Shown in pieces: positions 1 through 64,000 of a stretch of DNA of 64,000 nt. The DNA lies in contig NZ_RJUU01000002.1 of the NCBI RefSeq assembly GCF_003751445.1, positions 124,001 through 188,000 on the forward strand, in the 5' to 3' direction. Every line of letters starts with the position of its first letter. Position 1 is the first letter of the stretch. The notes under the pieces are model-generated. The model saw only the letters and a list, made by a program, of their open reading frames with translations. It ran no database searches and had not been told where the DNA came from. Both the position numbers and the translations under genes were made by a program. The DNA is from Streptomyces sp. 840.1. Its GTDB lineage: Bacteria > Actinomycetota > Actinomycetes > Streptomycetales > Streptomycetaceae.

Positions 1-195
1 GGTATCTACTTCCTCGACGCGGACGCCTGGGTGCGCGGGTTCCTCGCCATCGGCGTCATGTACCTGGTCACGTCCTGCTTCACCCTGGCCAAGGTCATCA
101 GGGACCGGCAGGAGGCGGGCCAGCTGGTCAGCCGGGTCGACCAGGCCCGGCTGGAGAAGATCCTCGCCGAGCACGACCCCTTCCAGAAGCTCTGA
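1..195 (+). CDS. YiaA/YiaB-family inner membrane protein, C-terminal part
   Basis: The reading frame is already open at base 1 and stops with TGA at 193-195, leaving 64 residues of a protein whose start lies outside the window. The visible part contains a hydrophobic helix (FLAIGVMYLVTSCFTLA) followed by a charged tail, VIRDRQEAGQLVSRVDQARL, which is how YiaA/YiaB two-helix membrane proteins end. The family has no known biochemical activity. The assignment rests on recognition of the tail and is fairly secure; the N-terminal helix cannot be seen. Confidence 0.7.
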   Translation, partial: GIYFLDADAWVRGFLAIGVMYLVTSCFTLAKVIRDRQEAGQLVSRVDQARLEKILAEHDPFQKL

Positions 196-215
196 CGATC
201 TCACGCCCCGGACCC

Positions 216-231
216 CTAAGCGCTTGCTCAG
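216..231. promoter_or_regulatory. Putative TetR operator, copy 1
   Basis: The 16-base sequence ctaagcgcttgctcag lies 47 bases upstream of the TetR gene at 279 and recurs exactly at 1434-1449 between maoC and soxR. It contains the perfect palindrome aagcgctt, and the outer arms TAAGC and GCTCA form an imperfect inverted repeat. Sequence and position suggest autoregulation by the adjacent TetR protein. That link is inference. Confidence 0.6.
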
Positions 232-278
232 GATCGGGGTATGGTGTTCGTCCTGCTGACTGAGAGGGGCCACTGACG

Positions 279-902
279 ATGAGCACGGCGCAGGAGACCG
301 ACGGCGAGAACACGCCGTGGGCCGAAGTGACGCCCGAGGCTGCCAGGCGGCTTCTCGTCGCCGCCGTCGACGCCTTCGCCGAGCGCGGGTACCACGCGAC
401 CACCACCCGGGACATCGCTAGCCGCGCCGGAATGAGCCCCGCCGCGCTCTACATCCACTACAAGACGAAGGAAGAGCTGCTCCACCGGATCAGCAGGATC
501 GGTCACGACCGCGCCCTGGCCGTGCTGGAAGCGGCCGCCGGCAGCGAGGGCACGGCCGCCGAGCGGCTGGACGCCGCGGTGCGGTCCTTCGTCCAGTGGC
601 ACGCCGAGCGGCACACCACCGCCCGCGTCGTGCAGTACGAACTCGACGCCCTCGGCCCGGAGCACCGGGCCGAGATCATCGAACTGCGCCGCCGGAGCGA
701 CGCGGTGGTGCGCCGGATCATCGGGGAGGGCGTGGCGGCGGGCGAGTTCGACGTCCCCGACGTGCCGGGCACCGCGCTCGCCGTGCTCTCGCTCTGCATC
801 GACGTGGCGCGGTGGTTCAACGCCCAGGGCAGCCGGACACCGGACGAGGTCGGCGACCTGTACGCCGGCCTCGTGCTGCGCATGGTCGCGGCCGGACGGT
901 GA
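279..902 (+). CDS. TetR/AcrR-family transcriptional regulator
   Basis: A 207-residue one-domain repressor. The N-terminal helix-turn-helix is clear at about residues 40-72 (TTTRDIASRAGMSPAALYIHYKTKEE), followed by a variable all-helical ligand domain. The ATG is preceded by GAGAGGGG at a workable distance. The gene is divergent to nothing: it reads toward maoC, with which it converges at a 22-bp gap. The copies of a 16-bp palindrome-bearing sequence before this gene and in the maoC promoter region suggest that it controls itself and the MaoC hydratase, so its effector may be an acyl-CoA. The effector is a guess. Confidence 0.9.
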   Translation: MSTAQETDGENTPWAEVTPEAARRLLVAAVDAFAERGYHATTTRDIASRAGMSPAALYIHYKTKEELLHRISRIGHDRALAVLEAAAGSEGTAAERLDAAVRSFVQWHAERHTTARVVQYELDALGPEHRAEIIELRRRSDAVVRRIIGEGVAAGEFDVPDVPGTALAVLSLCIDVARWFNAQGSRTPDEVGDLYAGLVLRMVAAGR

Positions 903-923
903 CCCGGCCGCCCCCGGGCCGGG
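903..923. terminator. Hairpin between convergent tetR and maoC
   Basis: Perfect 7-bp arms (cccggcc at 903-909 and ggccggg at 917-923) with a 7-base loop lie directly between the stop codons of two convergent genes. There is no T-tract, as is usual in Streptomyces, so it may act as a bidirectional terminator. In such GC-rich DNA the hairpin alone is modest evidence. Confidence 0.45.
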
Positions 924-924
924 C

Positions 925-1386
925 TCAGAAGTAGTACCGCGACACCGACTCGGCCACGCAGGCCGGCTTGTCGCCGCCCTCGCGCTCCACCGTGACGACC
1001 GCGGTGACCTGCACGCCGCCGCCCGCCTCCTCCACGCTCCTGAGGACCGCCGTCGCCCGCAGCCGCGAGCCCACGGGCACCGTGGAGGGGAAACGGACCT
1101 TGTTGGTCCCGTAGTTGATGCCCATCTTCATGCCCTCGACCCGCATGACCTGGGGCACGAGCGCCGGCAGCAGCGAGAGCGTGAGGTAGCCGTGCGCGAT
1201 CGTCGTGCCGAACGGTCCGTCCGCGGCCCGCTCCGGGTCCACATGGATCCACTGGTGGTCGCCGGTGGCGTCCGCGAAGAGATCGATCCTCTTCTGCTCG
1301 ACCTCCAGCCAGTCGCTGTACCCCAGCTGCTCGCCCACCCCGTCGCGCAGCTCCTGCGCGGACGTGAAGATCCTCGGCTCTGCCAT
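925..1386 (-). CDS. MaoC-family (R)-specific enoyl-CoA hydratase-like protein
   Basis: A 153-residue hot-dog-fold protein. The hydratase signature [15 protein letters not shown] (about residues 39-53) gives the Asp and His expected of the catalytic pair in (R)-hydratases, and [15 protein letters not shown] follows as in the MaoC family. Members hydrate 2-enoyl-CoA thioesters. I chose the ATG at 1386, giving [15 protein letters not shown], because this is where family similarity starts; an in-frame extension upstream would run into the operator and has no family sequence. It is divergent to soxR, and the second copy of the TetR operator-like repeat lies between them, so it is probably controlled by the TetR at 279-902. 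Confidence 0.9.
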
Positions 1387-1433
1387 CTTCCCGGCCCTGC
1401 CTTCCCGCTCTCGGCCAATCGTCATCGCGCTGT

Positions 1434-1449
1434 CTAAGCGCTTGCTCAG
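1434..1449. promoter_or_regulatory. Putative TetR operator, copy 2
   Basis: An exact copy of the 16-base sequence found at 216-231, placed 48 bases upstream of the maoC start and 67 bases upstream of soxR. This is a natural operator position for maoC. The upstream TetR regulator is the most likely binder. Confidence 0.6.
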
Positions 1450-1516
1450 CATGGTTCGCGGGTGCCTTCCTGTCAACGACGGACCGGCCGGTACCGGGAC
1501 ACGTAGGGTTCGAAGG

Positions 1517-1999
1517 GTGCCCCAGATCCCACAGACACTCCATGAACTCACGGTCGGCCAGCTCTCCGCGCGCAGCGGCGCCGCCGTATCGGCCCTGCAC
1601 TTCTACGAGGCCAAGGGCCTGATCAGCAGCCGCCGCACCAGCGGGAACCAGCGGCGCTACGACAGGGACACGCTGCGCCGGGTCGCCTTCGTCCGTGCCG
1701 CCCAGCGGGTCGGCATCCCGCTCGCCACCATCCGCGACGCGCTGGCCGAGCTCCCGGAGGAGCGCACCCCCAACCGCGACGACTGGGCGCGGCTCTCCGA
1801 GGCGTGGCGCTCCGAACTGGACGAGCGGATCGTGCAGCTGGCGCGGCTGCGGGACCACCTCACCGACTGCATCGGCTGCGGGTGCCTGTCGCTGGAGAAC
1901 TGTGTGCTCTCCAACCCGGACGACATCTCCGGTGAGCGGATGAGCGGCTCGCGCCTGATGCCGGGCAAGCTCGCGAAGAGCGCCGGGGAAGGGTGCTGA
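1517..1999 (+). CDS. soxR: Redox-sensitive transcriptional activator SoxR
   Basis: A 160-residue MerR-family protein. The N-terminal winged helix ([26 protein letters not shown]) is followed by the coiled dimerisation helix and the [2Fe-2S] cluster loop [12 protein letters not shown] with the four cysteines spaced as in SoxR. The start is taken as GTG at 1517 ([14 protein letters not shown]) because residues further upstream are translated operator DNA. In Streptomyces SoxR answers redox-active small molecules rather than superoxide, which is established knowledge. I see no classical SoxR box in the 130-bp divergent region, so its targets are probably elsewhere. Confidence 0.93.
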
Positions 2000-2072
2000 G
2001 GCGGGCCCGTAGGTATGTGTTGCCCGTCCGGCAGCCGTGCGTCCTCGGACGCCGGGCGGGCCGCTCCGTTCC

Positions 2073-2684
2073 TCAGGCCACCGATGCCAGGTCGCACAGC
2101 CGGGTCCGCCGGGCCCTCGCCAGCGCCGCCCGGGTGAGCACGGGCTGCGGCACCACGATTCCGCACCCGGTGCAGACCGGGCCGGACCACGGCTCGCTGT
2201 CCAGGTCCTGCCGCCAGGCGATCCGGCCCTGTGCGCAGACCGGGCAGGCCTCGCCCGGCTCCGAGCCCAGGGCGGAGATCAGCCGCGCCAGCACCTCCGC
2301 GAGCGGCGCGTCCGGGTGGACGGCCGGATCGTCGCACCGGGCGACCCCGTTCCCGCCCCAGGTGCGCCGGTGCCAGTCGTCGAACGCGCCGGGCCGGCGC
2401 AGTCCGTCGTGCTTCTCCCGCCGGCGGCGCTCGGCGAACCCCGCCTCGTAGCCGAGCCAGACCGCGCGTGCGGTCTCCAGCTCCTCCAGTGCGCGCATCA
2501 GCCGCACCGGATCGGGGGCCCGGTCCTCGTGCCCTATTCCGTGCCTGGCACACAGGTGGTCCCAGGTTGCCCGGTGCCCGTAAGGGGCGAAGCGTTCCAG
2601 GCACTTGCGCAGCGAGTACCGCCGCAGCGCCAGATCGCTCCGCGGATCGCGGACCTGTCTCGCAAGACTCCGGAAACCGGCCAT
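2073..2684 (-). CDS. Conserved hypothetical protein with C-terminal zinc-ribbon-like motif
   Basis: A 203-residue soluble protein beginning MAGFRSLARQVRDPRSDLALRRYSLRKC. The ATG at 2684 has a very good ribosome binding site (GGAGGTGG). The C-terminal third has two CxxC pairs about 26 residues apart (CPVCAQGR and CTGCG), spaced like a zinc ribbon. The middle is rich in Arg and Glu and looks helical. I do not recognise the family and assign no function. It converges with soxR, with a 73-bp gap. Confidence 0.7.
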   Translation of the reverse strand: MAGFRSLARQVRDPRSDLALRRYSLRKCLERFAPYGHRATWDHLCARHGIGHEDRAPDPVRLMRALEELETARAVWLGYEAGFAERRRREKHDGLRRPGAFDDWHRRTWGGNGVARCDDPAVHPDAPLAEVLARLISALGSEPGEACPVCAQGRIAWRQDLDSEPWSGPVCTGCGIVVPQPVLTRAALARARRTRLCDLASVA

Positions 2685-2839
2685 TGCGCTGCCACCTCCG
2701 TCGCTCGTACTCCGTCGCCCCGAAAACCGGGCGTCAACCCAATGGACGTACGACTGCCCGGATCGGCTCCATCCATGAGTGCGGCGGTCCGGCCAATGAG
2801 ATGACCGGTCGTCATGCGGCCGCATGTGGCGATTCGGAA

Positions 2840-2884
2840 AAGGTGACTGATGTTCACCTTACCGGTGGGTCATACCGCCGGTAA
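2840..2884. promoter_or_regulatory. Two adjacent inverted repeats before the penicillin-acylase gene
   Basis: Positions 2840-2860 hold arms AAGGTGA and TCACCTT around 7 bases. Positions 2859-2884 hold arms TTACCGG and CCGGTAA around 12 bases. They nearly abut and lie 34-78 bases before the ATG at 2918, a typical promoter/operator position. No regulator gene is adjacent, so the binder is unknown. Confidence 0.4.
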
Positions 2885-2917
2885 CGTCCGGCGCATCGGC
2901 CTTTCCGAGGAGCACGC

Positions 2918-5758
2918 ATGCCCCCACGCACCGGCACCACCGCCCGCACCGGCAAGTTCCGGGCCGCCACGATCGCGGCCGTTCTCGCACTCGGCGCCTC
3001 ACTGCTGGCCACCGCGCCCCACGCGGGCGCCGCCGAGCCGGATCCCGTACCCGACTACTGCCAGGGACAGTGCGACGACATCCTGCCCCCCGGCGAGAAC
3101 GGCAATGCCACCCTCGTCGACATTCTGGGCAACAAGGCGTTCGGCACCCACCCCGCGCACAGCGACGACCAGCTCAACCGCTACGACGGGCTGGTGGCCG
3201 GGCACACCGGCCTCACCGACCAGAAGCTCACCGACTTCTTCAACGACGCCTCCTTCGGCGTCCCCAAGGACCAGGTCGAGTCCGTCACCTCGCCCCGGAA
3301 CGACGTCACCATCACCCGCGACAAGGTGTCCGGCGTCCCGCACATCAAGGGCACCACCCGCTACGGCACCGAGTTCGGCGCCGGGTTCGCGGCCGGGCAG
3401 GACCGGCTCTGGCTGATGGACCTCTTCCGCCACATCGGGCGCGGGCAGCTCACCTCGTTCGCCGGCGGCGCGCTGGCCAACCAGGGCCTGGAGCAGCAGT
3501 TCTGGCCGCAGGCCCCGTACACCGAGGACGATCTCAAGGCCCAGGTCGAGTACATAAGGACCCACGAGGGCGTCCGGGGCGAGCAGGCCATGGCCGATGC
3601 CCAGGCCTATGTGGACGGCATCAACTCCTACCGCGAGAAGTCGAAGAAGGGCCGCTACTTCCCCGGCGAGTACGTCCTCACCGGCAAGATCGACGCCATC
3701 ACCAACGTGGGTGAGATCCAGCCGTTCGAGCTGACCGACCTGATCTCGATCGCCTCCGTGGTCGGCGGCCAGTTCGGCGGCGGCGGTGGCGGCGAGGTCC
3801 AGGCCGCGCTCTCGCTGCTCTCCGCCCAGCAGAAGTACGGAGTGGCCGAAGGTACCAAGGTCTGGGAGTCGTTCCGGCAGCGCAACGACCCCGAGGCCGT
3901 GCTCACCGTCCACGACGGCACCTCGTTCCCGTACGCGAACAAGCCCGGCAACGCCGTCGGCACGGCGCTCCCGGACCCCGGCTCCGTCACCGCCGAACCC
4001 CTGATCCACGACCGCACCGGCTCGGCGGGCACCGACGCCAAGGCCCCGGTCAAGGCGCCGGCCGAGCTCAAGAAGGCCCAGGGCGTCTTCGACGACGGGG
4101 TCATCCCCGAGGGCTCGCTCCCCGGTTCCGGCACCGGCGCCCAGAAGCGCGGCATGTCCAACGCGCTGCTGGTCTCCGGCAAGAGCACCGCGAGCGGGAA
4201 CCCGATCGCCGTGTTCGGCCCGCAGACCGGCTACTTCGCCCCGCAGCTGATGATGCTCCAGGAGATCCAGGGGCCCGGCATCAGCGCCCGGGGCGTCTCC
4301 TTCGCCGGCGTCGGCATGTACATCCAGATGGGCCGGGGCCAGGACTACGCCTGGAGCGCCACCTCCGCCGGCCAGGACATCACCGACACCTACACCGTCG
4401 AGCTGTGCGAGCCCGACGGCTCGGCGCCCACCAAGAACTCCACGCACTACCTCTACCGCGGCGACTGCACCGCCATGGAGAAGCTGGAGCGCACCAACTC
4501 CTGGAGCCCCACCGTCGCCGACTCCACCGCGAAGGGCTCCTACCGGATGCAGGTGTGGCGCACCGGCTACGGAGTGGTCACCCACCGCGCCACGGTGGAC
4601 GGCAAGCCGGTCGCGTACACCTCGCTGCGCACCACCTACCGGCACGAGGCCGACTCGATCACCGGCTTCCAGATGCTCAACGACCCCTCCTACGTGAGCG
4701 ACGCCGCCTCCTTCCAGCGCGCGGCGAGCAACATCGACTACGCCTTCAACTGGTTCTACGCCGACTCGCGCACCGCCGCCTTCTACAACAGCGGCATGAA
4801 CCCGGTGCGCGCGCCCGGCGTCGACCCGGCGCTGCCGGTCAAGGCCGAGAAGGCGTACGAGTGGCAGGGCTACGACCGGGCGGCCAACACCGCCGACTAC
4901 ACCCCGTTCGCCGAGCACCCGCACTCCAGCGGCCAGGACTACTACGTGTCCTGGAACAACAAGCAGGCCGAGGGATACGCCTCCGCCGGCTTCGGGCTCA
5001 GCGCGGTGCACCGGGCCGACCTGCTCGACGAGCGGGTGTCCAAGCTGGTCCAGGAGGGCGGCGTGACCCGCGCCTCGCTCACCCGCGCGATGGCGGACGC
5101 GGCACTCACCGACCTGCGCGGGGAGCAGCTGCTGCCCGAACTGCTCAAGGTGATCCGCTCCCAGCCGGTCACCGACCCGGAGCTGAACGCGGTGGTCCAG
5201 CAGCTGGACTCCTGGCGGGCGGCGGGCGCCCAGCGCAAGGAGAGCAGCCCCGGTTCGCACGCGTACACCTACGCCGACGCGGTACGGATCATGGACGCGT
5301 GGTGGCCGAAGCTGATCGACGCGGAGTTCAAGCCCGGCCTCGGCGACGACCTGTACGGGGCGCTGACCGCCAACCTCGCCACCGACGAGTCCCCGGCGGC
5401 CAGCCACGGGCCGAGCGGCGCGCACAGCGGTTCGGCGTTCCAGTACGGCTGGTGGGGGTTCGCGGACAAGGACCTGCGCCAGGTGCTCGGACAGCCGGTC
5501 AAGGGGCCGCTGGCGAGGACCTACTGCGGCAACGGCGATCTCAGCAGCTGCCGCGCGGCGCTGCTGTCCTCGCTGAAGCAGGCGGCGGCGGTACCGGCGG
5601 CCGAGGTCTATCCGGCCGACGCCACCTGCAAGGCCGGTGAGCAGTGGTGCACCGACTCGATCATCCACCGGGCACTGGGCGGGATCGCGCAGAAGGCGAT
5701 CCACTGGCAGAACCGCCCGACGTACCAGCAGGTGGTGGAGTTCCCGGCGCACCGCTGA
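2918..5758 (+). CDS. Secreted penicillin acylase family (S45) N-terminal-nucleophile amidase
   Basis: A 946-residue exported hydrolase. Residues 1-33 are a signal peptide: basic start, hydrophobic core IAAVLALGASLLATAP, and an AxA-like cleavage site near AGAAEP. The alpha-subunit region includes FGAGFAAGQDRLWLMDLFRHIGRGQL. The mature beta-subunit should begin at Ser414 in KRGMSNALLVSG, where autoproteolysis exposes the nucleophile. A downstream SHGPSGAHSGSAFQYGWW segment fits the S45 fold. Substrates in the family include beta-lactam side chains, acyl-homoserine lactones and other N-acyl amines; the sequence does not tell which. GAGGAG stands before the ATG. Two inverted repeats lie upstream. 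Confidence 0.93.
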   Translation: MPPRTGTTARTGKFRAATIAAVLALGASLLATAPHAGAAEPDPVPDYCQGQCDDILPPGENGNATLVDILGNKAFGTHPAHSDDQLNRYDGLVAGHTGLTDQKLTDFFNDASFGVPKDQVESVTSPRNDVTITRDKVSGVPHIKGTTRYGTEFGAGFAAGQDRLWLMDLFRHIGRGQLTSFAGGALANQGLEQQFWPQAPYTEDDLKAQVEYIRTHEGVRGEQAMADAQAYVDGINSYREKSKKGRYFPGEYVLTGKIDAITNVGEIQPFELTDLISIASVVGGQFGGGGGGEVQAALSLLSAQQKYGVAEGTKVWESFRQRNDPEAVLTVHDGTSFPYANKPGNAVGTALPDPGSVTAEPLIHDRTGSAGTDAKAPVKAPAELKKAQGVFDDGVIPEGSLPGSGTGAQKRGMSNALLVSGKSTASGNPIAVFGPQTGYFAPQLMMLQEIQGPGISARGVSFAGVGMYIQMGRGQDYAWSATSAGQDITDTYTVELCEPDGSAPTKNSTHYLYRGDCTAMEKLERTNSWSPTVADSTAKGSYRMQVWRTGYGVVTHRATVDGKPVAYTSLRTTYRHEADSITGFQMLNDPSYVSDAASFQRAASNIDYAFNWFYADSRTAAFYNSGMNPVRAPGVDPALPVKAEKAYEWQGYDRAANTADYTPFAEHPHSSGQDYYVSWNNKQAEGYASAGFGLSAVHRADLLDERVSKLVQEGGVTRASLTRAMADAALTDLRGEQLLPELLKVIRSQPVTDPELNAVVQQLDSWRAAGAQRKESSPGSHAYTYADAVRIMDAWWPKLIDAEFKPGLGDDLYGALTANLATDESPAASHGPSGAHSGSAFQYGWWGFADKDLRQVLGQPVKGPLARTYCGNGDLSSCRAALLSSLKQAAAVPAAEVYPADATCKAGEQWCTDSIIHRALGGIAQKAIHWQNRPTYQQVVEFPAHR

Positions 5759-5767
5759 CGCCGGACG

Positions 5768-5799
5768 GCCGGGCGGGTCCCTTGCGGGGCCCGCCCGGC
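5768..5799. terminator. Bidirectional hairpin terminator
   Basis: Fourteen-base arms (5768-5781 and 5786-5799, one mismatch) with a 4-base loop lie between the convergent penicillin-acylase and NamZ-like genes. Position and stem strength support a shared terminator. Confidence 0.75.
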
Positions 5800-5804
5800 G
5801 CACC

Positions 5805-7082
5805 TCAGCGGTACTGCAGGTACCGCTTGCGCACGGCCCGGAACGCGGCGAGGTCCTTCGCCCACGCCCCGACGACCTCGTCCGTGTCCGCGCCCGCGTC
5901 GATCATCGTGCGGACCCGCGTGTTGCCGGTGAGCTTGTCGATCCAGTTGTCGGACCGCCAGGCGAAGCCGCTCCAGGTCTGCTTCGCCGTCACCAGCAGC
6001 GCGATCCCGGTGCGCACCGGGTCGAAGGCCTCCCGGTCCCGTACGTGGACCTGCACCCCGCCCACCGTCTTCCCCTCGAACTTGGAGAACGTCGGGGCGA
6101 AGTACGCCTCGCGGAAGGCCACTCCGGGCAGGTCGAGCGCGCCCGCGGCGGCCGCCCACGTGTGGTCGATGCCCTCCGCGCCCAGCAGCTCGAACGGGCG
6201 CGTCGTGCCGCGTCCCTCGGAGAGGTTCGTGCCCTCGAAGAGGCAGGTGCCCGAGTAGACGAGCGCCGTGTCGGGCGTCGGCATGTTGGGGCTCGGCGGC
6301 ACCCACGGCAGACCGCTCGCGTCGAAGAAGTCCGAGCGCGACCACCCCGACATCTTCACAATTTCCAGGTCGGCCGGGCGGTCCGCGAGGAACTCCCCGT
6401 TGAACAGCAGGGCGAGCTCGGTGACCGTCATGCCGTGCGCCTGGGAGATCTCCCGGCGCCCCACGAAGGTGCCGAAGGCCGGATCGAGTACCGGTCCCAG
6501 GGCCGCGCGCCCGGACACCGGGTTCGGCCGGTCCAGGACGACGAACCTCTTGCCCGCGAGGGCCGCCGCCTCCATGCAGTCGTACAGCGTCCAGATGTAC
6601 GTGTAGAAGCGCGCGCCCGCGTCCTGGATGTCGAAGACGATCGTGTCGACGCCGGACTGCGTGAACACGTCGGCCAGCGGCTGCCCGCTCTTGAGGTACG
6701 TGTCGTAGACCGGCAGCCCGGTCGCCGGGTCGTCGTAGCGGCCCTCCGAGCCGCCCGCCTGCGCGGTGCCGCGGAAGCCGTGCTCGGGGCCGAAGACGGC
6801 CGTCAGGTTCACCCGCCCGTCCCCGTGCATCACATCGACGATGTGCCGGAGTTCGGAGGTGACCCCGGTCGGGTTGGTGACGATCCCGACCCGCTGCCCC
6901 TTCAGGAGCGCGTATCCGTCCGCCGCGAGCCGGTCGAAGCCGGTGCGGAACCCGCCGTGCCCGCCGCCCCCGTGCCCGTGTCCCCTGCCGTGCGACGTGC
7001 CGGCGGCTGCGGGTGCGGCGGTCGCCGCCAGAGCTCCGACGGCACCGCCGGCGGCCAGCAGACCACGTCTGGTCAGGCTCAT
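5805..7082 (-). CDS. namZ: Secreted DUF1343 / NamZ-type exo-beta-N-acetylmuramidase
   Basis: A 425-residue exported protein beginning MSLTRRGLLAAGGAVGALAAT, a Tat-type signal (RRGLL) followed by a His/Gly-rich linker. The catalytic part begins at GFDRLAADGYALLKGQRVGIVTNPTGV, contains FGPEHGFRGTAQAG and DIQDAGARFYTYIWTLYDCMEAA, and ends in the usual C-terminal subdomain. These are hallmarks of DUF1343, of which characterised members release N-acetylmuramic acid from peptidoglycan fragments. The ATG at 7082 has a GGAGGT site; upstream in-frame sequence is not part of the family. The role is probably cell-wall recycling outside the membrane. The symbol is assigned by family only. Confidence 0.88.
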   Translation of the reverse strand: MSLTRRGLLAAGGAVGALAATAAPAAAGTSHGRGHGHGGGGHGGFRTGFDRLAADGYALLKGQRVGIVTNPTGVTSELRHIVDVMHGDGRVNLTAVFGPEHGFRGTAQAGGSEGRYDDPATGLPVYDTYLKSGQPLADVFTQSGVDTIVFDIQDAGARFYTYIWTLYDCMEAAALAGKRFVVLDRPNPVSGRAALGPVLDPAFGTFVGRREISQAHGMTVTELALLFNGEFLADRPADLEIVKMSGWSRSDFFDASGLPWVPPSPNMPTPDTALVYSGTCLFEGTNLSEGRGTTRPFELLGAEGIDHTWAAAAGALDLPGVAFREAYFAPTFSKFEGKTVGGVQVHVRDREAFDPVRTGIALLVTAKQTWSGFAWRSDNWIDKLTGNTRVRTMIDAGADTDEVVGAWAKDLAAFRAVRKRYLQYR

Positions 7083-7210
7083 TCGGCTACCTCCATGATC
7101 GCGACGACTGTCATGGTCACGCACGCTAGCGCGCACCCGGTCCGCAGGGAACGAGCCGGACGCCCCCGATGTGGCAGGAGTGACGTATGAGGGGCGCCGG
7201 CCTCTTCCCC

Positions 7211-7228
7211 GACGACATACCGACTGGT
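7211..7228. promoter_or_regulatory. Putative TetR operator before the SDR-ligase-TetR operon
   Basis: The 18-base sequence gacgacataccgactggt lies 38 bases before the SDR start. Its exact reverse complement occurs at 18683-18700 in front of the kinase/acyl-CoA dehydrogenase operon. The core ccgac, tg, then a degenerate half-site is a less symmetrical version of the palindrome there. The last gene of the operon here is a TetR regulator, the most likely binder. Confidence 0.6.
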
Positions 7229-7266
7229 TAGTCTGCTGGTGCAGCCGGCAGAGAGAGGCGGGACCG

Positions 7267-8031
7267 ATGAGTACGGTGCAGGGCGCGGGCGTAGTGGTCA
7301 CGGGAGCCGGAGGCGGCATCGGAGCCGCACTGGCCCGCAGATTCGCCGCCGAGGGCGCACGGGTCGTGGTCAACGACCTCGACGAGGGCCGGATCGAGGC
7401 GCTGGCCCGGGAGATCGGCGGCGTCGCCGTCGCCGGTGACGCCTCCGGGATCGTCGACGCCGCCCGGGACGCACTGGACGGCACGGTGGACATCTACTGC
7501 GCCAACGCGGGACTCGCCTCGCCCGGGGACGTCTTCGCCGACGAGGAGGTCTGGGCCGCCGCCTGGGACGTCAACGTGATGGCCCACGTCCGCGCCGCCA
7601 GGGCGCTGCTCCCGGACTGGCTCGAGCGCGGCAGCGGCAGGTTCGTCTCCACCGCGTCGGCCGCCGGGCTGCTCACGATGATCGGCGCGGCGCCCTACAG
7701 CGTCACCAAGCACGGGGTGGTCGCCTTCGCGGAATGGCTCGCGCTCACCTACGGCCACCGGGGCGTCAAGGTCCACGCGATCTGCCCGCAGGGCGTGCGC
7801 ACCGACATGCTGACCGCGGCCGGATCGGCCGGGGACCTCGTGCTCGCCCCCGGCGCCATCGAGCCCGAGGCCGTCGCCGACGCGCTCCTCGCGGCCATGG
7901 CCGAGGACCGTTTCCTCGTCCTGCCGCACCCGGACGTCGCCACGTACTACCGGTCGCGGGCCAAGGACACCGACCACTGGCTCGCCGGCATGAACCATCT
8001 CCAGCAGAAGTGGGAGGCGACCGGCGCATGA
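7267..8031 (+). CDS. Short-chain dehydrogenase/reductase
   Basis: A 254-residue classical SDR. The cofactor loop TGAGGGIGAALARRF (residues 14-28), NAG (CANAGLA), the catalytic Ser in STASAAG and YSVTK with Tyr and Lys are all present. VVNDLDEGR after strand 2 suggests an Asp that favours NAD(H). The start ATG at 7267 follows AGAGAGGCGGG. Its stop overlaps the start of the ligase gene (ATGA), so the two are translationally coupled. The substrate is unknown; the operon partner suggests an alcohol or hydroxyacyl compound of lipid or terpenoid origin. Confidence 0.9.
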   Translation: MSTVQGAGVVVTGAGGGIGAALARRFAAEGARVVVNDLDEGRIEALAREIGGVAVAGDASGIVDAARDALDGTVDIYCANAGLASPGDVFADEEVWAAAWDVNVMAHVRAARALLPDWLERGSGRFVSTASAAGLLTMIGAAPYSVTKHGVVAFAEWLALTYGHRGVKVHAICPQGVRTDMLTAAGSAGDLVLAPGAIEPEAVADALLAAMAEDRFLVLPHPDVATYYRSRAKDTDHWLAGMNHLQQKWEATGA

Positions 8032-9683
8032 CCGAGTCGATCTACGCGGCGAAGCCCTGGCTCCCGCTGCTCAGCGAGGCCCAGCGGGCCGGGGTCCACC
8101 CCGCCGCCACCCTGGTGCACGCCTTCCGCGCCTCGGTGGCCCGCACTCCGGACCACCCGGCGCTGGCCTACTTCGACGGGCGCCTCAGCTACCGCGAGAC
8201 CGACGCGCTCTCCGACTCCGTGGCCGGTCACCTGGCCGCGCGGGGACTGGAGCGCGGCGACCGGGTCGCGATCATGCTGCAGAACTCGCCGCACTTCGTC
8301 ATCGCGCTGCTGGGCGCCTGGAAGGCCGGGGCGACGGTCGTCCCGCTCAACCCGATGTACAAGTCGGGCGAGGTCGGCCATGTGCTGAAGGACGCCGAGG
8401 TCTCCGCGCTGATCTGCTCGGACCGGGCCTGGGACGCCTATCTGCGGGACACCGCTGCGGCCGCCCCGGCCGTCCGGATCGCCGTCACCGCCTGCGAACT
8501 GGACTTCCAGACGGTGAACGACGAGCGGGTGCTCGACTTCGACCGGCTGCCCGCCGACGACGCGGACGATCTGGTGGCCGTCGCCCGCCACGGCCTCGCC
8601 GCTCCGGCCGGCCGGGAGCTCACCGCCGCCGACGTGGCGCTGATCAGCTACACCTCAGGGACCAGCGGCACCCCCAAGGGCGCCATGAACGCGCACGGCA
8701 ACATCATGGTCAACGCCGAGCGCCAGCGCACCGGCCACCCCGTCCCCGAGGGCTCCGCCTACTTCGCCCTCGCCCCGCTCTTCCACATCACCGGCATGGT
8801 CTGCCAGCTGGCCGCCTGCCTCGCCAACGCCGGCACCCTGGTCCTGGCGTACCGCTTCCACCCCGGCGTGGTCCTGGACGCCTTCACCGAGCACCGCCCC
8901 GCCTACACCGTCGGCCCCTCGACCGCCTTCATGGCGCTCGCCGCGACCCCCGGCGTCACCCCGGCGCACTTCGGCTCCTTCCGGGTGATCTCCTCCGGCG
9001 GCGCACCCCTGCCGCCCGCGCTCGTCGAGAAGTTCCGGGCGGACTTCGGCCCGTACATCCGCAACGGCTACGGCCTCACCGAGTGCACCGCGCCCTGCGC
9101 CTCCGTGCCGCCCGAGCGCGAGGCCCCGGTGGACCCGGTGTCCGGGACCCTCTCGGTCGGCGTGCCGGGCCCGGACACGGTGGTGCGGATCATCGACGAG
9201 AACGGCGCGGACGTGCCCTTCGGCGAGCAGGGCGAGATCGCGGTGCGCGGACCGCAGGTCGTCTCCGGCTACTGGCGGCTGCCCGAGGCCACCGCCGCAG
9301 CCTTCCCGGACGGCGAGCTGCGCACCGGCGACATCGGCTTCATGGACCGCGAGGGCTGGCTCTACGTCGTCGACCGCAAGAAGGACATGATCAACGCCTC
9401 CGGTTTCAAGGTCTGGCCGCGCGAGGTCGAGGACGTCCTCTACACCCATCCGGCGGTCCGCGAGGCGGCCGTCGTGGGCGTCCCCGACGCCTACCGGGGC
9501 GAGACGGTCCGCGCCTACGTCAGCCTGCGGCCGGGCACCTCGGTGGAACCGGGCGAACTGGGCGCGTACTGCAAGGAACGGCTCGCCGCGTACAAGTACC
9601 CGCGCGAAGTCGAGGTCCTGACCGAACTTCCCAAGACGGCAAGTGGGAAGATCCTCAGGCGGGAACTGCGTTCACCCCGCTAG
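8028..9683 (+). CDS. Acyl-CoA synthetase (AMP-forming), FadD-like
   Basis: A 551-residue ANL-superfamily ligase that activates a carboxylic acid to its CoA thioester through an acyl-adenylate. Visible motifs are the phosphate-binding loop YTSGTSGTPKGAMN (from about residue 208), NGYGLTE (A5), TGDIGFMDREGWLYVVDRKKDMI (A7-A8 hinge), SGFKVWPREVED, and the catalytic lysine in PKTASGKILRREL near the C-terminus. Length is normal. The start codon overlaps the SDR stop by four bases. It is followed by a TetR gene in the same orientation. Chain length or aromatic preference cannot be read from the sequence. Confidence 0.93.
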   Translation: MTESIYAAKPWLPLLSEAQRAGVHPAATLVHAFRASVARTPDHPALAYFDGRLSYRETDALSDSVAGHLAARGLERGDRVAIMLQNSPHFVIALLGAWKAGATVVPLNPMYKSGEVGHVLKDAEVSALICSDRAWDAYLRDTAAAAPAVRIAVTACELDFQTVNDERVLDFDRLPADDADDLVAVARHGLAAPAGRELTAADVALISYTSGTSGTPKGAMNAHGNIMVNAERQRTGHPVPEGSAYFALAPLFHITGMVCQLAACLANAGTLVLAYRFHPGVVLDAFTEHRPAYTVGPSTAFMALAATPGVTPAHFGSFRVISSGGAPLPPALVEKFRADFGPYIRNGYGLTECTAPCASVPPEREAPVDPVSGTLSVGVPGPDTVVRIIDENGADVPFGEQGEIAVRGPQVVSGYWRLPEATAAAFPDGELRTGDIGFMDREGWLYVVDRKKDMINASGFKVWPREVEDVLYTHPAVREAAVVGVPDAYRGETVRAYVSLRPGTSVEPGELGAYCKERLAAYKYPREVEVLTELPKTASGKILRRELRSPR

Positions 9684-9721
9684 GACCGGTTCACGCACGG
9701 CACGGAAGGAAGGCGGCGGCC

Positions 9722-10315
9722 ATGGCCAAGGCGACGGACGGGAGCGGCACCCCCGTTCCCCAGCGGCTGCTCGCCGCCGCCACCCGGCTCTTCGCCGAGC
9801 AGGGGTACGACCGCACCTCGGTCCAGGAGATCGTGGAGGCGGCCGGCGTCACCAAGGGCGCGCTGTACCACTACTTCGGCTCCAAGGAGGACCTCCTCCA
9901 GGAGGTCTACGCCCGGGTGCTGCGGCTCCAGCAGGAGCGCCTCGACGCCTTCGCGGACGCCGACGCGCCCGTGGAGCAGCGACTGCGCGACGCGGCGGCC
10001 GACGTGGTCGTCACCACCATCGAGAACCTCGACGACGCCTCGATCTTCTTCCGCTCGATGCACCACCTGAGCCCCGAGAAGAACAAGCAGGTACGGCTGG
10101 AGCGGCGCCGCTACCACGAGCGCTTCCGGGCCCTGGTGGAGGAGGGGCAGCGCAGCGGGGTGTTCTCCACCGCGACGCCGGCGGACCTGATCGTCGACTA
10201 CCACTTCGGCTCGGTCCACCACCTGTCCACCTGGTACCGGCCGGACGGCCCGCTCAGCCAGCAGGAGGTCGCCGACCACCTGGCCGACCTGCTGCTGCGC
10301 GCGCTGCGGCCGTAG
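9722..10315 (+). CDS. TetR-family regulator of the ligase operon
   Basis: A 197-residue TetR protein. The helix-turn-helix is TSVQEIVEAAGVTKGALYHYFGSKEDLL (about residues 34-61), and the rest is a helical ligand domain with MHHLSPEKNKQVRLERRRYH. Together with its operon this looks like a fatty-acid or acyl-CoA-responsive repressor. It follows the ligase gene by 38 bp. A GGAAGGAAGG purine run precedes the ATG. The repeated 18-bp sequence before its own operon and before the 17.6-18.6 kb operon are candidate targets. Confidence 0.9.
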   Translation: MAKATDGSGTPVPQRLLAAATRLFAEQGYDRTSVQEIVEAAGVTKGALYHYFGSKEDLLQEVYARVLRLQQERLDAFADADAPVEQRLRDAAADVVVTTIENLDDASIFFRSMHHLSPEKNKQVRLERRRYHERFRALVEEGQRSGVFSTATPADLIVDYHFGSVHHLSTWYRPDGPLSQQEVADHLADLLLRALRP

Positions 10316-10424
10316 AACGGCGGACGTGGCGGGGCGGGAGGCGGACGGGACCGGCGTCGCTGAGCCGCCCGGCGGCCGCAGTACAGGGGCCCTCGCCCAG
10401 GAACCGTCAGTCAGTACCTGCCAC

Positions 10425-11342
10425 TCAGGACCCGACAGTCAGGGCCTCACTCGGGACCGGCCACTCAGGGCCCGCCCCCGTCAGCCGGTCCAGCAGCGCC
10501 CCCGCCGCCGGGTTGCGCGGCCGGGGCGTGCGCCCCGCCAGCACCACCGTCCGGCCGGGCTCCGGCTGCCGGATGCTCACACACGGCAGCCCGGCGTCCT
10601 CACCGATCCGGCGCGGCACGATCGCCACGCCGATGCCCGCCCGTACCAGGTCGACGAGCAGCCGGATCTGAGTGACGTCGCAGGTGATCCGGCGCTCCAG
10701 ACCGCAGTGCGCGGCCAGCCGCCGCACCGCCGTCTCCAGACCGGTGCCGGCCCGGAAGTCGACGAACGGCTCCCCGGCGAGGTCCTTGATCAGGGTGCGC
10801 CCGGCCGTCGCCAGCCGGTGGCCCGGGGCGGTGATCAGGACCAGGTCCTCCTGCCAGGAGGCGAACGCCGCCGTGCCGTTCGGGAGCCCGGCCGCGTCCG
10901 GCGCCAGATAGGCGAGGTCCAGCTCACCGGCGAGCAGACCGGCAAGCAGCTCCGGGGTCGTCGCCTCGCGCAGGGAGATCTGCACCCCGGGCCTGAGCCG
11001 GTGGAAGGCGGCCAGCTCGGCGGCCAGATCCACACAGGTCAGGGTCTGGATCGTGCCGATCCGCACCCGCCCGGTGACCAGGCCCGACACGGCGGCCACC
11101 GCGTCGCGCGCCGCGTCCGTCCCGGCCAGCACCGTACGTGCCGACGGCAGCAGCGCCCGGCCCGCCTCGGTCAGCACCACCCGGCGGCCGGTACGGTCGA
11201 ACAGCTCGGCCCCCAGCTCCCGTTCTAGGTTGCGCACCGACGTGCTCAGCGCGGACTGCACGATCAGTTCGGCGCGCGCGGCCGCGGTGAAACTGCCGTG
11301 CGTGATCACCGCCATGAAGTGGCGGAGCTGGCGAATCTCCAT
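10425..11342 (-). CDS. LysR-family transcriptional regulator
   Basis: A 305-residue LysR protein starting MEIRQLRHFMAVITHGSFTAAARAE, with the winged helix continuing LSTSVRNLERELGAELFDRTGRRVVLTEAG (residues 1-60). A periplasmic-binding-type effector domain follows (VRIGTIQTL onward). The ATG at 11342 is chosen because the family alignment begins there. The last codons overlap a tract of degenerate repeats (actcagg units, 10405-10470), which may have altered the C-terminal tail (GAGPEWPVPSEALTVGS). A tiny ORF is divergent at 11417, the usual place for a LysR target. Confidence 0.9.
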   Translation of the reverse strand: MEIRQLRHFMAVITHGSFTAAARAELIVQSALSTSVRNLERELGAELFDRTGRRVVLTEAGRALLPSARTVLAGTDAARDAVAAVSGLVTGRVRIGTIQTLTCVDLAAELAAFHRLRPGVQISLREATTPELLAGLLAGELDLAYLAPDAAGLPNGTAAFASWQEDLVLITAPGHRLATAGRTLIKDLAGEPFVDFRAGTGLETAVRRLAAHCGLERRITCDVTQIRLLVDLVRAGIGVAIVPRRIGEDAGLPCVSIRQPEPGRTVVLAGRTPRPRNPAAGALLDRLTGAGPEWPVPSEALTVGS

Positions 11343-11416
11343 CCATCTACGGTACCGATGGCAGCCAGCGAAACCATCTGTTGGACCGAACCGGCTGCCG
11401 GGGCCACGCTGGATAC

Positions 11417-11581
11417 ATGGCGCACATTCAGACATCAACGCGTGTTCCCGCCCTGTGGACCGTGGCCTACGGGCCGCACCGCCCCTTCAGCGTCCGGATC
11501 CTCGCACGGTGCCTGCTGCGGGTCCGGGCCTTCGCCCGCGACCTGGCACTGGCCGAGCACGTACCGTACGGCGGCTACTGA
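11417..11581 (+). CDS. Small hypothetical protein, 54 aa
   Basis: An ORF beginning MAHIQTSTRVPALWTVAYGP and ending in HVPYGGY, divergent to the LysR gene with a 74-bp gap. From about residue 11 its codons end almost entirely in G or C, as in real Streptomyces genes, but no convincing ribosome binding site is seen. It is Arg-rich and without a signal peptide. Real gene or chance ORF cannot be decided by eye. Confidence 0.35.
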   Translation: MAHIQTSTRVPALWTVAYGPHRPFSVRILARCLLRVRAFARDLALAEHVPYGGY

Positions 11582-11644
11582 GCCTGCGGGCACGGCCCCG
11601 AAAGGGGTTGGTGCGGCCGGGGCGCACCCGGTTAGCATCCGACG

Positions 11645-14600
11645 ATGCGGACGCCGGCCGACGAAGAGATCCACGCCCTGGGCCGACAGACCGGCCACGA
11701 GGACCCCGTGCTGCGTCACGCGGCACTCGTCCGGCTGGCCGGACTCGTCACCGCGTGTCCGCCGTCCGACGACGCGCGCGGGGACGCACTCGCCGCACTG
11801 CTGCCCGCCTCCCTCACCGGACCGCCGGAGGCCGATCTCCTCCTGGCCGGCCTCTACGAGCGGCTCGGCCACCGGCTGACGGGCCGCCCCCGGCCCCGGT
11901 GGCGCACGGCCGGGCAGCTGCCGGCGACGGTACGGACCGCCTGGCTGCGCGCCGATGTCCTGCACGATCCCCGGATCTTCCGCGAGGAGCCGCCGGGTGA
12001 GCACCTCTACCAGGCCGTGCGCGGTGTGAGCGTCACCGACGCACACCGGCCGGCCCGGCTGGTGGACGAACTGGCGGCCACCGGCGATCCGGTGCTCGGG
12101 GCCGAGGCGCTGCGGCTGGCCCGTGAGGGACTGCACGCCGCACTGCTCGCCCCGGCGGTGGTCCGGGAGCAGCTGATCGCCCTGCTGGCCGCGGACAGCG
12201 CCCCGGTCGTCGCGGGCGCGCTGGGCGAACTGGCCCGGCCCTGGGCGGCGATGGCCCCCCTGCCGCCGGGCCTGTTCGCCCCGCTCCTCCTCCCCGGCCC
12301 GGTGCGGGAGCGGCCGGGCGGTGCGCCGCAGGGCTCGGTGCCGTGGCAGGCCGGGGAACCGGCGGGGGACGGCGTGCGGAAGCGGCCCGAGGTGGCCGCT
12401 GCCGCCCTCGTCACCGCCGCCCGCCACGGCCACCGCGCGCTGCTGCTCCGGGTCGTCGAGGACCCCCGGCAGGCGCCCGGCCTGCGCCGGCGCGGGATGG
12501 AGCTGCTCGGTGAACTCGCGGACCGCGACGACATCGGAGCACTGAGCGCTGTCGCCGCCGGCGACCCCCTGCTGCTCGGCGGCCCCGCGGTGGCCTGCCT
12601 GCGCGGCCTCCACCGCCGAGGGCACTTCCCGGCCGACGCCGATGTCGGCGTGCTCGTCGGCCTGGCCCTGTCCGACCACTCGATCCCGGCCCGCGACGTG
12701 GCGACGGTCCTCTACACCTCCCGCCACGAGGCGCTCAGGGTCCTGACGGACGCGCCGCCCGCCGACCCGGGCTGGCCCCGACGCCTCGAACTGCTTCTCG
12801 CGCTGGCCGGACAGGGGACGGGCGACCTCCCGGCCGGGGACGCCGTCACCCGCCTGCTGCCCTCGGCCCCCGAGCCCGCGCCCTTCCTCGGCGCGATCCG
12901 CGCACTGCGCCACACGGACGCCGAGGCGGCCGTGCTCGCCCTGCTGCCCCGCGCACCGGCCGCCGCCCTGGACACGCTGGATGCGATCGGCGGGGACCCG
13001 ACGGTACGGGCCCTGGCCGAAGGGCTGGGCCTCACCACCGGAGCGACGGCTCCCCACCTGCGCCCCGTACGGGGCCGCGCCCTCGAACTGCTCTGGCAGC
13101 TGAACCGGGACCCGGAGCGGCGCCGCGCCCTGCTCGGCCGGCTCGACCCCGTCGACCTGCCGCCGCGCGTCGCGGCCGGCCTCGGCGGACCCGACGCGGC
13201 CGAACTGGCCCTGCTGAGCTCCCACCTGGACCCGGGCGCACCCGTGGAGGCGCTGTGCCGGCTCGCTGCCCACGGCGATGCCGAGACCCTCCCGGCCATC
13301 ACCGACCTGCTGTCGCGCGTCGTGGCCGGCCTGGCCGCTTCGAGGAGGCCGGACGCGGCGCCCCGGACCGGCGAGCACGGGCAGCCGGCCGGTGAGCCCG
13401 TAGTACCGCAGGAGGTCCTGGACGCCCTGAGCGCCCTCGGCCGCCGACTCCACGAACGGGGCGCGATCCGGCCCGTCTGCCTGCTTGACGTGGACGCGAA
13501 GGACGCCGGGCACGCGCTCGTCGCAGGCCTGGCGCTGGACCTCGTCGACCGCCCGGGGCTCTGTGACGACGAGCACGTGGTCCTGCTCGAACTGCTGCTC
13601 AGAGCCCCCTGGACCGGCACCCGCGCGCGGGTGCACCGACTGCTGCGCCACCACGACCGGCACGTGCGAGGGCACGTCATCGCCCTCCTCGCGCACGACG
13701 CCACGGGAGAGGACGCCCAGGCGCTCTCGGCGTCGCTCATCACCCTGACGAGGGCCCAGGACATCCAGACCGTCCGCCAGGCCCTGCTCGCCCTGGGCCA
13801 CGCCCGAGCCCACTGGGCGAGCGCGGCGATCTCCGCCTGCCTGGGCCACCCGAACATGAACATCAGGAAGACGGCGGCCGAGGCGCTGATCCGGCCGGGC
13901 GCACCGGCGGCGCTCCCCGCACTCCTGTCCCGGCTCGGGCAGGAGGGCAACCCCGGCCTGCGCGCCTCCCTCGTCGCCGCCCTGCGCGCCGTCCTCGGCG
14001 ACGCCTACGCGGCCACCCTCGTCGCCGCCGCCGAACACAGCCGGGACGACACCGCCCGCCGGCTCCTCCTGGAGGGCCTGCACGGCGCCCTCACCGCACG
14101 CTCGGTGCTCGCCCTGGACGAGCAGGAGTCACCGGTGGCGATCTTGCTGCTCACCCTGATCGCATCCCGCCAAGTAGCCCTGGCCGCCGGCCTCGTGACG
14201 GACCTGGCGCCGGCCATGGCCGCGCACGGGATCACCGCGCAGCCCGCCCCGGAGGCCCCCGGCGAGGCGGAGCGCGACGTCGAGGCCCTGGCAACCGGGG
14301 GCTGGGACCCCGTGACCGCACTGCGCCTGGTGGCCCGGGGCGAGCGCCCCGGCCCCGCCCACAAGGACCGGCTGCGCCCGATGCTGGCCGACTGGCTCGC
14401 GCTGGCCGCCTCGCGGCACCCGAAGGTCCGATGCACGGAGGCCCAGGGCGGGGCGGCTTGGGACACGGCAGCCCAGGACACGGCAGCCGGGGGCCCGGCG
14501 GCTCGGGGCAGGGCGCGGAGCGCCGACGTGCTGCGGTTCGCGCTGGCGCTCTGCTCCGCGCCCCGGAGCGGCCCGGAACTCGCGGCGCTCGCCCGGTCCG

Positions 14601-16360
14601 CCCCGCTCCTGCTGGACGCGCTGGCCGACGCCCGCGACTCCTGCCGGAACGAACTGATCGCCGTACTCGAAGAGGTGGCGCCGCTGCTCGCGGCCACCGT
14701 GAAACCGGCCGCCGTCACCTCGGTACGCGCCCTGGCCCCCGCACCGGCGACGCGCGGCCGGTCCACCCTGACGCTGCTGCGCCGCCTCGGCGCGATACCG
14801 GTCCGCGCCGATCTCGACCGGGCCCTCGCGGCGGCCCGGCTCGCCGCCGACCCCGGGCGCGCCACGACCGCCGTGCTCCGCGAGGCCTTCTCCGTACCGG
14901 AGCCCCGGCCGGACGCCGCACCCCGGTCCGAGGCGGCCCTGGCCTGGCGGTCCGCGCTGGCCGACGCGGTCCGGGAACCGGGCGCGCTGGCCGGGTTCCG
15001 CCGCACGGACGACGGCGCCGCGCACGACGGCGCCGTCTCCTCCCGGGACCGGCTGGCCGCCCTGATCGAGGCCCACGACGGCGCCGCCCCCGCAGCCCGG
15101 GACGCCCTCATCGACTGGATGACCCGGCTCCAGCCCCTGGACGCCCCGCCCTGGACCCTCGCGGAGACCGCCCGCGCTCCGCAGCCGCCGCCGCGCCTGG
15201 TCCGGGCCGACGACCTGGACCAGCCTCGGTCGGCGGCCCTGCGGGAGCGGCTGCTCGACATGCTCGGCTCGGCGGATGCGGGGCGCCGCCGGACCGCCGC
15301 CGAGGCGCTGGCACGGTGGCCCGAGCCGGAGGCCCGCACGGTGGTGCTGCGCGCGTACCTGCACGGCCGGGTCTCCCTGCCCGCCTCAGCCGTGGCCGGA
15401 CTCGGCAGCGCGCTGGCCGGCATCGGCGAGAGCGAGCTCCGGGGCGACGGAATCCTGCGTGACAGGGTGGCGGCCGTGGCCGTCGGGCTCGAACCGCAGC
15501 AGCGGGAACGGCTCCTGCCGCTGCTCCTCGACTGGTGGCAGCACGCACCGCCCGCCGAGGCCGGCGCCCTCGGCACCGCGTTGCGTGCCCACCCCGCCGA
15601 CGCGCTGGCGGTGGCACTGGGCGACCGCCTCGACGCCGGGGCCTGGGGCTTCCTGGACCTGCTCGTCGCCCGTACACTCCTGCGCACCCCGGCCCTGACA
15701 CGGACCTGCCGCCGGCTGCGCGGCGAAGGGCGCGACGAACTCGCCGGCCGGCTGCTCCTGACGGACGGACCCCTGCGGGGGCCGGACGCCGGACAGCGGG
15801 ACGCGGCGGCACTGGCCGCACTGCGCGAGCGCGACGCGGACCTCCCCGCCGCGAGCCGGCACCGCCCGGCCCGGCGGGAGCTGATGGAGCTGGCCCGGAC
15901 CGGCGCCCCCGAGCAGATCTGCCGCGCGCTCACCGAGCTGGCCGGGGCGCACACCGACCCCGGCCCCGACCGGGACCCGCACCTGCTGAACCTGCTCGAC
16001 GAGCTGCTGACGCACCCCCGGCCCAGGGTCCGGCTGCGGGCCCACCGCACCGCGCGGGTGATGCTCGACCGGGCGGCGTACCTGCGCCACACCGGGCAAC
16101 TGCTGGACGACCCCCGCCCGGACGTGGTGCGCATGGCACTCCGGACGCTCTGCCGGGCGGGCTGGGAGCCGGCGTTCCCGGCCGTCACCGGGCTGCTGGG
16201 GCACCCGCACCCGACCGTGCGCGCCGCGGCGGCCGACGCACTGGCCGAGGTGGGCGGGGCGGCGGTCCCGGCGCTCCGTCACGCCGCCGCCCGCGCCCGG
16301 CCCGACCGGCGCGCCCGGTACGCGGACGTACTGGACCGGATCGGGACCGGCGGCGACTGA
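11645..16360 (+). CDS. Giant HEAT-repeat protein
   Basis: A 1571-residue, Ala/Leu/Arg-rich protein built of helical repeats. Typical HEAT units are visible throughout, for example DPVLRHAALVRLAGLV near the N-terminus, HPNMNIRKTAAEALIRPG near residues 735-755, and HPRPRVRLRAHRTARVM with DPRPDVVRMALRTLCRAG and HPHPTVRAAAADALAEVG at the C-terminus. There is no signal peptide, transmembrane helix, P-loop or catalytic motif. It is monocistronic. Such solenoids normally scaffold protein-protein contacts; no function is assigned. A very long antisense frame in this region is a shadow of its codon bias. Confidence 0.85.
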   Translation: MRTPADEEIHALGRQTGHEDPVLRHAALVRLAGLVTACPPSDDARGDALAALLPASLTGPPEADLLLAGLYERLGHRLTGRPRPRWRTAGQLPATVRTAWLRADVLHDPRIFREEPPGEHLYQAVRGVSVTDAHRPARLVDELAATGDPVLGAEALRLAREGLHAALLAPAVVREQLIALLAADSAPVVAGALGELARPWAAMAPLPPGLFAPLLLPGPVRERPGGAPQGSVPWQAGEPAGDGVRKRPEVAAAALVTAARHGHRALLLRVVEDPRQAPGLRRRGMELLGELADRDDIGALSAVAAGDPLLLGGPAVACLRGLHRRGHFPADADVGVLVGLALSDHSIPARDVATVLYTSRHEALRVLTDAPPADPGWPRRLELLLALAGQGTGDLPAGDAVTRLLPSAPEPAPFLGAIRALRHTDAEAAVLALLPRAPAAALDTLDAIGGDPTVRALAEGLGLTTGATAPHLRPVRGRALELLWQLNRDPERRRALLGRLDPVDLPPRVAAGLGGPDAAELALLSSHLDPGAPVEALCRLAAHGDAETLPAITDLLSRVVAGLAASRRPDAAPRTGEHGQPAGEPVVPQEVLDALSALGRRLHERGAIRPVCLLDVDAKDAGHALVAGLALDLVDRPGLCDDEHVVLLELLLRAPWTGTRARVHRLLRHHDRHVRGHVIALLAHDATGEDAQALSASLITLTRAQDIQTVRQALLALGHARAHWASAAISACLGHPNMNIRKTAAEALIRPGAPAALPALLSRLGQEGNPGLRASLVAALRAVLGDAYAATLVAAAEHSRDDTARRLLLEGLHGALTARSVLALDEQESPVAILLLTLIASRQVALAAGLVTDLAPAMAAHGITAQPAPEAPGEAERDVEALATGGWDPVTALRLVARGERPGPAHKDRLRPMLADWLALAASRHPKVRCTEAQGGAAWDTAAQDTAAGGPAARGRARSADVLRFALALCSAPRSGPELAALARSAPLLLDALADARDSCRNELIAVLEEVAPLLAATVKPAAVTSVRALAPAPATRGRSTLTLLRRLGAIPVRADLDRALAAARLAADPGRATTAVLREAFSVPEPRPDAAPRSEAALAWRSALADAVREPGALAGFRRTDDGAAHDGAVSSRDRLAALIEAHDGAAPAARDALIDWMTRLQPLDAPPWTLAETARAPQPPPRLVRADDLDQPRSAALRERLLDMLGSADAGRRRTAAEALARWPEPEARTVVLRAYLHGRVSLPASAVAGLGSALAGIGESELRGDGILRDRVAAVAVGLEPQQRERLLPLLLDWWQHAPPAEAGALGTALRAHPADALAVALGDRLDAGAWGFLDLLVARTLLRTPALTRTCRRLRGEGRDELAGRLLLTDGPLRGPDAGQRDAAALAALRERDADLPAASRHRPARRELMELARTGAPEQICRALTELAGAHTDPGPDRDPHLLNLLDELLTHPRPRVRLRAHRTARVMLDRAAYLRHTGQLLDDPRPDVVRMALRTLCRAGWEPAFPAVTGLLGHPHPTVRAAAADALAEVGGAAVPALRHAAARARPDRRARYADVLDRIGTGGD

Positions 16361-16390
16361 CGCCGGCCCACCGCCCCCGGACCCTCCCGG

Positions 16391-17605
16391 CTACAGGTAC
16401 TTCTTGATCTCCCGGCGGGCCAGCGACCGCTGGTGCACCTCGTCCGGGCCGTCCGCCAGCCGCAGCGTCCGCGCGGCCGCCCACAGTTCGGCCAGCGGGA
16501 AGTCCTGGCTGACGCCGCCCGCACCGTACAGCTGGACCGCCTGGTCGAGGATGGAGACCACTGCACGCGGGGTGGCGATCTTGATGGACTGGATCTCGGT
16601 GTGCGCGCCCCGGTTGCCCACCGTGTCCATCAGCCAGGCCGTCTTCAGCACCAGGAGCCGCAACTGCTCCACCGTGACCCGGGCGTCCGCGATCCAGTTC
16701 TGCACCACGCCCTGCTGGGCGAGCGGCTTGCCGAAGGCGTTGCGGGACACCGCGCGCCGGCACATCAGCTCGATGGCGCGCTCCGCCATGCCGATCAGCC
16801 GCATGCAGTGGTGGATACGGCCAGGGCCCAGCCGCGCCTGGGCGATGGCGAAACCGCCGCCCTCCTCGCCCACCAGGTTCGCCGCCGGCACCCGCACGCC
16901 GTCGAAGATCACCTCGGCGTGGCCGCCGTGGTAGTGGTCCTCGTAGCCGTACACCTTCATGGCGCGCTTCACCGTCAGCCCCGGGGTGTCGCGCGGGACG
17001 AGGATCTGCGACTGCTGGCGGCGGATGTCGTCGCCGTCCGGGTCGGTCTTGCCCATCACGATGAAGATCGCGCAGTCCGGGTTCATCGCCCCGGAGATGT
17101 ACCACTTGCGCCCGTTGATGACGTAGTCCCCGCCGTCACGGGTGATCCGGGTCTCGATGTTGGTCGCGTCCGACGAGGCCACCTCCGGCTCGGTCATCGC
17201 GAACGCGGACCGGATCTCACCGGCCAGCAGCGGCTCCAGCCACTGCTTCTTCTGCGCGTCGGTGCCGAACTGGGCGAGCACCTCCATGTTCCCGGTGTCC
17301 GGCGCCGCGCAGTTCAGCGCGGTCGGCGCCAGCTGCGGGGAGCGGCCCAGGATCTCGGCCAGCGGGGCGTACTGGAGATTGGTCAGCCCCGCGCCGTACT
17401 CGGCGTCCGGCAGGAAGAGGTTCCACAGCCCCTGGCGGCGCGCCTCGGCCTTCAGGTCCGCCACGATTCCCGGGGTGTCCCACGGCGACGCGAGCTGCTC
17501 CCGCTGCTCGTCCGCGATCCGCTCGGCGGGGTGGACGTGCTCGTCCATGAAGGCGAGCAGCTTGGTGCGCAGCTCCTCGGTACGGGCGTCGAATGCGAAG
17601 TCCAT
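16391..17605 (-). CDS. Acyl-CoA dehydrogenase, ACAD10/11-like
   Basis: A 404-residue flavoprotein with the whole ACAD fold: N-terminal helices from MDFAFDARTEELRTKLLAFMDEHV, FAMTEPEVASSDATNIETRI at the substrate/FAD site, YVINGRKWYISGAMNPDC, and C-terminal QLYGAGGVSQDFPLAELWAAARTLRLADGPDEVHQ. It lies 8 bp after the kinase gene and is co-transcribed. In vertebrate ACAD10 and ACAD11 a kinase domain of the same type is fused to this dehydrogenase, and these enzymes act on 4-hydroxyacyl-CoAs. The same two-step chemistry is inferred here: phosphorylation of the 4-hydroxyl, then elimination. Confidence 0.9.
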   Translation of the reverse strand: MDFAFDARTEELRTKLLAFMDEHVHPAERIADEQREQLASPWDTPGIVADLKAEARRQGLWNLFLPDAEYGAGLTNLQYAPLAEILGRSPQLAPTALNCAAPDTGNMEVLAQFGTDAQKKQWLEPLLAGEIRSAFAMTEPEVASSDATNIETRITRDGGDYVINGRKWYISGAMNPDCAIFIVMGKTDPDGDDIRRQQSQILVPRDTPGLTVKRAMKVYGYEDHYHGGHAEVIFDGVRVPAANLVGEEGGGFAIAQARLGPGRIHHCMRLIGMAERAIELMCRRAVSRNAFGKPLAQQGVVQNWIADARVTVEQLRLLVLKTAWLMDTVGNRGAHTEIQSIKIATPRAVVSILDQAVQLYGAGGVSQDFPLAELWAAARTLRLADGPDEVHQRSLARREIKKYL

Positions 17606-17613
17606 GGGGTTGG

Positions 17614-18636
17614 TCAGCCTTCCTGGAGGGTGGTGAGGCCGTGCGCGATGAAGACGGGGACGAGGTCGCCGATGCGGTCGAAGCCGCCGCCGACGGTCTG
17701 GCCCAGCGTGTAGCGGTAGTGGATGCCCTCCAGGATCACGGCGAGCTTGAACCAGGCGAAGGCCGTGTACCAGGAGATGGCGGAGGTGTCCCGGCCGGAG
17801 CGGGCGGCGTAGCGCTCGATCAGTTCGGCGGGGGAGGGGTGGCCGGCCGCGCCACTGGTGGTGGAGACCGGTGACTGGGGCAGGCCGAGGTCGGAGCTGT
17901 ACATCACCAGCAGGCCGAGGTCGGTGAGCGGGTCACCCAGCGTGGACATCTCCCAGTCGAGTACGGCCCTGATCCGGTCGTCGGGGCCGATCAGGACGTT
18001 GTCCAGGCGGTAGTCGCCGTGCACCACCGTCGGTGCGGGGGAGACGGGGAGTTCGCGGCCGAGCGCCGCGTGCAGCTCGTCGATGCCCGCCAGTTCACGG
18101 TTGCGGGAGGCGTCCAGCTGCTTGCCCCAGCGCCGCAGCTGCCGGTCCAGGAAGCCCTCGGGGCGCCCGAAGTCGCCGAGCCCGACGGCCTGCGGGTCCA
18201 CGGCGTGCAGTTCGACCAGGGTGTCCACCAGGCCGAGCACGGCCGCGCGGGTGCGTTCGGCGCCGAGCGGGGCGAGCTGTTCCGCCGTGCGGTACGGGGT
18301 GCCCTCGACGTACTCCATGACGTAGAACGGCGATCCGATGACGGAGTCGTCCTCGCAGAGCAGCAGCGTCTCGGGGACCGGGACGGCCGTCGGGTGCAGT
18401 GCGCTGATCACCCGGTGCTCGCGCTTCATGTCGTGCGCGGTGGCCAGCACATGACCCAGCGGCGGGCGCCGGACGACCCAGTGGCCGGTGCCGTCCGTGA
18501 CGATGTACGTCAGGTTCGAACGCCCGCCCTCGATCAGCCGGGCGTCGAGCGGTCCGTTCACCAGGCCCGGCCGTTCGCGGTCGAGATGGCCGCGCAACCG
18601 GTCGAGGTCGAGGCCTGGCGGGTGGACTGGGCTCAT
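17614..18636 (-). CDS. Aminoglycoside-phosphotransferase-fold kinase (ACAD10/11 N-terminal type)
   Basis: A 340-residue kinase-like protein. Brenner-type motif VVHGDYRLDNVLIG gives catalytic Asp and Asn, and VLDWEMSTLGDPLTDLG gives the metal-binding Asp. An N-terminal lobe contains LIEGGRSNLTYIVTDGTGHWVVRRPP. The ATG at 18636 is preceded by GGAGGT at 7 bases, which rules out the longer in-frame extension. It is the first gene of an operon with the acyl-CoA dehydrogenase. Members of this group near ACADs phosphorylate hydroxyacyl-CoAs rather than aminoglycosides, so it should not be read as antibiotic resistance. Two palindromes lie immediately upstream. Confidence 0.88.
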   Translation of the reverse strand: MSPVHPPGLDLDRLRGHLDRERPGLVNGPLDARLIEGGRSNLTYIVTDGTGHWVVRRPPLGHVLATAHDMKREHRVISALHPTAVPVPETLLLCEDDSVIGSPFYVMEYVEGTPYRTAEQLAPLGAERTRAAVLGLVDTLVELHAVDPQAVGLGDFGRPEGFLDRQLRRWGKQLDASRNRELAGIDELHAALGRELPVSPAPTVVHGDYRLDNVLIGPDDRIRAVLDWEMSTLGDPLTDLGLLVMYSSDLGLPQSPVSTTSGAAGHPSPAELIERYAARSGRDTSAISWYTAFAWFKLAVILEGIHYRYTLGQTVGGGFDRIGDLVPVFIAHGLTTLQEG

Positions 18637-18656
18637 CGTGCGCACCTCCGGGATGA

Positions 18657-18675
18657 ATGAACGGTCGGTGTTCAT
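18657..18675. promoter_or_regulatory. Perfect inverted repeat upstream of the kinase/ACAD operon
   Basis: ATGAACggtcggtGTTCAT has perfect 6-bp arms around 7 bases and begins 20 bases upstream of the kinase start codon. It stands one base away from a second, different palindrome, so two regulators or two sites of one regulator may act here. Confidence 0.5.
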
Positions 18676-18676
18676 G

Positions 18677-18700
18677 ATGCCGACCAGTCGGTATGTCGTC
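18677..18700. promoter_or_regulatory. Putative TetR operator upstream of the kinase/ACAD operon
   Basis: The core ccgaccagtcgg at 18680-18691 is a perfect palindrome. Bases 18683-18700 are the exact reverse complement of 7211-7228 in front of the SDR-ligase-TetR operon. Eighteen identical bases in two acyl-CoA promoters point to one shared regulator, most simply the TetR protein at 9722-10315. Confidence 0.65.
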
Positions 18701-18791
18701 CAGTGAACTCCCGGAACCGGATGCAGCCGGTCCGGCACGATCGGCTGTCCAGCCTCTGGTGTTCAGTCGTATCTCTGAATAGAGTTCACGT

Positions 18792-20081
18792 ATGGATACA
18801 GCGTTGTTGATCGAAGAAGTCCGGCTCACCCCGATCCTCATTGCCGACCCGCCGCTCCTCAACACCCAGGGCGTCCACCAGCCCTACACCCCGCGCCTTG
18901 TCGTGGAGGTCGTCACCCGCGGCGGAGTGACCGGCATCGGGGAGACGTACGGCGACGGCAAGTACCTCGAACTGGCCGAGCCGCTCGCCACCGCCCTGGT
19001 GGGCCGCCCGGTCAGCGATCTGAACGGCCTCTTCGCCCTCGCCGACGAGGTGTGCGCGGATTCACGCGCCGCCGACGAGCGGGTCGACGCGGGCGGACTG
19101 CGCGGCGTGCAGACCGCGGACAAGCTGCGGCTCTCGGTGGTGTCCGGCTTCGAGGTGGCCTGTCTGGACGCGCTGGGCAAGTCGCTCGGCCTGCCGGTGC
19201 ACGCGCTGCTCGGCGGCAAGGTGCGCGACACCGTCGAGTACAGCGCCTACCTCTTCTACCGCTGGGCCGAGCACCCGGCGGGCGGCGAGCGCGACGACTG
19301 GGGAGCGGCCGTCGACCCGGCCGGAGTCGTCGCCCAGGCGCGGCGGTTCGCCCGCGACTACGGCTTCTCCTCCTTCAAGCTGAAGGGCGGCGTCTTCCCG
19401 CCCGACCAGGAGATCGCCGCGGTCCGCGCACTGGCCGAGGCGTTCCCCGGCCGGCCACTGCGTCTCGACCCCAACGGCGCCTGGTCCGTCGAGACCTCGC
19501 TGTACGTCGCCGAGCAGCTCAAGGGCGTACTCGAATACCTGGAGGACCCGGCGGCCGGTACCGCGCTGATGGCCGAGGTCGCGGCCGGCACCGACGTACC
19601 GCTGGCCACCAACATGTGCGTCACCACCCTCGCGGAGGTCCCCGAGGCCTTCGCGAACGACGCCGTCCAGGTCATCCTCTCCGACCACCACTACTGGGGC
19701 GGCCTGCACCGCACCCGTGAACTCGCCGGGATCTGCCGCACCTTCGGCGTCGGGCTCTCCATGCACTCCAACACCCACCTCGGGATCAGCCTCGCCGCCA
19801 TGACCCACGTCGCGGCCACCGTCCCCAACCTCGACTACGCCTGCGACAGCCACTACCCCTGGCAGACCGAGGACGTCATCACCGCCCGCCACGTCTTCGA
19901 GGACGGCAGGCTCACCGTCTCCGACGCCCCGGGCCTCGGGGTGGAACTGGACCGGGACCGCCTGGCGGAACTGCACCGCCGCTGGCTCGACGACGACAGC
20001 ACGATGCGCGAGCGCGACGACGCCGCCGCGATGCGCAAGGCCGAGCCCGGGTGGCGGACGCCGTCGATCCCGCGCTGGTGA
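18792..20081 (+). CDS. gudD: Glucarate dehydratase-type enolase superfamily enzyme
   Basis: A 429-residue enolase-superfamily protein. The capping domain starts IEEVRLTPILIADPPLLN. In the barrel, FKLKGG carries the KxK-type acid/base lysine (about residue 197), LRLDPNGAW and EDPAAG give metal ligands, and MHSNTHLGIS (about residue 323) gives the His of the second base. This pattern is that of D-glucarate dehydratase, which converts glucarate to 5-keto-4-deoxyglucarate. The start region contains an imperfect inverted repeat, TTCAG at 18762 and CTGAA at 18775, possibly an operator. No other glucarate genes are adjacent, so the physiological substrate is inferred from the family. Confidence 0.88.
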   Translation: MDTALLIEEVRLTPILIADPPLLNTQGVHQPYTPRLVVEVVTRGGVTGIGETYGDGKYLELAEPLATALVGRPVSDLNGLFALADEVCADSRAADERVDAGGLRGVQTADKLRLSVVSGFEVACLDALGKSLGLPVHALLGGKVRDTVEYSAYLFYRWAEHPAGGERDDWGAAVDPAGVVAQARRFARDYGFSSFKLKGGVFPPDQEIAAVRALAEAFPGRPLRLDPNGAWSVETSLYVAEQLKGVLEYLEDPAAGTALMAEVAAGTDVPLATNMCVTTLAEVPEAFANDAVQVILSDHHYWGGLHRTRELAGICRTFGVGLSMHSNTHLGISLAAMTHVAATVPNLDYACDSHYPWQTEDVITARHVFEDGRLTVSDAPGLGVELDRDRLAELHRRWLDDDSTMRERDDAAAMRKAEPGWRTPSIPRW

Positions 20082-20132
20082 GGACCCCGCGCCGGGCGGC
20101 CGGGCCCCCCGGCCCCGTGCGCCCGGCCCGGA

Positions 20133-20542
20133 GCCCGCTCAGTCGTCCCAGCCCTGCGCGACCGGGTGCTGATCGACTGCACCAACGCGGTCGGACCCGG
20201 CTTCGTCCTCACCACCGAAGGCGGCCCCGGAGCCGCCCGTTCCCTCGCCGATGCCACCGGGGCCCGGGTCATCAAGGCCTTCAACCACCTCCCGGACGCG
20301 GTCTGGCGGCTCACCCCGCCCGCCTTCGCCGACGGCCCGGTCGCCGTCCCGCTGTGCGGGGACGACGAGGACGCCCTGGGGACCGTGGCGGCACTGGTGC
20401 GGGACCTGGGATGCGAGCCGCTGACAGCGGGCTCGACCGGGCCGCCTGCCTGGAGGCGACCACGGCCTTCCTCATCGGGCTCTGGCACTCCGGTTTCGAC
20501 CCGCGCCGCCTGCTGCCGCCCTACGCCGCCGCCACGGCATGA
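20133..20542 (+). pseudogene. Decayed NADPH-dependent F420 reductase-like gene
   Basis: From 20133 one frame reads VVPALRDRVLIDCTNAVGPGF, then GARVIKAFNHLPDAVW and LCGDDEDALGTVAALVRDLGCEPLTAG: the middle of the NADP-oxidoreductase (F420-dependent) family. At about 20425-20435 the similarity jumps to another frame (GLDRAACLEATTAFLIGLWH), which runs to the stop at 20542. The N-terminal Rossmann loop GxGxxG is absent, replaced by non-coding-like GC-rich sequence after the preceding gene. So the gene is 5'-truncated and frameshifted. A sequencing error could explain the frameshift but not the missing start. Confidence 0.7.
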
Positions 20543-20578
20543 CTTGCGCCGCCCGCGGGCCGCACCGATGGTCGGAGG

Positions 20579-21514
20579 ATGAAGGCGATCAGCTACAGCG
20601 GATACGGCGATGCCGACGTCCTGGAGTACGGCGAGCGGCCCGACCCCAAGGTCGGCCCCGACACCGTCCTGGTGAAGGTGCGGGCCGCCGCGGTCAACCC
20701 GGTGGACCGGCAGGCGCGGCAGGGGAACCTGGACGCCGCCCTCGACACGGTCTTCCCGGTGATCCCCGGCTGGGACGTCTCCGGGGTCGTCGTGCAGCCC
20801 GGCGTCGCCGTCGACGAGTTCGCCGTCGGCGACGAGGTCATCGGGTACGTGCGGGAGGACTTCCTCAGCCGCGGCACCTTCGCGGAGTACGTCGCCGCGC
20901 CCGTGCGCACACTCGCCCGCAAACCGCTGAGCCTGAGCTTCGAGGAGGCCGCCGGTCTGCCGCTGGCCGGCCTCACCGCCTACCAGGTGCTCCACCGCTC
21001 GCTGCGGATCCGCAACGGGGACACCGTCCTGGTGCACGCGGCGGCGGGCGGGGTCGGCTCGCTGGCCGTCCAGCTCGCCCGCCACGCGGGCTGCCGGGTC
21101 ATCGGCACCGCGAGCGCCCACAACCACGATCACCTCCGGCAGCTCGGCGCGGAGCCCGTGGAGTACGGGGACGGGCTGGTGGACCGGCTGCGGGCGCTGG
21201 CCCCGGACGGGATCGACGCCGCCTTCGACACGGTGGGCGGCGACGCGCTGCGGGCCTCCGCCGAGACGCTCGCGCCGGACGGGCGGCTGACCTCCATCGT
21301 GGACAGCGAGGTGTTCTCGTACGGCGGCAAGTACGCCTTCGTGCGGCCCGACGCGAAGGACCTCGCCCATCTGGCCGAACTGGCCGAGCGTGGCATCGTC
21401 ACGGTCCACGTCGACCGGGTCTTCCCGCTGGAGCAGACGGCCGAGGCGCACCGGCTCAACGCCCAGGGGCGCACCCGGGGGAAGATCGTCGTCACGGTGG
21501 ACTGGGAGAGCTGA
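20579..21514 (+). CDS. NADP-dependent quinone oxidoreductase / zinc-less MDR protein
   Basis: A 311-residue medium-chain reductase. The GroES-like N-terminal domain has VKVRAAAVNPVDRQARQG, and the nucleotide-binding domain contains VLVHAAAGGVGSLAVQLARHAG, the AxxGGVG loop of quinone oxidoreductases. Zinc-ligand cysteines are missing, as expected for this branch. The ATG at 20579 is close to GGTCGGAGG. It follows the pseudogene in the same direction. It probably reduces quinones or enals with NADPH; substrate unknown. Confidence 0.9.
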   Translation: MKAISYSGYGDADVLEYGERPDPKVGPDTVLVKVRAAAVNPVDRQARQGNLDAALDTVFPVIPGWDVSGVVVQPGVAVDEFAVGDEVIGYVREDFLSRGTFAEYVAAPVRTLARKPLSLSFEEAAGLPLAGLTAYQVLHRSLRIRNGDTVLVHAAAGGVGSLAVQLARHAGCRVIGTASAHNHDHLRQLGAEPVEYGDGLVDRLRALAPDGIDAAFDTVGGDALRASAETLAPDGRLTSIVDSEVFSYGGKYAFVRPDAKDLAHLAELAERGIVTVHVDRVFPLEQTAEAHRLNAQGRTRGKIVVTVDWES

Positions 21515-21544
21515 CGGGCGCGCGCCCGGCCCCGGGCCGGGCGG

Positions 21545-21856
21545 TCAGAACAGCATGGCCGCCGCGAACACGGCCAGCGCGACCGTGCACCCCGCCGCCG
21601 CCAGCGCCGCGCGCGCACCGAGCGGGCGCGGCCGCGCGGTACCCATCCCCTGCACCCGGCGGTTCGCCACCCGCAGGAACCCCAGCCAGGCGAACACGCT
21701 CAGGGACAGCGCGACGATCCCCGCCGGGCCCGCCCCGCCGTGCAGCGCCTGCTTGCCCGCCAGCAGCGCCACCACCGTGCACGACAGCGTGGTGCGCCGC
21801 CAGGCCAGCCTGGTCCGCTCCGGCTGGAGCCCGGGATCGCGTTCCGTCGCGGTCAC
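21545..21856 (-). CDS. DUF202 (YidH-type) membrane protein, second of pair
   Basis: A 103-residue membrane protein starting with GTG at 21856 (VTATERDPGLQPERTRLAWRR). The motif QPERTRLAWRRTTLS is the DUF202 signature, followed by three hydrophobic helices. Its start overlaps the stop of the upstream DUF202 gene. Function is not known for the family. Confidence 0.85.
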   Translation of the reverse strand: MTATERDPGLQPERTRLAWRRTTLSCTVVALLAGKQALHGGAGPAGIVALSLSVFAWLGFLRVANRRVQGMGTARPRPLGARAALAAAGCTVALAVFAAAMLF

Positions 21857-22248
21857 CGCCCCTCCCAGCCGAACAGGACCACCACCACCATCGCCACGGC
21901 CACCACCGCGACCGCGAGACTCAGCAGCGTCGGGAACCGGGACACCGGCAGGTCCTCGCCGCGCCGCATCGCCCGCTCGCACCGCACCCAGTGGTTGACG
22001 GCCCGCAGCGCGCACAGCACCCCGGCGGCGAGCAGCGCCAGCGCCAGGCCGGCGCGCACGCCCCAGGACAGTTCGGGCAGGAACTGGTCGACCGCGAATC
22101 CGCCGCCGATCAGCGCCAGCGCCGTCCGGATCCAGGCGAGGAAGGTCCGCTCGTTGGCGAGGGAGAAGCGGTAGTCGGGGGTGTCGCCCTCTTCGCGGAT
22201 TCGCTGCGGCGCGAACCACAGCCGCAGACTCTGTACGAATTCGTTCAC
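21853..22248 (-). CDS. DUF202 (YidH-type) membrane protein, first of pair
   Basis: A 131-residue membrane protein. NERTFLAWIRTALALIGGGFAV is the DUF202 core, with three predicted transmembrane helices and a short cytoplasmic N-terminus (MNEFVQSLRLWF). It forms a two-gene operon with the shorter DUF202 protein, coupled by overlapping stop and start. Such tandem pairs of long and short DUF202 proteins are common in actinomycetes and may make a heteromer; that is inference. Confidence 0.88.
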   Translation of the reverse strand: MNEFVQSLRLWFAPQRIREEGDTPDYRFSLANERTFLAWIRTALALIGGGFAVDQFLPELSWGVRAGLALALLAAGVLCALRAVNHWVRCERAMRRGEDLPVSRFPTLLSLAVAVVAVAMVVVVLFGWEGR

Positions 22249-22291
22249 GTCCGGACCTTATCTGCCACTTCGGTACCCGGTGCGGGGCCGT

Positions 22292-22804
22292 TCAGGATGC
22301 TTCGCGGAACGCCCGAAGCCGTCGGTACGCCTCGATGCCGTCCGGCACCCACGGCCAGTCGCCGAGCCGCCGCTCCAGCTCGTCGTCGGTGAGGAAGGTG
22401 TGCCAGGCGACCTCTTCCACCTGCGGCTTCACCGGCAGCTCGCACCGGACCCGGTACACGTAGGACCACCAGGTGTGCCCGCCGCCCTCGTAGAGGAACT
22501 TGAAGAGCGGCTCGGGGCGGGGGAGCCCGGTGACACCCAGCTCCTCCTCGGCCTCCCGCAGCGCCGCCTCGTCGTAGCTCTCGCCCGCACCGACCACCCC
22601 GCCGACGAACATGTCGTAGTGGGACGGGAAGACCAGCTTCGTGGCGGTCCTGCGGTGCACGAAGATCCGGCCGTCGGCGTCCCGGGCCTCGATAAACGCG
22701 CAGCGGTGGCGCAGGCCGCGCGCGGTCGCCTCGCCGCGCGTGGCCTGCCCGACGACCTCGTCGTTCTCGTCGACGATGTCCAGGAGCTCGTCAGAAGGTG
22801 TCAT
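22292..22804 (-). CDS. Nudix hydrolase
   Basis: A 170-residue protein with a complete Nudix box, GVVGAGESYDEAALREAEEELGV, matching Gx5Ex7REUxEExGU with all metal-binding glutamates. N-terminal TPSDELLDIVDENDEVVGQATRGEATARGLRHRCAFI resembles the isopentenyl-diphosphate-isomerase-like Nudix subgroup (YfcD type). I prefer the ATG at 22804, which has GAGG close upstream, over an ATG three codons earlier. Substrate unknown. Confidence 0.9.
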   Translation of the reverse strand: MTPSDELLDIVDENDEVVGQATRGEATARGLRHRCAFIEARDADGRIFVHRRTATKLVFPSHYDMFVGGVVGAGESYDEAALREAEEELGVTGLPRPEPLFKFLYEGGGHTWWSYVYRVRCELPVKPQVEEVAWHTFLTDDELERRLGDWPWVPDGIEAYRRLRAFREAS

Positions 22805-22838
22805 GCACCTCATCCAACAGCAGAGCGCCCGGCGGCGA

Positions 22839-24297
<1,459 letters not shown>

Positions 24298-24312
24298 GCC
24301 GCAACTGTAATG

Positions 24313-24333
24313 CTGGCCATTATTAATTGCCAG
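24313..24333. promoter_or_regulatory. AT-rich palindrome, probable TetR operator
   Basis: Perfect 5-bp arms CTGGC and GCCAG flank an AT-rich centre (cattattaatt) in otherwise GC-rich DNA, 16 bases before the TetR start codon. The centre itself is nearly symmetrical. An autoregulatory operator is the simplest reading. Confidence 0.6.
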
Positions 24334-24399
24334 GACGGGGCGGCCGCACGGCTGTGAGAAAGGGGACAACCGCTGCCGCGGGGTGCGGATGGACCGGCC

Positions 24400-25293
24400 T
24401 CAGCGCGGTTCGAGGGTCTTGGCGCGCCGCCCGCCCACCGGCCCCTCCGGCATCGCCGGATGCAGCCCCAGCAGCACGATCCCGACCACGATCGCCGCGA
24501 GCCCGGCCGCCTGCCAGGCCAGCGCGCCGGTATCGGTGCGCACCTGGTCGCCGAGGAACCCGATCCCGCAGGCGATCCCGGCCAGCGGCTGGGCCGCGGT
24601 CAGCGCGGGCAGCGACATCCGCAGCGGACCGGTCTCGAACGCGCTCTGCACCAGGAGCAGCCCCGTCACCCCCAGCACCAGCACCGCGTAGGGCTGCCAG
24701 CTCATCACCAGGGCCGCCCAGCCGTCGTCCCCGATGAGCTGACCGCTGACCCGGGTCAGCGCGTCCTGCAGCCCGTAGAGCAGTCCGGCCGCCACCGCGA
24801 GGAGCGCCGGGGCCGCCACCGACCGCGAGCGCGCCGCGTACATGGTGAGCGCCAGGGCGATGCCCGCCACCACGCCGATGACCAGCCAGTGCCGCAGCGG
24901 GCTCGACACCGCCGTGCCGCCCTTCGGCTCGCCGGCCAGCAGGAACGCCGCGACCCCGCACGCCAGCAGCCAGAGCCCGGCCCAGCCCTGCCGGCCGAGG
25001 CGCTGGCCGGTGCGGTGGCGCGACAGGGTCATCGCGAAGAGCAGATTGGTGGCCAGCAGCGGCTCGACGACGGAGACCTCGCCCTTGCCCAGGGCCAGCG
25101 CGCCCAGCACCATCCCGCAGACCATCAGACCGATACCGGCCAGCCAGCTCCGGACCCGCATCAGGTCCAGCAGCAGCCGGGGCGACAGGTAGTCGCTCCT
25201 GGGGGCGTGGCTGGCGGCGGCCTGCTGCAGCACGAAGCCGAAGCCCAGACAGCAGGCCGCGCTCACGGCGAGTACGAGAACCAGCACCGACAC
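24400..25293 (-). CDS. DMT-superfamily (EamA-like) membrane transporter
   Basis: A 297-residue polytopic membrane protein with nine or ten hydrophobic segments. MSVLVLVLAVSAACCLGFGFVLQQAA opens it, and GEVSVVEPLLATNLLFAMTLS and LPALTAAQPLAGIACGIGFLGD are the repeat signatures of the DMT fold. The C-terminus is a short basic tail. Substrate cannot be told from sequence. The gene stands alone, divergent to the FAD dehydrogenase. Confidence 0.88.
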   Translation of the reverse strand: MSVLVLVLAVSAACCLGFGFVLQQAAASHAPRSDYLSPRLLLDLMRVRSWLAGIGLMVCGMVLGALALGKGEVSVVEPLLATNLLFAMTLSRHRTGQRLGRQGWAGLWLLACGVAAFLLAGEPKGGTAVSSPLRHWLVIGVVAGIALALTMYAARSRSVAAPALLAVAAGLLYGLQDALTRVSGQLIGDDGWAALVMSWQPYAVLVLGVTGLLLVQSAFETGPLRMSLPALTAAQPLAGIACGIGFLGDQVRTDTGALAWQAAGLAAIVVGIVLLGLHPAMPEGPVGGRRAKTLEPR

Positions 25294-25517
25294 GCTTCTC
25301 TACCCCAAGTCAGGCCGGAAGAGAGTGAATTGTTTCGACGATAGCGCCTGGACGCCACCGGTGCGCCCGTAGCGCGGCCGACCGGGCGGTTGACGCCGGG
25401 GCGGCCGGTACCGAAGATCTGACGCACCAGTAACTTCTGACTTCGCGAGGAACCTCACGGGAATGTGCGGTCCTTCCGCCGGACCGTGTCCGGATCGCCC
25501 CGACAAGGATGGAACCC

Positions 25518-27173
25518 ATGGCGTACGACGCTGATGTGATCGTGATCGGGGCGGGACTCGCCGGGCTCGTCGCCACCGCCGAGCTGGCCGAGGCGGGCCG
25601 CTCGGTGATCCTGCTCGACCAGGAACCCGAGCAGTCGCTCGGCGGCCAGGCGCACTGGTCCTTCGGCGGCCTCTTCCTGGTCGACTCACCCGAACAGCGC
25701 CGGATGCGGATCAAGGACAGCCACGAGCTGGCCCTCCAGGACTGGCTCGGCACGGCGGGCTTCGACCGCAAGGAGGACCACTGGCCGCGCAAGTGGGCCG
25801 AGGCGTACGTCGACTTCGCCGCCGGTGAGAAGCGCTCCTGGCTGCACGCGCAGGGCATGCGCTTCTTCCCCGTCGTCGGCTGGGCCGAGCGCGGCGGGTA
25901 CGACGCGAACGGCCACGGCAACTCCGTCCCCCGCTTCCACATCACCTGGGGCACCGGCCCCGGCGTCGTCGCCCCGTTCGAGCGCCGGGTCCGCGAGGGC
26001 GTCGCCAAGGGCCTCGTCACCTTCCGCTTCCGCCACCGGGTCACCGGTCTGGGCCGCACCGGGGGCGCCGTCGACACCGTCAGCGGCGAGATCCTGGAGC
26101 CGAGCGGCGCGGCCCGGGGCACCGCGAGCAGCCGGGAGACTGCGGGCAGCTTCGAACTGCGGGCCCAGGCGGTGATCGTCACCTCCGGCGGCATCGGCGG
26201 CAACCACGATCTGGTGCGCAAGCAGTGGCCCGAGCGGCTCGGCACCCCGCCCGCCAAGATGCTCTCCGGCGTCCCCGCCCATGTGGACGGCCTGATGGTC
26301 GGCATCACCGAGGACGCGGGCGCCCACCACATCAACCGCGACCGGATGTGGCACTACACCGAGGGCATCGAGAACTGGAACCCGATCTGGGCCAGGCACG
26401 GCATCCGCATCCTGCCCGGCCCGTCCTCGCTCTGGCTGGACGCCCGGGGCAAGCGGCTGCCCGTCCCGCTCTTCCCGGGCTTCGACACCCTCGGCACCCT
26501 CGAACACATCATGCGCACCGGCCACGACTACACCTGGTTCGTGCTGGACCAGAAGATCATCGGCAAGGAGTTCGCGCTCTCCGGCTCCGAGCAGAACCCC
26601 GACCTGACCGGCAAGTCCGTCCGAGGCGTGATCGGCCGGGCGCGCGCCGACGTGCCCGGCCCGGTGAAGGCGTTCATGGACAACGGGGCGGACTTCGTCG
26701 TCGAGAAGGACCTCGGCGCCCTGGTCCGAGGCATGAACGCCCTCACCGGCGAGGGGCTCATCGACGAGGACGACCTGCGGCGCGAGATCACCGCCCGCGA
26801 CCGCGAGATCGCCAACCCCTTCACCAAGGACCTCCAGATCACCGCGATCCGGGGCGCCCGCACCTACCTGGGCGACAAGCTGATCCGGACGGCCACGCCG
26901 CACCGCATCCTCGACCCCAAGGCCGGGCCGCTGATCGCCGTACGGCTGAACATCCTGACCCGCAAGTCGCTCGGCGGCCTGGAGACGGACCTGTCCTCCC
27001 GGGTCCTCACCGCCGACGGCTCCCCGCTGTCCGGGGTCTACGCGGCCGGTGAGGCGGCCGGCTTCGGCGGCGGCGGGGTGCACGGCTACCGCTCGCTGGA
27101 GGGCACCTTCCTCGGCGGCTGCATCTTCTCCGGCCGGGCGGCGGGCCGGGCCGCGGCGCAGGCGGTCGGCTGA
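25518..27173 (+). CDS. FAD-binding dehydrogenase (fumarate-reductase/ketosteroid-dehydrogenase type)
   Basis: A 551-residue flavoprotein. The FAD motif VIVIGAGLAGLVATAELAEAGRSVILLDQE is at the very N-terminus, followed by SLGGQAHWSFGGL. The C-terminal AAGEAAGFGGGGVHGYRSLEGTFLGGCIFSGRAAGR is the second FAD contact. It matches the group of bacterial predicted oxidoreductases related to 3-ketosteroid dehydrogenase. An ATG three codons earlier (25509) is possible, but the one at 25518 has GATGGA better placed. Substrate unknown. The 215 bp before it hold no gene. Confidence 0.9.
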   Translation: MAYDADVIVIGAGLAGLVATAELAEAGRSVILLDQEPEQSLGGQAHWSFGGLFLVDSPEQRRMRIKDSHELALQDWLGTAGFDRKEDHWPRKWAEAYVDFAAGEKRSWLHAQGMRFFPVVGWAERGGYDANGHGNSVPRFHITWGTGPGVVAPFERRVREGVAKGLVTFRFRHRVTGLGRTGGAVDTVSGEILEPSGAARGTASSRETAGSFELRAQAVIVTSGGIGGNHDLVRKQWPERLGTPPAKMLSGVPAHVDGLMVGITEDAGAHHINRDRMWHYTEGIENWNPIWARHGIRILPGPSSLWLDARGKRLPVPLFPGFDTLGTLEHIMRTGHDYTWFVLDQKIIGKEFALSGSEQNPDLTGKSVRGVIGRARADVPGPVKAFMDNGADFVVEKDLGALVRGMNALTGEGLIDEDDLRREITARDREIANPFTKDLQITAIRGARTYLGDKLIRTATPHRILDPKAGPLIAVRLNILTRKSLGGLETDLSSRVLTADGSPLSGVYAAGEAAGFGGGGVHGYRSLEGTFLGGCIFSGRAAGRAAAQAVG

Positions 27174-27276
27174 CGGCTGTCCCGCCGGGCTCCGTGCGCC
27201 GCGGTGTGCACGTCCGTCCGGTGGGGTTCGGCGCCCAGGACCGTGCGCGGGCGCCGAATTCGGGCATGGGAAGAAG

Positions 27277-28536
27277 ATGCCAGGAGTAGCCGAACCCGTC
27301 ATCAACCTCGTCCGGCGCACGACCGAGCCCGTGGCCGCGCAGACCCTGCGCTCCACGGGCGCCGCGGTGATCGCCTATGCCGTGGCGACCGCGACGCTGA
27401 CCGAACCCGCACCGCTGACCGCACCGCTGACCGCGCTGCTCGTCGTCCAGGTCACCCTCTACGCCACCGTCAACATGTCGGTCAAGCGTGTGGTGGCCGT
27501 CATCGTCGGCGTCCTCATCGCGAGCGGCTTCAGCGCCCTGGTCGGCATTTCCTGGTGGAGCCTGGGGCTGACCATCTTCACGGCGCTGATCATCGGCAGA
27601 CTGGTCCGCGTGGACGAGTTCGTCCCCGAGGTGGCGATCAGCGCCATGCTCGTCCTCGGTGTCACCTCGCAAACCGCGCGGTCCACCATGGCGTGGGAGC
27701 GCGTGTACGAGACACTGATCGGCGCCGGTGTGGGGCTGCTGTTCAACCTGCTGTTCGCGCCGCCCGTCTGGGTGCAGACCGCGGGCACGTCCATTGACGG
27801 ACTGGCCCGCGAGATGGGGCAGATGTTCCGCGACCTGGGCAGCGACCTCGCCCGTCCGGTCACCGTCCCGGAGGCGGCCGACCGGCTGCACCGGGCCCGC
27901 CGTCTCGACCACGACATCGTCGAGGTGGACGCCTCCCTGCGGCAGGCCGAGGAAAGCCTCATGTACAACCCGAGGGTGCGGCAGGGGCTGCTTCACCGCG
28001 TGGTGCTGCGCACCGGTCTGGACACGCTGGAGATCTGCGCGGTCGTCGTGCGGGTGCTGTCCAGGACGCTGACCGACCTGGCCAAGGACCGGGGCGACGA
28101 ACCGCTGTTCCCCGCTGAGGTTGCCGTCCACATCACGGAACTGTTCGAACAGATGGCGGGGGCCATCGAAAGCTTCTCGGTGCTCATCACCACCTCGATG
28201 GCCGCCAGCGGGGAGGAGGCGGAGGACCGGCTCGCCGACGCGCTCACCACCAGCCGGATGACCCGCGACCTGGTGGCGGACATGCTGCTGGCCGCCGTCC
28301 AGGAACATCCGAGGAAGTGGCAGTTGCACGGGGCCCTGCTCGCCGAGGTGGACCGGATCCTGGACGAGCTGGACATCGAGAAGCGGGCCGAGCGCCTGGG
28401 CCAGGAACTCGACCGCCGCTCCGCCGAGCTGCACGAGCGCCACCCCCGGCTTCTCACGGTCCGGCGCCGGCTGGGCCTCGTGAAGGGAGCGAGCCGGGAG
28501 AACGGGGAGAAGGGGGCCGAGGCCGAGGCGCGGTGA
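27277..28536 (+). CDS. FUSC-family (aromatic acid exporter-like) membrane protein
   Basis: A 419-residue protein. The N-terminal half has six hydrophobic segments (AQTLRSTGAAVIAYAVATATL, APLTALLVVQVTLYATVNMSVKRVVAVIVG and others), typical of the FUSC / aromatic acid exporter domain. The C-terminal half is a long helical cytoplasmic region that is Leu- and Glu-rich and ends in a charged tail. The ATG at 27277 has GGAAGAAG before it. Function as an efflux protein is inferred from the family. Confidence 0.85.
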   Translation: MPGVAEPVINLVRRTTEPVAAQTLRSTGAAVIAYAVATATLTEPAPLTAPLTALLVVQVTLYATVNMSVKRVVAVIVGVLIASGFSALVGISWWSLGLTIFTALIIGRLVRVDEFVPEVAISAMLVLGVTSQTARSTMAWERVYETLIGAGVGLLFNLLFAPPVWVQTAGTSIDGLAREMGQMFRDLGSDLARPVTVPEAADRLHRARRLDHDIVEVDASLRQAEESLMYNPRVRQGLLHRVVLRTGLDTLEICAVVVRVLSRTLTDLAKDRGDEPLFPAEVAVHITELFEQMAGAIESFSVLITTSMAASGEEAEDRLADALTTSRMTRDLVADMLLAAVQEHPRKWQLHGALLAEVDRILDELDIEKRAERLGQELDRRSAELHERHPRLLTVRRRLGLVKGASRENGEKGAEAEAR

Positions 28537-28542
28537 GCCCGC

Positions 28543-28986
28543 TCAGCCCTGTGGGGCGTCGGGGCCGATGCGCTCGACGACCCGGAACCGCTCGGCGACG
28601 ATCATCGTGTCGTCGTCCACGGTGAACTCGGGGTCGCCGAGCGCGTCCCGCATCTCCTCGCTGTGCCAGAACCGCTCGTGTCCCGCCCGCCACTCGGCGA
28701 CGGACGCGTACCCCTCGCCCTCGTCCAGCGCGTGCTGGAGGCCGACGTCGGCGAGCCGCAGCACCCGCACCCCGGTCACTTCGAGCACCGCGATCTCCCG
28801 CCCGTCCGAGTCGATGAGGGCCGACCGCTCACCGACCGGAGGCAGCTCCTCCTTCTCGATCTCGTACTCCACGAGCAGGCCGGAGGTCGACACCTTGCGC
28901 CCGTCCAGGACCGCGGCGACCAACTGGTCGCGCAGCGGGCCGGGGAAGGCGAGGAGGAAGGGCTTGAGCGCTTCACGGTTCTGCAT
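28543..28986 (-). CDS. ASCH-domain protein
   Basis: A 147-residue soluble protein. LKPFLLAFPGPLRDQLVAAVLDGRKVSTSGLLVEYEIEKEELPPVGERSALIDSDG is the ASCH beta-barrel, and EWRAGHERFWHSEEM continues it. ASCH domains are related to PUA domains and probably bind RNA or modified nucleotides; one group hydrolyses N4-acetylcytidine. The specific activity here is unknown. It converges with the FUSC gene, with 6 bp between the stops. Confidence 0.87.
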   Translation of the reverse strand: MQNREALKPFLLAFPGPLRDQLVAAVLDGRKVSTSGLLVEYEIEKEELPPVGERSALIDSDGREIAVLEVTGVRVLRLADVGLQHALDEGEGYASVAEWRAGHERFWHSEEMRDALGDPEFTVDDDTMIVAERFRVVERIGPDAPQG

Positions 28987-29096
28987 GGCGCAAGTCTGTC
29001 ACCGGCGGTCCGGCCCGGGGGCGGAGAATCTGACGGACCGGTGACGGAGGGCCGCCGCCCCTGGCGTCCGGTGGCGCGGAGTGCTCGAATCGGGGA

Positions 29097-29840
29097 GTGA
29101 ACAGTCCTCCTCCCGGCGCCGGACCCGATCCGGACGCCGTCGGCGCCCCCGTCGGCCGCCGCCTGGTCCTGACGATGCTCGGCCTCGGCGCCGCCGGTCT
29201 CGTCGCCGCACCGGTCCTGCAGAAGACCCTTGAATCCGGCCTCGGCGCGGTCGCCGACAAGGACCCCACCGGGCTGACCGGCCTGCTGCCCAACGGCGGC
29301 GGCTTCCGGTACTACTCGGTGGCCTCCTCCGTACCGTCGAAGGGCGCGGCCGACTACCGGCTGACCGTGGACGGGCTGGTCGACCACCCGGCCACGTACA
29401 CCCTGGACGCCCTGAAGGCGCTGCCGCAGACCCGGACGGTCCGCGATGTGCAGTGCGTGACCGGATGGCGGGTGCCGGAGACCCCGTTCGAGGGCGTACG
29501 GCTCTCGGCGCTGCTGGACGCGGCGGGTGTCCGGCCGGGCGCCAGGGCGATCCGCTTCACCTGCTTCGACGGGACCTACAGCGAGAGCCTCACCCTCGCC
29601 CAGGCCCGCCGTGCGGACGTGATGGTCGCGCTGCGCATGCAGGACAAGCCGGTGCCCCACTCCCACGGTGGCCCGGTCCGGCTCTACGTGGCGCCGATGT
29701 ACTTCTACAAGTCGGCGAAATGGCTCTCCGGGATCACCGTCACGGACGCCGTACGCCCCGGATACTGGGAGGAGCTCGGTTATGACGTCGACGCCTGGGT
29801 CGGCCGGTCCAACGGCCGTGACGACGCCCCCACGGTCTGA
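29097..29840 (+). CDS. Molybdopterin-dependent oxidoreductase (sulfite-oxidase fold)
   Basis: A 247-residue protein with a GTG start. Residues 20-43 (GRRLVLTMLGLGAAGLVAAPVL) are a Tat-like signal or anchor. The sulfite-oxidase-type molybdopterin domain follows, with the molybdenum-ligand Cys120 in RDVQCVTGWRVPE and VPHSHGGPVRLYVAPMYFYKSAKWLSGI. It is overlapped by the cytochrome b gene, so the pair probably forms a membrane-bound oxidoreductase on the outer face, as YedY/MsrP with YedZ/MsrQ or related systems. The substrate is not evident. Confidence 0.9.
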   Translation: MNSPPPGAGPDPDAVGAPVGRRLVLTMLGLGAAGLVAAPVLQKTLESGLGAVADKDPTGLTGLLPNGGGFRYYSVASSVPSKGAADYRLTVDGLVDHPATYTLDALKALPQTRTVRDVQCVTGWRVPETPFEGVRLSALLDAAGVRPGARAIRFTCFDGTYSESLTLAQARRADVMVALRMQDKPVPHSHGGPVRLYVAPMYFYKSAKWLSGITVTDAVRPGYWEELGYDVDAWVGRSNGRDDAPTV

Positions 29841-30474
29841 GGCGTCCGGCCGGGTACGGCGGTTCGGCCGGCCGGTGCGGTGGGTGCACCGCAGCACGGC
29901 GGCGCTGATGCTGACCTGCGTGGCGACGGCCGCCTGCCTGTACGTGCCGCAGCTCGCCGAACTCGTCGGCCGCCGCCTGCTGGTGGTCACCGTGCACGAG
30001 TGGTCCGGGCTGCTGATCCCGGTGCCGCTGCTGGCCGGGCTGGTCTCGCGGGCCGTGCGGGGCGACCTGTCGCGGCTCAACCGCTTCGGGCCGCACGACC
30101 GGACGTGGCTGCTGGCCGTGCGCCGGCGCGACCGCCGGCCCGGCTCCCGGCCCGCCGGGAAGTTCAACGCCGGGCAGAAGCTCTACGCGGCCTGGATCGC
30201 GGGTGCCGTGCTGGTGATGACCGGCACCGGGCTGCTGATGTGGTTCACCGGGCTGGCCCCGCTGATGTGGCGGACCGGTGCCACGTTCGTCCACGACTGG
30301 CTGGCCCTGGCGATCGGCATCGTGCTGGGCGGTCACATCGCCATGGCGTACGCCGACCCGGAGGCACGCCGTGGCATGCGCACCGGGTCGGTCGAGCGAC
30401 GGTGGGCCCGTCGCGAGCACTCGCTGTGGCGGATTCCGGCGGACCCGGCCGGGCCACCGGAGGAGGACCGGTGA
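29782..30474 (+). CDS. Cytochrome b561-type membrane subunit
   Basis: A 230-residue protein with four transmembrane helices. Histidines placed for haem ligation are in VRWVHRSTAAL, LVVTVHEWSGLL, TFVHDWLALAIG and VLGGHIAMAYAD. The ATG at 29782 has GGAGGAG eight bases upstream and overlaps the end of the molybdopterin gene by 59 bases, so both are made together. It should deliver or accept electrons for the molybdoenzyme. The C-terminal part is a charged cytosolic tail. Confidence 0.85.
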   Translation: MTSTPGSAGPTAVTTPPRSEASGRVRRFGRPVRWVHRSTAALMLTCVATAACLYVPQLAELVGRRLLVVTVHEWSGLLIPVPLLAGLVSRAVRGDLSRLNRFGPHDRTWLLAVRRRDRRPGSRPAGKFNAGQKLYAAWIAGAVLVMTGTGLLMWFTGLAPLMWRTGATFVHDWLALAIGIVLGGHIAMAYADPEARRGMRTGSVERRWARREHSLWRIPADPAGPPEEDR

Positions 30475-30507
30475 CCCGTGGCCGCGCCGCGGCGCCGGAC
30501 CGGCCCC

Positions 30508-30682
30508 AGGGCGTGTTTTGAAAGTCCCGTCTTCCCGGCGGCGTCCGGCACGCACGCTCGCGGCGTTGCGGAAATGCCCCAGTAACTCCGCTACGAGACC
30601 ATGTCCGCGCCTTGCGATCGCACGCACCGGACGCCGTCGGCCCGCCCTCCGGGCGGACGACGCTACTTTCAAAACACGCCCT
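30508..30682. mobile_element. MITE-like element, 175 bp, with 18-bp perfect terminal inverted repeats
   Basis: The left end agggcgtgttttgaaagt (30508-30525) is repeated exactly, inverted, at 30665-30682. Similarity continues imperfectly inward: a cggcgtccgg(c/t)(a/g)cg stretch occurs in both arms. No transposase is encoded. The ends resemble those I associate with Streptomyces IS elements of the IS5 group, so a non-autonomous relative is likely. No clear target-site duplication is visible. The right end supplies the last two bases of the gluconate permease stop codon, and the structure may also terminate transcription of two convergent genes. Confidence 0.75.
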
Positions 30683-32078
30683 AGAGGATCAGCGACAGCA
30701 GCAGGATGAAGACCAGCGAGACGACGGAGATGATCGTCTCCATCACCGACCAGGTCTTCACCGTCTGGCCGACGTCCATGCCGAAGTACTCCTTCACCAG
30801 CCAGAACCCGGCGTCGTTGACATGGCTGAAGAAGAGCGAGCCCGCGCCGACGGCCAGCACCAGCAGGGCGACGTGCGAGGTCGACATGTCGGCCGCCAAC
30901 GGGGCGACCAGACCGGCCGCCGAGATGGTGGCGACGGTCGCGGAGCCGGTCGCGAGGCGGATCGCCACGGCGATCAGCCAGCCGAGCAGCAGTGCGGGGA
31001 TCGACCAGCTCTCGGAGAAGTCCAGGATCATCTGGCCCACACCGGCGTCGATCAGGGTCTGCTTGAAGCCGCCGCCCGCGCCCACGATCAGCAGCACACC
31101 GGCGATCGGGGCCAGCGACTTCTCGACGGTGGAGGAGAGCCGGCCCTTGGTGAACCCGGCCGCCCGGCCAAGGGTGAACATGGCGACGATGACGGCCGCC
31201 AGCAGCGCGATCAGCGGCGAGCCGATCACGTCGGTGACCCGCTGGACACCCTGCTCGGGGTCGTCCACGACGATGTCGACGAGTGCCTTGACCAGCATCA
31301 GGACGACGGGCAGCAGGATCGTCGCCAGCGTGGCGCCGAAGCTGGGCCGGCGGTCCAGGTCCTCGGACGGGCGCTGCGGGATCATCTTCTCCGGCGCCTT
31401 GATGTCCACCCAGCGGGCGGCGAAGCGCGAGAAGACCGGACCGGCGAGGATCACCGTCGGGATCGCGACCACCACACCGAGGGCCAGCGTGACACCGAGG
31501 TTGGCGCCGAGGGCGTCGATCGCCACCAGCGGGCCGGGGTGCGGGGGAATGAGCCCATGCATCACGGAGAGGCCGGCCAGGGCCGGGATGCCGATCCGCA
31601 TCAGGGAGTAGTTGCCGCGCTTGGCGACGAGCAGCACCACCGGGATCATCAGGACGATCCCGACCTCGAAGAACAGCGGCAGGCCGATGATCGAGGCGAT
31701 CAGGACCATCGCCCAGGGCATGGCCCGCTTGCTGGTCCGCGCGAGGATGGTGTCGACGATCTGGTCCGCGCCGCCGGAGTCCGCGAGGAGCTTGCCCAGG
31801 ATCGCGCCGAGCGCGATGAGGACGCCGACGCCCGCGACGGTCGAGCCGAGGCCCGCGGTGAAACTCGCGATCGTCTTCGCCGGCGCGGCGCCGGCGAACG
31901 AGCCGAGCGCCAGCGAGCCGATGGTCAGCGCGAGGAACGCGTGCATCTTGAACTTGGTGATGAGCAGGACGATGACGGCGATGCCCGCCAGGACGGCGAT
32001 GCCCAACTGGGCGTTGCCGGCCGAGGTGATCGGTTCGACGGCGTCCGCTGCCAGCGTCTCGACGCTGAGACTGGTCAC
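30681..32078 (-). CDS. gntP: Gluconate:H+ symporter, GntP family
   Basis: A 465-residue permease with about 12 hydrophobic helices. FGATLATILLPVVLML, GLIPPHPGPLVAIDALGANLGVTLALG and GSATVATISAAGLVAPL are GntP hallmarks. GTG at 32078 follows AAGGATCATCACC. It lies 11 bp after gluconokinase, and both are probably controlled by the divergent GntR regulator. The C-terminal stop TAG is made from one chromosomal base plus the terminus of the MITE-like element, so the original end may have been slightly different. Confidence 0.92.
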   Translation of the reverse strand: MTSLSVETLAADAVEPITSAGNAQLGIAVLAGIAVIVLLITKFKMHAFLALTIGSLALGSFAGAAPAKTIASFTAGLGSTVAGVGVLIALGAILGKLLADSGGADQIVDTILARTSKRAMPWAMVLIASIIGLPLFFEVGIVLMIPVVLLVAKRGNYSLMRIGIPALAGLSVMHGLIPPHPGPLVAIDALGANLGVTLALGVVVAIPTVILAGPVFSRFAARWVDIKAPEKMIPQRPSEDLDRRPSFGATLATILLPVVLMLVKALVDIVVDDPEQGVQRVTDVIGSPLIALLAAVIVAMFTLGRAAGFTKGRLSSTVEKSLAPIAGVLLIVGAGGGFKQTLIDAGVGQMILDFSESWSIPALLLGWLIAVAIRLATGSATVATISAAGLVAPLAADMSTSHVALLVLAVGAGSLFFSHVNDAGFWLVKEYFGMDVGQTVKTWSVMETIISVVSLVFILLLSLIL

Positions 32079-32089
32079 GGTGATGATCC

Positions 32090-32599
32090 TTAGCTGTCCA
32101 GCCGGCGCAGTGCCGCGACGGCTCGCTGGGTGATTTCCTCGGGCGTGCCGGACACATCCACGGCGACGCCTGCCTCGTCGTCCTCCAGGGGCTGGAGGGT
32201 GGCGAACTGGGAGTCGAGGAGTGCGGTCGGCATGAAGTGGCCCTTGCGGTCCGCCATCCGCTCCTCGATCAGGGACCGTTCCCCGGTCAGGTGGAGGAAC
32301 ACGGCACCGGGGGCCTCGCCGCGCAGCCGGTCGCGGTAGACCCGCTTCAGGGCGGAGCTGCTGACCACGCCGCCGAGCCCGGCCCGGCCGTGCGCCCACT
32401 GCCCGATCGCATCCAGCCAGGGCCACCGGTCGGCATCCTCCAGCGGGGTGCCGGCCGACATCTTGGCGATGTTCGCGGGGGGATGGAAGTCGTCGCCCTC
32501 GGCGTACGGAACGCCCAGTGCGGCGGCGAGCAGGGGACCGATCGTGGTCTTGCCGGTCCCTGCCACGCCCATCACCACGACGACGTGGGGGGTGCTCAT
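32090..32599 (-). CDS. gntK: Gluconokinase
   Basis: A 169-residue P-loop kinase. Walker A VVVMGVAGTGKTTIGPLLA (residues 7-25), GDDFHPPANIAKMSAGTPLEDADRWPWLDAI and RVYRDRLRG are typical GntK sequence. It phosphorylates gluconate to 6-phosphogluconate. The ATG at 32599 is preceded by GAGGCACCGCA. It is the first gene of a two-gene operon with the permease, divergent to the GntR gene. Confidence 0.94.
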   Translation of the reverse strand: MSTPHVVVVMGVAGTGKTTIGPLLAAALGVPYAEGDDFHPPANIAKMSAGTPLEDADRWPWLDAIGQWAHGRAGLGGVVSSSALKRVYRDRLRGEAPGAVFLHLTGERSLIEERMADRKGHFMPTALLDSQFATLQPLEDDEAGVAVDVSGTPEEITQRAVAALRRLDS

Positions 32600-32668
32600 T
32601 GCGGTGCCTCGCTGTTCTCTTCGATGTCTTCCTCGACATCGGTCCGTCGCGCTACTGAAACCCATACA

Positions 32669-32705
32669 TACGACTTATTCAAGATGCTGTGACATAAACG
32701 TCGTA
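32669..32705. promoter_or_regulatory. Candidate GntR operators in the gntK/gntR divergent region
   Basis: Two similar AT-rich elements, tacgacttattc at 32669-32680 and the region gtcgtacttaatg from 32700, face each other: tacgac is the exact inverse of gtcgta. They lie between two divergent genes, gntK and gntR. Binding by the GntR regulator is inference. Confidence 0.5.
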
Positions 32706-32742
32706 CTTAATGTTCCCGCGAGGGTCCCCGTACCCTTGGCTC

Positions 32743-33444
32743 ATGACCACACAGGGCCAGGGGCTGCATACACATGTGCTGGACACCCTGGGTCTGGAGA
32801 TCGCCGCGGGTGAGCACCTGCCCGGTCAGGTGCTGCGCACCGACGAGCTGGCCCAGCGCTTCGACGTCTCGCGCACGGTCGTGCGTGAGGTGATCCGCGT
32901 CCTGGAGTCCATGCACCTGGTCGAGTCCCGGCGCCGGGTCGGCGTGACCGTACGGCCGACCGAGGAGTGGAACGTCTACGACCCGCAGGTCATCCGCTGG
33001 CGGCTGGCCGGCGCCGACCGGCCGCGCCAGCTGCGCTCACTGACGGTGCTGCGCTCGGCGATCGAGCCGGTCGCCGCCTCGCTGGCCGCCCGCCACGCCA
33101 CCCCCGACCAGTGCGCGCAGCTCACCGAACGGGCCCTCGGCATGGTCGCCACCTCGCGCGGCCAGCAGCTGGAGGGCTACCTCGAACACGACATCGCCTT
33201 CCACCGGATCGTCCTCAACGCCTCCGGCAACGAGATGTTCGCCCGCCTCGGGGACGTGGTCGCGGAGGTCCTGGCGGGCCGCACCCACCACCAGGTGATG
33301 TTCGAGGACCCCGACCCGGCGGCCGTCACCCTCCACGTCCGGCTCGCGGAAGCGGTCCGCGAGGGCGACGCGGCACAGGCGGAGCGGCTCACGAAGGAGA
33401 TCGCCGTGGGCGCCCTGCACGAACTCGACGTACTCGCGCCCTGA
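32743..33444 (+). CDS. gntR: GntR-family (FadR subfamily) regulator of the gluconate genes
   Basis: A 233-residue regulator. The winged helix includes [48 protein letters not shown]. The FadR-type all-helical C-terminal domain follows, with His-rich metal/ligand residues ([16 protein letters not shown] and HVRLAEAV). The ATG at 32743 is chosen because GAGGG is upstream and family similarity begins there. Divergent position and known biology of GntR make gluconate or 6-phosphogluconate the probable effector. Confidence 0.88.
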
Positions 33445-33447
33445 CCC

Positions 33448-33467
33448 GGACGCCCCGCAGGGCGTCC
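33448..33467 (+). terminator. Hairpin after gntR
   Basis: Perfect 8-bp arms ggacgccc and gggcgtcc with a 4-base loop begin four bases after the gntR stop codon. No T-tract follows, as is common in this genus. Confidence 0.65.
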
Positions 33468-33529
33468 CCGCGGGGATACGGTTGTCGGTGATCGATCTCA
33501 GTGAAAGTCGGGAAAGGGAGACCACGGGA

Positions 33530-34615
33530 ATGGCGCAGCAGGTACAAGGGGTCATCGCACCGGGAAAGAACGAGCCGGTCCGGGTCGAGACGATCGTGAT
33601 CCCGGACCCCGGCCCCGGTGAGGCCGTGGTGAAGATTCAGGCGTGCGGTGTGTGCCACACCGATCTGCACTACAAGCAGGGCGGCATCAACGACGAGTTC
33701 CCCTTCCTCCTCGGCCACGAGGCCGCAGGTGTCGTGGAGTCCGTCGGCGAGGGCGTAACGGACGTCGAACCGGGCGACTTCGTCGTCCTCAACTGGCGCG
33801 CGGTGTGCGGACAGTGCCGCGCCTGTCTGCGCGGCCGCCCCTGGTACTGCTTCGACACCCACAACGCCAAGCAGAAGATGACCCTGCTCGACGGCACGGA
33901 GCTGTCGCCCGCACTCGGCATCGGCGCCTTCGCGGAGAAGACCCTGGTCGCCTCCGGCCAGTGCACCAAGGTCGACCCCGAGGTCGCCCCGGCCGTCGCC
34001 GGACTCCTGGGCTGCGGCGTGATGGCGGGCATCGGCGCCGCCATCAACACCGGCCAGGTCGGCCGGGGCGACTCCGTCGCCGTCATCGGCTGCGGCGGCG
34101 TCGGTGACGCGGCGATCGCCGGTGCCCGGCTGGCCGGAGCGGCGAAGATCATCGCCGTCGACATCGACGACCGCAAGCTGGAGACGGCGAAGAAGATGGG
34201 TGCCACGCACTCCGTCAACTCCCGCACCCAGGACCCGGTCGAGGCCATCCGCGCGCTCACCGGCGGCAACGGCGCCGACGTCGTCATCGAGGCGGTCGGC
34301 CGCCCGGAGACGTACAAGCAGGCGTTCTACGCCCGCGATCTCGCCGGCACCGTCGTCCTGGTCGGCGTCCCCACCCCGGAGATGCAGCTCGAACTCCCGC
34401 TCCTGGACGTCTTCGGGCGCGGCGGCTCGCTCAAGTCCTCCTGGTACGGCGACTGCCTGCCCTCGCGCGACTTCCCGATGCTCATCGACCTGCACCAGCA
34501 GGGCCGCATCGACCTCGGCGCGTTCGTCACCGAGACCATCGCGCTCGGCGACATCGAGCAGGCCTTCGCCCGGATGCACGACGGCGACGTCCTGCGCTCG
34601 GTGGTGGTGCTCTGA
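33530..34615 (+). CDS. mscR: S-(hydroxymethyl)mycothiol dehydrogenase
   Basis: A 361-residue zinc alcohol dehydrogenase that oxidises the formaldehyde-mycothiol adduct with NAD. Catalytic zinc ligands are in [10 protein letters not shown] and GHEAAG. The structural zinc loop is [15 protein letters not shown], and the Rossmann motif is [44 protein letters not shown] is characteristic of the mycothiol form. ATG at 33530 follows GGGAG. Its stop shares a base with the start of the metallohydrolase gene, an arrangement conserved in actinobacteria. Confidence 0.93.
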
Positions 34616-35244
34616 TGACCGCCCGCATCGACCACCTCGTCACCTCCGGCACCTTCGCCCTCGACGGCGGCGAATGGGACGTCGACAACAACGTCTGGAT
34701 CGTCGGTGACGACACCGAGGCCGTCGTCATCGACGCCGCCCACGACGCGGCCGCCATCGAGGCCGCGCTGAACGGCCGTACGCTGCGCGCCATCATCTGC
34801 ACCCACGCGCACAACGACCACATCGACGCGGCCCCGGCGCTCGCCGAGGCCACCGGCGCGCCGATCCTGCTGCACCCCGACGACCTGCCGCTGTGGAAGC
34901 AGACCCACCCGGACCGGGCCCCCGACGGTGAACTGGCCGACGGCCAGGAACTGACCGTCGCCGGTACCACCCTCAAGGTGCTGCACACGCCGGGGCACGC
35001 CCCGGGCGCCGTCTGCCTGTACGCCCCCGGGCTGTCCACCGTCTTCACCGGTGACACGCTCTTCCAGGGCGGGCCCGGCGCCACCGGACGCTCGTTCTCC
35101 CACTTCCCGACGATCGTCGCCTCGATCAGGGACCGGCTGCTCGCCCTCGACCCGGACACCGCCGTCCGCACCGGGCACGGCGACTCCACCACCATCGGCG
35201 CTGAGGCCCCGCACCTGGACGAATGGATCGCCCGCGGCCACTGA
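34615..35244 (+). CDS. MBL-fold hydrolase, probable S-formylmycothiol hydrolase
   Basis: A 209-residue metallo-beta-lactamase-fold protein. The metal motif THAHNDHID (HxHxDH), GHAPGAV and FTGDTLFQGG are in order, and a C-terminal GHGDSTT supplies the last His. Translationally coupled to mscR. By context it should hydrolyse S-formylmycothiol to formate and mycothiol, completing formaldehyde detoxification; this step is inferred from conserved linkage, not from the sequence. Confidence 0.88.
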   Translation: MTARIDHLVTSGTFALDGGEWDVDNNVWIVGDDTEAVVIDAAHDAAAIEAALNGRTLRAIICTHAHNDHIDAAPALAEATGAPILLHPDDLPLWKQTHPDRAPDGELADGQELTVAGTTLKVLHTPGHAPGAVCLYAPGLSTVFTGDTLFQGGPGATGRSFSHFPTIVASIRDRLLALDPDTAVRTGHGDSTTIGAEAPHLDEWIARGH

Positions 35245-35255
35245 GCCCGGGAGAT

Positions 35256-36263
35256 TCACCCCTGCGGCCACGCGGAGAGCCGCAGCCCGCTCTCGAAGCG
35301 GCGCGGCTCTCCCGTGACCGGATCGGTGAACTCCAGCGCCCGCGCCAGCAGTTGGAGCGGGCGCGACCAGTCGTCCGGCGCCCCCTCCGCCTCGACCACC
35401 GGGTAGACCGGGTCGTTGACGAGCGGCAGCCCCAGGCTGTTCATATGGACCCGCAGCTGGTGCGTCCGCCCGGTGGCGGGCAGCAGCCGGTAGCGCCCGA
35501 GCCCCTCCCGGTGCTCCAGCAGCTCGATCCGGCTCTCGCTGTTCGGCTCGCCCGGCTCCTCACGGGCGGCGATCACCCCGCGCTCCTTCACGATCAGGCT
35601 GCGCACGGTGCGCGGGAAGCCGAGCCGCGCGTTGTACGGCGCCACCGCCTCGTACTCCTTGCGCACCAGGCGGTCCCGGAACAGCGTCTGGTACGCGCCC
35701 CGCTCCTGCGGCCGCACCACGAACAGCACCAGCCCCGCCGTCAGCCGGTCCAGCCGGTGCGCGGGCTGGAGCAGGGGAAGGCCCAGCTCGCGGCGGAGCC
35801 GGGCCACCGCCGTCTGCGTGATGTGCCGGCCGCGCGGCGTCGTCGCCAGGAAGTGCGGCTTGTCCGCGACGACCAGGTGCTCGTCCCGGTACGCGACCCC
35901 GACCGGGAACGGCACCGGCTCCTCCGGCGCGAAGTCCCGGTGGAACCAGAGGTACCGGCCCGCCTCGTAACGCTCCCGGCCCGCCACCGGGCCCCGGGCC
36001 GAGACGAACCGGCCGGCCGCGAGCATGGCGTCGACCCGGCCCGCGCCGATCGCGCCGCCGAACCGCTCCAGCAGATGATCACGCACCGTCGGCCACTGCC
36101 CGCCGGGGTCCTCCGGGAGCCGCACCCGCACCGGATCGATCCCGTCACGCTGCGGCAACGGCGACGGAGGAGGCTTTGCGCGCCCCCTCACCGGGGCCCG
36201 CCCGGTGCCCGGGTGCTGGTTCTCATGGTGCGGAGAATCCTTCCACAGCGGACGGGCCCGCAC
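35256..36263 (-). CDS. RluA-family RNA pseudouridine synthase
   Basis: A protein of up to 335 residues. The catalytic motif HRLDRLTAGLVLFV contains the essential Asp, and VAYRDEHLVVADKPHFLATTP and LPATGRTHQLRVHMNSLGLPLVNDPVY are classic RluA/RluC blocks. An S4-like N-terminal part (LLERFGGAIGAGRVDAMLAAGRFVSARG) may help bind RNA. The start is uncertain: GTG at 36263, or a later GTG at 36191 which would remove 24 residues of low-complexity sequence. The RNA target is not deducible. Confidence 0.88.
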   Translation of the reverse strand: MRARPLWKDSPHHENQHPGTGRAPVRGRAKPPPSPLPQRDGIDPVRVRLPEDPGGQWPTVRDHLLERFGGAIGAGRVDAMLAAGRFVSARGPVAGRERYEAGRYLWFHRDFAPEEPVPFPVGVAYRDEHLVVADKPHFLATTPRGRHITQTAVARLRRELGLPLLQPAHRLDRLTAGLVLFVVRPQERGAYQTLFRDRLVRKEYEAVAPYNARLGFPRTVRSLIVKERGVIAAREEPGEPNSESRIELLEHREGLGRYRLLPATGRTHQLRVHMNSLGLPLVNDPVYPVVEAEGAPDDWSRPLQLLARALEFTDPVTGEPRRFESGLRLSAWPQG

Positions 36264-36292
36264 GTCGGCGGGGCTCGCCCGGCGCGCGCCCC

Positions 36293-37513
36293 TCAGGCGG
36301 CCGGGAGCGTCACCTTCTGGGGGCCGCAGCCGATGCGCCCGGCCTCCGCCGCGACGTAGCCGGGCAGCAGCTCACCGGTGAGCGTGAAGCGGCCCCCGTC
36401 CGTCTGCCGCAGCTGCTCCACCACGAACACCACGGGCCCGGTCTGGCAGCGCGCCCGGTACACGGCCCGGCCCCCGTTCGTCTTTCCGTAGCCGGTGGTG
36501 CCCTTCACCGAGGCGCCGGACCGCAGCGAGTCCCAGGAGAAGATCTCTGCCAGCGCCGGGTCCACCACCGTCGTCATCCGCACCACCGGCTCCCGGTCGT
36601 CGCCGCCGACCTCGCAGATCCGGGCGGGCCCGTCGTCGCCGGCACCGATCCGGGTGCGGGACAGCTCCTTGCGGTACGCCTTCGGCAGGACGAACCCCTT
36701 GGTGCCGCAGAGCGCGGCCGCATCGGTGTCCCGCCGGGTGTCGATGGACGGCAGCGTCCGGGGCGACCGGTAGCTGCCGGTGCAGCCGAAGGACCGGATG
36801 GCTCCGTTGGCCGCGTCCACCAGGGCATCGGTGAGAGCACCCCGGTCCTCGGTCGCGAGGTCCGCATCGATGTCGAGACCCGCCCGCCCCATGCCGATGT
36901 CCACCACGGTGGGCCCGGTGAAGTCACCGCGACCCGTGCACCCCTGCGGCAGCGCCAGCCAGCCGCGCGATCCGGACACCATCCCGGGCAGCCCTTCGCC
37001 CAGCGACACCATGCCGGCCGCGAGGAACTCCTGGGGCCACCGCGTCGAGTCGGTCCCGCGCAGCCCGTCCAGCTGGTGCACGTTGACGGTCACCTGACGC
37101 AGCGCCCGGTCGTCCTTGAAGCTGGTGATGCGGCACTGCCCGTAGGACAGCCCGTCACCCTGCCGGCTGTTCCGCAGCGGCTGTTCGTCGACCTCGATCC
37201 TGCGGTCGCCGAACAGCGCCGACACGCTGGAGTCCTTGACCGAGTCCCAGCAGGGGGCGGGTCCGAGCAGTGGCAGCGAGTCGGTGCGCCAGGCGACCGT
37301 ACCGGCGCCGAGCAGCGCGCCGGCCAGACCGGCGGCGGTGACCGCACGGGCGGTACGGCTCCTGAGCAGGCGGCGCACGAAGGACGGACGCCCGCGCCCG
37401 CCCCCGGCGTTCTCGGCGGTGTCGGTGTTCTGGGTGTTCTGGGTGTTCTGGGCGTTCTCGGTGTTGTCGGTGTGCTCGTTGTTCTCCACGGGCACGGGCC
37501 TGTCCTCGCTCAC
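36293..37513 (-). CDS. Membrane-anchored hypothetical protein, paralogue 1
   Basis: A 406-residue protein starting with GTG overlapping the stop of the upstream paralogue. Residues 10-40 are a low-complexity Asn/Thr-rich tract with QNTQNTQNT, then a basic patch (FVRRLLRSRTAR) and one transmembrane helix at about 57-76. The remainder is extracellular, with paired cysteines (CWDSV, GQCR, GCTG, CGTKG, ICEV, RCQTG, GCGPQ). The fold is not recognised. Domain pattern WDSV-ALFGDRR matches the neighbour's CWGAW-FLGEEAL, so the two arose by duplication. Function unknown. Confidence 0.75.
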   Translation of the reverse strand: MSEDRPVPVENNEHTDNTENAQNTQNTQNTDTAENAGGGRGRPSFVRRLLRSRTARAVTAAGLAGALLGAGTVAWRTDSLPLLGPAPCWDSVKDSSVSALFGDRRIEVDEQPLRNSRQGDGLSYGQCRITSFKDDRALRQVTVNVHQLDGLRGTDSTRWPQEFLAAGMVSLGEGLPGMVSGSRGWLALPQGCTGRGDFTGPTVVDIGMGRAGLDIDADLATEDRGALTDALVDAANGAIRSFGCTGSYRSPRTLPSIDTRRDTDAAALCGTKGFVLPKAYRKELSRTRIGAGDDGPARICEVGGDDREPVVRMTTVVDPALAEIFSWDSLRSGASVKGTTGYGKTNGGRAVYRARCQTGPVVFVVEQLRQTDGGRFTLTGELLPGYVAAEAGRIGCGPQKVTLPAA

Positions 37514-38583
37514 GCGTCCTCACCGTCCCCGCATCCGATGCGCTGCCCGACGGACTCCGCGAAGCGGTCGAACACCCGCCGGTCGTCCGGCCTGCCCCGG
37601 CCCTGCAGCCCGGCGTCGACGTTTCCGTAGAACACCGTCGCGCTTCCCCCGCACTCGGTGCGCAGCAGCCCGTGCGCCGCGCCGGCCGGGAGGCCGTCGA
37701 ACACCGCGACCAGGCGCGGCCGGCGGGCCATCACATACTGGGCCGACGGCTCGTCGGGCTGTCGCGGTGTCTGCCACACCACCGAACAGGTCTGGAGCCG
37801 GTCGGTGACCGCGCCCACCTGCTGCTGGTAGCGCGAGCCCTCGCCGAAGTCGAAGGACATGCCGGGTATCCGGCACAGCGGATTGGCCGCCCGCTCGTCG
37901 TCCTCGGCCAGTGTCACCAGCGGCGACGTCGTGCGCAGCGGCTTGTCCGGGGCGCAGCCCGCCTTCTTCATGGTGGTGTTGGCGGCGTCGAGCAGCATCC
38001 GCCCGACCTCGGCGCTGTTGCCGATCGCGAACGGCATGGCCACCTTGCCGAGGTGGCCGTCGCCCGAGCTCTCGCTCCGGATCGTCACGGCCGACGGACG
38101 TCCGTCCGCATCGCACCCCGCGGGCAGCACCAGCATGGCCCGGTCAGCGGCGACCAGCCCGTCGAGCCCGTCCGGGAGCGGCGAGGCGGAACCGTGGAAG
38201 TACTGGGCTATCCAGGCCCGGCGCTCCTTAGCGCCGGCGGGGACCGGCCCGTACTCCAGGGTGATCTGCTCCCTGAAGGTGAGCGGCCGGTCGGAGTCGT
38301 CGTCCTCGACCTCGGAGGTCACCGCCAGCGTGCAGGTGCCGTGCGGGCGGCCGGCCGAGGGCGGCGCGGACTCCGTGGCCCGGCGCTCCGATCCGGACCT
38401 GTCGAGCGCCTCCTCGCCGAGGAACGACGCGCCGCTGTCCTGCTCCCACGCGCCCCAGCAGTAGGAATCACGGAACGGCCAACTGTCCGTCGCCCAGAGG
38501 CCGATGCCGGACAACAGCACCGCCCCGGCGAGCACACCTCCCAGGACCGCGGCACGTCGTCTGCCCCCGCCGACCATGACCAT
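37510..38583 (-). CDS. Membrane-anchored hypothetical protein, paralogue 2
   Basis: A 357-residue protein with an N-terminal anchor (RRAAVLGGVLAGAVLLSGIGLWATDSWPF) and an extracellular part with several cysteines (CWGAW, GTCTL, AGCDADG, AGCAPDK, LCRIPG, TCSVVW, ECGGS, IGCGDGEDA). It is the upstream member of a tandem pair with the 36293-37513 gene, sharing length, topology and Cys spacing. No catalytic motif is visible. Both could act at the cell surface, but nothing in the sequence says how. Confidence 0.75.
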   Translation of the reverse strand: MVMVGGGRRRAAVLGGVLAGAVLLSGIGLWATDSWPFRDSYCWGAWEQDSGASFLGEEALDRSGSERRATESAPPSAGRPHGTCTLAVTSEVEDDDSDRPLTFREQITLEYGPVPAGAKERRAWIAQYFHGSASPLPDGLDGLVAADRAMLVLPAGCDADGRPSAVTIRSESSGDGHLGKVAMPFAIGNSAEVGRMLLDAANTTMKKAGCAPDKPLRTTSPLVTLAEDDERAANPLCRIPGMSFDFGEGSRYQQQVGAVTDRLQTCSVVWQTPRQPDEPSAQYVMARRPRLVAVFDGLPAGAAHGLLRTECGGSATVFYGNVDAGLQGRGRPDDRRVFDRFAESVGQRIGCGDGEDA

Positions 38584-38632
38584 TCCCCCTTGCGAACCAT
38601 GAACATCACCGCAGGGCGCCGATGCTACGTCG

Positions 38633-41602
<2,970 letters not shown>

Positions 41603-41612
41603 TCACGGTGGA

Positions 41613-41636
41613 CGTTAACGAGCCGCGAACCGGCTC
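41613..41636. promoter_or_regulatory. Palindromes upstream of lacZ
   Basis: cgttaacg (41613-41620) is an 8-base palindrome, followed at 41620-41636 by arms gagccg and cggctc around 5 bases. They lie 38-61 bases upstream of the lacZ start and are candidate repressor sites. The regulator is not in this window. Confidence 0.4.
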
Positions 41637-41727
41637 AACAAGGGGGTGTCCGCAGGTGGGATGCCGGCCGGAACCGCTCCGGCCGTGCGCCGAAGCGCCC
41701 CCGGGCGGTGGGCTATGCTGCGCGGCC

Positions 41728-41784
41728 ATGACTACCGGGACGGCCTCGCGCCACACACGGATCGGTTACCCGGCGCTCCACTGA
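41728..41784 (+). CDS. Possible 18-residue leader peptide
   Basis: A tiny ORF reading MTTGTASRHTRIGYPALH lies 116 bp upstream of the dienelactone hydrolase. A TATGCT hexamer at 41714-41719 could be the -10 box of a promoter that starts the transcript just before its ATG, making it leaderless. It could be a regulatory leader peptide or chance. No attenuator structure was recognised between it and the gene. Confidence 0.25.
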   Translation: MTTGTASRHTRIGYPALH

Positions 41785-41900
41785 GCGCCGTACGGGCCGC
41801 CGCCGGTCCGCCTTCCGACCGGGGATCCGGCGCTGCCGCGCGGGCCCCGCCTCCTGTCGTGCCGATCAGAGCCGACACGTTGACCACGACAGGAGAACCC

Positions 41901-42635
41901 ATGCCCACCACCACATTCCTGATCCCCACCGCGGACGGCCGGGCCGACGCGTTCGCCGCCTTCCCCGACGGGGGCGGGCAGCATCCGGGGGTGCTGATGT
42001 ACCCCGACGGCTTCGGCATCCGGCCCGTGCTGCGGGAGATGGCGAGTGAACTGGCCGGACACGGCTACTGCGTACTCGTCCCCAATGTCTTCTACCGGCA
42101 CGGACCGGCACCGCTGACCGAGCTTCCCGGGTACATCGGGGCAGAGGCCCGGCCCGCGGTGATGGCCCAGGTGATGCCCCTGATCCAGGCGCACACCGCC
42201 GAACGCGTCCGGAGCGACGCGGACGCCCTGCTGGAGTTCCTCGTCGGCCGTCCCGAGGTGTGCGACGGCCCGGTCGCGGTGACCGGGTACTGCATCGGCG
42301 GTCTCACGGCGATGCGCACCGCCGCCGCCCGTCCGGATCGGGTGGCCGCCGTCGCCGCTTTCCACGCCCCGGTGGCCGCCGACGGGCCCGGACTCTTCTC
42401 CGGGATCACCGCACGGGTCCACCTCGGCCACGCGGCGGGCGACATCACGCCCGACGGCCTGAGCGAGCTGAACCTGTCCCTGGACGCCGCGGGCGTCGGC
42501 CACACCTCCGAGATCTACCCCGGCACCGTCCACGGCTTCACCATGTCCGACACCGACGCGTTCAGCGCTTCCGGGCTCCGGCGCCACTGGGACCGCCTGC
42601 TGCCCCTCCTGAGCGGCTCCCTGGGCAGCGGCTGA
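41901..42635 (+). CDS. Dienelactone hydrolase family protein
   Basis: A 244-residue alpha/beta hydrolase. The nucleophile Cys131 sits in TGYCIGGLTAMRTAAA, the hallmark of the family, and the His is in YPGTVHGFTMSD; MYPDGFGIRPVLREMASELAGHGYCVLVPNVFYRHG is the conserved N-terminal region. The ATG at 41901 follows AGGAGAACCC. A 325-bp gap separates it from divergent lacZ. It may act on lactones of aromatic degradation or on carboxyester-like compounds; substrate unknown. Confidence 0.9.
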   Translation: MPTTTFLIPTADGRADAFAAFPDGGGQHPGVLMYPDGFGIRPVLREMASELAGHGYCVLVPNVFYRHGPAPLTELPGYIGAEARPAVMAQVMPLIQAHTAERVRSDADALLEFLVGRPEVCDGPVAVTGYCIGGLTAMRTAAARPDRVAAVAAFHAPVAADGPGLFSGITARVHLGHAAGDITPDGLSELNLSLDAAGVGHTSEIYPGTVHGFTMSDTDAFSASGLRRHWDRLLPLLSGSLGSG

Positions 42636-42645
42636 GGTTTCGGGA

Positions 42646-42685
42646 GCCGTGGCGCCGCCGGTCACAGGGCCGGCGGCGCCACGGC
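42646..42685 (+). terminator. Strong hairpin terminator after the dienelactone hydrolase gene
   Basis: Perfect 16-base arms (42646-42661 and 42670-42685) with an 8-base loop start 11 bases after the stop codon. This is a strong stem and probably ends plus-strand transcription. Confidence 0.8.
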
Positions 42686-42690
42686 GTCAC

Positions 42691-42730
42691 GGCCCGAAAA
42701 ATCAGAAAAACCCCACACGGAGTGGGGTTT
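42691..42730 (-). terminator. Intrinsic terminator of the STAND/nucleosidase operon
   Basis: Read on the minus strand, AAACCCCAC and GTGGGGTTT form a perfect 9-bp stem with a 5-base loop (42708-42730), followed by TTCTGATTTTT. A stem plus U-tract is the textbook rho-independent form and is rare in this genus. It lies 32 bases after the stop codon of the last gene of the minus-strand operon. Confidence 0.88.
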
Positions 42731-42761
42731 CTGCTGGTGGGACGTTCACGAGTTCCGCTGA

Positions 42762-42935
42762 CTAGCGACGATGCAGCAAGTTGATCATGCACTTCCCTGC
42801 GGCATCAAGGTCACTCCCCAGATAGTTGCGGATGCATGCAATCGCAATGGGGCACTCGGGGCAAGCCTGCATAGTCACATCAGGCACTGGCGGAAACGTT
42901 GCCTGACCTCTCGACGCCTGCGTTTTTATGTTCAT
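42762..42935 (-). CDS. Small Cys-rich protein, translationally coupled to the last STAND gene
   Basis: A 57-residue ORF beginning MNIKTQASRGQATFPPVPD and containing four cysteines at positions 25, 28, 34 and 49 (CPECPIAIAC and GKC). Its ATG overlaps the TGA of the 1254-residue NTPase gene (ATGA), and the operon terminator follows it. Coupling plus a CxxC pair make it a believable gene even though short. Four cysteines could bind zinc or an iron-sulfur cluster. No family is recognised. It is absent from the usual gene lists of this size and could be an accessory or inhibitor of the upstream NTPase (inference). Confidence 0.65.
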   Translation of the reverse strand: MNIKTQASRGQATFPPVPDVTMQACPECPIAIACIRNYLGSDLDAAGKCMINLLHRR

Positions 42936-45900
42936 TGATCGGACAAGGGCGCGATGTCAGTGATTTTTCCGTGCTTCAGCAAGGCATATCTGTGGCACTC
43001 ATGCAGCGACGGGTCGGTGTGGATGATGTGCCACAGCAGTGTCCACCCGCAGTCGGCTAGCCGGTCGGCAGCTTCCGGTGCCAGAAGCAGGGCATTCGGG
43101 CCGCCCTCGGTCAGTGACGGGTCGGTCAATGTGAGAGTGCCGGTAGCGGGATGAATGAAGTCCAGGCGTTGCCCCGTCCAGTGAATTCCGAGCTGCTCGA
43201 CGACCTGGCGCGTGGGTACCGACCGCCGATCAGGGAGGGCCGCACCGCCTCGCAGAGGAGGAGGGGCCGGCGTTTCTGGGTAAGAGACGGTTGTCGGCCT
43301 GTGAGGAATGCCCGACACGTCTAAGGTGGCGAAGTCGGGGTGGCGGTAGTACTCAGCCAGATAAGCATGGCCGGGCCAGTTTCCGCACAGCGCGTCGCCG
43401 AATCGATTAGTTTGCAATTTTTGGAGGGCCAGCTGCTCGCTTCCGGCGCGAACGAGCAGAGTGCTGATCTCCACGAAGGCGCTGCGCTCGGCTGGTCGCC
43501 TGGCCGGAGAGGCGGACCGCCAGTGGTCCCATGTGCTGATGGTGTTTGGCGACACGCGGAGGATAGGTAGAGTCTCGTCCTCCTCATAGGCCTCACGAGA
43601 ACCGTCGAGGTATTCGAGGTCGGCAGTGGCACGGGGGTGGAACTCGCCGTGAAGCAGTAGCCAGGTCTGGCCGTCCGGAGCCTGGACGGTGACGACATCC
43701 GAGCACGGAATGATCGCGGCCGGGTACGACCCTGTGAGGCTGTCCAGGCCTGGGGAAGTTCCCCACCAGGTCGATGACCTGAGGCTGGCGTTGGTCCTCA
43801 TGGGCCAGGCAGCGGAGAGAGTCGGGTCAGTGGTGCGCTGGTGATGGCGTGCTGCGCGGCTCTCACCGGGAGCCGCTGCGGGAAGCGTTCCGGCCGTGTG
43901 AGAGGCCTGCACCGCATACCATTCTTGCAGCGCCATGGTCAGTGCTTTTGTCCTGGCCACCTTCTCAGGCCATCCCACTCGCGGGCTGCCCGAACGAAAC
44001 AGGTTGGTCGGCAGCCGCCTCGGCTGCAGGTACTGGGCACGGCGCGAGAGCCAATGCAGCCGAGGCAGCGGCGAGATCTCAGGGAACGGGCTCCAGCTCC
44101 CGAGGAGGGCATGGATCCGGCTGATCTGGCGGCTCCGGCCGGGAACAAGGACTGCCGATGATGGCAACTTCAGAAGTACGGGTGGAAAGGAACGTCGATC
44201 GCAGGGTTCCCACAGGGCGCGAATGCTGGCAACGGAATCCTGGATTCGCAGATGGGGACGTGACTCGTCCCTCTCGACCAACCCGAGCCACCGCTGTCCC
44301 GACGGAAGGTCCGAGCACCGGACCAAGGATCCATAGGCGGCAAGCCACGCCGCCTCCGCAATCATCGCGTCTTGATGGTTCCCGAAGCGGGCGACCTGGA
44401 CCTCGGCAACATCCGGATGGGCCAGCCATAGGTCGGATGCTAGGCGCACGCACACGTCCCGCAACCCCTCGTACGGAACCGCGCTCAGCCACATGAGTAA
44501 GTTTGTGGCATCGAGCGCAGCATGAGCGTCCGCGTCCTGCATTCTGGTCCACGCCAGGAGCCTTCGTAGAAGATCGAGGCCGTCGTCATGGTCGATCAGC
44601 TTCAGGACGGGGAGGACGAAACGCTGGTGGAGCTGAGTGCGGCCCCACTTGTTCAATGTCTTGTCGAGGAAGGACCCGCCCAGTCGATGCCCCGGATAGG
44701 TGGCATTGACCAGGATCGAATACCAGGCCCACGGTGCAGCATCAGGCTGCTGCAGTTTCCTTAGGACGAATGCAACCGAGCTCTCGAGAACAAGCTCAGG
44801 GTCCCTCCCCTCAAGCGACTCTAGGACAACAATGTCGGCCTGGAGCGGGCGGCGCCGTGGCAGGAAGCGAGACAGTTCCAAATCGCTGCCTACATGCGGA
44901 GCGGCTCCTGCGAGAGCCTCAAGCATCCGCAGCGCCTCCACCGAAGGCTGTTCCGGTCCGTCGAGATCCTTGACCAGTCGTGCGACTGCCCGCGCTGGTC
45001 GAGGCCGGTACAGCAAATTCCGGGCTCGAACATGTTCGGCGAACCGTTGCACTGCGAAGCGCACATGGCCCTGGATCGGGTCGATACCGAGAACTCCCAC
45101 GCAGTGAAGCCAGTCGACCAGCTGTCCTTGGTCGGGGAACTCGTGACTGTCACCGAGAGTACGTAGCACCGCCCGATACTCAATCGACTCTCGTACTCCG
45201 ATAGCCTCCGCGATGAGCTCGCAGGCCCGGCTGACCAGAGGAGGAGCACCGCGGACAGTACTGTGCCCGCGGCGCTGTGCCCAGTCCGCGTCCAGCGTGC
45301 GAAGCCACATCTGGAACAGCTCGCCCACGGTTGGCACCTTGACGAAACCGTCCTTGGGCTCGAGCGAGTGGTGAATTGACCACGCCAGGACCGATAGCAG
45401 AAGGGGGCGACGCAGGTCCCGGATGTCCGGCGGGAGGATCAGTGGCGGGAGATTGTACATATTCTGATACATCCGCCATGCCGCCAGGGGATCCGTGACC
45501 CCGGCGTTCCATCGGAACGCGTACTGCCGCTTACGAACCACATCAACGGCATACTCCCCCACGCTCAGTGGTCGGTCCATCCGGATCGTGGCCACCACCG
45601 TGACGTCAGGGAAATCAGCAGCGAGTTCCACTAGCGCCGCGAACGCCACCTGCGGATCGCCTCTGACCGCATCCACCTCGTTGAGGGCATCGATAATGAG
45701 AACCGCACGTAGTCCCAAGCTCTGGGCATGCGACTGGAGCGCGCCAAGCAGCTCCTGAGCCGAGCTACGCCTTTGCGCACCGCACAGCTCGGCGAGCTGC
45801 TGCTCGAAGCCCCGCCGCCCATCGAATTGGTAGCCGCAAACCAGGGCCGTCGGTGCCCCGACAGCGACCCTGGACTCGACCCAGCTGGCCACACCGTACG

Positions 45901-46696
45901 ACTTCCCCGTTCCCCAGCCTCCCGCGATCAGCGCACCGCCCGTGACACGCGCACCCAGCGCCGTATCCGTACACACTCCGCTGAGCAGGAAGGCGCAAGC
46001 GTGCAGATCCTTCAGAATCGCCGTGAGATAACCTGCGGCCTGCTTCTGTTCGAATGATCTCTCGGACTCGCGGGGTAGGCACGCCCGCTGCGCCGCGAGC
46101 AGAGACCTGCTCAGAGTCGACATGGAGTCCACGACTACAGCTGTGCCATCTATCGTTTCTGACAGTGCCCGTTGCACCGCCCAAGCCTTGTCACAAGAAG
46201 ACTCCATCAGCAAGCAGGAAGCAGCTTCCAGCTCCGTGCTACATGAATCGCGCAGTTCGGAACCTTGAGCCCATAGATCGATGGCCGCCAGAGCGGCATC
46301 GTCAGTCAGGAACAGGCCACCAGAGTCGGGAACCCAACCTGCCCAAGTCCGTAGCGCTAGTGCGGCCCGGCGCATCCGCTCGGCCGCTGGGACAAGATCG
46401 TCCAGCTCTTCAAGCGCGGCTGCAAGATCGGTGCGGAGCATTGGCACCGGAGTTCCATCCAGCGCAGGGCGGTAGCAGAGGCCCCTGGCCATAGCCAGTG
46501 CGTGCCGGTGGAGCACTTCCAGTGGTACGTGCGGCAATTCGACCCCACCGGACAGGTAGTTGACTGTCAGGTCGCCGTTCTGTACAGCGTTGACCGTGCT
46601 CCCATCGGTCGCGGTGTTGCTCTGAACTGGAGAGGTCCCTGCGGCATCGGGCGCCACTGCGGAATCCATGCTGTCACGCAAGGGATCCTTACTCAC
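42932..46696 (-). CDS. Large STAND-like P-loop NTPase with N-terminal VNAVQNG motif (A)
   Basis: A 1254-residue protein starting GTG at 46696. Residues 24-47 hold VQSNTATDGSTVNAVQNG plus DLTVNY, a motif shared with three neighbours. A helical region of about 200 residues precedes the NTPase core: Walker A GGWGTGKSYGVASW at about residue 257, and Walker B AVLIIDALNEVD at about 330. VVATIRMDRPLS afterwards fits the sensor-1 arginine/strand of STAND ATPases. The C-terminal 800 residues are helical or mixed and unrecognised, and would be the sensor. DNA is less GC-rich and uses more A/T-ending codons than the surrounding genes, suggesting transfer. The role is probably a signal-transducing switch in immunity or programmed cell death. 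Confidence 0.8.
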   Translation of the reverse strand: MSKDPLRDSMDSAVAPDAAGTSPVQSNTATDGSTVNAVQNGDLTVNYLSGGVELPHVPLEVLHRHALAMARGLCYRPALDGTPVPMLRTDLAAALEELDDLVPAAERMRRAALALRTWAGWVPDSGGLFLTDDAALAAIDLWAQGSELRDSCSTELEAASCLLMESSCDKAWAVQRALSETIDGTAVVVDSMSTLSRSLLAAQRACLPRESERSFEQKQAAGYLTAILKDLHACAFLLSGVCTDTALGARVTGGALIAGGWGTGKSYGVASWVESRVAVGAPTALVCGYQFDGRRGFEQQLAELCGAQRRSSAQELLGALQSHAQSLGLRAVLIIDALNEVDAVRGDPQVAFAALVELAADFPDVTVVATIRMDRPLSVGEYAVDVVRKRQYAFRWNAGVTDPLAAWRMYQNMYNLPPLILPPDIRDLRRPLLLSVLAWSIHHSLEPKDGFVKVPTVGELFQMWLRTLDADWAQRRGHSTVRGAPPLVSRACELIAEAIGVRESIEYRAVLRTLGDSHEFPDQGQLVDWLHCVGVLGIDPIQGHVRFAVQRFAEHVRARNLLYRPRPARAVARLVKDLDGPEQPSVEALRMLEALAGAAPHVGSDLELSRFLPRRRPLQADIVVLESLEGRDPELVLESSVAFVLRKLQQPDAAPWAWYSILVNATYPGHRLGGSFLDKTLNKWGRTQLHQRFVLPVLKLIDHDDGLDLLRRLLAWTRMQDADAHAALDATNLLMWLSAVPYEGLRDVCVRLASDLWLAHPDVAEVQVARFGNHQDAMIAEAAWLAAYGSLVRCSDLPSGQRWLGLVERDESRPHLRIQDSVASIRALWEPCDRRSFPPVLLKLPSSAVLVPGRSRQISRIHALLGSWSPFPEISPLPRLHWLSRRAQYLQPRRLPTNLFRSGSPRVGWPEKVARTKALTMALQEWYAVQASHTAGTLPAAAPGESRAARHHQRTTDPTLSAAWPMRTNASLRSSTWWGTSPGLDSLTGSYPAAIIPCSDVVTVQAPDGQTWLLLHGEFHPRATADLEYLDGSREAYEEDETLPILRVSPNTISTWDHWRSASPARRPAERSAFVEISTLLVRAGSEQLALQKLQTNRFGDALCGNWPGHAYLAEYYRHPDFATLDVSGIPHRPTTVSYPETPAPPPLRGGAALPDRRSVPTRQVVEQLGIHWTGQRLDFIHPATGTLTLTDPSLTEGGPNALLLAPEAADRLADCGWTLLWHIIHTDPSLHECHRYALLKHGKITDIAPLSDQ
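46556..46621 (-). repeat. Shared peptide-motif coding segment, NTPase A copy
   Basis: Encodes SNTATDGSTVNAVQNG followed by DLTVNY (residues 26-47). The core VNAVQNG and the preceding T-A-x-x-G-G/S pattern are shared with copies at 50194-50259, 56184-56249 and 56345-56410. Confidence 0.8.
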
Positions 46697-46818
46697 CGAC
46701 AGGACCTACCTCTCCGGCGGGCCACACCGGTGCCGGGAACCTCTCGCCAAGGACAGCAGGGACCGCGTGCCTGGCACAGAATTGCGCCCGTTGCCTCAAA
46801 AGCATGATGAAATGCCTC

Positions 46819-49800
46819 TCACCACTGTCGGCGGACATCGAAGTCCAAGTCCTCTCTGAGCGCTCTGCCGATTTCGGCACTCGCGTGCTCCTGGAGTGCG
46901 GCGTACAGGCGATCTTCCAGGGAGCCAGCGGGCAGAATTGTCCGGACCCGAGTGGCGCGCTCCCGAATTTCAAGATCCTTCGGATACGGCTCGCCGGGCG
47001 ACGTCGATTTCACTCCCGATGTGACAGAGCTCATCAGATAGCCGCCGACCCTGCGGTACAACTCTTCCGAATGCTGGGCGGCAGCGTGTAGCACCTCGGT
47101 TACGAACTCGGTCTCTTCCCAGAGGAGTTCGCTATGCGCCCCGCTCAAGAGCGGTGCGACAGCGGTCATCCGGGCGGGGTCGCTCGATCCGAAGGACTCC
47201 AGCAGCACCTCGCGCACCTGACTGTCGTATACGCCGCCTGTGACGATCGTGAACAGATTGGTTCCGTACAGTTCCCGGCGCCAGGGCTTCTCCCTCTGCT
47301 CCTCGAACCACTGCACCAGCTTCCGCAGGAGCTCGACCCGGTGTGGACTGTTCCTGAAAGGTGGCGCGGCGCTCCATGCGTAGGGCAGCGGCTGGAAGCC
47401 CCGACCAGGATCGTTCTCCCACGTCTCCAGCCGCTCCAGCATCAGTCCGAGCGCCTCATCCTCATGCGCTTCCGACAGGGCCGCAATAGCTGACTGGACG
47501 CGGTGATCGTCCAGTGTCGGCGTCTTGGCCAGCTCTCCTGCACAGGCGGTTCGCTGATCCCGAGTGAGCTCGGGCCAGGAGAGGGCGTTCGGGCCGATGA
47601 ACGCCCAGCAGAAGTCCGCCGCCCCGCGTCCCAGATCGGAGAAGGGGACAGAACAGAGGAGTGCGATCGCCTCCGGGCGCGAAGCGGAGTGGCGGATCAT
47701 CGCGACGGCCAGGCGCAGGACCTCCGTACGAACTGTGGTGTCGGCGTGAGTGGACAGCCGACTGGCCATCGTGAACTCCTGCGGGCGAAGTGCCTCGCCT
47801 ATTGCCAGCCGTGCTGTGCTCGCCCGCACCAAGGCTCGGACGGACGCGGCACGGTCTGTATCAAGGAGATCCACCGCCACCTGCTCGGCGCTTTGCGGCT
47901 CGCTCCCCCACAGGGCTTTCAACGCCGGCGCAAGGACAAGATCCACTGTGCTGTCGTCGCACTCCAGTGTTCCGCGGATGATGGCCACTGTGCGAGCGGG
48001 CTGGTCCAAGGTCATGCTGGCGATGAGCGCCGTGCAGCCTGACGGAACCTCAGCGAACACTTGCATGCCTGTCTCCAGCAAGTCGCGCAGGACCTCCCAA
48101 GCCGTGCCATTGGCCCAGGCCGAGGCTTGGACAGCAGCTTCGGACACTTGGCGCTGCCAGTCGTTGTCAGCCGCTTCGAAGTCGTACTCCTCGTTCACCA
48201 CTGCCCATTCGTGGGGGTCGCTGTACATCAGCACGGCGAGCCGGTGCGGAAGCGAATCGGGCAGGGCGTCCAGAACTGTCTGCGCCGCCGCGGCGGCTTG
48301 CTCAGAGCCGTATGCCACATGCCAATGGACCGATCGCCGCACAGCCAGCGCGACCAATGGCCCGGGTTGGACCTCACGGGTACGAGCGGCCAGCGCCTCC
48401 AGCGCCGGAACCAGTGAATCCTCGAACGGCCCGCTCTGATCTCTGAATGCCTCTGCGAAACTGCGCGCCGCCGCGCCCGCTTGCACGGGATCCGGCGAGC
48501 CGTAGGCATCGAGCAGCACCTGGTAGGCCCGGGCGCGTACGGTGGCCACGGGCTCGGCCAGCAGCGGAAGACGGGAGATCGTGAGCGTCCAGCCGTTGGC
48601 TTCGTGGCGTTCTGCAGTGGTCTCGAAAATGCGGTCCAGTAGTGCGAACGGCATCCGACCGGCAGAGCTCACCGCGCCCTGCCGGGCCCATCGGGCGACG
48701 GCATCGATCACGGCCTCCTGATAGAGCAGCGGCTTGTCAGGTGAATAGGAGGCGAGATCGCTGAGGAGTCGCAGCGCCGATTGGGGGGTCGAGTGGAGGG
48801 GGCGCAGATCGTGCTGCCCGAGCTTCCACAGCAGGTCGAGAGCCTCGCCGAGATGGTCCGGGTCATGAGCGGCCGCAGCCAGTACCAGAGGAACGTCGTC
48901 CAGGACGTGGCACGCGTCGGCTGTGTCGGCCTCCACCACTGGACGCAGGAGATCGAGGACCCGCCGCGGCTGGAACGTGGCGATTTTGCGGACGACCTTT
49001 AGCAGGCTGCTCTGGGTGACGGGATCCCCCTCGGTGTACTCCTGCTCAAGGAGGTGCCACAGCGGTTCGACAGGGGACTGGCCGAACGGCCGGAGCCTCC
49101 TCCACTGCCAGTCCACCCGGCCCGTGTTCACCAGCAGGTTGGTCAGCGGTTCTCCGTCGGTCTCGGCAAGGACGCGTTCGAGGAAACCGGTTGACGCCCC
49201 GCTTTTGGGATCGATCGCGGCCTCGGCCAGCAGGACGTCACCCAGCAAGTCGGGCAGGATCCGGTGCGAGTTTCCCCGGCGTGTCAGGACTCCGCTGTCC
49301 ACCAGTCGACTCAGTTGAGCGCGAAGGACGGTGTCCGAGGTGCCGAGCAGGGCTGCCATTGCTTCGAGGAAGCGAGGGGCATCTGCGCGCACGGGCTGCA
49401 AGGCCGCGACCGCATGCAGCAGGGCCTGGTCCTCGTCATGCGTCGCCGGGTCCGCCAGGGCTGTTGCGATGAACGCCTCCGATACTTGCTGGTGCAGGCT
49501 GGCGTCGCTCTCCAGCCAACGGGGATCGAGCCTGCCGCGTGCGATCTCCACCGCGCTGAACACGAGCAGGAACGGCGAGTCACCCACGGCTGCGGCAAGC
49601 CGACGGGCCAGGTGCTCCTTCGCCTCGCCGAGTGCCTGTGCCGCGAGGGCGGCTGCATCACGCGTCGAGAGCTCCCCGAGTTCCCATGTCGGCACCTCGG
49701 CGTCATCCACCCGGAGTTGCCTGAGTGTCTTCCTGAGCGCTGCTGTGCCGGACGGCCGAGTTGAGACGAGTACGACGGCCTTGGGCCGTTCACGTCGGAG

Positions 49801-50331
49801 CTCCCGGACGATCCCTGTCAGGTCTTCGGGACGCTGGTGGGCATCCTCAATGATGATGAGCAGGGCGGCATCTGCGGGCAACCGCTCGGCGAGACGGTGG
49901 CCGACGGGAGCAATGGCAGGCAGCACCCTCACGACGCCCTCGGCGCGGTGGGCGAACTCTGCAGCGAGAGCGCGCAGCACACGGCTCTTGCCTCCCCCAG
50001 CCGCGCCGAGGAGGACACCGATCCTCCCCTCTGTACGGCCTTCGCCCGTCGTGAAGGAGCTCAGCTGTTCGACGAGCTCTGACCGACCCACCAGGTCCCA
50101 GCGGTGGGAGAAGTAGGCGGCAGCCTGCGGATCGTCGAAGGCTTCGTGCGGCGTGAGCCACGGATCGGGTGCGCTGGGCTCCACATGGAGGTGATGGTTA
50201 ACCATCAGAGGACCGTTCTGCACCGCGTTGACCATGCCGCCGCGAGTAGCCGTATTCCTCTGGACAGGGCCGTGGGTGTCAGGTCCTGCGTGGTCAGGCT
50301 CTGTGCCACTCGGCGTGACGTTCTCATCCAC
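46819..50331 (-). CDS. STAND-like P-loop NTPase with N-terminal VNAVQNG motif (B)
   Basis: A 1170-residue protein with GTG start at 50331. Residues 23-46 hold VQRNTATRGGMVNAVQNG and PLMVNH. A short linker leads to an orphan-type AAA/STAND core: FSHRWDLVGRSELVEQL, Walker A GAAGGGKSRVL (residues 109-119), Walker B ALLIIIEDAHQ (about 155-165) and VVLVSTRPSG (sensor). The winged-helix part follows near LVDSGVLTRRGNSHRILPDLLGDVLLAEAA. The remaining 750 residues are helical repeats of HEAT/TPR type, the usual ligand-sensing part of STAND proteins. It is 62 bp after nucleosidase C. Confidence 0.83.
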   Translation of the reverse strand: MDENVTPSGTEPDHAGPDTHGPVQRNTATRGGMVNAVQNGPLMVNHHLHVEPSAPDPWLTPHEAFDDPQAAAYFSHRWDLVGRSELVEQLSSFTTGEGRTEGRIGVLLGAAGGGKSRVLRALAAEFAHRAEGVVRVLPAIAPVGHRLAERLPADAALLIIIEDAHQRPEDLTGIVRELRRERPKAVVLVSTRPSGTAALRKTLRQLRVDDAEVPTWELGELSTRDAAALAAQALGEAKEHLARRLAAAVGDSPFLLVFSAVEIARGRLDPRWLESDASLHQQVSEAFIATALADPATHDEDQALLHAVAALQPVRADAPRFLEAMAALLGTSDTVLRAQLSRLVDSGVLTRRGNSHRILPDLLGDVLLAEAAIDPKSGASTGFLERVLAETDGEPLTNLLVNTGRVDWQWRRLRPFGQSPVEPLWHLLEQEYTEGDPVTQSSLLKVVRKIATFQPRRVLDLLRPVVEADTADACHVLDDVPLVLAAAAHDPDHLGEALDLLWKLGQHDLRPLHSTPQSALRLLSDLASYSPDKPLLYQEAVIDAVARWARQGAVSSAGRMPFALLDRIFETTAERHEANGWTLTISRLPLLAEPVATVRARAYQVLLDAYGSPDPVQAGAAARSFAEAFRDQSGPFEDSLVPALEALAARTREVQPGPLVALAVRRSVHWHVAYGSEQAAAAAQTVLDALPDSLPHRLAVLMYSDPHEWAVVNEEYDFEAADNDWQRQVSEAAVQASAWANGTAWEVLRDLLETGMQVFAEVPSGCTALIASMTLDQPARTVAIIRGTLECDDSTVDLVLAPALKALWGSEPQSAEQVAVDLLDTDRAASVRALVRASTARLAIGEALRPQEFTMASRLSTHADTTVRTEVLRLAVAMIRHSASRPEAIALLCSVPFSDLGRGAADFCWAFIGPNALSWPELTRDQRTACAGELAKTPTLDDHRVQSAIAALSEAHEDEALGLMLERLETWENDPGRGFQPLPYAWSAAPPFRNSPHRVELLRKLVQWFEEQREKPWRRELYGTNLFTIVTGGVYDSQVREVLLESFGSSDPARMTAVAPLLSGAHSELLWEETEFVTEVLHAAAQHSEELYRRVGGYLMSSVTSGVKSTSPGEPYPKDLEIRERATRVRTILPAGSLEDRLYAALQEHASAEIGRALREDLDFDVRRQW
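50194..50259 (-). repeat. Shared peptide-motif coding segment, NTPase B copy
   Basis: Encodes RNTATRGGMVNAVQNG followed by PLMVNH (residues 25-46). It is the copy most similar to that of NTPase A over the whole length (VQxNTATxGxxVNAVQNGxLxVN). Confidence 0.8.
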
Positions 50332-50393
50332 CTTCGCGCTCTCCTTGTCTGCTGCGGGCAGGACGGACGCCGGACGTTCCTGTCTCGGATATG

Positions 50394-51914
50394 TCAGAAA
50401 CCGCGCTTCGGCTTGCGGAAGCTGTTGAGCAGACGAGCGGTGAGTTCCTCGGCGACGCTGTCCCTGTTACTGGTCAGGTCCGTCATAGTGAGGGTTTCGT
50501 CCGGCTGGACTCGCAGGAGATCACCTCTCATCCAGGGATGAGCCCTGGACCGGGGCATCCGGCTGACCTCGTCTTCGCTGACCGTCATGGCGGGATCGAC
50601 CCCGATGCCCAGGGCGACGGATCTGGGGTCAGACAGGGGAAGCCGGGTGAGCAGGGTCAACAACTGGGAGATCTGCTGGGGTAGCACGGCCGGGTCCAGA
50701 ATGGCTCCCATGCCGTCATGGGGGAGTGGCTGCCAAGCGGAGCGTTGCCCTGTGCGCAGCACCGCAAGTCCGCTGGCGGCCTGACGTACGCCTCCTGCGG
50801 CTGCCATTGCCCGTTGGTCGTCGGCAGTCGAGGCAACGAACTCGGCAAGAGTGAAGAATCCGCTCGCGCGCCCGAGGACCATGAGCTCCTCACTGAGCTG
50901 GGCCAGCCTGCGGACCTCTATCCGGCTGCCCGAAGGCACTGGGACGAGGTGGATCTCCAATGCGGCGGGGCCGGCACTGAAGGCGGAGTTGTGGCCCGGT
51001 CTGCGCCAGTCCACCTCGACGGTCCCGGTCACGGGTTCCCACCGCACTCCCTGACTGTGGGCCGCCGTCTGCGCACCGGTGCTGTGGGAGAAGCCTGCGG
51101 GTCCCAAGCCGTTGGAACCGGTCAAGGGTAGGTGCTCGCTGGCGGCCGTACCCGTAGGAGGCGTGAGCGCCGTGATCACGGTGATGGCGGCCGCGGCCGC
51201 ATGTGCTGCTGCTTGCGGCTGGTTTCCCCCCGCGTCCGCTGCGTGCTTTTGCCCGTCGGCCTTGTCGCTGATGCCTCGGATGGTGAGAGCGTCCAGGTGG
51301 CCGGCGAGGTGTACTGCCCGGGCGAAACCTGCGCTCTCCATCTCAATCGCCACCGCGTCGTTGTAGGTGTGGCGCAGTTGGTCCGACAGTGGGTTGTCTG
51401 CGGAGTTGAGAACGACATCGCCGGCGGCGATGGGCTTGAGTTGAACGGCGGGCGTGCGCTGTGGTCGTCGGCTGCGGATCTGGATGGTCCACTCGCCGGA
51501 CCGCAGAGTGTGACGAGCGGCCTGTTCGAGCCAGTGGGAGGCATCCCAGGCACTTGGACGGGCCATGAACCCGCCAGGGTCCAGCTTGCCTCCCTGGTAG
51601 GCATAGGTCTTGGTCGCGACCACGACATCACCGAGTTCGAGGCCGTCCTTGATAGCTCCGGCTACACCGACGAAGAACACGGCGGCCGGCTTCAGCCAGG
51701 AGTTGATCCGCTCGGTGAGGGCTGCGGCATTGGTGTTGCCCTCACCGAGTTCGGCGAGCGCCACCCGCCAGGGCGTACCCGGCAGCGCCCCCTCCTCGAC
51801 CCGAGTCCCCATCTCGTGTTCGTAGCTCTCCAGGTCGGTGAGATGGGCGTGCACCGCCTGGAATTCCAGTTGAAGCGCGGTCAGAACCACCACGCGGGGG
51901 CCGGGTCGGATCAC
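50394..51914 (-). CDS. PNP/MTAN-type nucleosidase with unknown C-terminal domain (C)
   Basis: A 506-residue protein starting GTG at 51914 with an AAGGAA site. Residues 5-240 are a nucleoside phosphorylase/MTAN fold: VVVLTALQLEFQAVHAHL, VFFVGVAGAIKDGLELGDVVVATK, AVAIEMESAGFARAVHLAG for ribose binding, and TIRGISDKADGQK with the catalytic Asp. It is a clear paralogue of protein E. Unlike E it lacks the VNAVQNG tail. Instead about 200 residues follow (AALEIHLVPVPSGSRIEVRRLAQLSEELMVLGRASGFFTLAEF onward), a domain I do not recognise. In conflict systems such nucleosidases are effectors that destroy a nucleoside or nucleotide; the substrate is unknown. Confidence 0.85.
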   Translation of the reverse strand: MIRPGPRVVVLTALQLEFQAVHAHLTDLESYEHEMGTRVEEGALPGTPWRVALAELGEGNTNAAALTERINSWLKPAAVFFVGVAGAIKDGLELGDVVVATKTYAYQGGKLDPGGFMARPSAWDASHWLEQAARHTLRSGEWTIQIRSRRPQRTPAVQLKPIAAGDVVLNSADNPLSDQLRHTYNDAVAIEMESAGFARAVHLAGHLDALTIRGISDKADGQKHAADAGGNQPQAAAHAAAAAITVITALTPPTGTAASEHLPLTGSNGLGPAGFSHSTGAQTAAHSQGVRWEPVTGTVEVDWRRPGHNSAFSAGPAALEIHLVPVPSGSRIEVRRLAQLSEELMVLGRASGFFTLAEFVASTADDQRAMAAAGGVRQAASGLAVLRTGQRSAWQPLPHDGMGAILDPAVLPQQISQLLTLLTRLPLSDPRSVALGIGVDPAMTVSEDEVSRMPRSRAHPWMRGDLLRVQPDETLTMTDLTSNRDSVAEELTARLLNSFRKPKRGF

Positions 51915-52049
51915 AGGGAAGTTCCTTGTCGTCGTCGTTGGTGAGGAAGCACGGGCTCGCAGGACGCCTTTGCCCCCTGCACCCGGCGTGCGCAGGGGCC
52001 CGGCATGCGAGACCGCAGTAGCCATACATGTCTGGGGCCTTGGCAAATC

Positions 52050-55000
52050 TCATTCGTCCAGTCGTTGCAGCGCAGAGGCGCTGGGATGCTGGGCAAGGGC
52101 GAGACCGTCCACCACCGCCCGGAAGTGCGGCCGGGCGCAAGCGGTCACCTCGGGGTGCAGGTCCTGTAGCCATTCGGCCAGGGAGAGTCCGGCGGAGTCG
52201 ATCTTCCCGGCGCTGTTGACACACAGCTGCCGTACCCACCGCAGGCCAGGATCGACCTGCTCGTGGACAGGCTGCGCCTTGAGGAACCCAATGAGGTTGT
52301 CGACCGCGAACCACCCCTCACCGGCCGAGGTGGTCCAGTTGTCGACCATTTCGGCCAAGGGCGGTAGTGGAAGCCACCGACTGCGGGCCTCTCGCAGGGT
52401 GCCGTCGATGTCCTGATCCATCATCGACGGCACGGGGTTGGGTATGAGCTCTCCCATCAGCGACTCGTAGTCGTGCCGCGCGAAGCCGTCGTCATCTCTG
52501 TCCGCGTGAACAGGTACGGGCTGAGTCAGGGCCGATTCCATGAGATAGGGCCAGTTGGCGGTGAGGGGCCGCACGAGCTCTCTCTCATAGGTCGCGGCGG
52601 TCTTCAGGCCCCTCAGCAGGTGGCTGAGTGCCGATGGAGAGCCGGCGAGCCGATCGGCGAACCCGTGCAGCACGGCGGGCTCCGTGTCGGCGGCGCGCAA
52701 GAGGGATACCGCCAGCGCCGCGTGCTTTTCCGTATGCGGTTCGTTGCCCCAGGCGGAAGCTGCTCGCGTATAGGCGTCCAGCAGGGGTCCCCGCAGTGCC
52801 AGGGCCTGGGCCGTACGGCAATGCTGCACCCGAGCGGCTTCCAGGATCGCGGGCACGGTGGTCTCTAGGAAGGCCGGAGTCGTCTCCTCCCCGCCCAGGC
52901 GGTCCAGTGCTATGGCGAGCACATCCGAGGACGAGTCGATCCCCCAGAGGCCAGATCGGCTGCCTCCGTCAACCAGTACCAGGCCGACGAAGGCTTCTAC
53001 GGCGCTCCAGGCGAACACGTGATGACAGCCGATATCGCCCGTCGAACATGACACCGACCAAAGCGGCCGCAATCCCTCGACAGCGTACTCGCGTACCTCG
53101 TGGACGGGATGGGCCGCGGCGTGCACCACCGCTGCGTGGACGCGCATGGTGCGGTCAGCGTCCAGAAGCGGCGGTGCCGACGAGGCAATCGCGGGTACAA
53201 GCACGCGCGGCAACGCGAGGGCTGCCAGACGGCTCCCTGACCAGGGATGTGTGGCATCCGGGCTGCACGAGAGGTCTACCGGCTCCTGGACAGCAGCAAC
53301 CAGCAGATCCACCGACCAGCGCAGGTCCTCAGCACACGGCGCATTGCCGACCGCTGCCATGTGCACGGCAGCCGCTGCGACCGCGTACAGCCCGTCGGTC
53401 ATCTGGGCGCCGTCGTCCGCCAGACTCTCGCGGAGCTCACGCGCCGCCCGGAGATCGAGGACCAGCAAGCCGGGGTCGGTGAGAACCGGATCACTGACGC
53501 GATGCGGCATAGTCCGTCGAAGCCCATACCGGTTGAGCAGCTCATACTGTTTCGAGGTGCGGCCCGCCCGAGTCCGGCGGCTGTCCAGCTCCCGCTGGAT
53601 GTCCTCGGACGGCCGGACCTCGACAGCCACCTGGTTGCCGTGCCGTGCCAGGGTGAAGCACTCCCAGTCGAGGTGATCGGCCCAGGATCTGATTTCCAGG
53701 CCGTTGATGCCGTCCGGTGCTGCTACGCGCAAGCGATCGGCCACGGCTCTCAGCCGCGCGACAGCCTTCCGGTCTTCCCGGTGCACGGCTTCGACAACGA
53801 GGGACATCGCGATCTGGGTCGGCGAGCGCTTCAACCATTCACTGCCGGTCAGTTCGTCGCCTCTGCGGAACATGCTGTCGCTGACGAAACGGCTGTACTC
53901 AAGCTCCCAGACGAGTGGCAGGGACAGGAAGCTGTCCAGCTCATCTGTGACTTCGTCCAAATGGCGAAGGAGCATGCCATGCACGAGACCGAGACCGGCG
54001 ACCGTTCCCACGCGGGTCAGTACCAGCCCGGCGGCCTCGCGCACCGAGGCAATGCCCGGTCGAACGAGTTCCGGCTCCAACCAGCGGTCCAGAGCCATGA
54101 GCGCGCTGATGCACGGCTGGGGACCATTCAAGACACCCCGGTACCAGGACCAGGCTTCCGTATCGCCGGCGTAGTTGCGCAGACCAGTGCCCAGGAAGTC
54201 GCCCGTCAGGCCAGGCCCTCCCGTGCTTCCACCGTCGTCCCCGTCCTCACCCTCGTCCAGGAACCGACCCCTGTCACCGCAAAGCTCGACGGTGCCCTTG
54301 ACGATGACCTCGATCAAACTCAACCCACTCGGGGGATCTGCCTGGAGGAGTGAGAAAAACGGCCCGCGCCACCACTGGGCCTGGCGCTGAAGAACGCCGC
54401 CCAGGAACTCGTGCTCCCCCATACGCCATCGCCACCGCCTAGCACCGTGCCCACGCCGCCGATCGCAAGGTGGCAGATAGTAGGCTGCGGCCAACTCCAC
54501 CAGCAGAGGGGGGTCGGTGGCCGCGAGGCACCTACCAGCCTCGGTACGGTCCACCGCCGGCATGAGGCAGCGCGGGCGCCTGCGGGCCAGGTCCTTCAGC
54601 ACGTCGCCTGCGGCACCGCTGCGGTCGCTGCCGAGCAGTGCCAGCGCCTCGACGAACGAGGCCGAGGGATACTCGGGGGCCTCCCGGAGCATGGCCTCGC
54701 GCACCAGGATCCGTACCGGTCGCTGATGCTCCACGTCCAGCCCGAGGGCCTCCTGCTGGGATACGCCGCGCAGCCACGCGAGGACGACCGCGTCACCGGG
54801 GTGGTCCTCGCGGTGGGAGAAGATCTTCGTGTGCCGTGCGAGCCACTCGACGACCGGGGCCGCGACGAGAGGGTCACAGGCCCCGCCGTCACCGAAGCGC
54901 AGCATGGTGCACCGCAGGAGCCCGCTCAGCAGGTCCGGCTCGCGGGTGAGCTGTCCGGTCAGGGCGGCGAGGGCGTCTGCGCACCAGCCGGCGGACAGCA

Positions 55001-56327
55001 CCGCCTCCCAAGGGACCTCTTCCCAGCGTATTCCGTGCAACGCCGCGAGTTGCACGAACTGCCGGTGTGTCCGGTTCCAGCGGGTGCTGAAAGCGCTGGG
55101 TGTATCCGGGCCGGACCGCAGTCTGACCTGACAGTAGATGCGGCCAGCGCGAACGGCCCACCGAGGGCCGTCGGCATCCAGTAGAGGAAGGCCGTCATCC
55201 AGCAACAGACGTCTGGCAGTGGCGAAGTCCCTCAGCACGTCGTGGGCGAAGGCGTGTTCCTCGTTTGAGGTCACCGACGCCTCGTCGAGGGGCGCGAGAA
55301 TGCCGTCCGAGCGCAGCGAAGCCAGTGCCGCGCCGAGGACGGACGACCCGCGGCGACCCGTCAGCCGGCCCTCGGCCAGCGAGAGCAGCGCTTGCCCACG
55401 GTCCTCGGACGCCACCCCGCCGACAGCCCGACCACTATTCAGGACGAAGGCGAGCCAGACATGCGTATAGACGTCGGCTTCGCTCGCCAGGAGCAAGGGC
55501 AGCTCGGTACCCCGCTTAGCGGAACGGAGCAGAAGGTCGACAAGCGCGATCCGGCGCAGCAGCCAACGTGAACGGCCGCCGTCGGCAATCCTTGCCAACT
55601 GCGGTACAGAGGTGAGGATTTCGGTAATCTCACGATCATCCAAAGGGGGCACGGTGACCTCGCCGACATCTGTGCAGCCAGCTCGATCGAGCAGTCCGCG
55701 CAGCGTGTCCACCGCGTCGTCGCGGCTGACCAGCACAGGTACCAATCCGGCAGTCATCGCCGCGCCAACGGCCTCCGCGATGAGGTCCTCGAACCCCTCC
55801 TGCGCGGCCTCGGCACCGTCCAGAACCAGGATCCCGGGCGGAGCGGACGCCCCCGGTGCGCCGCCATGGCCCACCGCCGCACGAACCAGTGCCTCCAGAC
55901 CGCCCGCGTATGGAGCCATCGCCCGGACGGCAGCCGCTAACACCCACATGGAACGGTCACGCAGCTCGTCGATAGACCGTAGGACCATGGCAGTCTTGCC
56001 GACACCCGGCTCTCCACGGACGACCACAACCTGATGGGGACGATCGCAGCCGAGCGTGCCGCTCAGGCAGGCAAGCGCAGCCGCTCGGTCGATCGCCAGC
56101 ACCTGGCCGGGCCCGATGCCCAACGTTCCCGGGCTGCGCCGCAGACTTCTCTCCCACTGGGCGAAGAGCAGCTTCCCGTCAGGCCCAAGAAAGTACTGGT
56201 TGCCGTTTTGGACGGCGTTGACGGTACCGCCGGCATCGGCATGGTTGGTCTGCGCCATTGGTTGCTCGTAGAGGGGGAGCGATGGCTTGGGCTGCGGGTC
56301 CTCTGCTGGCTCGTCGTCCTCGCTCAC
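52050..56327 (-). CDS. Very large STAND-like P-loop NTPase with VNAVQNG motif (D)
   Basis: A 1425-residue protein starting GTG at 56327, its start overlapping the stop of nucleosidase E (GTGA). Residues 27-48 hold TNHADAGGTVNAVQNG and NQYFLG. The NTPase core has VVVVRGEPGVGKTAMVLRSI (Walker A, residues 105-112) and GILVLDGAEAAQEG (Walker B, about 165-172), then VPVLVSRDDAVDTL as sensor. An FAHDVLRDFATARRLLL segment is the winged-helix end seen in STAND NTPases. About 1000 helical residues follow as a sensor. It is the direct partner of E by overlap and motif. The region is GC-poorer in places than flanking genes. Confidence 0.85.
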   Translation of the reverse strand: MSEDDEPAEDPQPKPSLPLYEQPMAQTNHADAGGTVNAVQNGNQYFLGPDGKLLFAQWERSLRRSPGTLGIGPGQVLAIDRAAALACLSGTLGCDRPHQVVVVRGEPGVGKTAMVLRSIDELRDRSMWVLAAAVRAMAPYAGGLEALVRAAVGHGGAPGASAPPGILVLDGAEAAQEGFEDLIAEAVGAAMTAGLVPVLVSRDDAVDTLRGLLDRAGCTDVGEVTVPPLDDREITEILTSVPQLARIADGGRSRWLLRRIALVDLLLRSAKRGTELPLLLASEADVYTHVWLAFVLNSGRAVGGVASEDRGQALLSLAEGRLTGRRGSSVLGAALASLRSDGILAPLDEASVTSNEEHAFAHDVLRDFATARRLLLDDGLPLLDADGPRWAVRAGRIYCQVRLRSGPDTPSAFSTRWNRTHRQFVQLAALHGIRWEEVPWEAVLSAGWCADALAALTGQLTREPDLLSGLLRCTMLRFGDGGACDPLVAAPVVEWLARHTKIFSHREDHPGDAVVLAWLRGVSQQEALGLDVEHQRPVRILVREAMLREAPEYPSASFVEALALLGSDRSGAAGDVLKDLARRRPRCLMPAVDRTEAGRCLAATDPPLLVELAAAYYLPPCDRRRGHGARRWRWRMGEHEFLGGVLQRQAQWWRGPFFSLLQADPPSGLSLIEVIVKGTVELCGDRGRFLDEGEDGDDGGSTGGPGLTGDFLGTGLRNYAGDTEAWSWYRGVLNGPQPCISALMALDRWLEPELVRPGIASVREAAGLVLTRVGTVAGLGLVHGMLLRHLDEVTDELDSFLSLPLVWELEYSRFVSDSMFRRGDELTGSEWLKRSPTQIAMSLVVEAVHREDRKAVARLRAVADRLRVAAPDGINGLEIRSWADHLDWECFTLARHGNQVAVEVRPSEDIQRELDSRRTRAGRTSKQYELLNRYGLRRTMPHRVSDPVLTDPGLLVLDLRAARELRESLADDGAQMTDGLYAVAAAAVHMAAVGNAPCAEDLRWSVDLLVAAVQEPVDLSCSPDATHPWSGSRLAALALPRVLVPAIASSAPPLLDADRTMRVHAAVVHAAAHPVHEVREYAVEGLRPLWSVSCSTGDIGCHHVFAWSAVEAFVGLVLVDGGSRSGLWGIDSSSDVLAIALDRLGGEETTPAFLETTVPAILEAARVQHCRTAQALALRGPLLDAYTRAASAWGNEPHTEKHAALAVSLLRAADTEPAVLHGFADRLAGSPSALSHLLRGLKTAATYERELVRPLTANWPYLMESALTQPVPVHADRDDDGFARHDYESLMGELIPNPVPSMMDQDIDGTLREARSRWLPLPPLAEMVDNWTTSAGEGWFAVDNLIGFLKAQPVHEQVDPGLRWVRQLCVNSAGKIDSAGLSLAEWLQDLHPEVTACARPHFRAVVDGLALAQHPSASALQRLDE
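56184..56249 (-). repeat. Shared peptide-motif coding segment, NTPase D copy
   Basis: Encodes TNHADAGGTVNAVQNG followed by NQYFLG (residues 27-48). In the stretch after VNAVQNG it shares NQ with the motif in protein E rather than the xLxVN of A and B, which suggests that D and E are a cognate pair. Confidence 0.8.
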
Positions 56328-57262
56328 CGATCAGTTACCTGGGGTCCGTAATTGATGGTCTGGTTGCCGTTCTGGACGGCGTTGACCACCCCTTTTCGAT
56401 CCGCCCTGTTGACCTGCCTCGGGCCCTGCGCAAGCGCAGGCGCATCATCGGCGGGCCCGGGTTCCTGCCCTGTGGCGCCGCTTATATCGTCGTCGCCTGG
56501 TAGAGCGGCGATGACAGCCATGGCAGCCGCTGCGGCATGTGCGGCTGCGATCTGCTGGCTACCGCGGGCATCGGCGGACGCCTTGGCGCCGTCCGCGCAG
56601 TCGCTGATGCCCCGGATCGTCAACACGTCGACCTTGCCGAGAACGGCTGCTGTCGCCAGCCCCGCGCTCTCCATCTCAACCGCCACTGCGTCGTTAAAGA
56701 CGTTGGTGAGGCGCTCCCGCAGTGGGGAGTTCATTGAGTTCAGGACGGTCTCACCGGCGGCGACGGGTTTGACGTGGACCTCAGGCAACCGGTCAGGCTG
56801 AAACGCGCCCGCACGCACCCTCTCCGTCCACGCCGTTCCGCGCAGGCTGTGCTTCGCGGCCTGCAGCAGGCCGTGCGAAGGCTCCCAGGCCGCTGGACGG
56901 GCGAACTCCGCGTCGGACGCCTGCTTCGATCCGTCGTAGGCGTAGATCTTGTCCGCGACCACGACATCACCGAGCCTGACATCCGGCTTCAGGCTGCCAG
57001 CTACCCCGACGAAGATGATCGCCCGAGGTGCGAAACGGGCCCTGGCCCGCTCAGCGAACGCCGCTGTCGCTCGGTTCCCCGGCCCCACCTCCGCGAGGAC
57101 AACCTGGTGACCCGAGCCCGTCACCTCTCCGGCTTCGAACCACGTCCCTTCATGGATCACCCTGCGCGGATCGACGAGATGCGCGCGCACGGCCTCGTAC
57201 TCCAGACCGATCGCCGTCAGTACAATGATCGGACCAGCAGGTCCGAACTCACCTGTGAGCAA
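56324..57262 (-). CDS. PNP/MTAN-type nucleosidase with C-terminal VNAVQNG tail (E)
   Basis: A 312-residue protein. I take TTG at 57262 as start because GGAGGG stands 7 bases before it; a TTG eight codons earlier (57286) lacks this site. Residues 10-260 are the nucleosidase fold: IIVLTAIGLEYEAVRAHL, IIFVGVAGSLKPDVRLGDVVVADK, VAVEMESAGLATAAVLG and TIRGISDCADGAKASA with the catalytic Asp. A disordered linker (DDDISGATGQEPGPADDAPALAQ) leads to KGVVNAVQNGNQTINYGPQ at the end. Effector domain plus terminal motif is the layout of effectors recruited by NLR-like proteins. Likely promoter-proximal gene of the operon. Confidence 0.88.
   Translation of the reverse strand: MLTGEFGPAGPIIVLTAIGLEYEAVRAHLVDPRRVIHEGTWFEAGEVTGSGHQVVLAEVGPGNRATAAFAERARARFAPRAIIFVGVAGSLKPDVRLGDVVVADKIYAYDGSKQASDAEFARPAAWEPSHGLLQAAKHSLRGTAWTERVRAGAFQPDRLPEVHVKPVAAGETVLNSMNSPLRERLTNVFNDAVAVEMESAGLATAAVLGKVDVLTIRGISDCADGAKASADARGSQQIAAAHAAAAAMAVIAALPGDDDISGATGQEPGPADDAPALAQGPRQVNRADRKGVVNAVQNGNQTINYGPQVTDR
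56345..56410 (-). repeat. Shared peptide-motif coding segment, nucleosidase E copy
   Basis: Encodes NRADRKGVVNAVQNG followed by NQTINYG near the C-terminus of nucleosidase E. This is the only copy at a C-terminus; the three others are N-terminal in the NTPases. Confidence 0.8.
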
Positions 57263-57443
57263 AGGACTTTCCCTCCGCGGCTGCAACGTCTCCCGAGCGT
57301 ACCGCTGCCCACTGACAGCCCGGTCTCGGTCGGGCGGGCCAAGTGCTGCCCCGTCGAGATAGTTGTCGCCTCCCTTTCATCGCCCGTCGACCGACACAGA
57401 GTTGGCGGTCGGCATCTTCACTCCCAGCAACGGGGAAACAGAC

Positions 57444-57983
57444 GTGGCAACGACCGAGGACATCACCGTCGGCAAGCTACTCCTGGCCGAGTACGACCGA
57501 GTGAAGGAGGAACAGAAGACTCGAATAGGGTTTCGGGACAATCTGCTCTACGTCACGCTGGCTGTGATGGTGACAGTGCTGATTGGCGCGGCCCAGACGA
57601 ACCAAGCCGCCATGCTGCTGGCACTACCTGCCGCCACCTCCATCCTCGGATGGACTTACCTGGCGAACGATCAGAAGATCAGCGCGATTGGCCGCTACGT
57701 CCGAAGCAACCTTGGGCCCCGCCTGGGTGAACTCGCTGGCCAACAAGAGAGCCCCTTCGGATGGGAAACAACCCACCGGTGCGACGGCCGTCGGAGGCAA
57801 CGCAAGATCATCCAGTGTGCTGTCGACCTCACTGCCTTCGGCGCGGTTCCACTGGCAGTCCTCGTCGCCTTCTGGATTTACGGAACTGGAGGGTTCCTGC
57901 CAGTCGCTGTCTCCGTTCTGGAGACCTTGGCGGTCGCTGTTCTGGCTACCCAGATTGTCCTCTACGCCGAGACTGAGTCGTAA
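57444..57983 (+). CDS. Four-helix membrane protein divergent to the STAND operon
   Basis: A 179-residue protein, GTG at 57444 with GGGGAAA 5 bases before it. The N-terminus is a charged helix (KLLLAEYDRVKEEQKTRIGFRDN) followed by two transmembrane segments (LLYVTLAVMVTVLIGAAQ and AAMLLALPAATSILGWTYLA), a basic loop (RCDGRRRQRK), and two more (LTAFGAVPLAVLVAFWIYG and VAVSVLETLAVAVLATQIVLYA). A charged helix before transmembrane pairs resembles membrane effectors of bacterial conflict systems in general layout, but I cannot place it in a family. It shares a 181-bp divergent promoter region with the nucleosidase E gene. Confidence 0.7.
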   Translation: MATTEDITVGKLLLAEYDRVKEEQKTRIGFRDNLLYVTLAVMVTVLIGAAQTNQAAMLLALPAATSILGWTYLANDQKISAIGRYVRSNLGPRLGELAGQQESPFGWETTHRCDGRRRQRKIIQCAVDLTAFGAVPLAVLVAFWIYGTGGFLPVAVSVLETLAVAVLATQIVLYAETES

Positions 57984-58280
57984 GCACAGCCCTCGGGTTG
58001 GCCTAGACCGCTTCCGGGTTTTACGGAGACTCTAGATCTGGGTTTTGGGGTGACCCTGGGGGCGGAACCAGACACCGGGCTTGGACTAATTTCGAGCAGT
58101 TTACGCAACGCCTGAAGCCAAATGACCAGCTCTCCTGCCACCACCTCACCCACGTCTCTTGGGCAGATGTGCGCCGGCCCGGTCACGTGGCACATTGGGA
58201 ATCGTTGCTTGCCTCGGTGGGGTGTCAGTGCTTCACCGTAAGGTGACGAGCGAGTACTGGAAGTGGTGGAGGGGATCCCA
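57984..58280. other. Intergenic region before the helicase-nuclease gene
   Basis: About 300 bases without a convincing gene. An open minus-strand frame crosses it, but it has no ribosome site or family similarity. The region is less GC-rich than the chromosome (for example ggttttggggtgaccc) and presumably holds the helicase promoter. I see no palindrome strong enough to call. Confidence 0.5.
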
Positions 58281-61200
58281 GTGGTACACGTGCAGCATCT
58301 TTCGGTCCGGGTGCCTTGGCACGACACAGGCTGGGAGGGCCGAATCTGCGCCGATCCACTAGGCAATGCGTCGTGCGTGCTACTGGAGAACATCGGGCGG
58401 CGGCGAAAGGACGAGCTGGAGGTCGAGTATGCGGGCCAGGCCTTCAGCGCGTTGCCGGACAGCTTGCCCGCGTGTGCCGGTGAGCGGGGCGGGTTTCTGA
58501 GCAGCAGAGATCATGTGCTGCGGACGTCCCACCCCTACAACCATGCCCTCAAGACGCTCAAGGGTGCGTCCGTTCCGTTGCCCGCGTGGTCTGTCCACGG
58601 CATCCCGTTTCGCTGGCTCAACCGGGCGATGCTTCTGGACGGTGTCATGGAGCAGCAGCCGGTGGACGGCTACAGCTCGGAGGCGGAGGAGCATGCGATC
58701 TCCGCGCTGGGCTTCGAACCTCCGTGGGTCCTTCACGGGGACAACCAGAAGGCCGTCATCGACACGTTCTTCCAGGACGTCGTCGAGGGGCAGTCGCTGG
58801 TCTTCTTCTATCTCAAGCACGCTCCGTTCGAGGACCATCCTCGTCGAATCCTCGTCGGTGCCGCGTTGGTCGCCTCGGTCACGCCGCCCGGCCGGTGGCC
58901 GGCTGAGGGTCCCACCCCGTTCCCCAATCACATGTGGGAGACGGTGGTACGGCACACGCTGCGGTCGGACGGCAATGGAGGCATCCTGCTGCCGATGCAA
59001 GCCCTGGCGCAGATCGCCGCTGATGGTACTGATGTCTCGCGCGCCCTGGCGCAGGCCCCGGAGACGTGCTGGGAGTTCTCGTACGGAACCGAGCACGTGC
59101 CGTCAGACACAGCAGTCGCCTCGCTGATGGAACTCAAGCGTGCCGCCGAAGCTGCCATCAACCTGGGCTGTGAGCTGCCGCAGCGGTCCTTCGACTGGCT
59201 CGACGAGCAGTTGCGCCATGCCTGGCTCCGCCGCGGTACCGCCCCTGGTCTGCCCGCGGTGCTGAGCCTCCTCGGTGTGACTCACCCCACGTTCGCGGCC
59301 CGGGAGGTGACGTCTGCCGTCAGCGACAGGAAGGACCCCTGGCCCGTACTGGAACGGGCGCTGCAAGGACGCGGCGGTCCGGCCTCGGTCATGGCGCTGG
59401 CCACGCCCACCCGCCAGAAGGTATGGGCCGCGCTTGGACACGATCAACGCCAGGCTCTGAGGCTGTTGGCCCGCTTTGACCTGACTGCAGACCAAGTGCG
59501 CCTGGTATGTGAGCAGAAGACCACGATGCCATTGTCCGTGGAGGAGCTGCGCGCGGACCCGTACACCCTGGTGACCTGCACGGTGGACGACGCGGATCCG
59601 ATCCGCTTCGAAGCCGTGGACCGGGGCTGTTTCCCCGACCTGCAGCTGACGGACCGGCATCCGCTGCCGATCTCGGAGCCGCTCACGGATCCCGACGACA
59701 AGCGGCGCCTCGAAGCTGCAATGGCGACAGTGCTGCTGCGCGCCCAGGCAGAGGGGCACACTCTGCTGCCGCTTGAAGAGATGCTGGAGGGTCTGGAGAG
59801 GCTGAGCTCCGTCAGGCCATTGCGCCCCAGCCAAACGGTTTTGGCAGCTCACCAGTTGCGTGCCGAGGACCTGGACGACGACTTGAACTTCAACTGGCCG
59901 CAGTTGTGCCGGACGCACGTCGCCGATGGTACGGCGGCCTACAAGCTGCGTTCCGCGCTGTGGCGCAAGCATGCAATTCGAGAGGTCATCGACCAGCTCC
60001 GCTCCGCGGCCCGGCATACGGCGCCGAAGGATCTCGCGGCCACCCTGGATTCCGTGCTCGACGAGCAAGGTGAGATCGCTGAGGCCGACCGCGTCGACGA
60101 GGCCCAGGCGCGGCAGGAGAAGGCCGCGGCCTTGCGTGAGATGTACGAGAGCCGGTTCACCGTGCTCAACGGTCCGGCGGGCACAGGCAAGACCATGCTG
60201 GTCAAGGCACTGGTACGACGGCCGGAGGTGCTGTCGGAGGGAGTGCTGCTACTCGCTCCGACGGGCAAGGCACGGGTCCAGTTACAGAACAAGGTCGGCC
60301 ATCAGGCCCAGACGCTCGCGCAGTTCCTGAGCAAGTCAGGCCGCTATGAAGGCGACACCGCCCGGTACGTGATCACGGGCCGCCTACCCCGCGAGCGCCA
60401 GTACGGCACAGTAGTCATCGACGAGGCCTCGATGCTCACGGAGGACATGCTCGCCGCATTGCTCGACGCCTTGGAACCTCGACAGCGCCTGATTCTGGTC
60501 GGTGATCCGCGCCAGCTACCGCCCATCGGCGCGGGCCGTCCTTTCGTTGACCTTGAACGCTCAGCACGGCAAAGCCCCAGCGCCTCATGGCCGCGCGTCG
60601 CTCCGGGATGGGCCGAACTCACGGTGCTGCGCCGACAGCGCGAGCTGGGCGATGTCCGCCACGACCTCATGCTGGCGCGCTGGTACAGCGGTGACGAGCG
60701 CGGGCCGGGCAGCGACGAAATCTGGCAACGTCTCCGCCAAGGCGAGAACATGCCCACGCTCCGCGCAGTTCCTTGGAACGGCCGGACAGCCGCGCAGGTG
60801 GTCGATGACGTGCTGAGAGAAGAGTTCGGCGTGGTGGACGACGCCTACGGCCTGAGCTTCGCGATCTCATACGGGGCGGGAAGAACGCAGCGCGGAGCCA
60901 GAACGTACCCGGACTTCTCCAAGGCCGCAGCTCAGTGCGGCACTTGGCAGATCCTCAGCCCTGTTCGCGGGACGGCACACGGGACCGTGGAACTCAATCG
61001 CCACCTCAAGCGGGACTACCGCGGTGCCTCCCTCGAGAATGCGCTGAGGAAGGGCTGGGATCGCAAGGTGCCCAAGCCGCTGGGTGCGGAGCAGATCGTG
61101 CTCGGCGACAAGGTCGTCCATACCCGCAACGGCACGCTCTCCGCTTGGTCGCAGACCGAGAGCCGGGCAGCGAAGGGCTATGTCGCCAACGGCGAACTCG

Positions 61201-62072
61201 GCGTGGTCACCGGTCAGGTAAAGACCCCGCGTATGAAGAGGCCGCCATGGATTACAGAGGTCGAATTCTCGTCCCAGCTCGGATTGCGTTACAAGTACGG
61301 GCGCATCGGCGGCGAAGACGACGTGCCCCTGGAGCTAGCGTGGGCTCTTACCGTGCACAAAAGTCAGGGCAGCGAGTTCGACACCGTCATCGTTGTTCTG
61401 CCCGCGACGGGCCGCAGCATCTCGCGGGAGCTGCTGTACACCGCCCTCACCCGCCAGACCAAGAGAGTGGTCCTCTGCCATGAAGGGCCGCTCGACGACC
61501 TCATCGAACTGACACGGGCCACCGGATCCGACACCGCCCGCCGGTTCACCGACCTCATCGACACACCGGACCCACGCGCGGTGATGACACCGAGCGGCGC
61601 CGATTGCGGACGGGTCGACGCGCGGCTCGTCCACGTAGCGGTCAACGGCGTCATGGTACGAAGCAAGAACGAAGTCATCGTCGCAGGCATCCTCGCACAA
61701 CTCGCCCCTGGAGGCTGGGTGTACGAGCAACCCTTCAAGGGAAACGATGGCCGCACAGTACTGCCGGACTTCACTATCACGCCGCTGTCCGGGCCTCCCA
61801 TCTACTGGGAACACCTCGGCATGCTCGACAACCCCGAGTACGCCGCCAGGTGGCAGCAGCGCCTGAAGTGGTACGCGCAGCAGGGCGTCCTCCCCGAAGA
61901 AGACGGTGGTGGCCCCAACGGCATCCTGGTCTGGACGAGCGACGAGCACGGCGTGAACGAACCGGAGTGGCGGGCACTCGCCCAACGTGTCATCGGTGCC
62001 GCAGCTATCCGCCGAGCCCGGCCTGCGCCCTCGAAGAAGACGGCCGCGCGTCCCCGCCCCGAGCGTCCTTGA
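58281..62072 (+). CDS. RecD-like SF1 helicase fused to a PD-(D/E)XK-type nuclease
   Basis: A 1263-residue protein. I take GTG at 58281 as start (VVHVQHLSVRVPWHDTGWEG) because GGAGGGG stands before it. Residues 1-600 are an unrecognised N-terminal region with few paired cysteines. The helicase core has Walker A NGPAGTGKTMLV (about 631), LAPTGKARVQL, Walker B VVIDEASML (about 712), LVGDPRQLPPIG (motif III), HKSQGSEFDTVIVVLP (motif V) and LYTALTRQTKRVV (motif VI). The C-terminal 200 residues carry SKNEVIVAGIL, LPDFTI, YWEHLG and RLKWY, placing E, D, E and K as in PD-(D/E)XK nucleases. Very likely a DNA-degrading or processing defence enzyme. Confidence 0.85.
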   Translation: MVHVQHLSVRVPWHDTGWEGRICADPLGNASCVLLENIGRRRKDELEVEYAGQAFSALPDSLPACAGERGGFLSSRDHVLRTSHPYNHALKTLKGASVPLPAWSVHGIPFRWLNRAMLLDGVMEQQPVDGYSSEAEEHAISALGFEPPWVLHGDNQKAVIDTFFQDVVEGQSLVFFYLKHAPFEDHPRRILVGAALVASVTPPGRWPAEGPTPFPNHMWETVVRHTLRSDGNGGILLPMQALAQIAADGTDVSRALAQAPETCWEFSYGTEHVPSDTAVASLMELKRAAEAAINLGCELPQRSFDWLDEQLRHAWLRRGTAPGLPAVLSLLGVTHPTFAAREVTSAVSDRKDPWPVLERALQGRGGPASVMALATPTRQKVWAALGHDQRQALRLLARFDLTADQVRLVCEQKTTMPLSVEELRADPYTLVTCTVDDADPIRFEAVDRGCFPDLQLTDRHPLPISEPLTDPDDKRRLEAAMATVLLRAQAEGHTLLPLEEMLEGLERLSSVRPLRPSQTVLAAHQLRAEDLDDDLNFNWPQLCRTHVADGTAAYKLRSALWRKHAIREVIDQLRSAARHTAPKDLAATLDSVLDEQGEIAEADRVDEAQARQEKAAALREMYESRFTVLNGPAGTGKTMLVKALVRRPEVLSEGVLLLAPTGKARVQLQNKVGHQAQTLAQFLSKSGRYEGDTARYVITGRLPRERQYGTVVIDEASMLTEDMLAALLDALEPRQRLILVGDPRQLPPIGAGRPFVDLERSARQSPSASWPRVAPGWAELTVLRRQRELGDVRHDLMLARWYSGDERGPGSDEIWQRLRQGENMPTLRAVPWNGRTAAQVVDDVLREEFGVVDDAYGLSFAISYGAGRTQRGARTYPDFSKAAAQCGTWQILSPVRGTAHGTVELNRHLKRDYRGASLENALRKGWDRKVPKPLGAEQIVLGDKVVHTRNGTLSAWSQTESRAAKGYVANGELGVVTGQVKTPRMKRPPWITEVEFSSQLGLRYKYGRIGGEDDVPLELAWALTVHKSQGSEFDTVIVVLPATGRSISRELLYTALTRQTKRVVLCHEGPLDDLIELTRATGSDTARRFTDLIDTPDPRAVMTPSGADCGRVDARLVHVAVNGVMVRSKNEVIVAGILAQLAPGGWVYEQPFKGNDGRTVLPDFTITPLSGPPIYWEHLGMLDNPEYAARWQQRLKWYAQQGVLPEEDGGGPNGILVWTSDEHGVNEPEWRALAQRVIGAAAIRRARPAPSKKTAARPRPERP

Positions 62073-62088
62073 CTTGCCGGCCCATCAT

Positions 62089-62122
62089 GAACTGCCCAGG
62101 TTCCACGGAACCCGGGCAGTTC
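62089..62122 (+). terminator. Hairpin terminator after the helicase gene
   Basis: Sixteen-base arms (62089-62104 and 62107-62122, one mismatch) with a 2-base loop start 16 bases after the helicase stop. The right arm is followed by tcatcgggg, so no T-tract. Confidence 0.75.
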
Positions 62123-62894
62123 TCATCGGGGTATCTGGTGGGTGGGGTCGCTGTTGCAGGCTTCTGTTCTGATCGTGACCAGACAGTAGAGATCCCGCGC
62201 GGCGCATTTCCATCGTCTCGATAGCCCACAAGAGCTCCTTCGGAAATATTCCACGCTTCACCCAGAGGCAATCCCTCTCGTCAACATGCCGACGGCTGCC
62301 GCCATAGCCTGCGGCGGATAGCGGAGACGGGGATTGCACGCTCGAAGGGCCGAGTGAAGCAGCGCTCTGAGGTTCGCCTCGGTGAGGCTGCTCATGGGCT
62401 TCCACCCCGCCGCAGGCCGAAGTCACGGCGGAAGAGATGGCCCGCGCGGAGGACTGGTGCAAACGAAGTTCGCCACCGAGGATTGGATCGCACGCGTGCC
62501 GTGGCCTACTCGCCTGCCCATGATCACGTCGGCTCGTGGTGTCTTCCCTGACCGACCTTCGCCGCCCCTGACCACCTCAACGGCATTCCGGGACACAAGG
62601 CCGATCCGAGCCGGCGTTACTCGCCCGAGCAGACCTTTCCAGAACAGTGAGGCTTCGTTTCGTCTCTGCAAGAGAGTCGCCGCAATGGAATCGTCTGTGC
62701 AGCGGGACAGCAGGCCCAGCGTCCGGAGAAGAAAGCCGACCGCACAATTCACAGGCAGCGGTCATCGCAGTATCCGTGCCGCCTGTGGGCTGCCCAGGCG
62801 CGGATTACATTCACCGAATTGAGGTCAGAGATGAAACTCACGTCGATCCAGGACACGAGTGGCCGGTTAAGCGGCCGCATGTCAGGATCGGACC
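62123..62894. other. Long region without a convincing gene
   Basis: About 770 bases with lower GC than the core genome and no coding frame with good codon bias, signal or family similarity. Open frames on both strands (such as a 109-residue minus frame at 62423-62752) look like chance or decayed sequence. A small ORF at 62258-62395 is listed separately. Possibly the scar of a lost mobile element, but no transposase, att site or terminal repeat was recognised. Confidence 0.5.
62258..62395 (-). CDS. Possible small protein, 45 aa
   Basis: A minus-strand ORF reading MSSLTEANLRALLHSALRA and onward with an ordered, partly amphipathic sequence and a weak GGAAG before its ATG. It is in a region otherwise empty. 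No family is recognised and it may be a remnant of a larger gene. Confidence 0.25.
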   Translation of the reverse strand: MSSLTEANLRALLHSALRACNPRLRYPPQAMAAAVGMLTRGIASG

Positions 62895-63404
62895 GTGCCT
62901 GTTTTCCTGGACGCTGCCGAGAGTTCGGGGCGCCCTGCCGTGGTGCCGTCCCCCAGGATGCGGCGGGTGGTGTTCGTTGCGTTGCTGAGCTCGGACGGGC
63001 GGCTTGCCCTGGTGGCAGACGACCTGCCTGGAGCTGTTCCCCGATGGGCGCTCCCGTCAGGATCCGTCCGAGCCACAGAGCCCTACCGTGAGGCGGCAGT
63101 GCGTGTCCTCCGCGATGCAGTCGGCGCGGTGCCGGCCCGCGGGGGCACCGTAGAAGGATGCCGCTGGGCTCAGGTGCCTGTGCCCGTAGGCTGGAGCCGT
63201 CGAGAGGCGCACGTGTTCATCTTTCGTCTCGCTGCGGCTGGTGATCCGCCGGACCGTCTGTCGTGGAGGGGAGCGACACGCTGGGCGGGGCCTGAGCAGT
63301 GGCAGGAGTTGTGCACACGGTGCGATCTGCCAGATGTGGATGTGCTGTTGACGGGATACCTGGAGGGGTGGATCCCGGACGGGCGGATCACGTTAGGGCC
63401 TTGA
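62895..63404 (+). CDS. Nudix-fold protein with degenerate Nudix box
   Basis: A 169-residue protein starting GTG at 62895 (AGGA upstream). The strand/helix order RRVVFVALLSSDGRLALVADDLPGAVPRWALPSGSV then RATEPYREAAVRVLRDAVGAV is Nudix-like, but the box reads RV and RD where RE and EE are required. The metal-binding glutamates are therefore missing. It is likely to bind rather than hydrolyse a nucleotide, or to be non-catalytic. It is convergent to the IclR gene. Not linked to the upstream island by operon structure. Confidence 0.75.
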   Translation: MPVFLDAAESSGRPAVVPSPRMRRVVFVALLSSDGRLALVADDLPGAVPRWALPSGSVRATEPYREAAVRVLRDAVGAVPARGGTVEGCRWAQVPVPVGWSRREAHVFIFRLAAAGDPPDRLSWRGATRWAGPEQWQELCTRCDLPDVDVLLTGYLEGWIPDGRITLGP

Positions 63405-63428
63405 GTCCCGGCACCTCGACACCCGCTG

Positions 63429-64000
63429 TCACTCTGCCCTGGCGATCGTGGTGGCGGTCTCCTGCAGGGCTGTGGCAACCGCTGGCATGTCCTGTTCACG
63501 CAGACGTACGGCGGGTGCGTACACGGAGATCGCGGCGAGCGGTTCCCCGATGCGATTGCGGATGGCCACGCCGACGCCGTGCAGGTCGTGTGCACTTTCC
63601 TCGAGGTCTGCCGCCCATCCCCGGACTCTGACTTCCTCCAACTCCACCTCAAGCAGCGGCCACTCAGTGATGCTTCCTGCCGCCGCGGCAGGGAGCGCGG
63701 CCGGGAGCGTCGCGCGTATATCTGCCGGGTCGCGCAGTGCGAGCAGGGCCTTGCCCGCCGCTGTGACGTGGGCGGGGAACTCCTGTCCGAGCGGAACGCT
63801 GACGCGCAGGACATGCCGGCACTCGACTCCGTCGAGTAGTCGGACGACGGCCGCATCCAGGGAGTACAGGCACACCGTCTCCTGCAGCTTCTCGGAGAGC
63901 TCCTCCAGGGGTCTGCGCGCCTGTCGCCGGACGTCCAACTGGGCGATCGCGGCCAGTCCCATGCGTACGAGCTGCGGCCCCGCCGAGTATCCGTGCTGGC
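63429..64000 (-). CDS. IclR-family regulator, C-terminal part (continues past the window)
   Basis: The minus-strand frame is open to base 64000. It reads HGYSAGPQLVRMGLAAIAQLDVRRQARRPLEELSEKLQETVCLY, then the effector domain with VSVPLGQEFPAHVTAAGKALLA, LHGVGVAIRNRIGEPLAAISVYAPAVRL and a short end. This is the IclR ligand domain (about 190 residues seen); the winged-helix N-terminus lies outside. The GPQLVRMG box marks the end of the missing DNA-binding region. Targets are not visible. Confidence 0.9.
   Translation of the reverse strand, partial: QHGYSAGPQLVRMGLAAIAQLDVRRQARRPLEELSEKLQETVCLYSLDAAVVRLLDGVECRHVLRVSVPLGQEFPAHVTAAGKALLALRDPADIRATLPAALPAAAAGSITEWPLLEVELEEVRVRGWAADLEESAHDLHGVGVAIRNRIGEPLAAISVYAPAVRLREQDMPAVATALQETATTIARAE

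Follow-up and report, generated by a model that had tools for sequence, protein, structure and literature searches.

Organisation of the locus

The window considered here is a stretch of 64,000 nucleotides of DNA from Streptomyces sp. 840.1, and within it five large genes, in the order E, D, C, B and A, all lie on the minus strand, with a gene for a membrane protein diverging from E. The features of the locus are as follows.

57402-57983, plus strand: gene encoding a membrane protein of four helices, 193 aa, divergent from E (mean pLDDT of the model 83.5)
57263-57401, 139 bp, no strand: divergent intergenic region between E and the membrane-protein gene, presumed from its position to be a promoter region
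56324-57262, minus strand: E, PNP_UDP_1 nucleosidase, 312 aa, proposed effector (PNP_UDP_1 1.5e-32)
56351-56416, minus strand: C-terminal motif of E, QVNRADRKGVVNAVQNGNQTIN
52050-56327, minus strand: D, STAND-like NTPase, 1425 aa, proposed receptor (AAA_16 1.3e-5 and NACHT 0.015, both below cut-off)
56190-56252, minus strand: N-terminal motif of D, QTNHADAGGTVNAVQNGNQYF
50394-51914, minus strand: C, PNP_UDP_1 nucleosidase, 506 aa, without the motif (PNP_UDP_1 2.9e-27)
46819-50331, minus strand: B, STAND NTPase, 1170 aa, proposed receptor (nSTAND_NTPase5 34.0 bits, cut-off 34)
50200-50262, minus strand: N-terminal motif of B, QRNTATRGGMVNAVQNGPLMV
42932-46696, minus strand: A, Avs2-related STAND NTPase, 1254 aa, proposed receptor (PADLOC Avs2 1.1e-37)
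46556-46624, minus strand: N-terminal motif of A, QSNTATDGSTVNAVQNGDLTVNY
42762-42935, minus strand: ORF of 57 aa that shares 4 bp with A; its status as a gene is not supported
42706-42732, minus strand: terminator-like hairpin of 11 pairs followed by a T run

An earlier note on this DNA, made from the sequence alone, had described a co-directional operon of six genes that ends at one strong terminator; it mentions neither the motif common to E, D, B and A nor the divergent membrane-protein gene. Analysis of ORFs and gene calls shows that the five large genes are real and run in one direction as was proposed. The overlap between E and D that had been claimed is indeed present (4 bp), and the remaining gaps, which had been put at 62-135 bp, measure 135 bp (D-C), 62 bp (C-B) and 122 bp (B-A), the first becoming 156 bp if C starts at 51893 as the gene caller chose. 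The best start of C is a GTG at 51914 preceded by AAGGA, and the extent listed for C is therefore based on this codon; E starts with a TTG that is preceded by GGAGG.

The sixth member of the proposed operon, a Cys-rich peptide thought to be coupled to A, is not supported. Its ORF and the 4-bp overlap with A exist in the sequence, but a protein search found no homologues, searches of Pfam and PHROG gave no match and the 25 bases upstream contain no Shine-Dalgarno-like sequence. The codon-usage score of the ORF is 0.25 in all, which is near zero. Seven neighbouring genes, scored in windows of 57 codons, reach medians between 7.6 and 12.8, with minima between -3.1 and 5.2, a comparison that favours five of the seven because they sat in the training set. 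On these grounds the peptide was rejected as a gene.

As to the terminator, the hairpin and its T run stand, having the most pairs among the seven terminator-like sites in the region and a folding energy of -25.2 kcal/mol for the surrounding 65 nt, but the number of such sites is no higher than in shuffles (mean 6.8). A simple model, one that fits few Streptomyces promoters, detected no sigma-70-like promoter between 41500 and 59000. Neither PADLOC nor Pfam names the E-D-C-B-A operon as a system. A plasmid-borne operon was considered and rejected (no matches for A; eight for D below 60% identity, the best rows at 24-32%), as was an attachment-like repeat between a tRNA-Leu and the left part of the island, where the longest exact match is 14 nt and 30 random 80-mers give 11-15 nt.

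The nucleosidases and NTPases

E and C are paralogous nucleosidases of the MTAN/PNP fold, in agreement with the earlier note, which had two paralogous PNP/MTAN-type enzymes at this locus; both match PNP_UDP_1 and they are 53% identical within the PNP part. Both also match the PADLOC PN-superfamily effector (E with 5.6e-16), both have the PNP/MTAN fold and the predicted structure of C matches MTANs with an E-value of 2.9e-18. The catalytic acids are present in E, whose Glu198 and Asp221 are invariant in all 23 alignment rows. C has an additional conserved alpha/beta domain at its C-terminus that belongs to no Pfam family, the only Pfam match being DUF6011 at 0.18.

The hallmarks of STAND NTPases are a P-loop, a Walker B motif, a sensor-1 arginine and a GxP-like motif. 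Judged by these, D, B and A look like STAND-type NTPases, D least clearly. The hallmarks are found in 13 of 13 rows for A, with RRP in place of GxP, and in 4 of 4 rows for B, with GxP in three of them; the seven rows for D all have the P-loop, Walker B and sensor-1 arginine and show no clear GxP motif. The first three features are thus present in every aligned homologue of A, B and D, which bears out the earlier description of three STAND-like NTPases, and the profile searches suggested along with it relate A to Avs2, B to nSTAND_NTPase5 and E and C to PNP_UDP_1, D remaining below the cut-offs.

A short motif common to E, D, B and A

A motif of about 22 residues, QxNxA...GxVNAVQNG..., is found at the C-terminus of E, after a variable and unalignable linker; D, B and A carry it close to their N-terminal ends. 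Its composition favours N, Q, G and beta-branched residues. Searched with a DNA pattern for the VNAVQNG core, the 8.84-Mb genome yields four matches, one each in E, D, B and A, with 0.02 matches expected in the 64-kb window; a looser core pattern returns the same four genomic matches and the reversed pattern returns none in the genome. In comparisons of the tail of E with the N-terminus of each of the three NTPases, none of 2000 shuffles attains the score. Similarity between A and B is confined to their first 60 residues, and their N-termini are the most alike of any receptor pair (score 97). The best local score for the motif in C is 25, which 164 of 1000 shuffled versions of C also attain, and the motif is therefore regarded as absent from C. 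On these comparisons of sequence the motif would tie the nucleosidase E, and not C, to all three NTPases.

The motif is conserved in 23/23 rows of the alignment of E, 7/7 of D and 4/4 of B; the alignment of E leaves out one relative, P0026, which ends in a degenerate VQAVQGDG. Among remoter PNP relatives a loose pattern places the motif after the PNP domain in 5 of 96, most being without it. A search with the 7-mer alone hits 20 of the 394 family genomes, 24 times altogether, and as 14 of these 24 matches are unrelated its count in relatives was rejected as stand-alone evidence.

A and its relationship to Avs2

Avs2 recognises the phage large terminase and has an N-terminal nuclease domain. 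A is, by its sequence, related to this antiphage receptor: residues 184-796, which span the NTPase together with some of the sensor region, are Avs2-like, and a profile comparison with PDB 9o4e gives 9.6e-17 over 572 profile positions, the remaining C-terminal part matching 9o4e weakly (2.5 bits). It differs from Avs2 in that no nuclease-like N-terminal domain is present and A begins instead with the motif, and its score of 91.7 bits does not reach the NCBIfam Avs2 cut-off of 1000. Relatives of Avs2 occur with different occupants of this one slot, since among 12 homologues of A it holds a VNAVQNG-type motif in five, a RHIM-like motif in three, a nuclease-like domain in three and neither motif nor nuclease-like domain in one, which starts later. 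Two of the nuclease-like homologues, P0133 and P0134, align from the start of the Avs2 profile.

Homologous loci

A survey of homologous loci, also among the checks first suggested for this operon, shows that the pairing of E and D recurs: in all eight other loci with an E-type protein scoring above 289 bits, D is next to it on the same strand, and the motif is common to E and D in all seven of those where both were read. The E-D unit stands alone in L056, L114 and L116, B and A being optional additions. Within L056 and L116 the N/Y residues beside the core do not match between E and D, so no tight co-variation of the two is seen. At another locus, L046, the motif has equal placement in a different effector-receptor pair, and there are also fusions in which PNP, NB-ARC and TPR form one chain.

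Comparison with known systems

The BASS motifs of bacteria reportedly go back to Dyrka et al. 2020. In bacterial NLR-associated amyloid signalling, as parts of PMC7889193 describe it, a short motif occurs at the C-terminus of an effector and at the N-terminus of the product of an adjacent or overlapping NLR-like gene, and the effectors named in those parts are BELL and, less often, CHAT and TIR. The placement of the motif in E and in D, B and A corresponds to that description, as do the overlap of the E and D genes and their adjacency in eight of eight other loci, whereas the effector here is a nucleosidase and three receptors bear the motif within one operon. Fungal PNP_UDP effectors, according to the relevant part of PMC9815663, have C-terminal amyloid motifs (PUASM, HRAM) in common with the N-terminus of a neighbouring NLR, so that both the domain and the position of the motif are as in E, but the motif given there, FxGxGxQxxGxGxF, differs from ours and the systems are fungal.

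NTPase-centred conflict systems are described in portions of PMC7159879 and PMC8195603 as linking PNPase effectors with NTPases, and in some cases a small membrane protein (SLATT) is present as well. A PNP-type effector linked with NTPases is found here too, although a short motif would couple them in place of a folded adaptor domain and the membrane protein encoded here has no SLATT match. Like the immune ATP nucleosidases of the PNP_UDP type, which are treated in part of PMC10197012, E has the PNP/MTAN fold and its catalytic acids; ATP as its substrate is a guess.

A proposed mechanism

The same tag on three sensor-like proteins and on the tail of an enzyme suggests that several infection sensors share one self-destruct enzyme, and sharing of one effector by several sensors is known for some fungal and animal immune proteins. 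We infer a role in immunity or cell death, and think it fairly probable that the locus encodes a danger-sensing and probably antiphage module in which several receptors are wired to a single effector by a short homotypic motif and activate it by templating. D, B and A would each bind a cue via their C-terminal part, upon which they would bind NTP, oligomerise and cluster their N-terminal motifs, and these, by analogy with NLR-associated amyloid signalling, could template the C-terminal motif of E. Templating would assemble E and switch it on, and active E would be anticipated to act on a purine nucleotide or nucleoside, the best guess being ATP, and to cleave its N-glycosidic bond, so as to halt or kill the cell before the phage matures.

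The brevity of the motif together with its composition, and its interchange with a RHIM-like pattern in one slot, make it unlikely in our opinion that it is a non-amyloid homotypic adaptor which would leave the wiring unchanged and activate E by clustering instead of prion-like templating, even though every sequence fact on the pairing of the motif fits such an adaptor equally well and effector-associated adaptor domains are, in the portions of the literature drawn upon here, a documented alternative in STAND-type systems. It would seem more doubtful still that E and D are the working pair and that B and A acquired the motif by recent N-terminal copying, acting as co-receptors, decoys or regulators of D-E (or via C); the occurrence of E-D in all eight loci, in three of them alone, and the likeness of the N-termini of B and A would agree with this, but B and A each retain an intact P-loop and a sensor-like C-terminal region, which homologues conserve, and those relatives of A to which a nuclease-like domain is fused presumably act alone. 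That E and C are metabolic MTA/SAH-type nucleosidases lying beside NTPases by chance is very improbable, for whilst MTAN and futalosine hydrolase are the best-named NCBIfam hits and MTANs also lead the fold comparison, the NCBIfam matches of E are all far under cut-off (best 87.8 vs 169 bits), four other PNP_UDP_1 genes exist elsewhere in the genome, close relatives of E pair with D and bear the motif, and fusions of PNP with STAND NTPases occur elsewhere.

Returning to several receptors templating one effector, we would go further only tentatively, at a little short of an even chance, in proposing that three unlike STAND receptors, including an Avs2-type sensor with its nuclease exchanged for a prion-like motif, converge in this way on one nucleosidase. 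If so, swapping a tag of about 22 residues would rewire antiphage receptors from private to shared effectors, and bacterial nucleosidase effectors would be linked with the fungal PNP_UDP amyloid systems. Signal transfer by STAND proteins and the sharing of effectors by bacterial receptors become directly testable by swaps of motifs and domains.

The divergent membrane-protein gene and its neighbours

The gene divergent from E is a conserved partner of this nucleosidase clade, as in 37 of 55 places its homologues lie at most 6 kb from a PNP gene. Eight of the 18 copies without a listed PNP gene were inspected, one of which has a weaker PNP match nearby; the neighbours scanned around these copies include phosphofructokinase, a transposase, response regulators and a methyltransferase among others, so the association with a nucleosidase does not hold for every copy of the gene. 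Assignment of the protein to SLATT was rejected, there being no SLATT among the 15 families listed when 20 members were scanned against Pfam with E-values up to 1, and its model matched no fold in the PDB (best E-value 1.7). C, which lacks the motif, probably serves as a second effector or a regulator and probably originates from a unit of nucleosidase and membrane protein that is found elsewhere without NTPases, of which the divergent protein may be the membrane arm. Finally, the next gene beyond, at 58263-62072, is the PADLOC defence candidate PDC-S68.

Operon layout and genomic setting

The earlier note had proposed an operon of six genes read in one direction, and the order E, D, C, B, A is borne out in the window (G000:C2:124001-188000 of the source genome, which is 8.84 Mb in 4 contigs), with the spacing listed below.

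Features of the operon and its surroundings
56324-57262, - strand: E, nucleosidase, from a TTG start at 57262 picked for its GGAGG
52050-56327, - strand: D, STAND-like NTPase, overlapping E by 4 bp
50394-51914, - strand: C, nucleosidase, start at 51914 picked for its AAGGA, 135 bp after D
46819-50331, - strand: B, STAND-like NTPase, 62 bp after C
42932-46696, - strand: A, STAND-like NTPase, 122 bp after B
42706-42732, - strand: hairpin and T run, downstream of A
57402-57983, + strand: membrane protein gene (193 aa), 139 bp from E
G000:C2:192696-192783: tRNA-Leu gene, beyond the window

The proposed sixth gene, a 57-residue ORF after A, is not supported, as it has no homologue, no Pfam or PHROG match and no codon bias. 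The closest named relatives of the window's proteins are from Streptomyces, the top homologue of A being 96% identical (Streptomyces sp. MAA16). From about 42 kb rightward to the window's end the G+C content is 64-69%, against 69-79% leftward, and the next 8 kb or so, in which the tRNA-Leu gene lies, are at 65-69%; this stretch, spanning 42000-64000 and G000:C2:188001-196000 and passing the tRNA-Leu gene, is a probable genomic island, for which an attachment repeat was looked for and none found. Immediately past the membrane gene lies a RecD-like helicase gene (58263-62072, +) with a whole-length match to the PADLOC phage-defence candidate PDC-S68 (1431 bits), and the surroundings of the operon look like an acquired defence island.

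A motif shared by nucleosidase E and three NTPases

The translated proteins show VNAVQNG, preceded by QxNxA....G, at the extreme C-terminus of E and near the N-terminus of D, B and A (residues 25-47 or so); it was looked for in C and is absent. Genome-wide, the VNAVQNG DNA pattern matches at four sites, those in E, D, B and A, the reversed pattern has none, and a looser pattern returns the identical four (4 observed in the window against 0.02 expected). Aligned with the N-terminal 80 residues of D, B and A, the last 60 of E score 87, 79 and 68 respectively, each score being reached by 0 of 2000 shuffles.

An alignment of 23 of the 24 best matches to E (proteins P0007-P0030, the window's E included and P0026 omitted), with identities of 50-90%, has Q283, N285, A287, V293, Q297 and G299 invariant behind an unalignable linker. 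P0026 ends in a degenerate VQAVQGDG, and in five of the 96 remoter relatives P0031-P0126 a loose pattern detects the motif downstream of the PNP domain. Likewise Q26, N28, V36, A38, Q40 and G42 are invariant in seven rows of D (the window and loci L049, L051, L052, L056, L114 and L116, leaving out the near-duplicate L050 and two fragments of L115), the rest of the D N-terminus being variable, and QxNxA...G...AVQNG is retained in all four B rows. E-type proteins above 289 bits (next best 243) occur at eight loci outside the window (L049-L052, L056, L114-L116), and at every one D is next after E on the same strand, split into two ORFs at L115; E and D both carry the motif at 7/7 loci where both were read. 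B is also present at L051 and L052; at L049 a motif-bearing B-like gene lies past the membrane gene.

Of 394 family genomes, 20 contain the 7-mer VNAVQNG, with 24 occurrences in all, which counts against its specificity: seven occurrences are in effector or receptor position (four in the source genome, two in G148, one in G186), 14 are unrelated (12 of them in one protein of about 400 aa) and three are in proteins of about 600 aa. At L034:9614-11872, L038 and L039 a protein of about 600 aa, with GTVNAVQNGNIYY near residue 130, lies beside one of 142-143 aa, at L034 a 143-aa protein with a terminal VNAVVNG variant; these are possibly a further motif-linked pair. At L046 the motif is found close to the end of a 159-aa protein, encoded directly upstream of a 975-aa TPR protein that starts with the motif and has a sub-cut-off nSTAND_NTPase5 match.

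The nucleosidases

The assignment of E and C as PNP/MTAN-type nucleosidases is upheld (PNP_UDP_1, 1.5e-32 and 2.9e-27); they are 53% identical across this domain, and both match the PADLOC PN-superfamily effector while neither reaches NCBIfam cut-offs. The solved sequences nearest to both are MTA/SAH nucleosidases, on which the C model superposes (best E 2.9e-18), Glu12Gln and Asp197Asn mutants being named among its fold matches. Every row of the E alignment has Glu198 and Asp221, and at least 90% of rows have Glu21. These residues line up with conserved MTAN acids, the counterparts in the E. coli enzyme being Glu12, Glu174 and Asp197. The conserved C-terminal domain of C (50394-51200, -) belongs to no Pfam family, is alpha/beta in the predicted model and has a GQRSxW...LP stretch invariant in 20 rows. 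Some relatives of C (L062, P0043, P0051, P0064) have a variant V..VQ.G between the two domains that is missing in C.

The NTPases

STAND NTPases are defined by a P-loop, Walker B, sensor-1 Arg and a GxP-like motif. The claim of three such proteins stands for the first three elements, retained in 13/13 rows of A, 4/4 of B and 7/7 of D, and for the GxP-like motif in A (RRP) and 3/4 B rows; in D this last motif is not clear. A matches PADLOC Avs2 (1.1e-37, residues 184-796) and the solved Avs2 9o4e (2.7e-4 as a single sequence; 9.6e-17 over 572 positions when a 13-row profile is used), with negligible similarity beyond that region, B scores exactly at the nSTAND_NTPase5 cut-off, and the AAA_16 and NACHT matches of D are both below cut-off. 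Past the first 60 residues B is unlike A (score 56 against 81 for the largest of 30 shuffles), whereas D is like B (104 against 73) and slightly like A (74 against 63). Because they have no likeness beyond those residues, A and B at least are unlike receptors bearing the same tag.

The N-terminal slot of the A family

Searching with A gave 12 homologues and one weak match. Five (P0127-P0131) have the motif at the N-terminus, and P0132 starts downstream of its position. In its place three Kitasatospora proteins (P0135-P0137) start MAN(F/Y)IEGGEFHG..VQ..TVGELH, which, set beside the familiar RHIM pattern, may be read as RHIM-like. P0133, P0134 and P0138 have a domain with FE.LC...DGG.E...QAK, and their N-termini all resemble P0139. 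P0133 and P0134 align with the PADLOC Avs2 profile starting at its 16th-18th position, and the alignment therefore takes in the start of Avs2, where its nuclease lies, whereas the best stretches begin at residue 213 in P0135, 153 in P0129 and 311 in P0138.

All six of P0127-P0132 are paired with an E homologue, five by the name of the strain or species and P0127 by a contig as long (1,817,110) as that of the window's own E, and for the other six no E homologue of the same name is among the 120 listed of 164, many of these being listed without a name. This pattern fits a motif form of the A family that needs E; shared ancestry could yield the same co-occurrence.

The proposed effector role of the nucleosidase

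Single chains of PNP_UDP_1, NB-ARC or AAA, and TPR are found among E relatives (L123, 917 aa; L120, 1600 aa, its domains by Pfam; L119 by eye), which further supports the nucleosidase as a STAND effector. Plasmid-borne remote relatives of D are extended at the N-terminus, in L135 by a trypsin-like domain. Bacterial amyloid motifs are said to go back to Dyrka et al. 2020. Fungal PNP_UDP effectors are reported to bear amyloid motifs whose peptides form fibres (PMC9815663), in bacteria the role of an immune ATP nucleosidase has been ascribed to PNP_UDP (PMC10197012), and PNPase domains are listed in NTPase-centred conflict systems, some with SLATT membrane proteins (PMC7159879, PMC8195603). In the open-licence literature no paper was found on Avs2 and amyloid, and nucleosidase, amyloid signalling and NLR together gave only fungal, unrelated or motif-detection papers. 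Unusual features here are a nucleosidase as the effector, a single operon whose three receptors share one tag, and, in A, an Avs2 relative that lacks the nuclease.

Another repeated pattern, NARVGVQG..VTIHGGIQLG, follows or adjoins the PNP domain in 18 of the 96 remoter nucleosidases (metagenome relatives of E, P0083-P0119) and may represent a second family of signalling motifs. A NUDIX domain is also present in some E relatives, and a very long chain at L117:2-5881 (-) has, by eye, PNP and apparent TIR and HSP70 parts.

The divergent membrane gene

In the predicted model (mean pLDDT 83.5) the membrane protein consists of four long helices, with no match in the PDB below E 1.7; it has no Pfam match, and 20 homologues give scattered single matches only. 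A profile search of 297 genomes located 55 places in 52 of them, with a PNP gene at most 6 kb away at 37 of the places and at most 500 bp away at 21, and the gene adjoins 7/8 E-D loci; we take its product as a functional partner. Some copies have no nucleosidase nearby, and others adjoin C-type nucleosidases without an NTPase (L060, L063).
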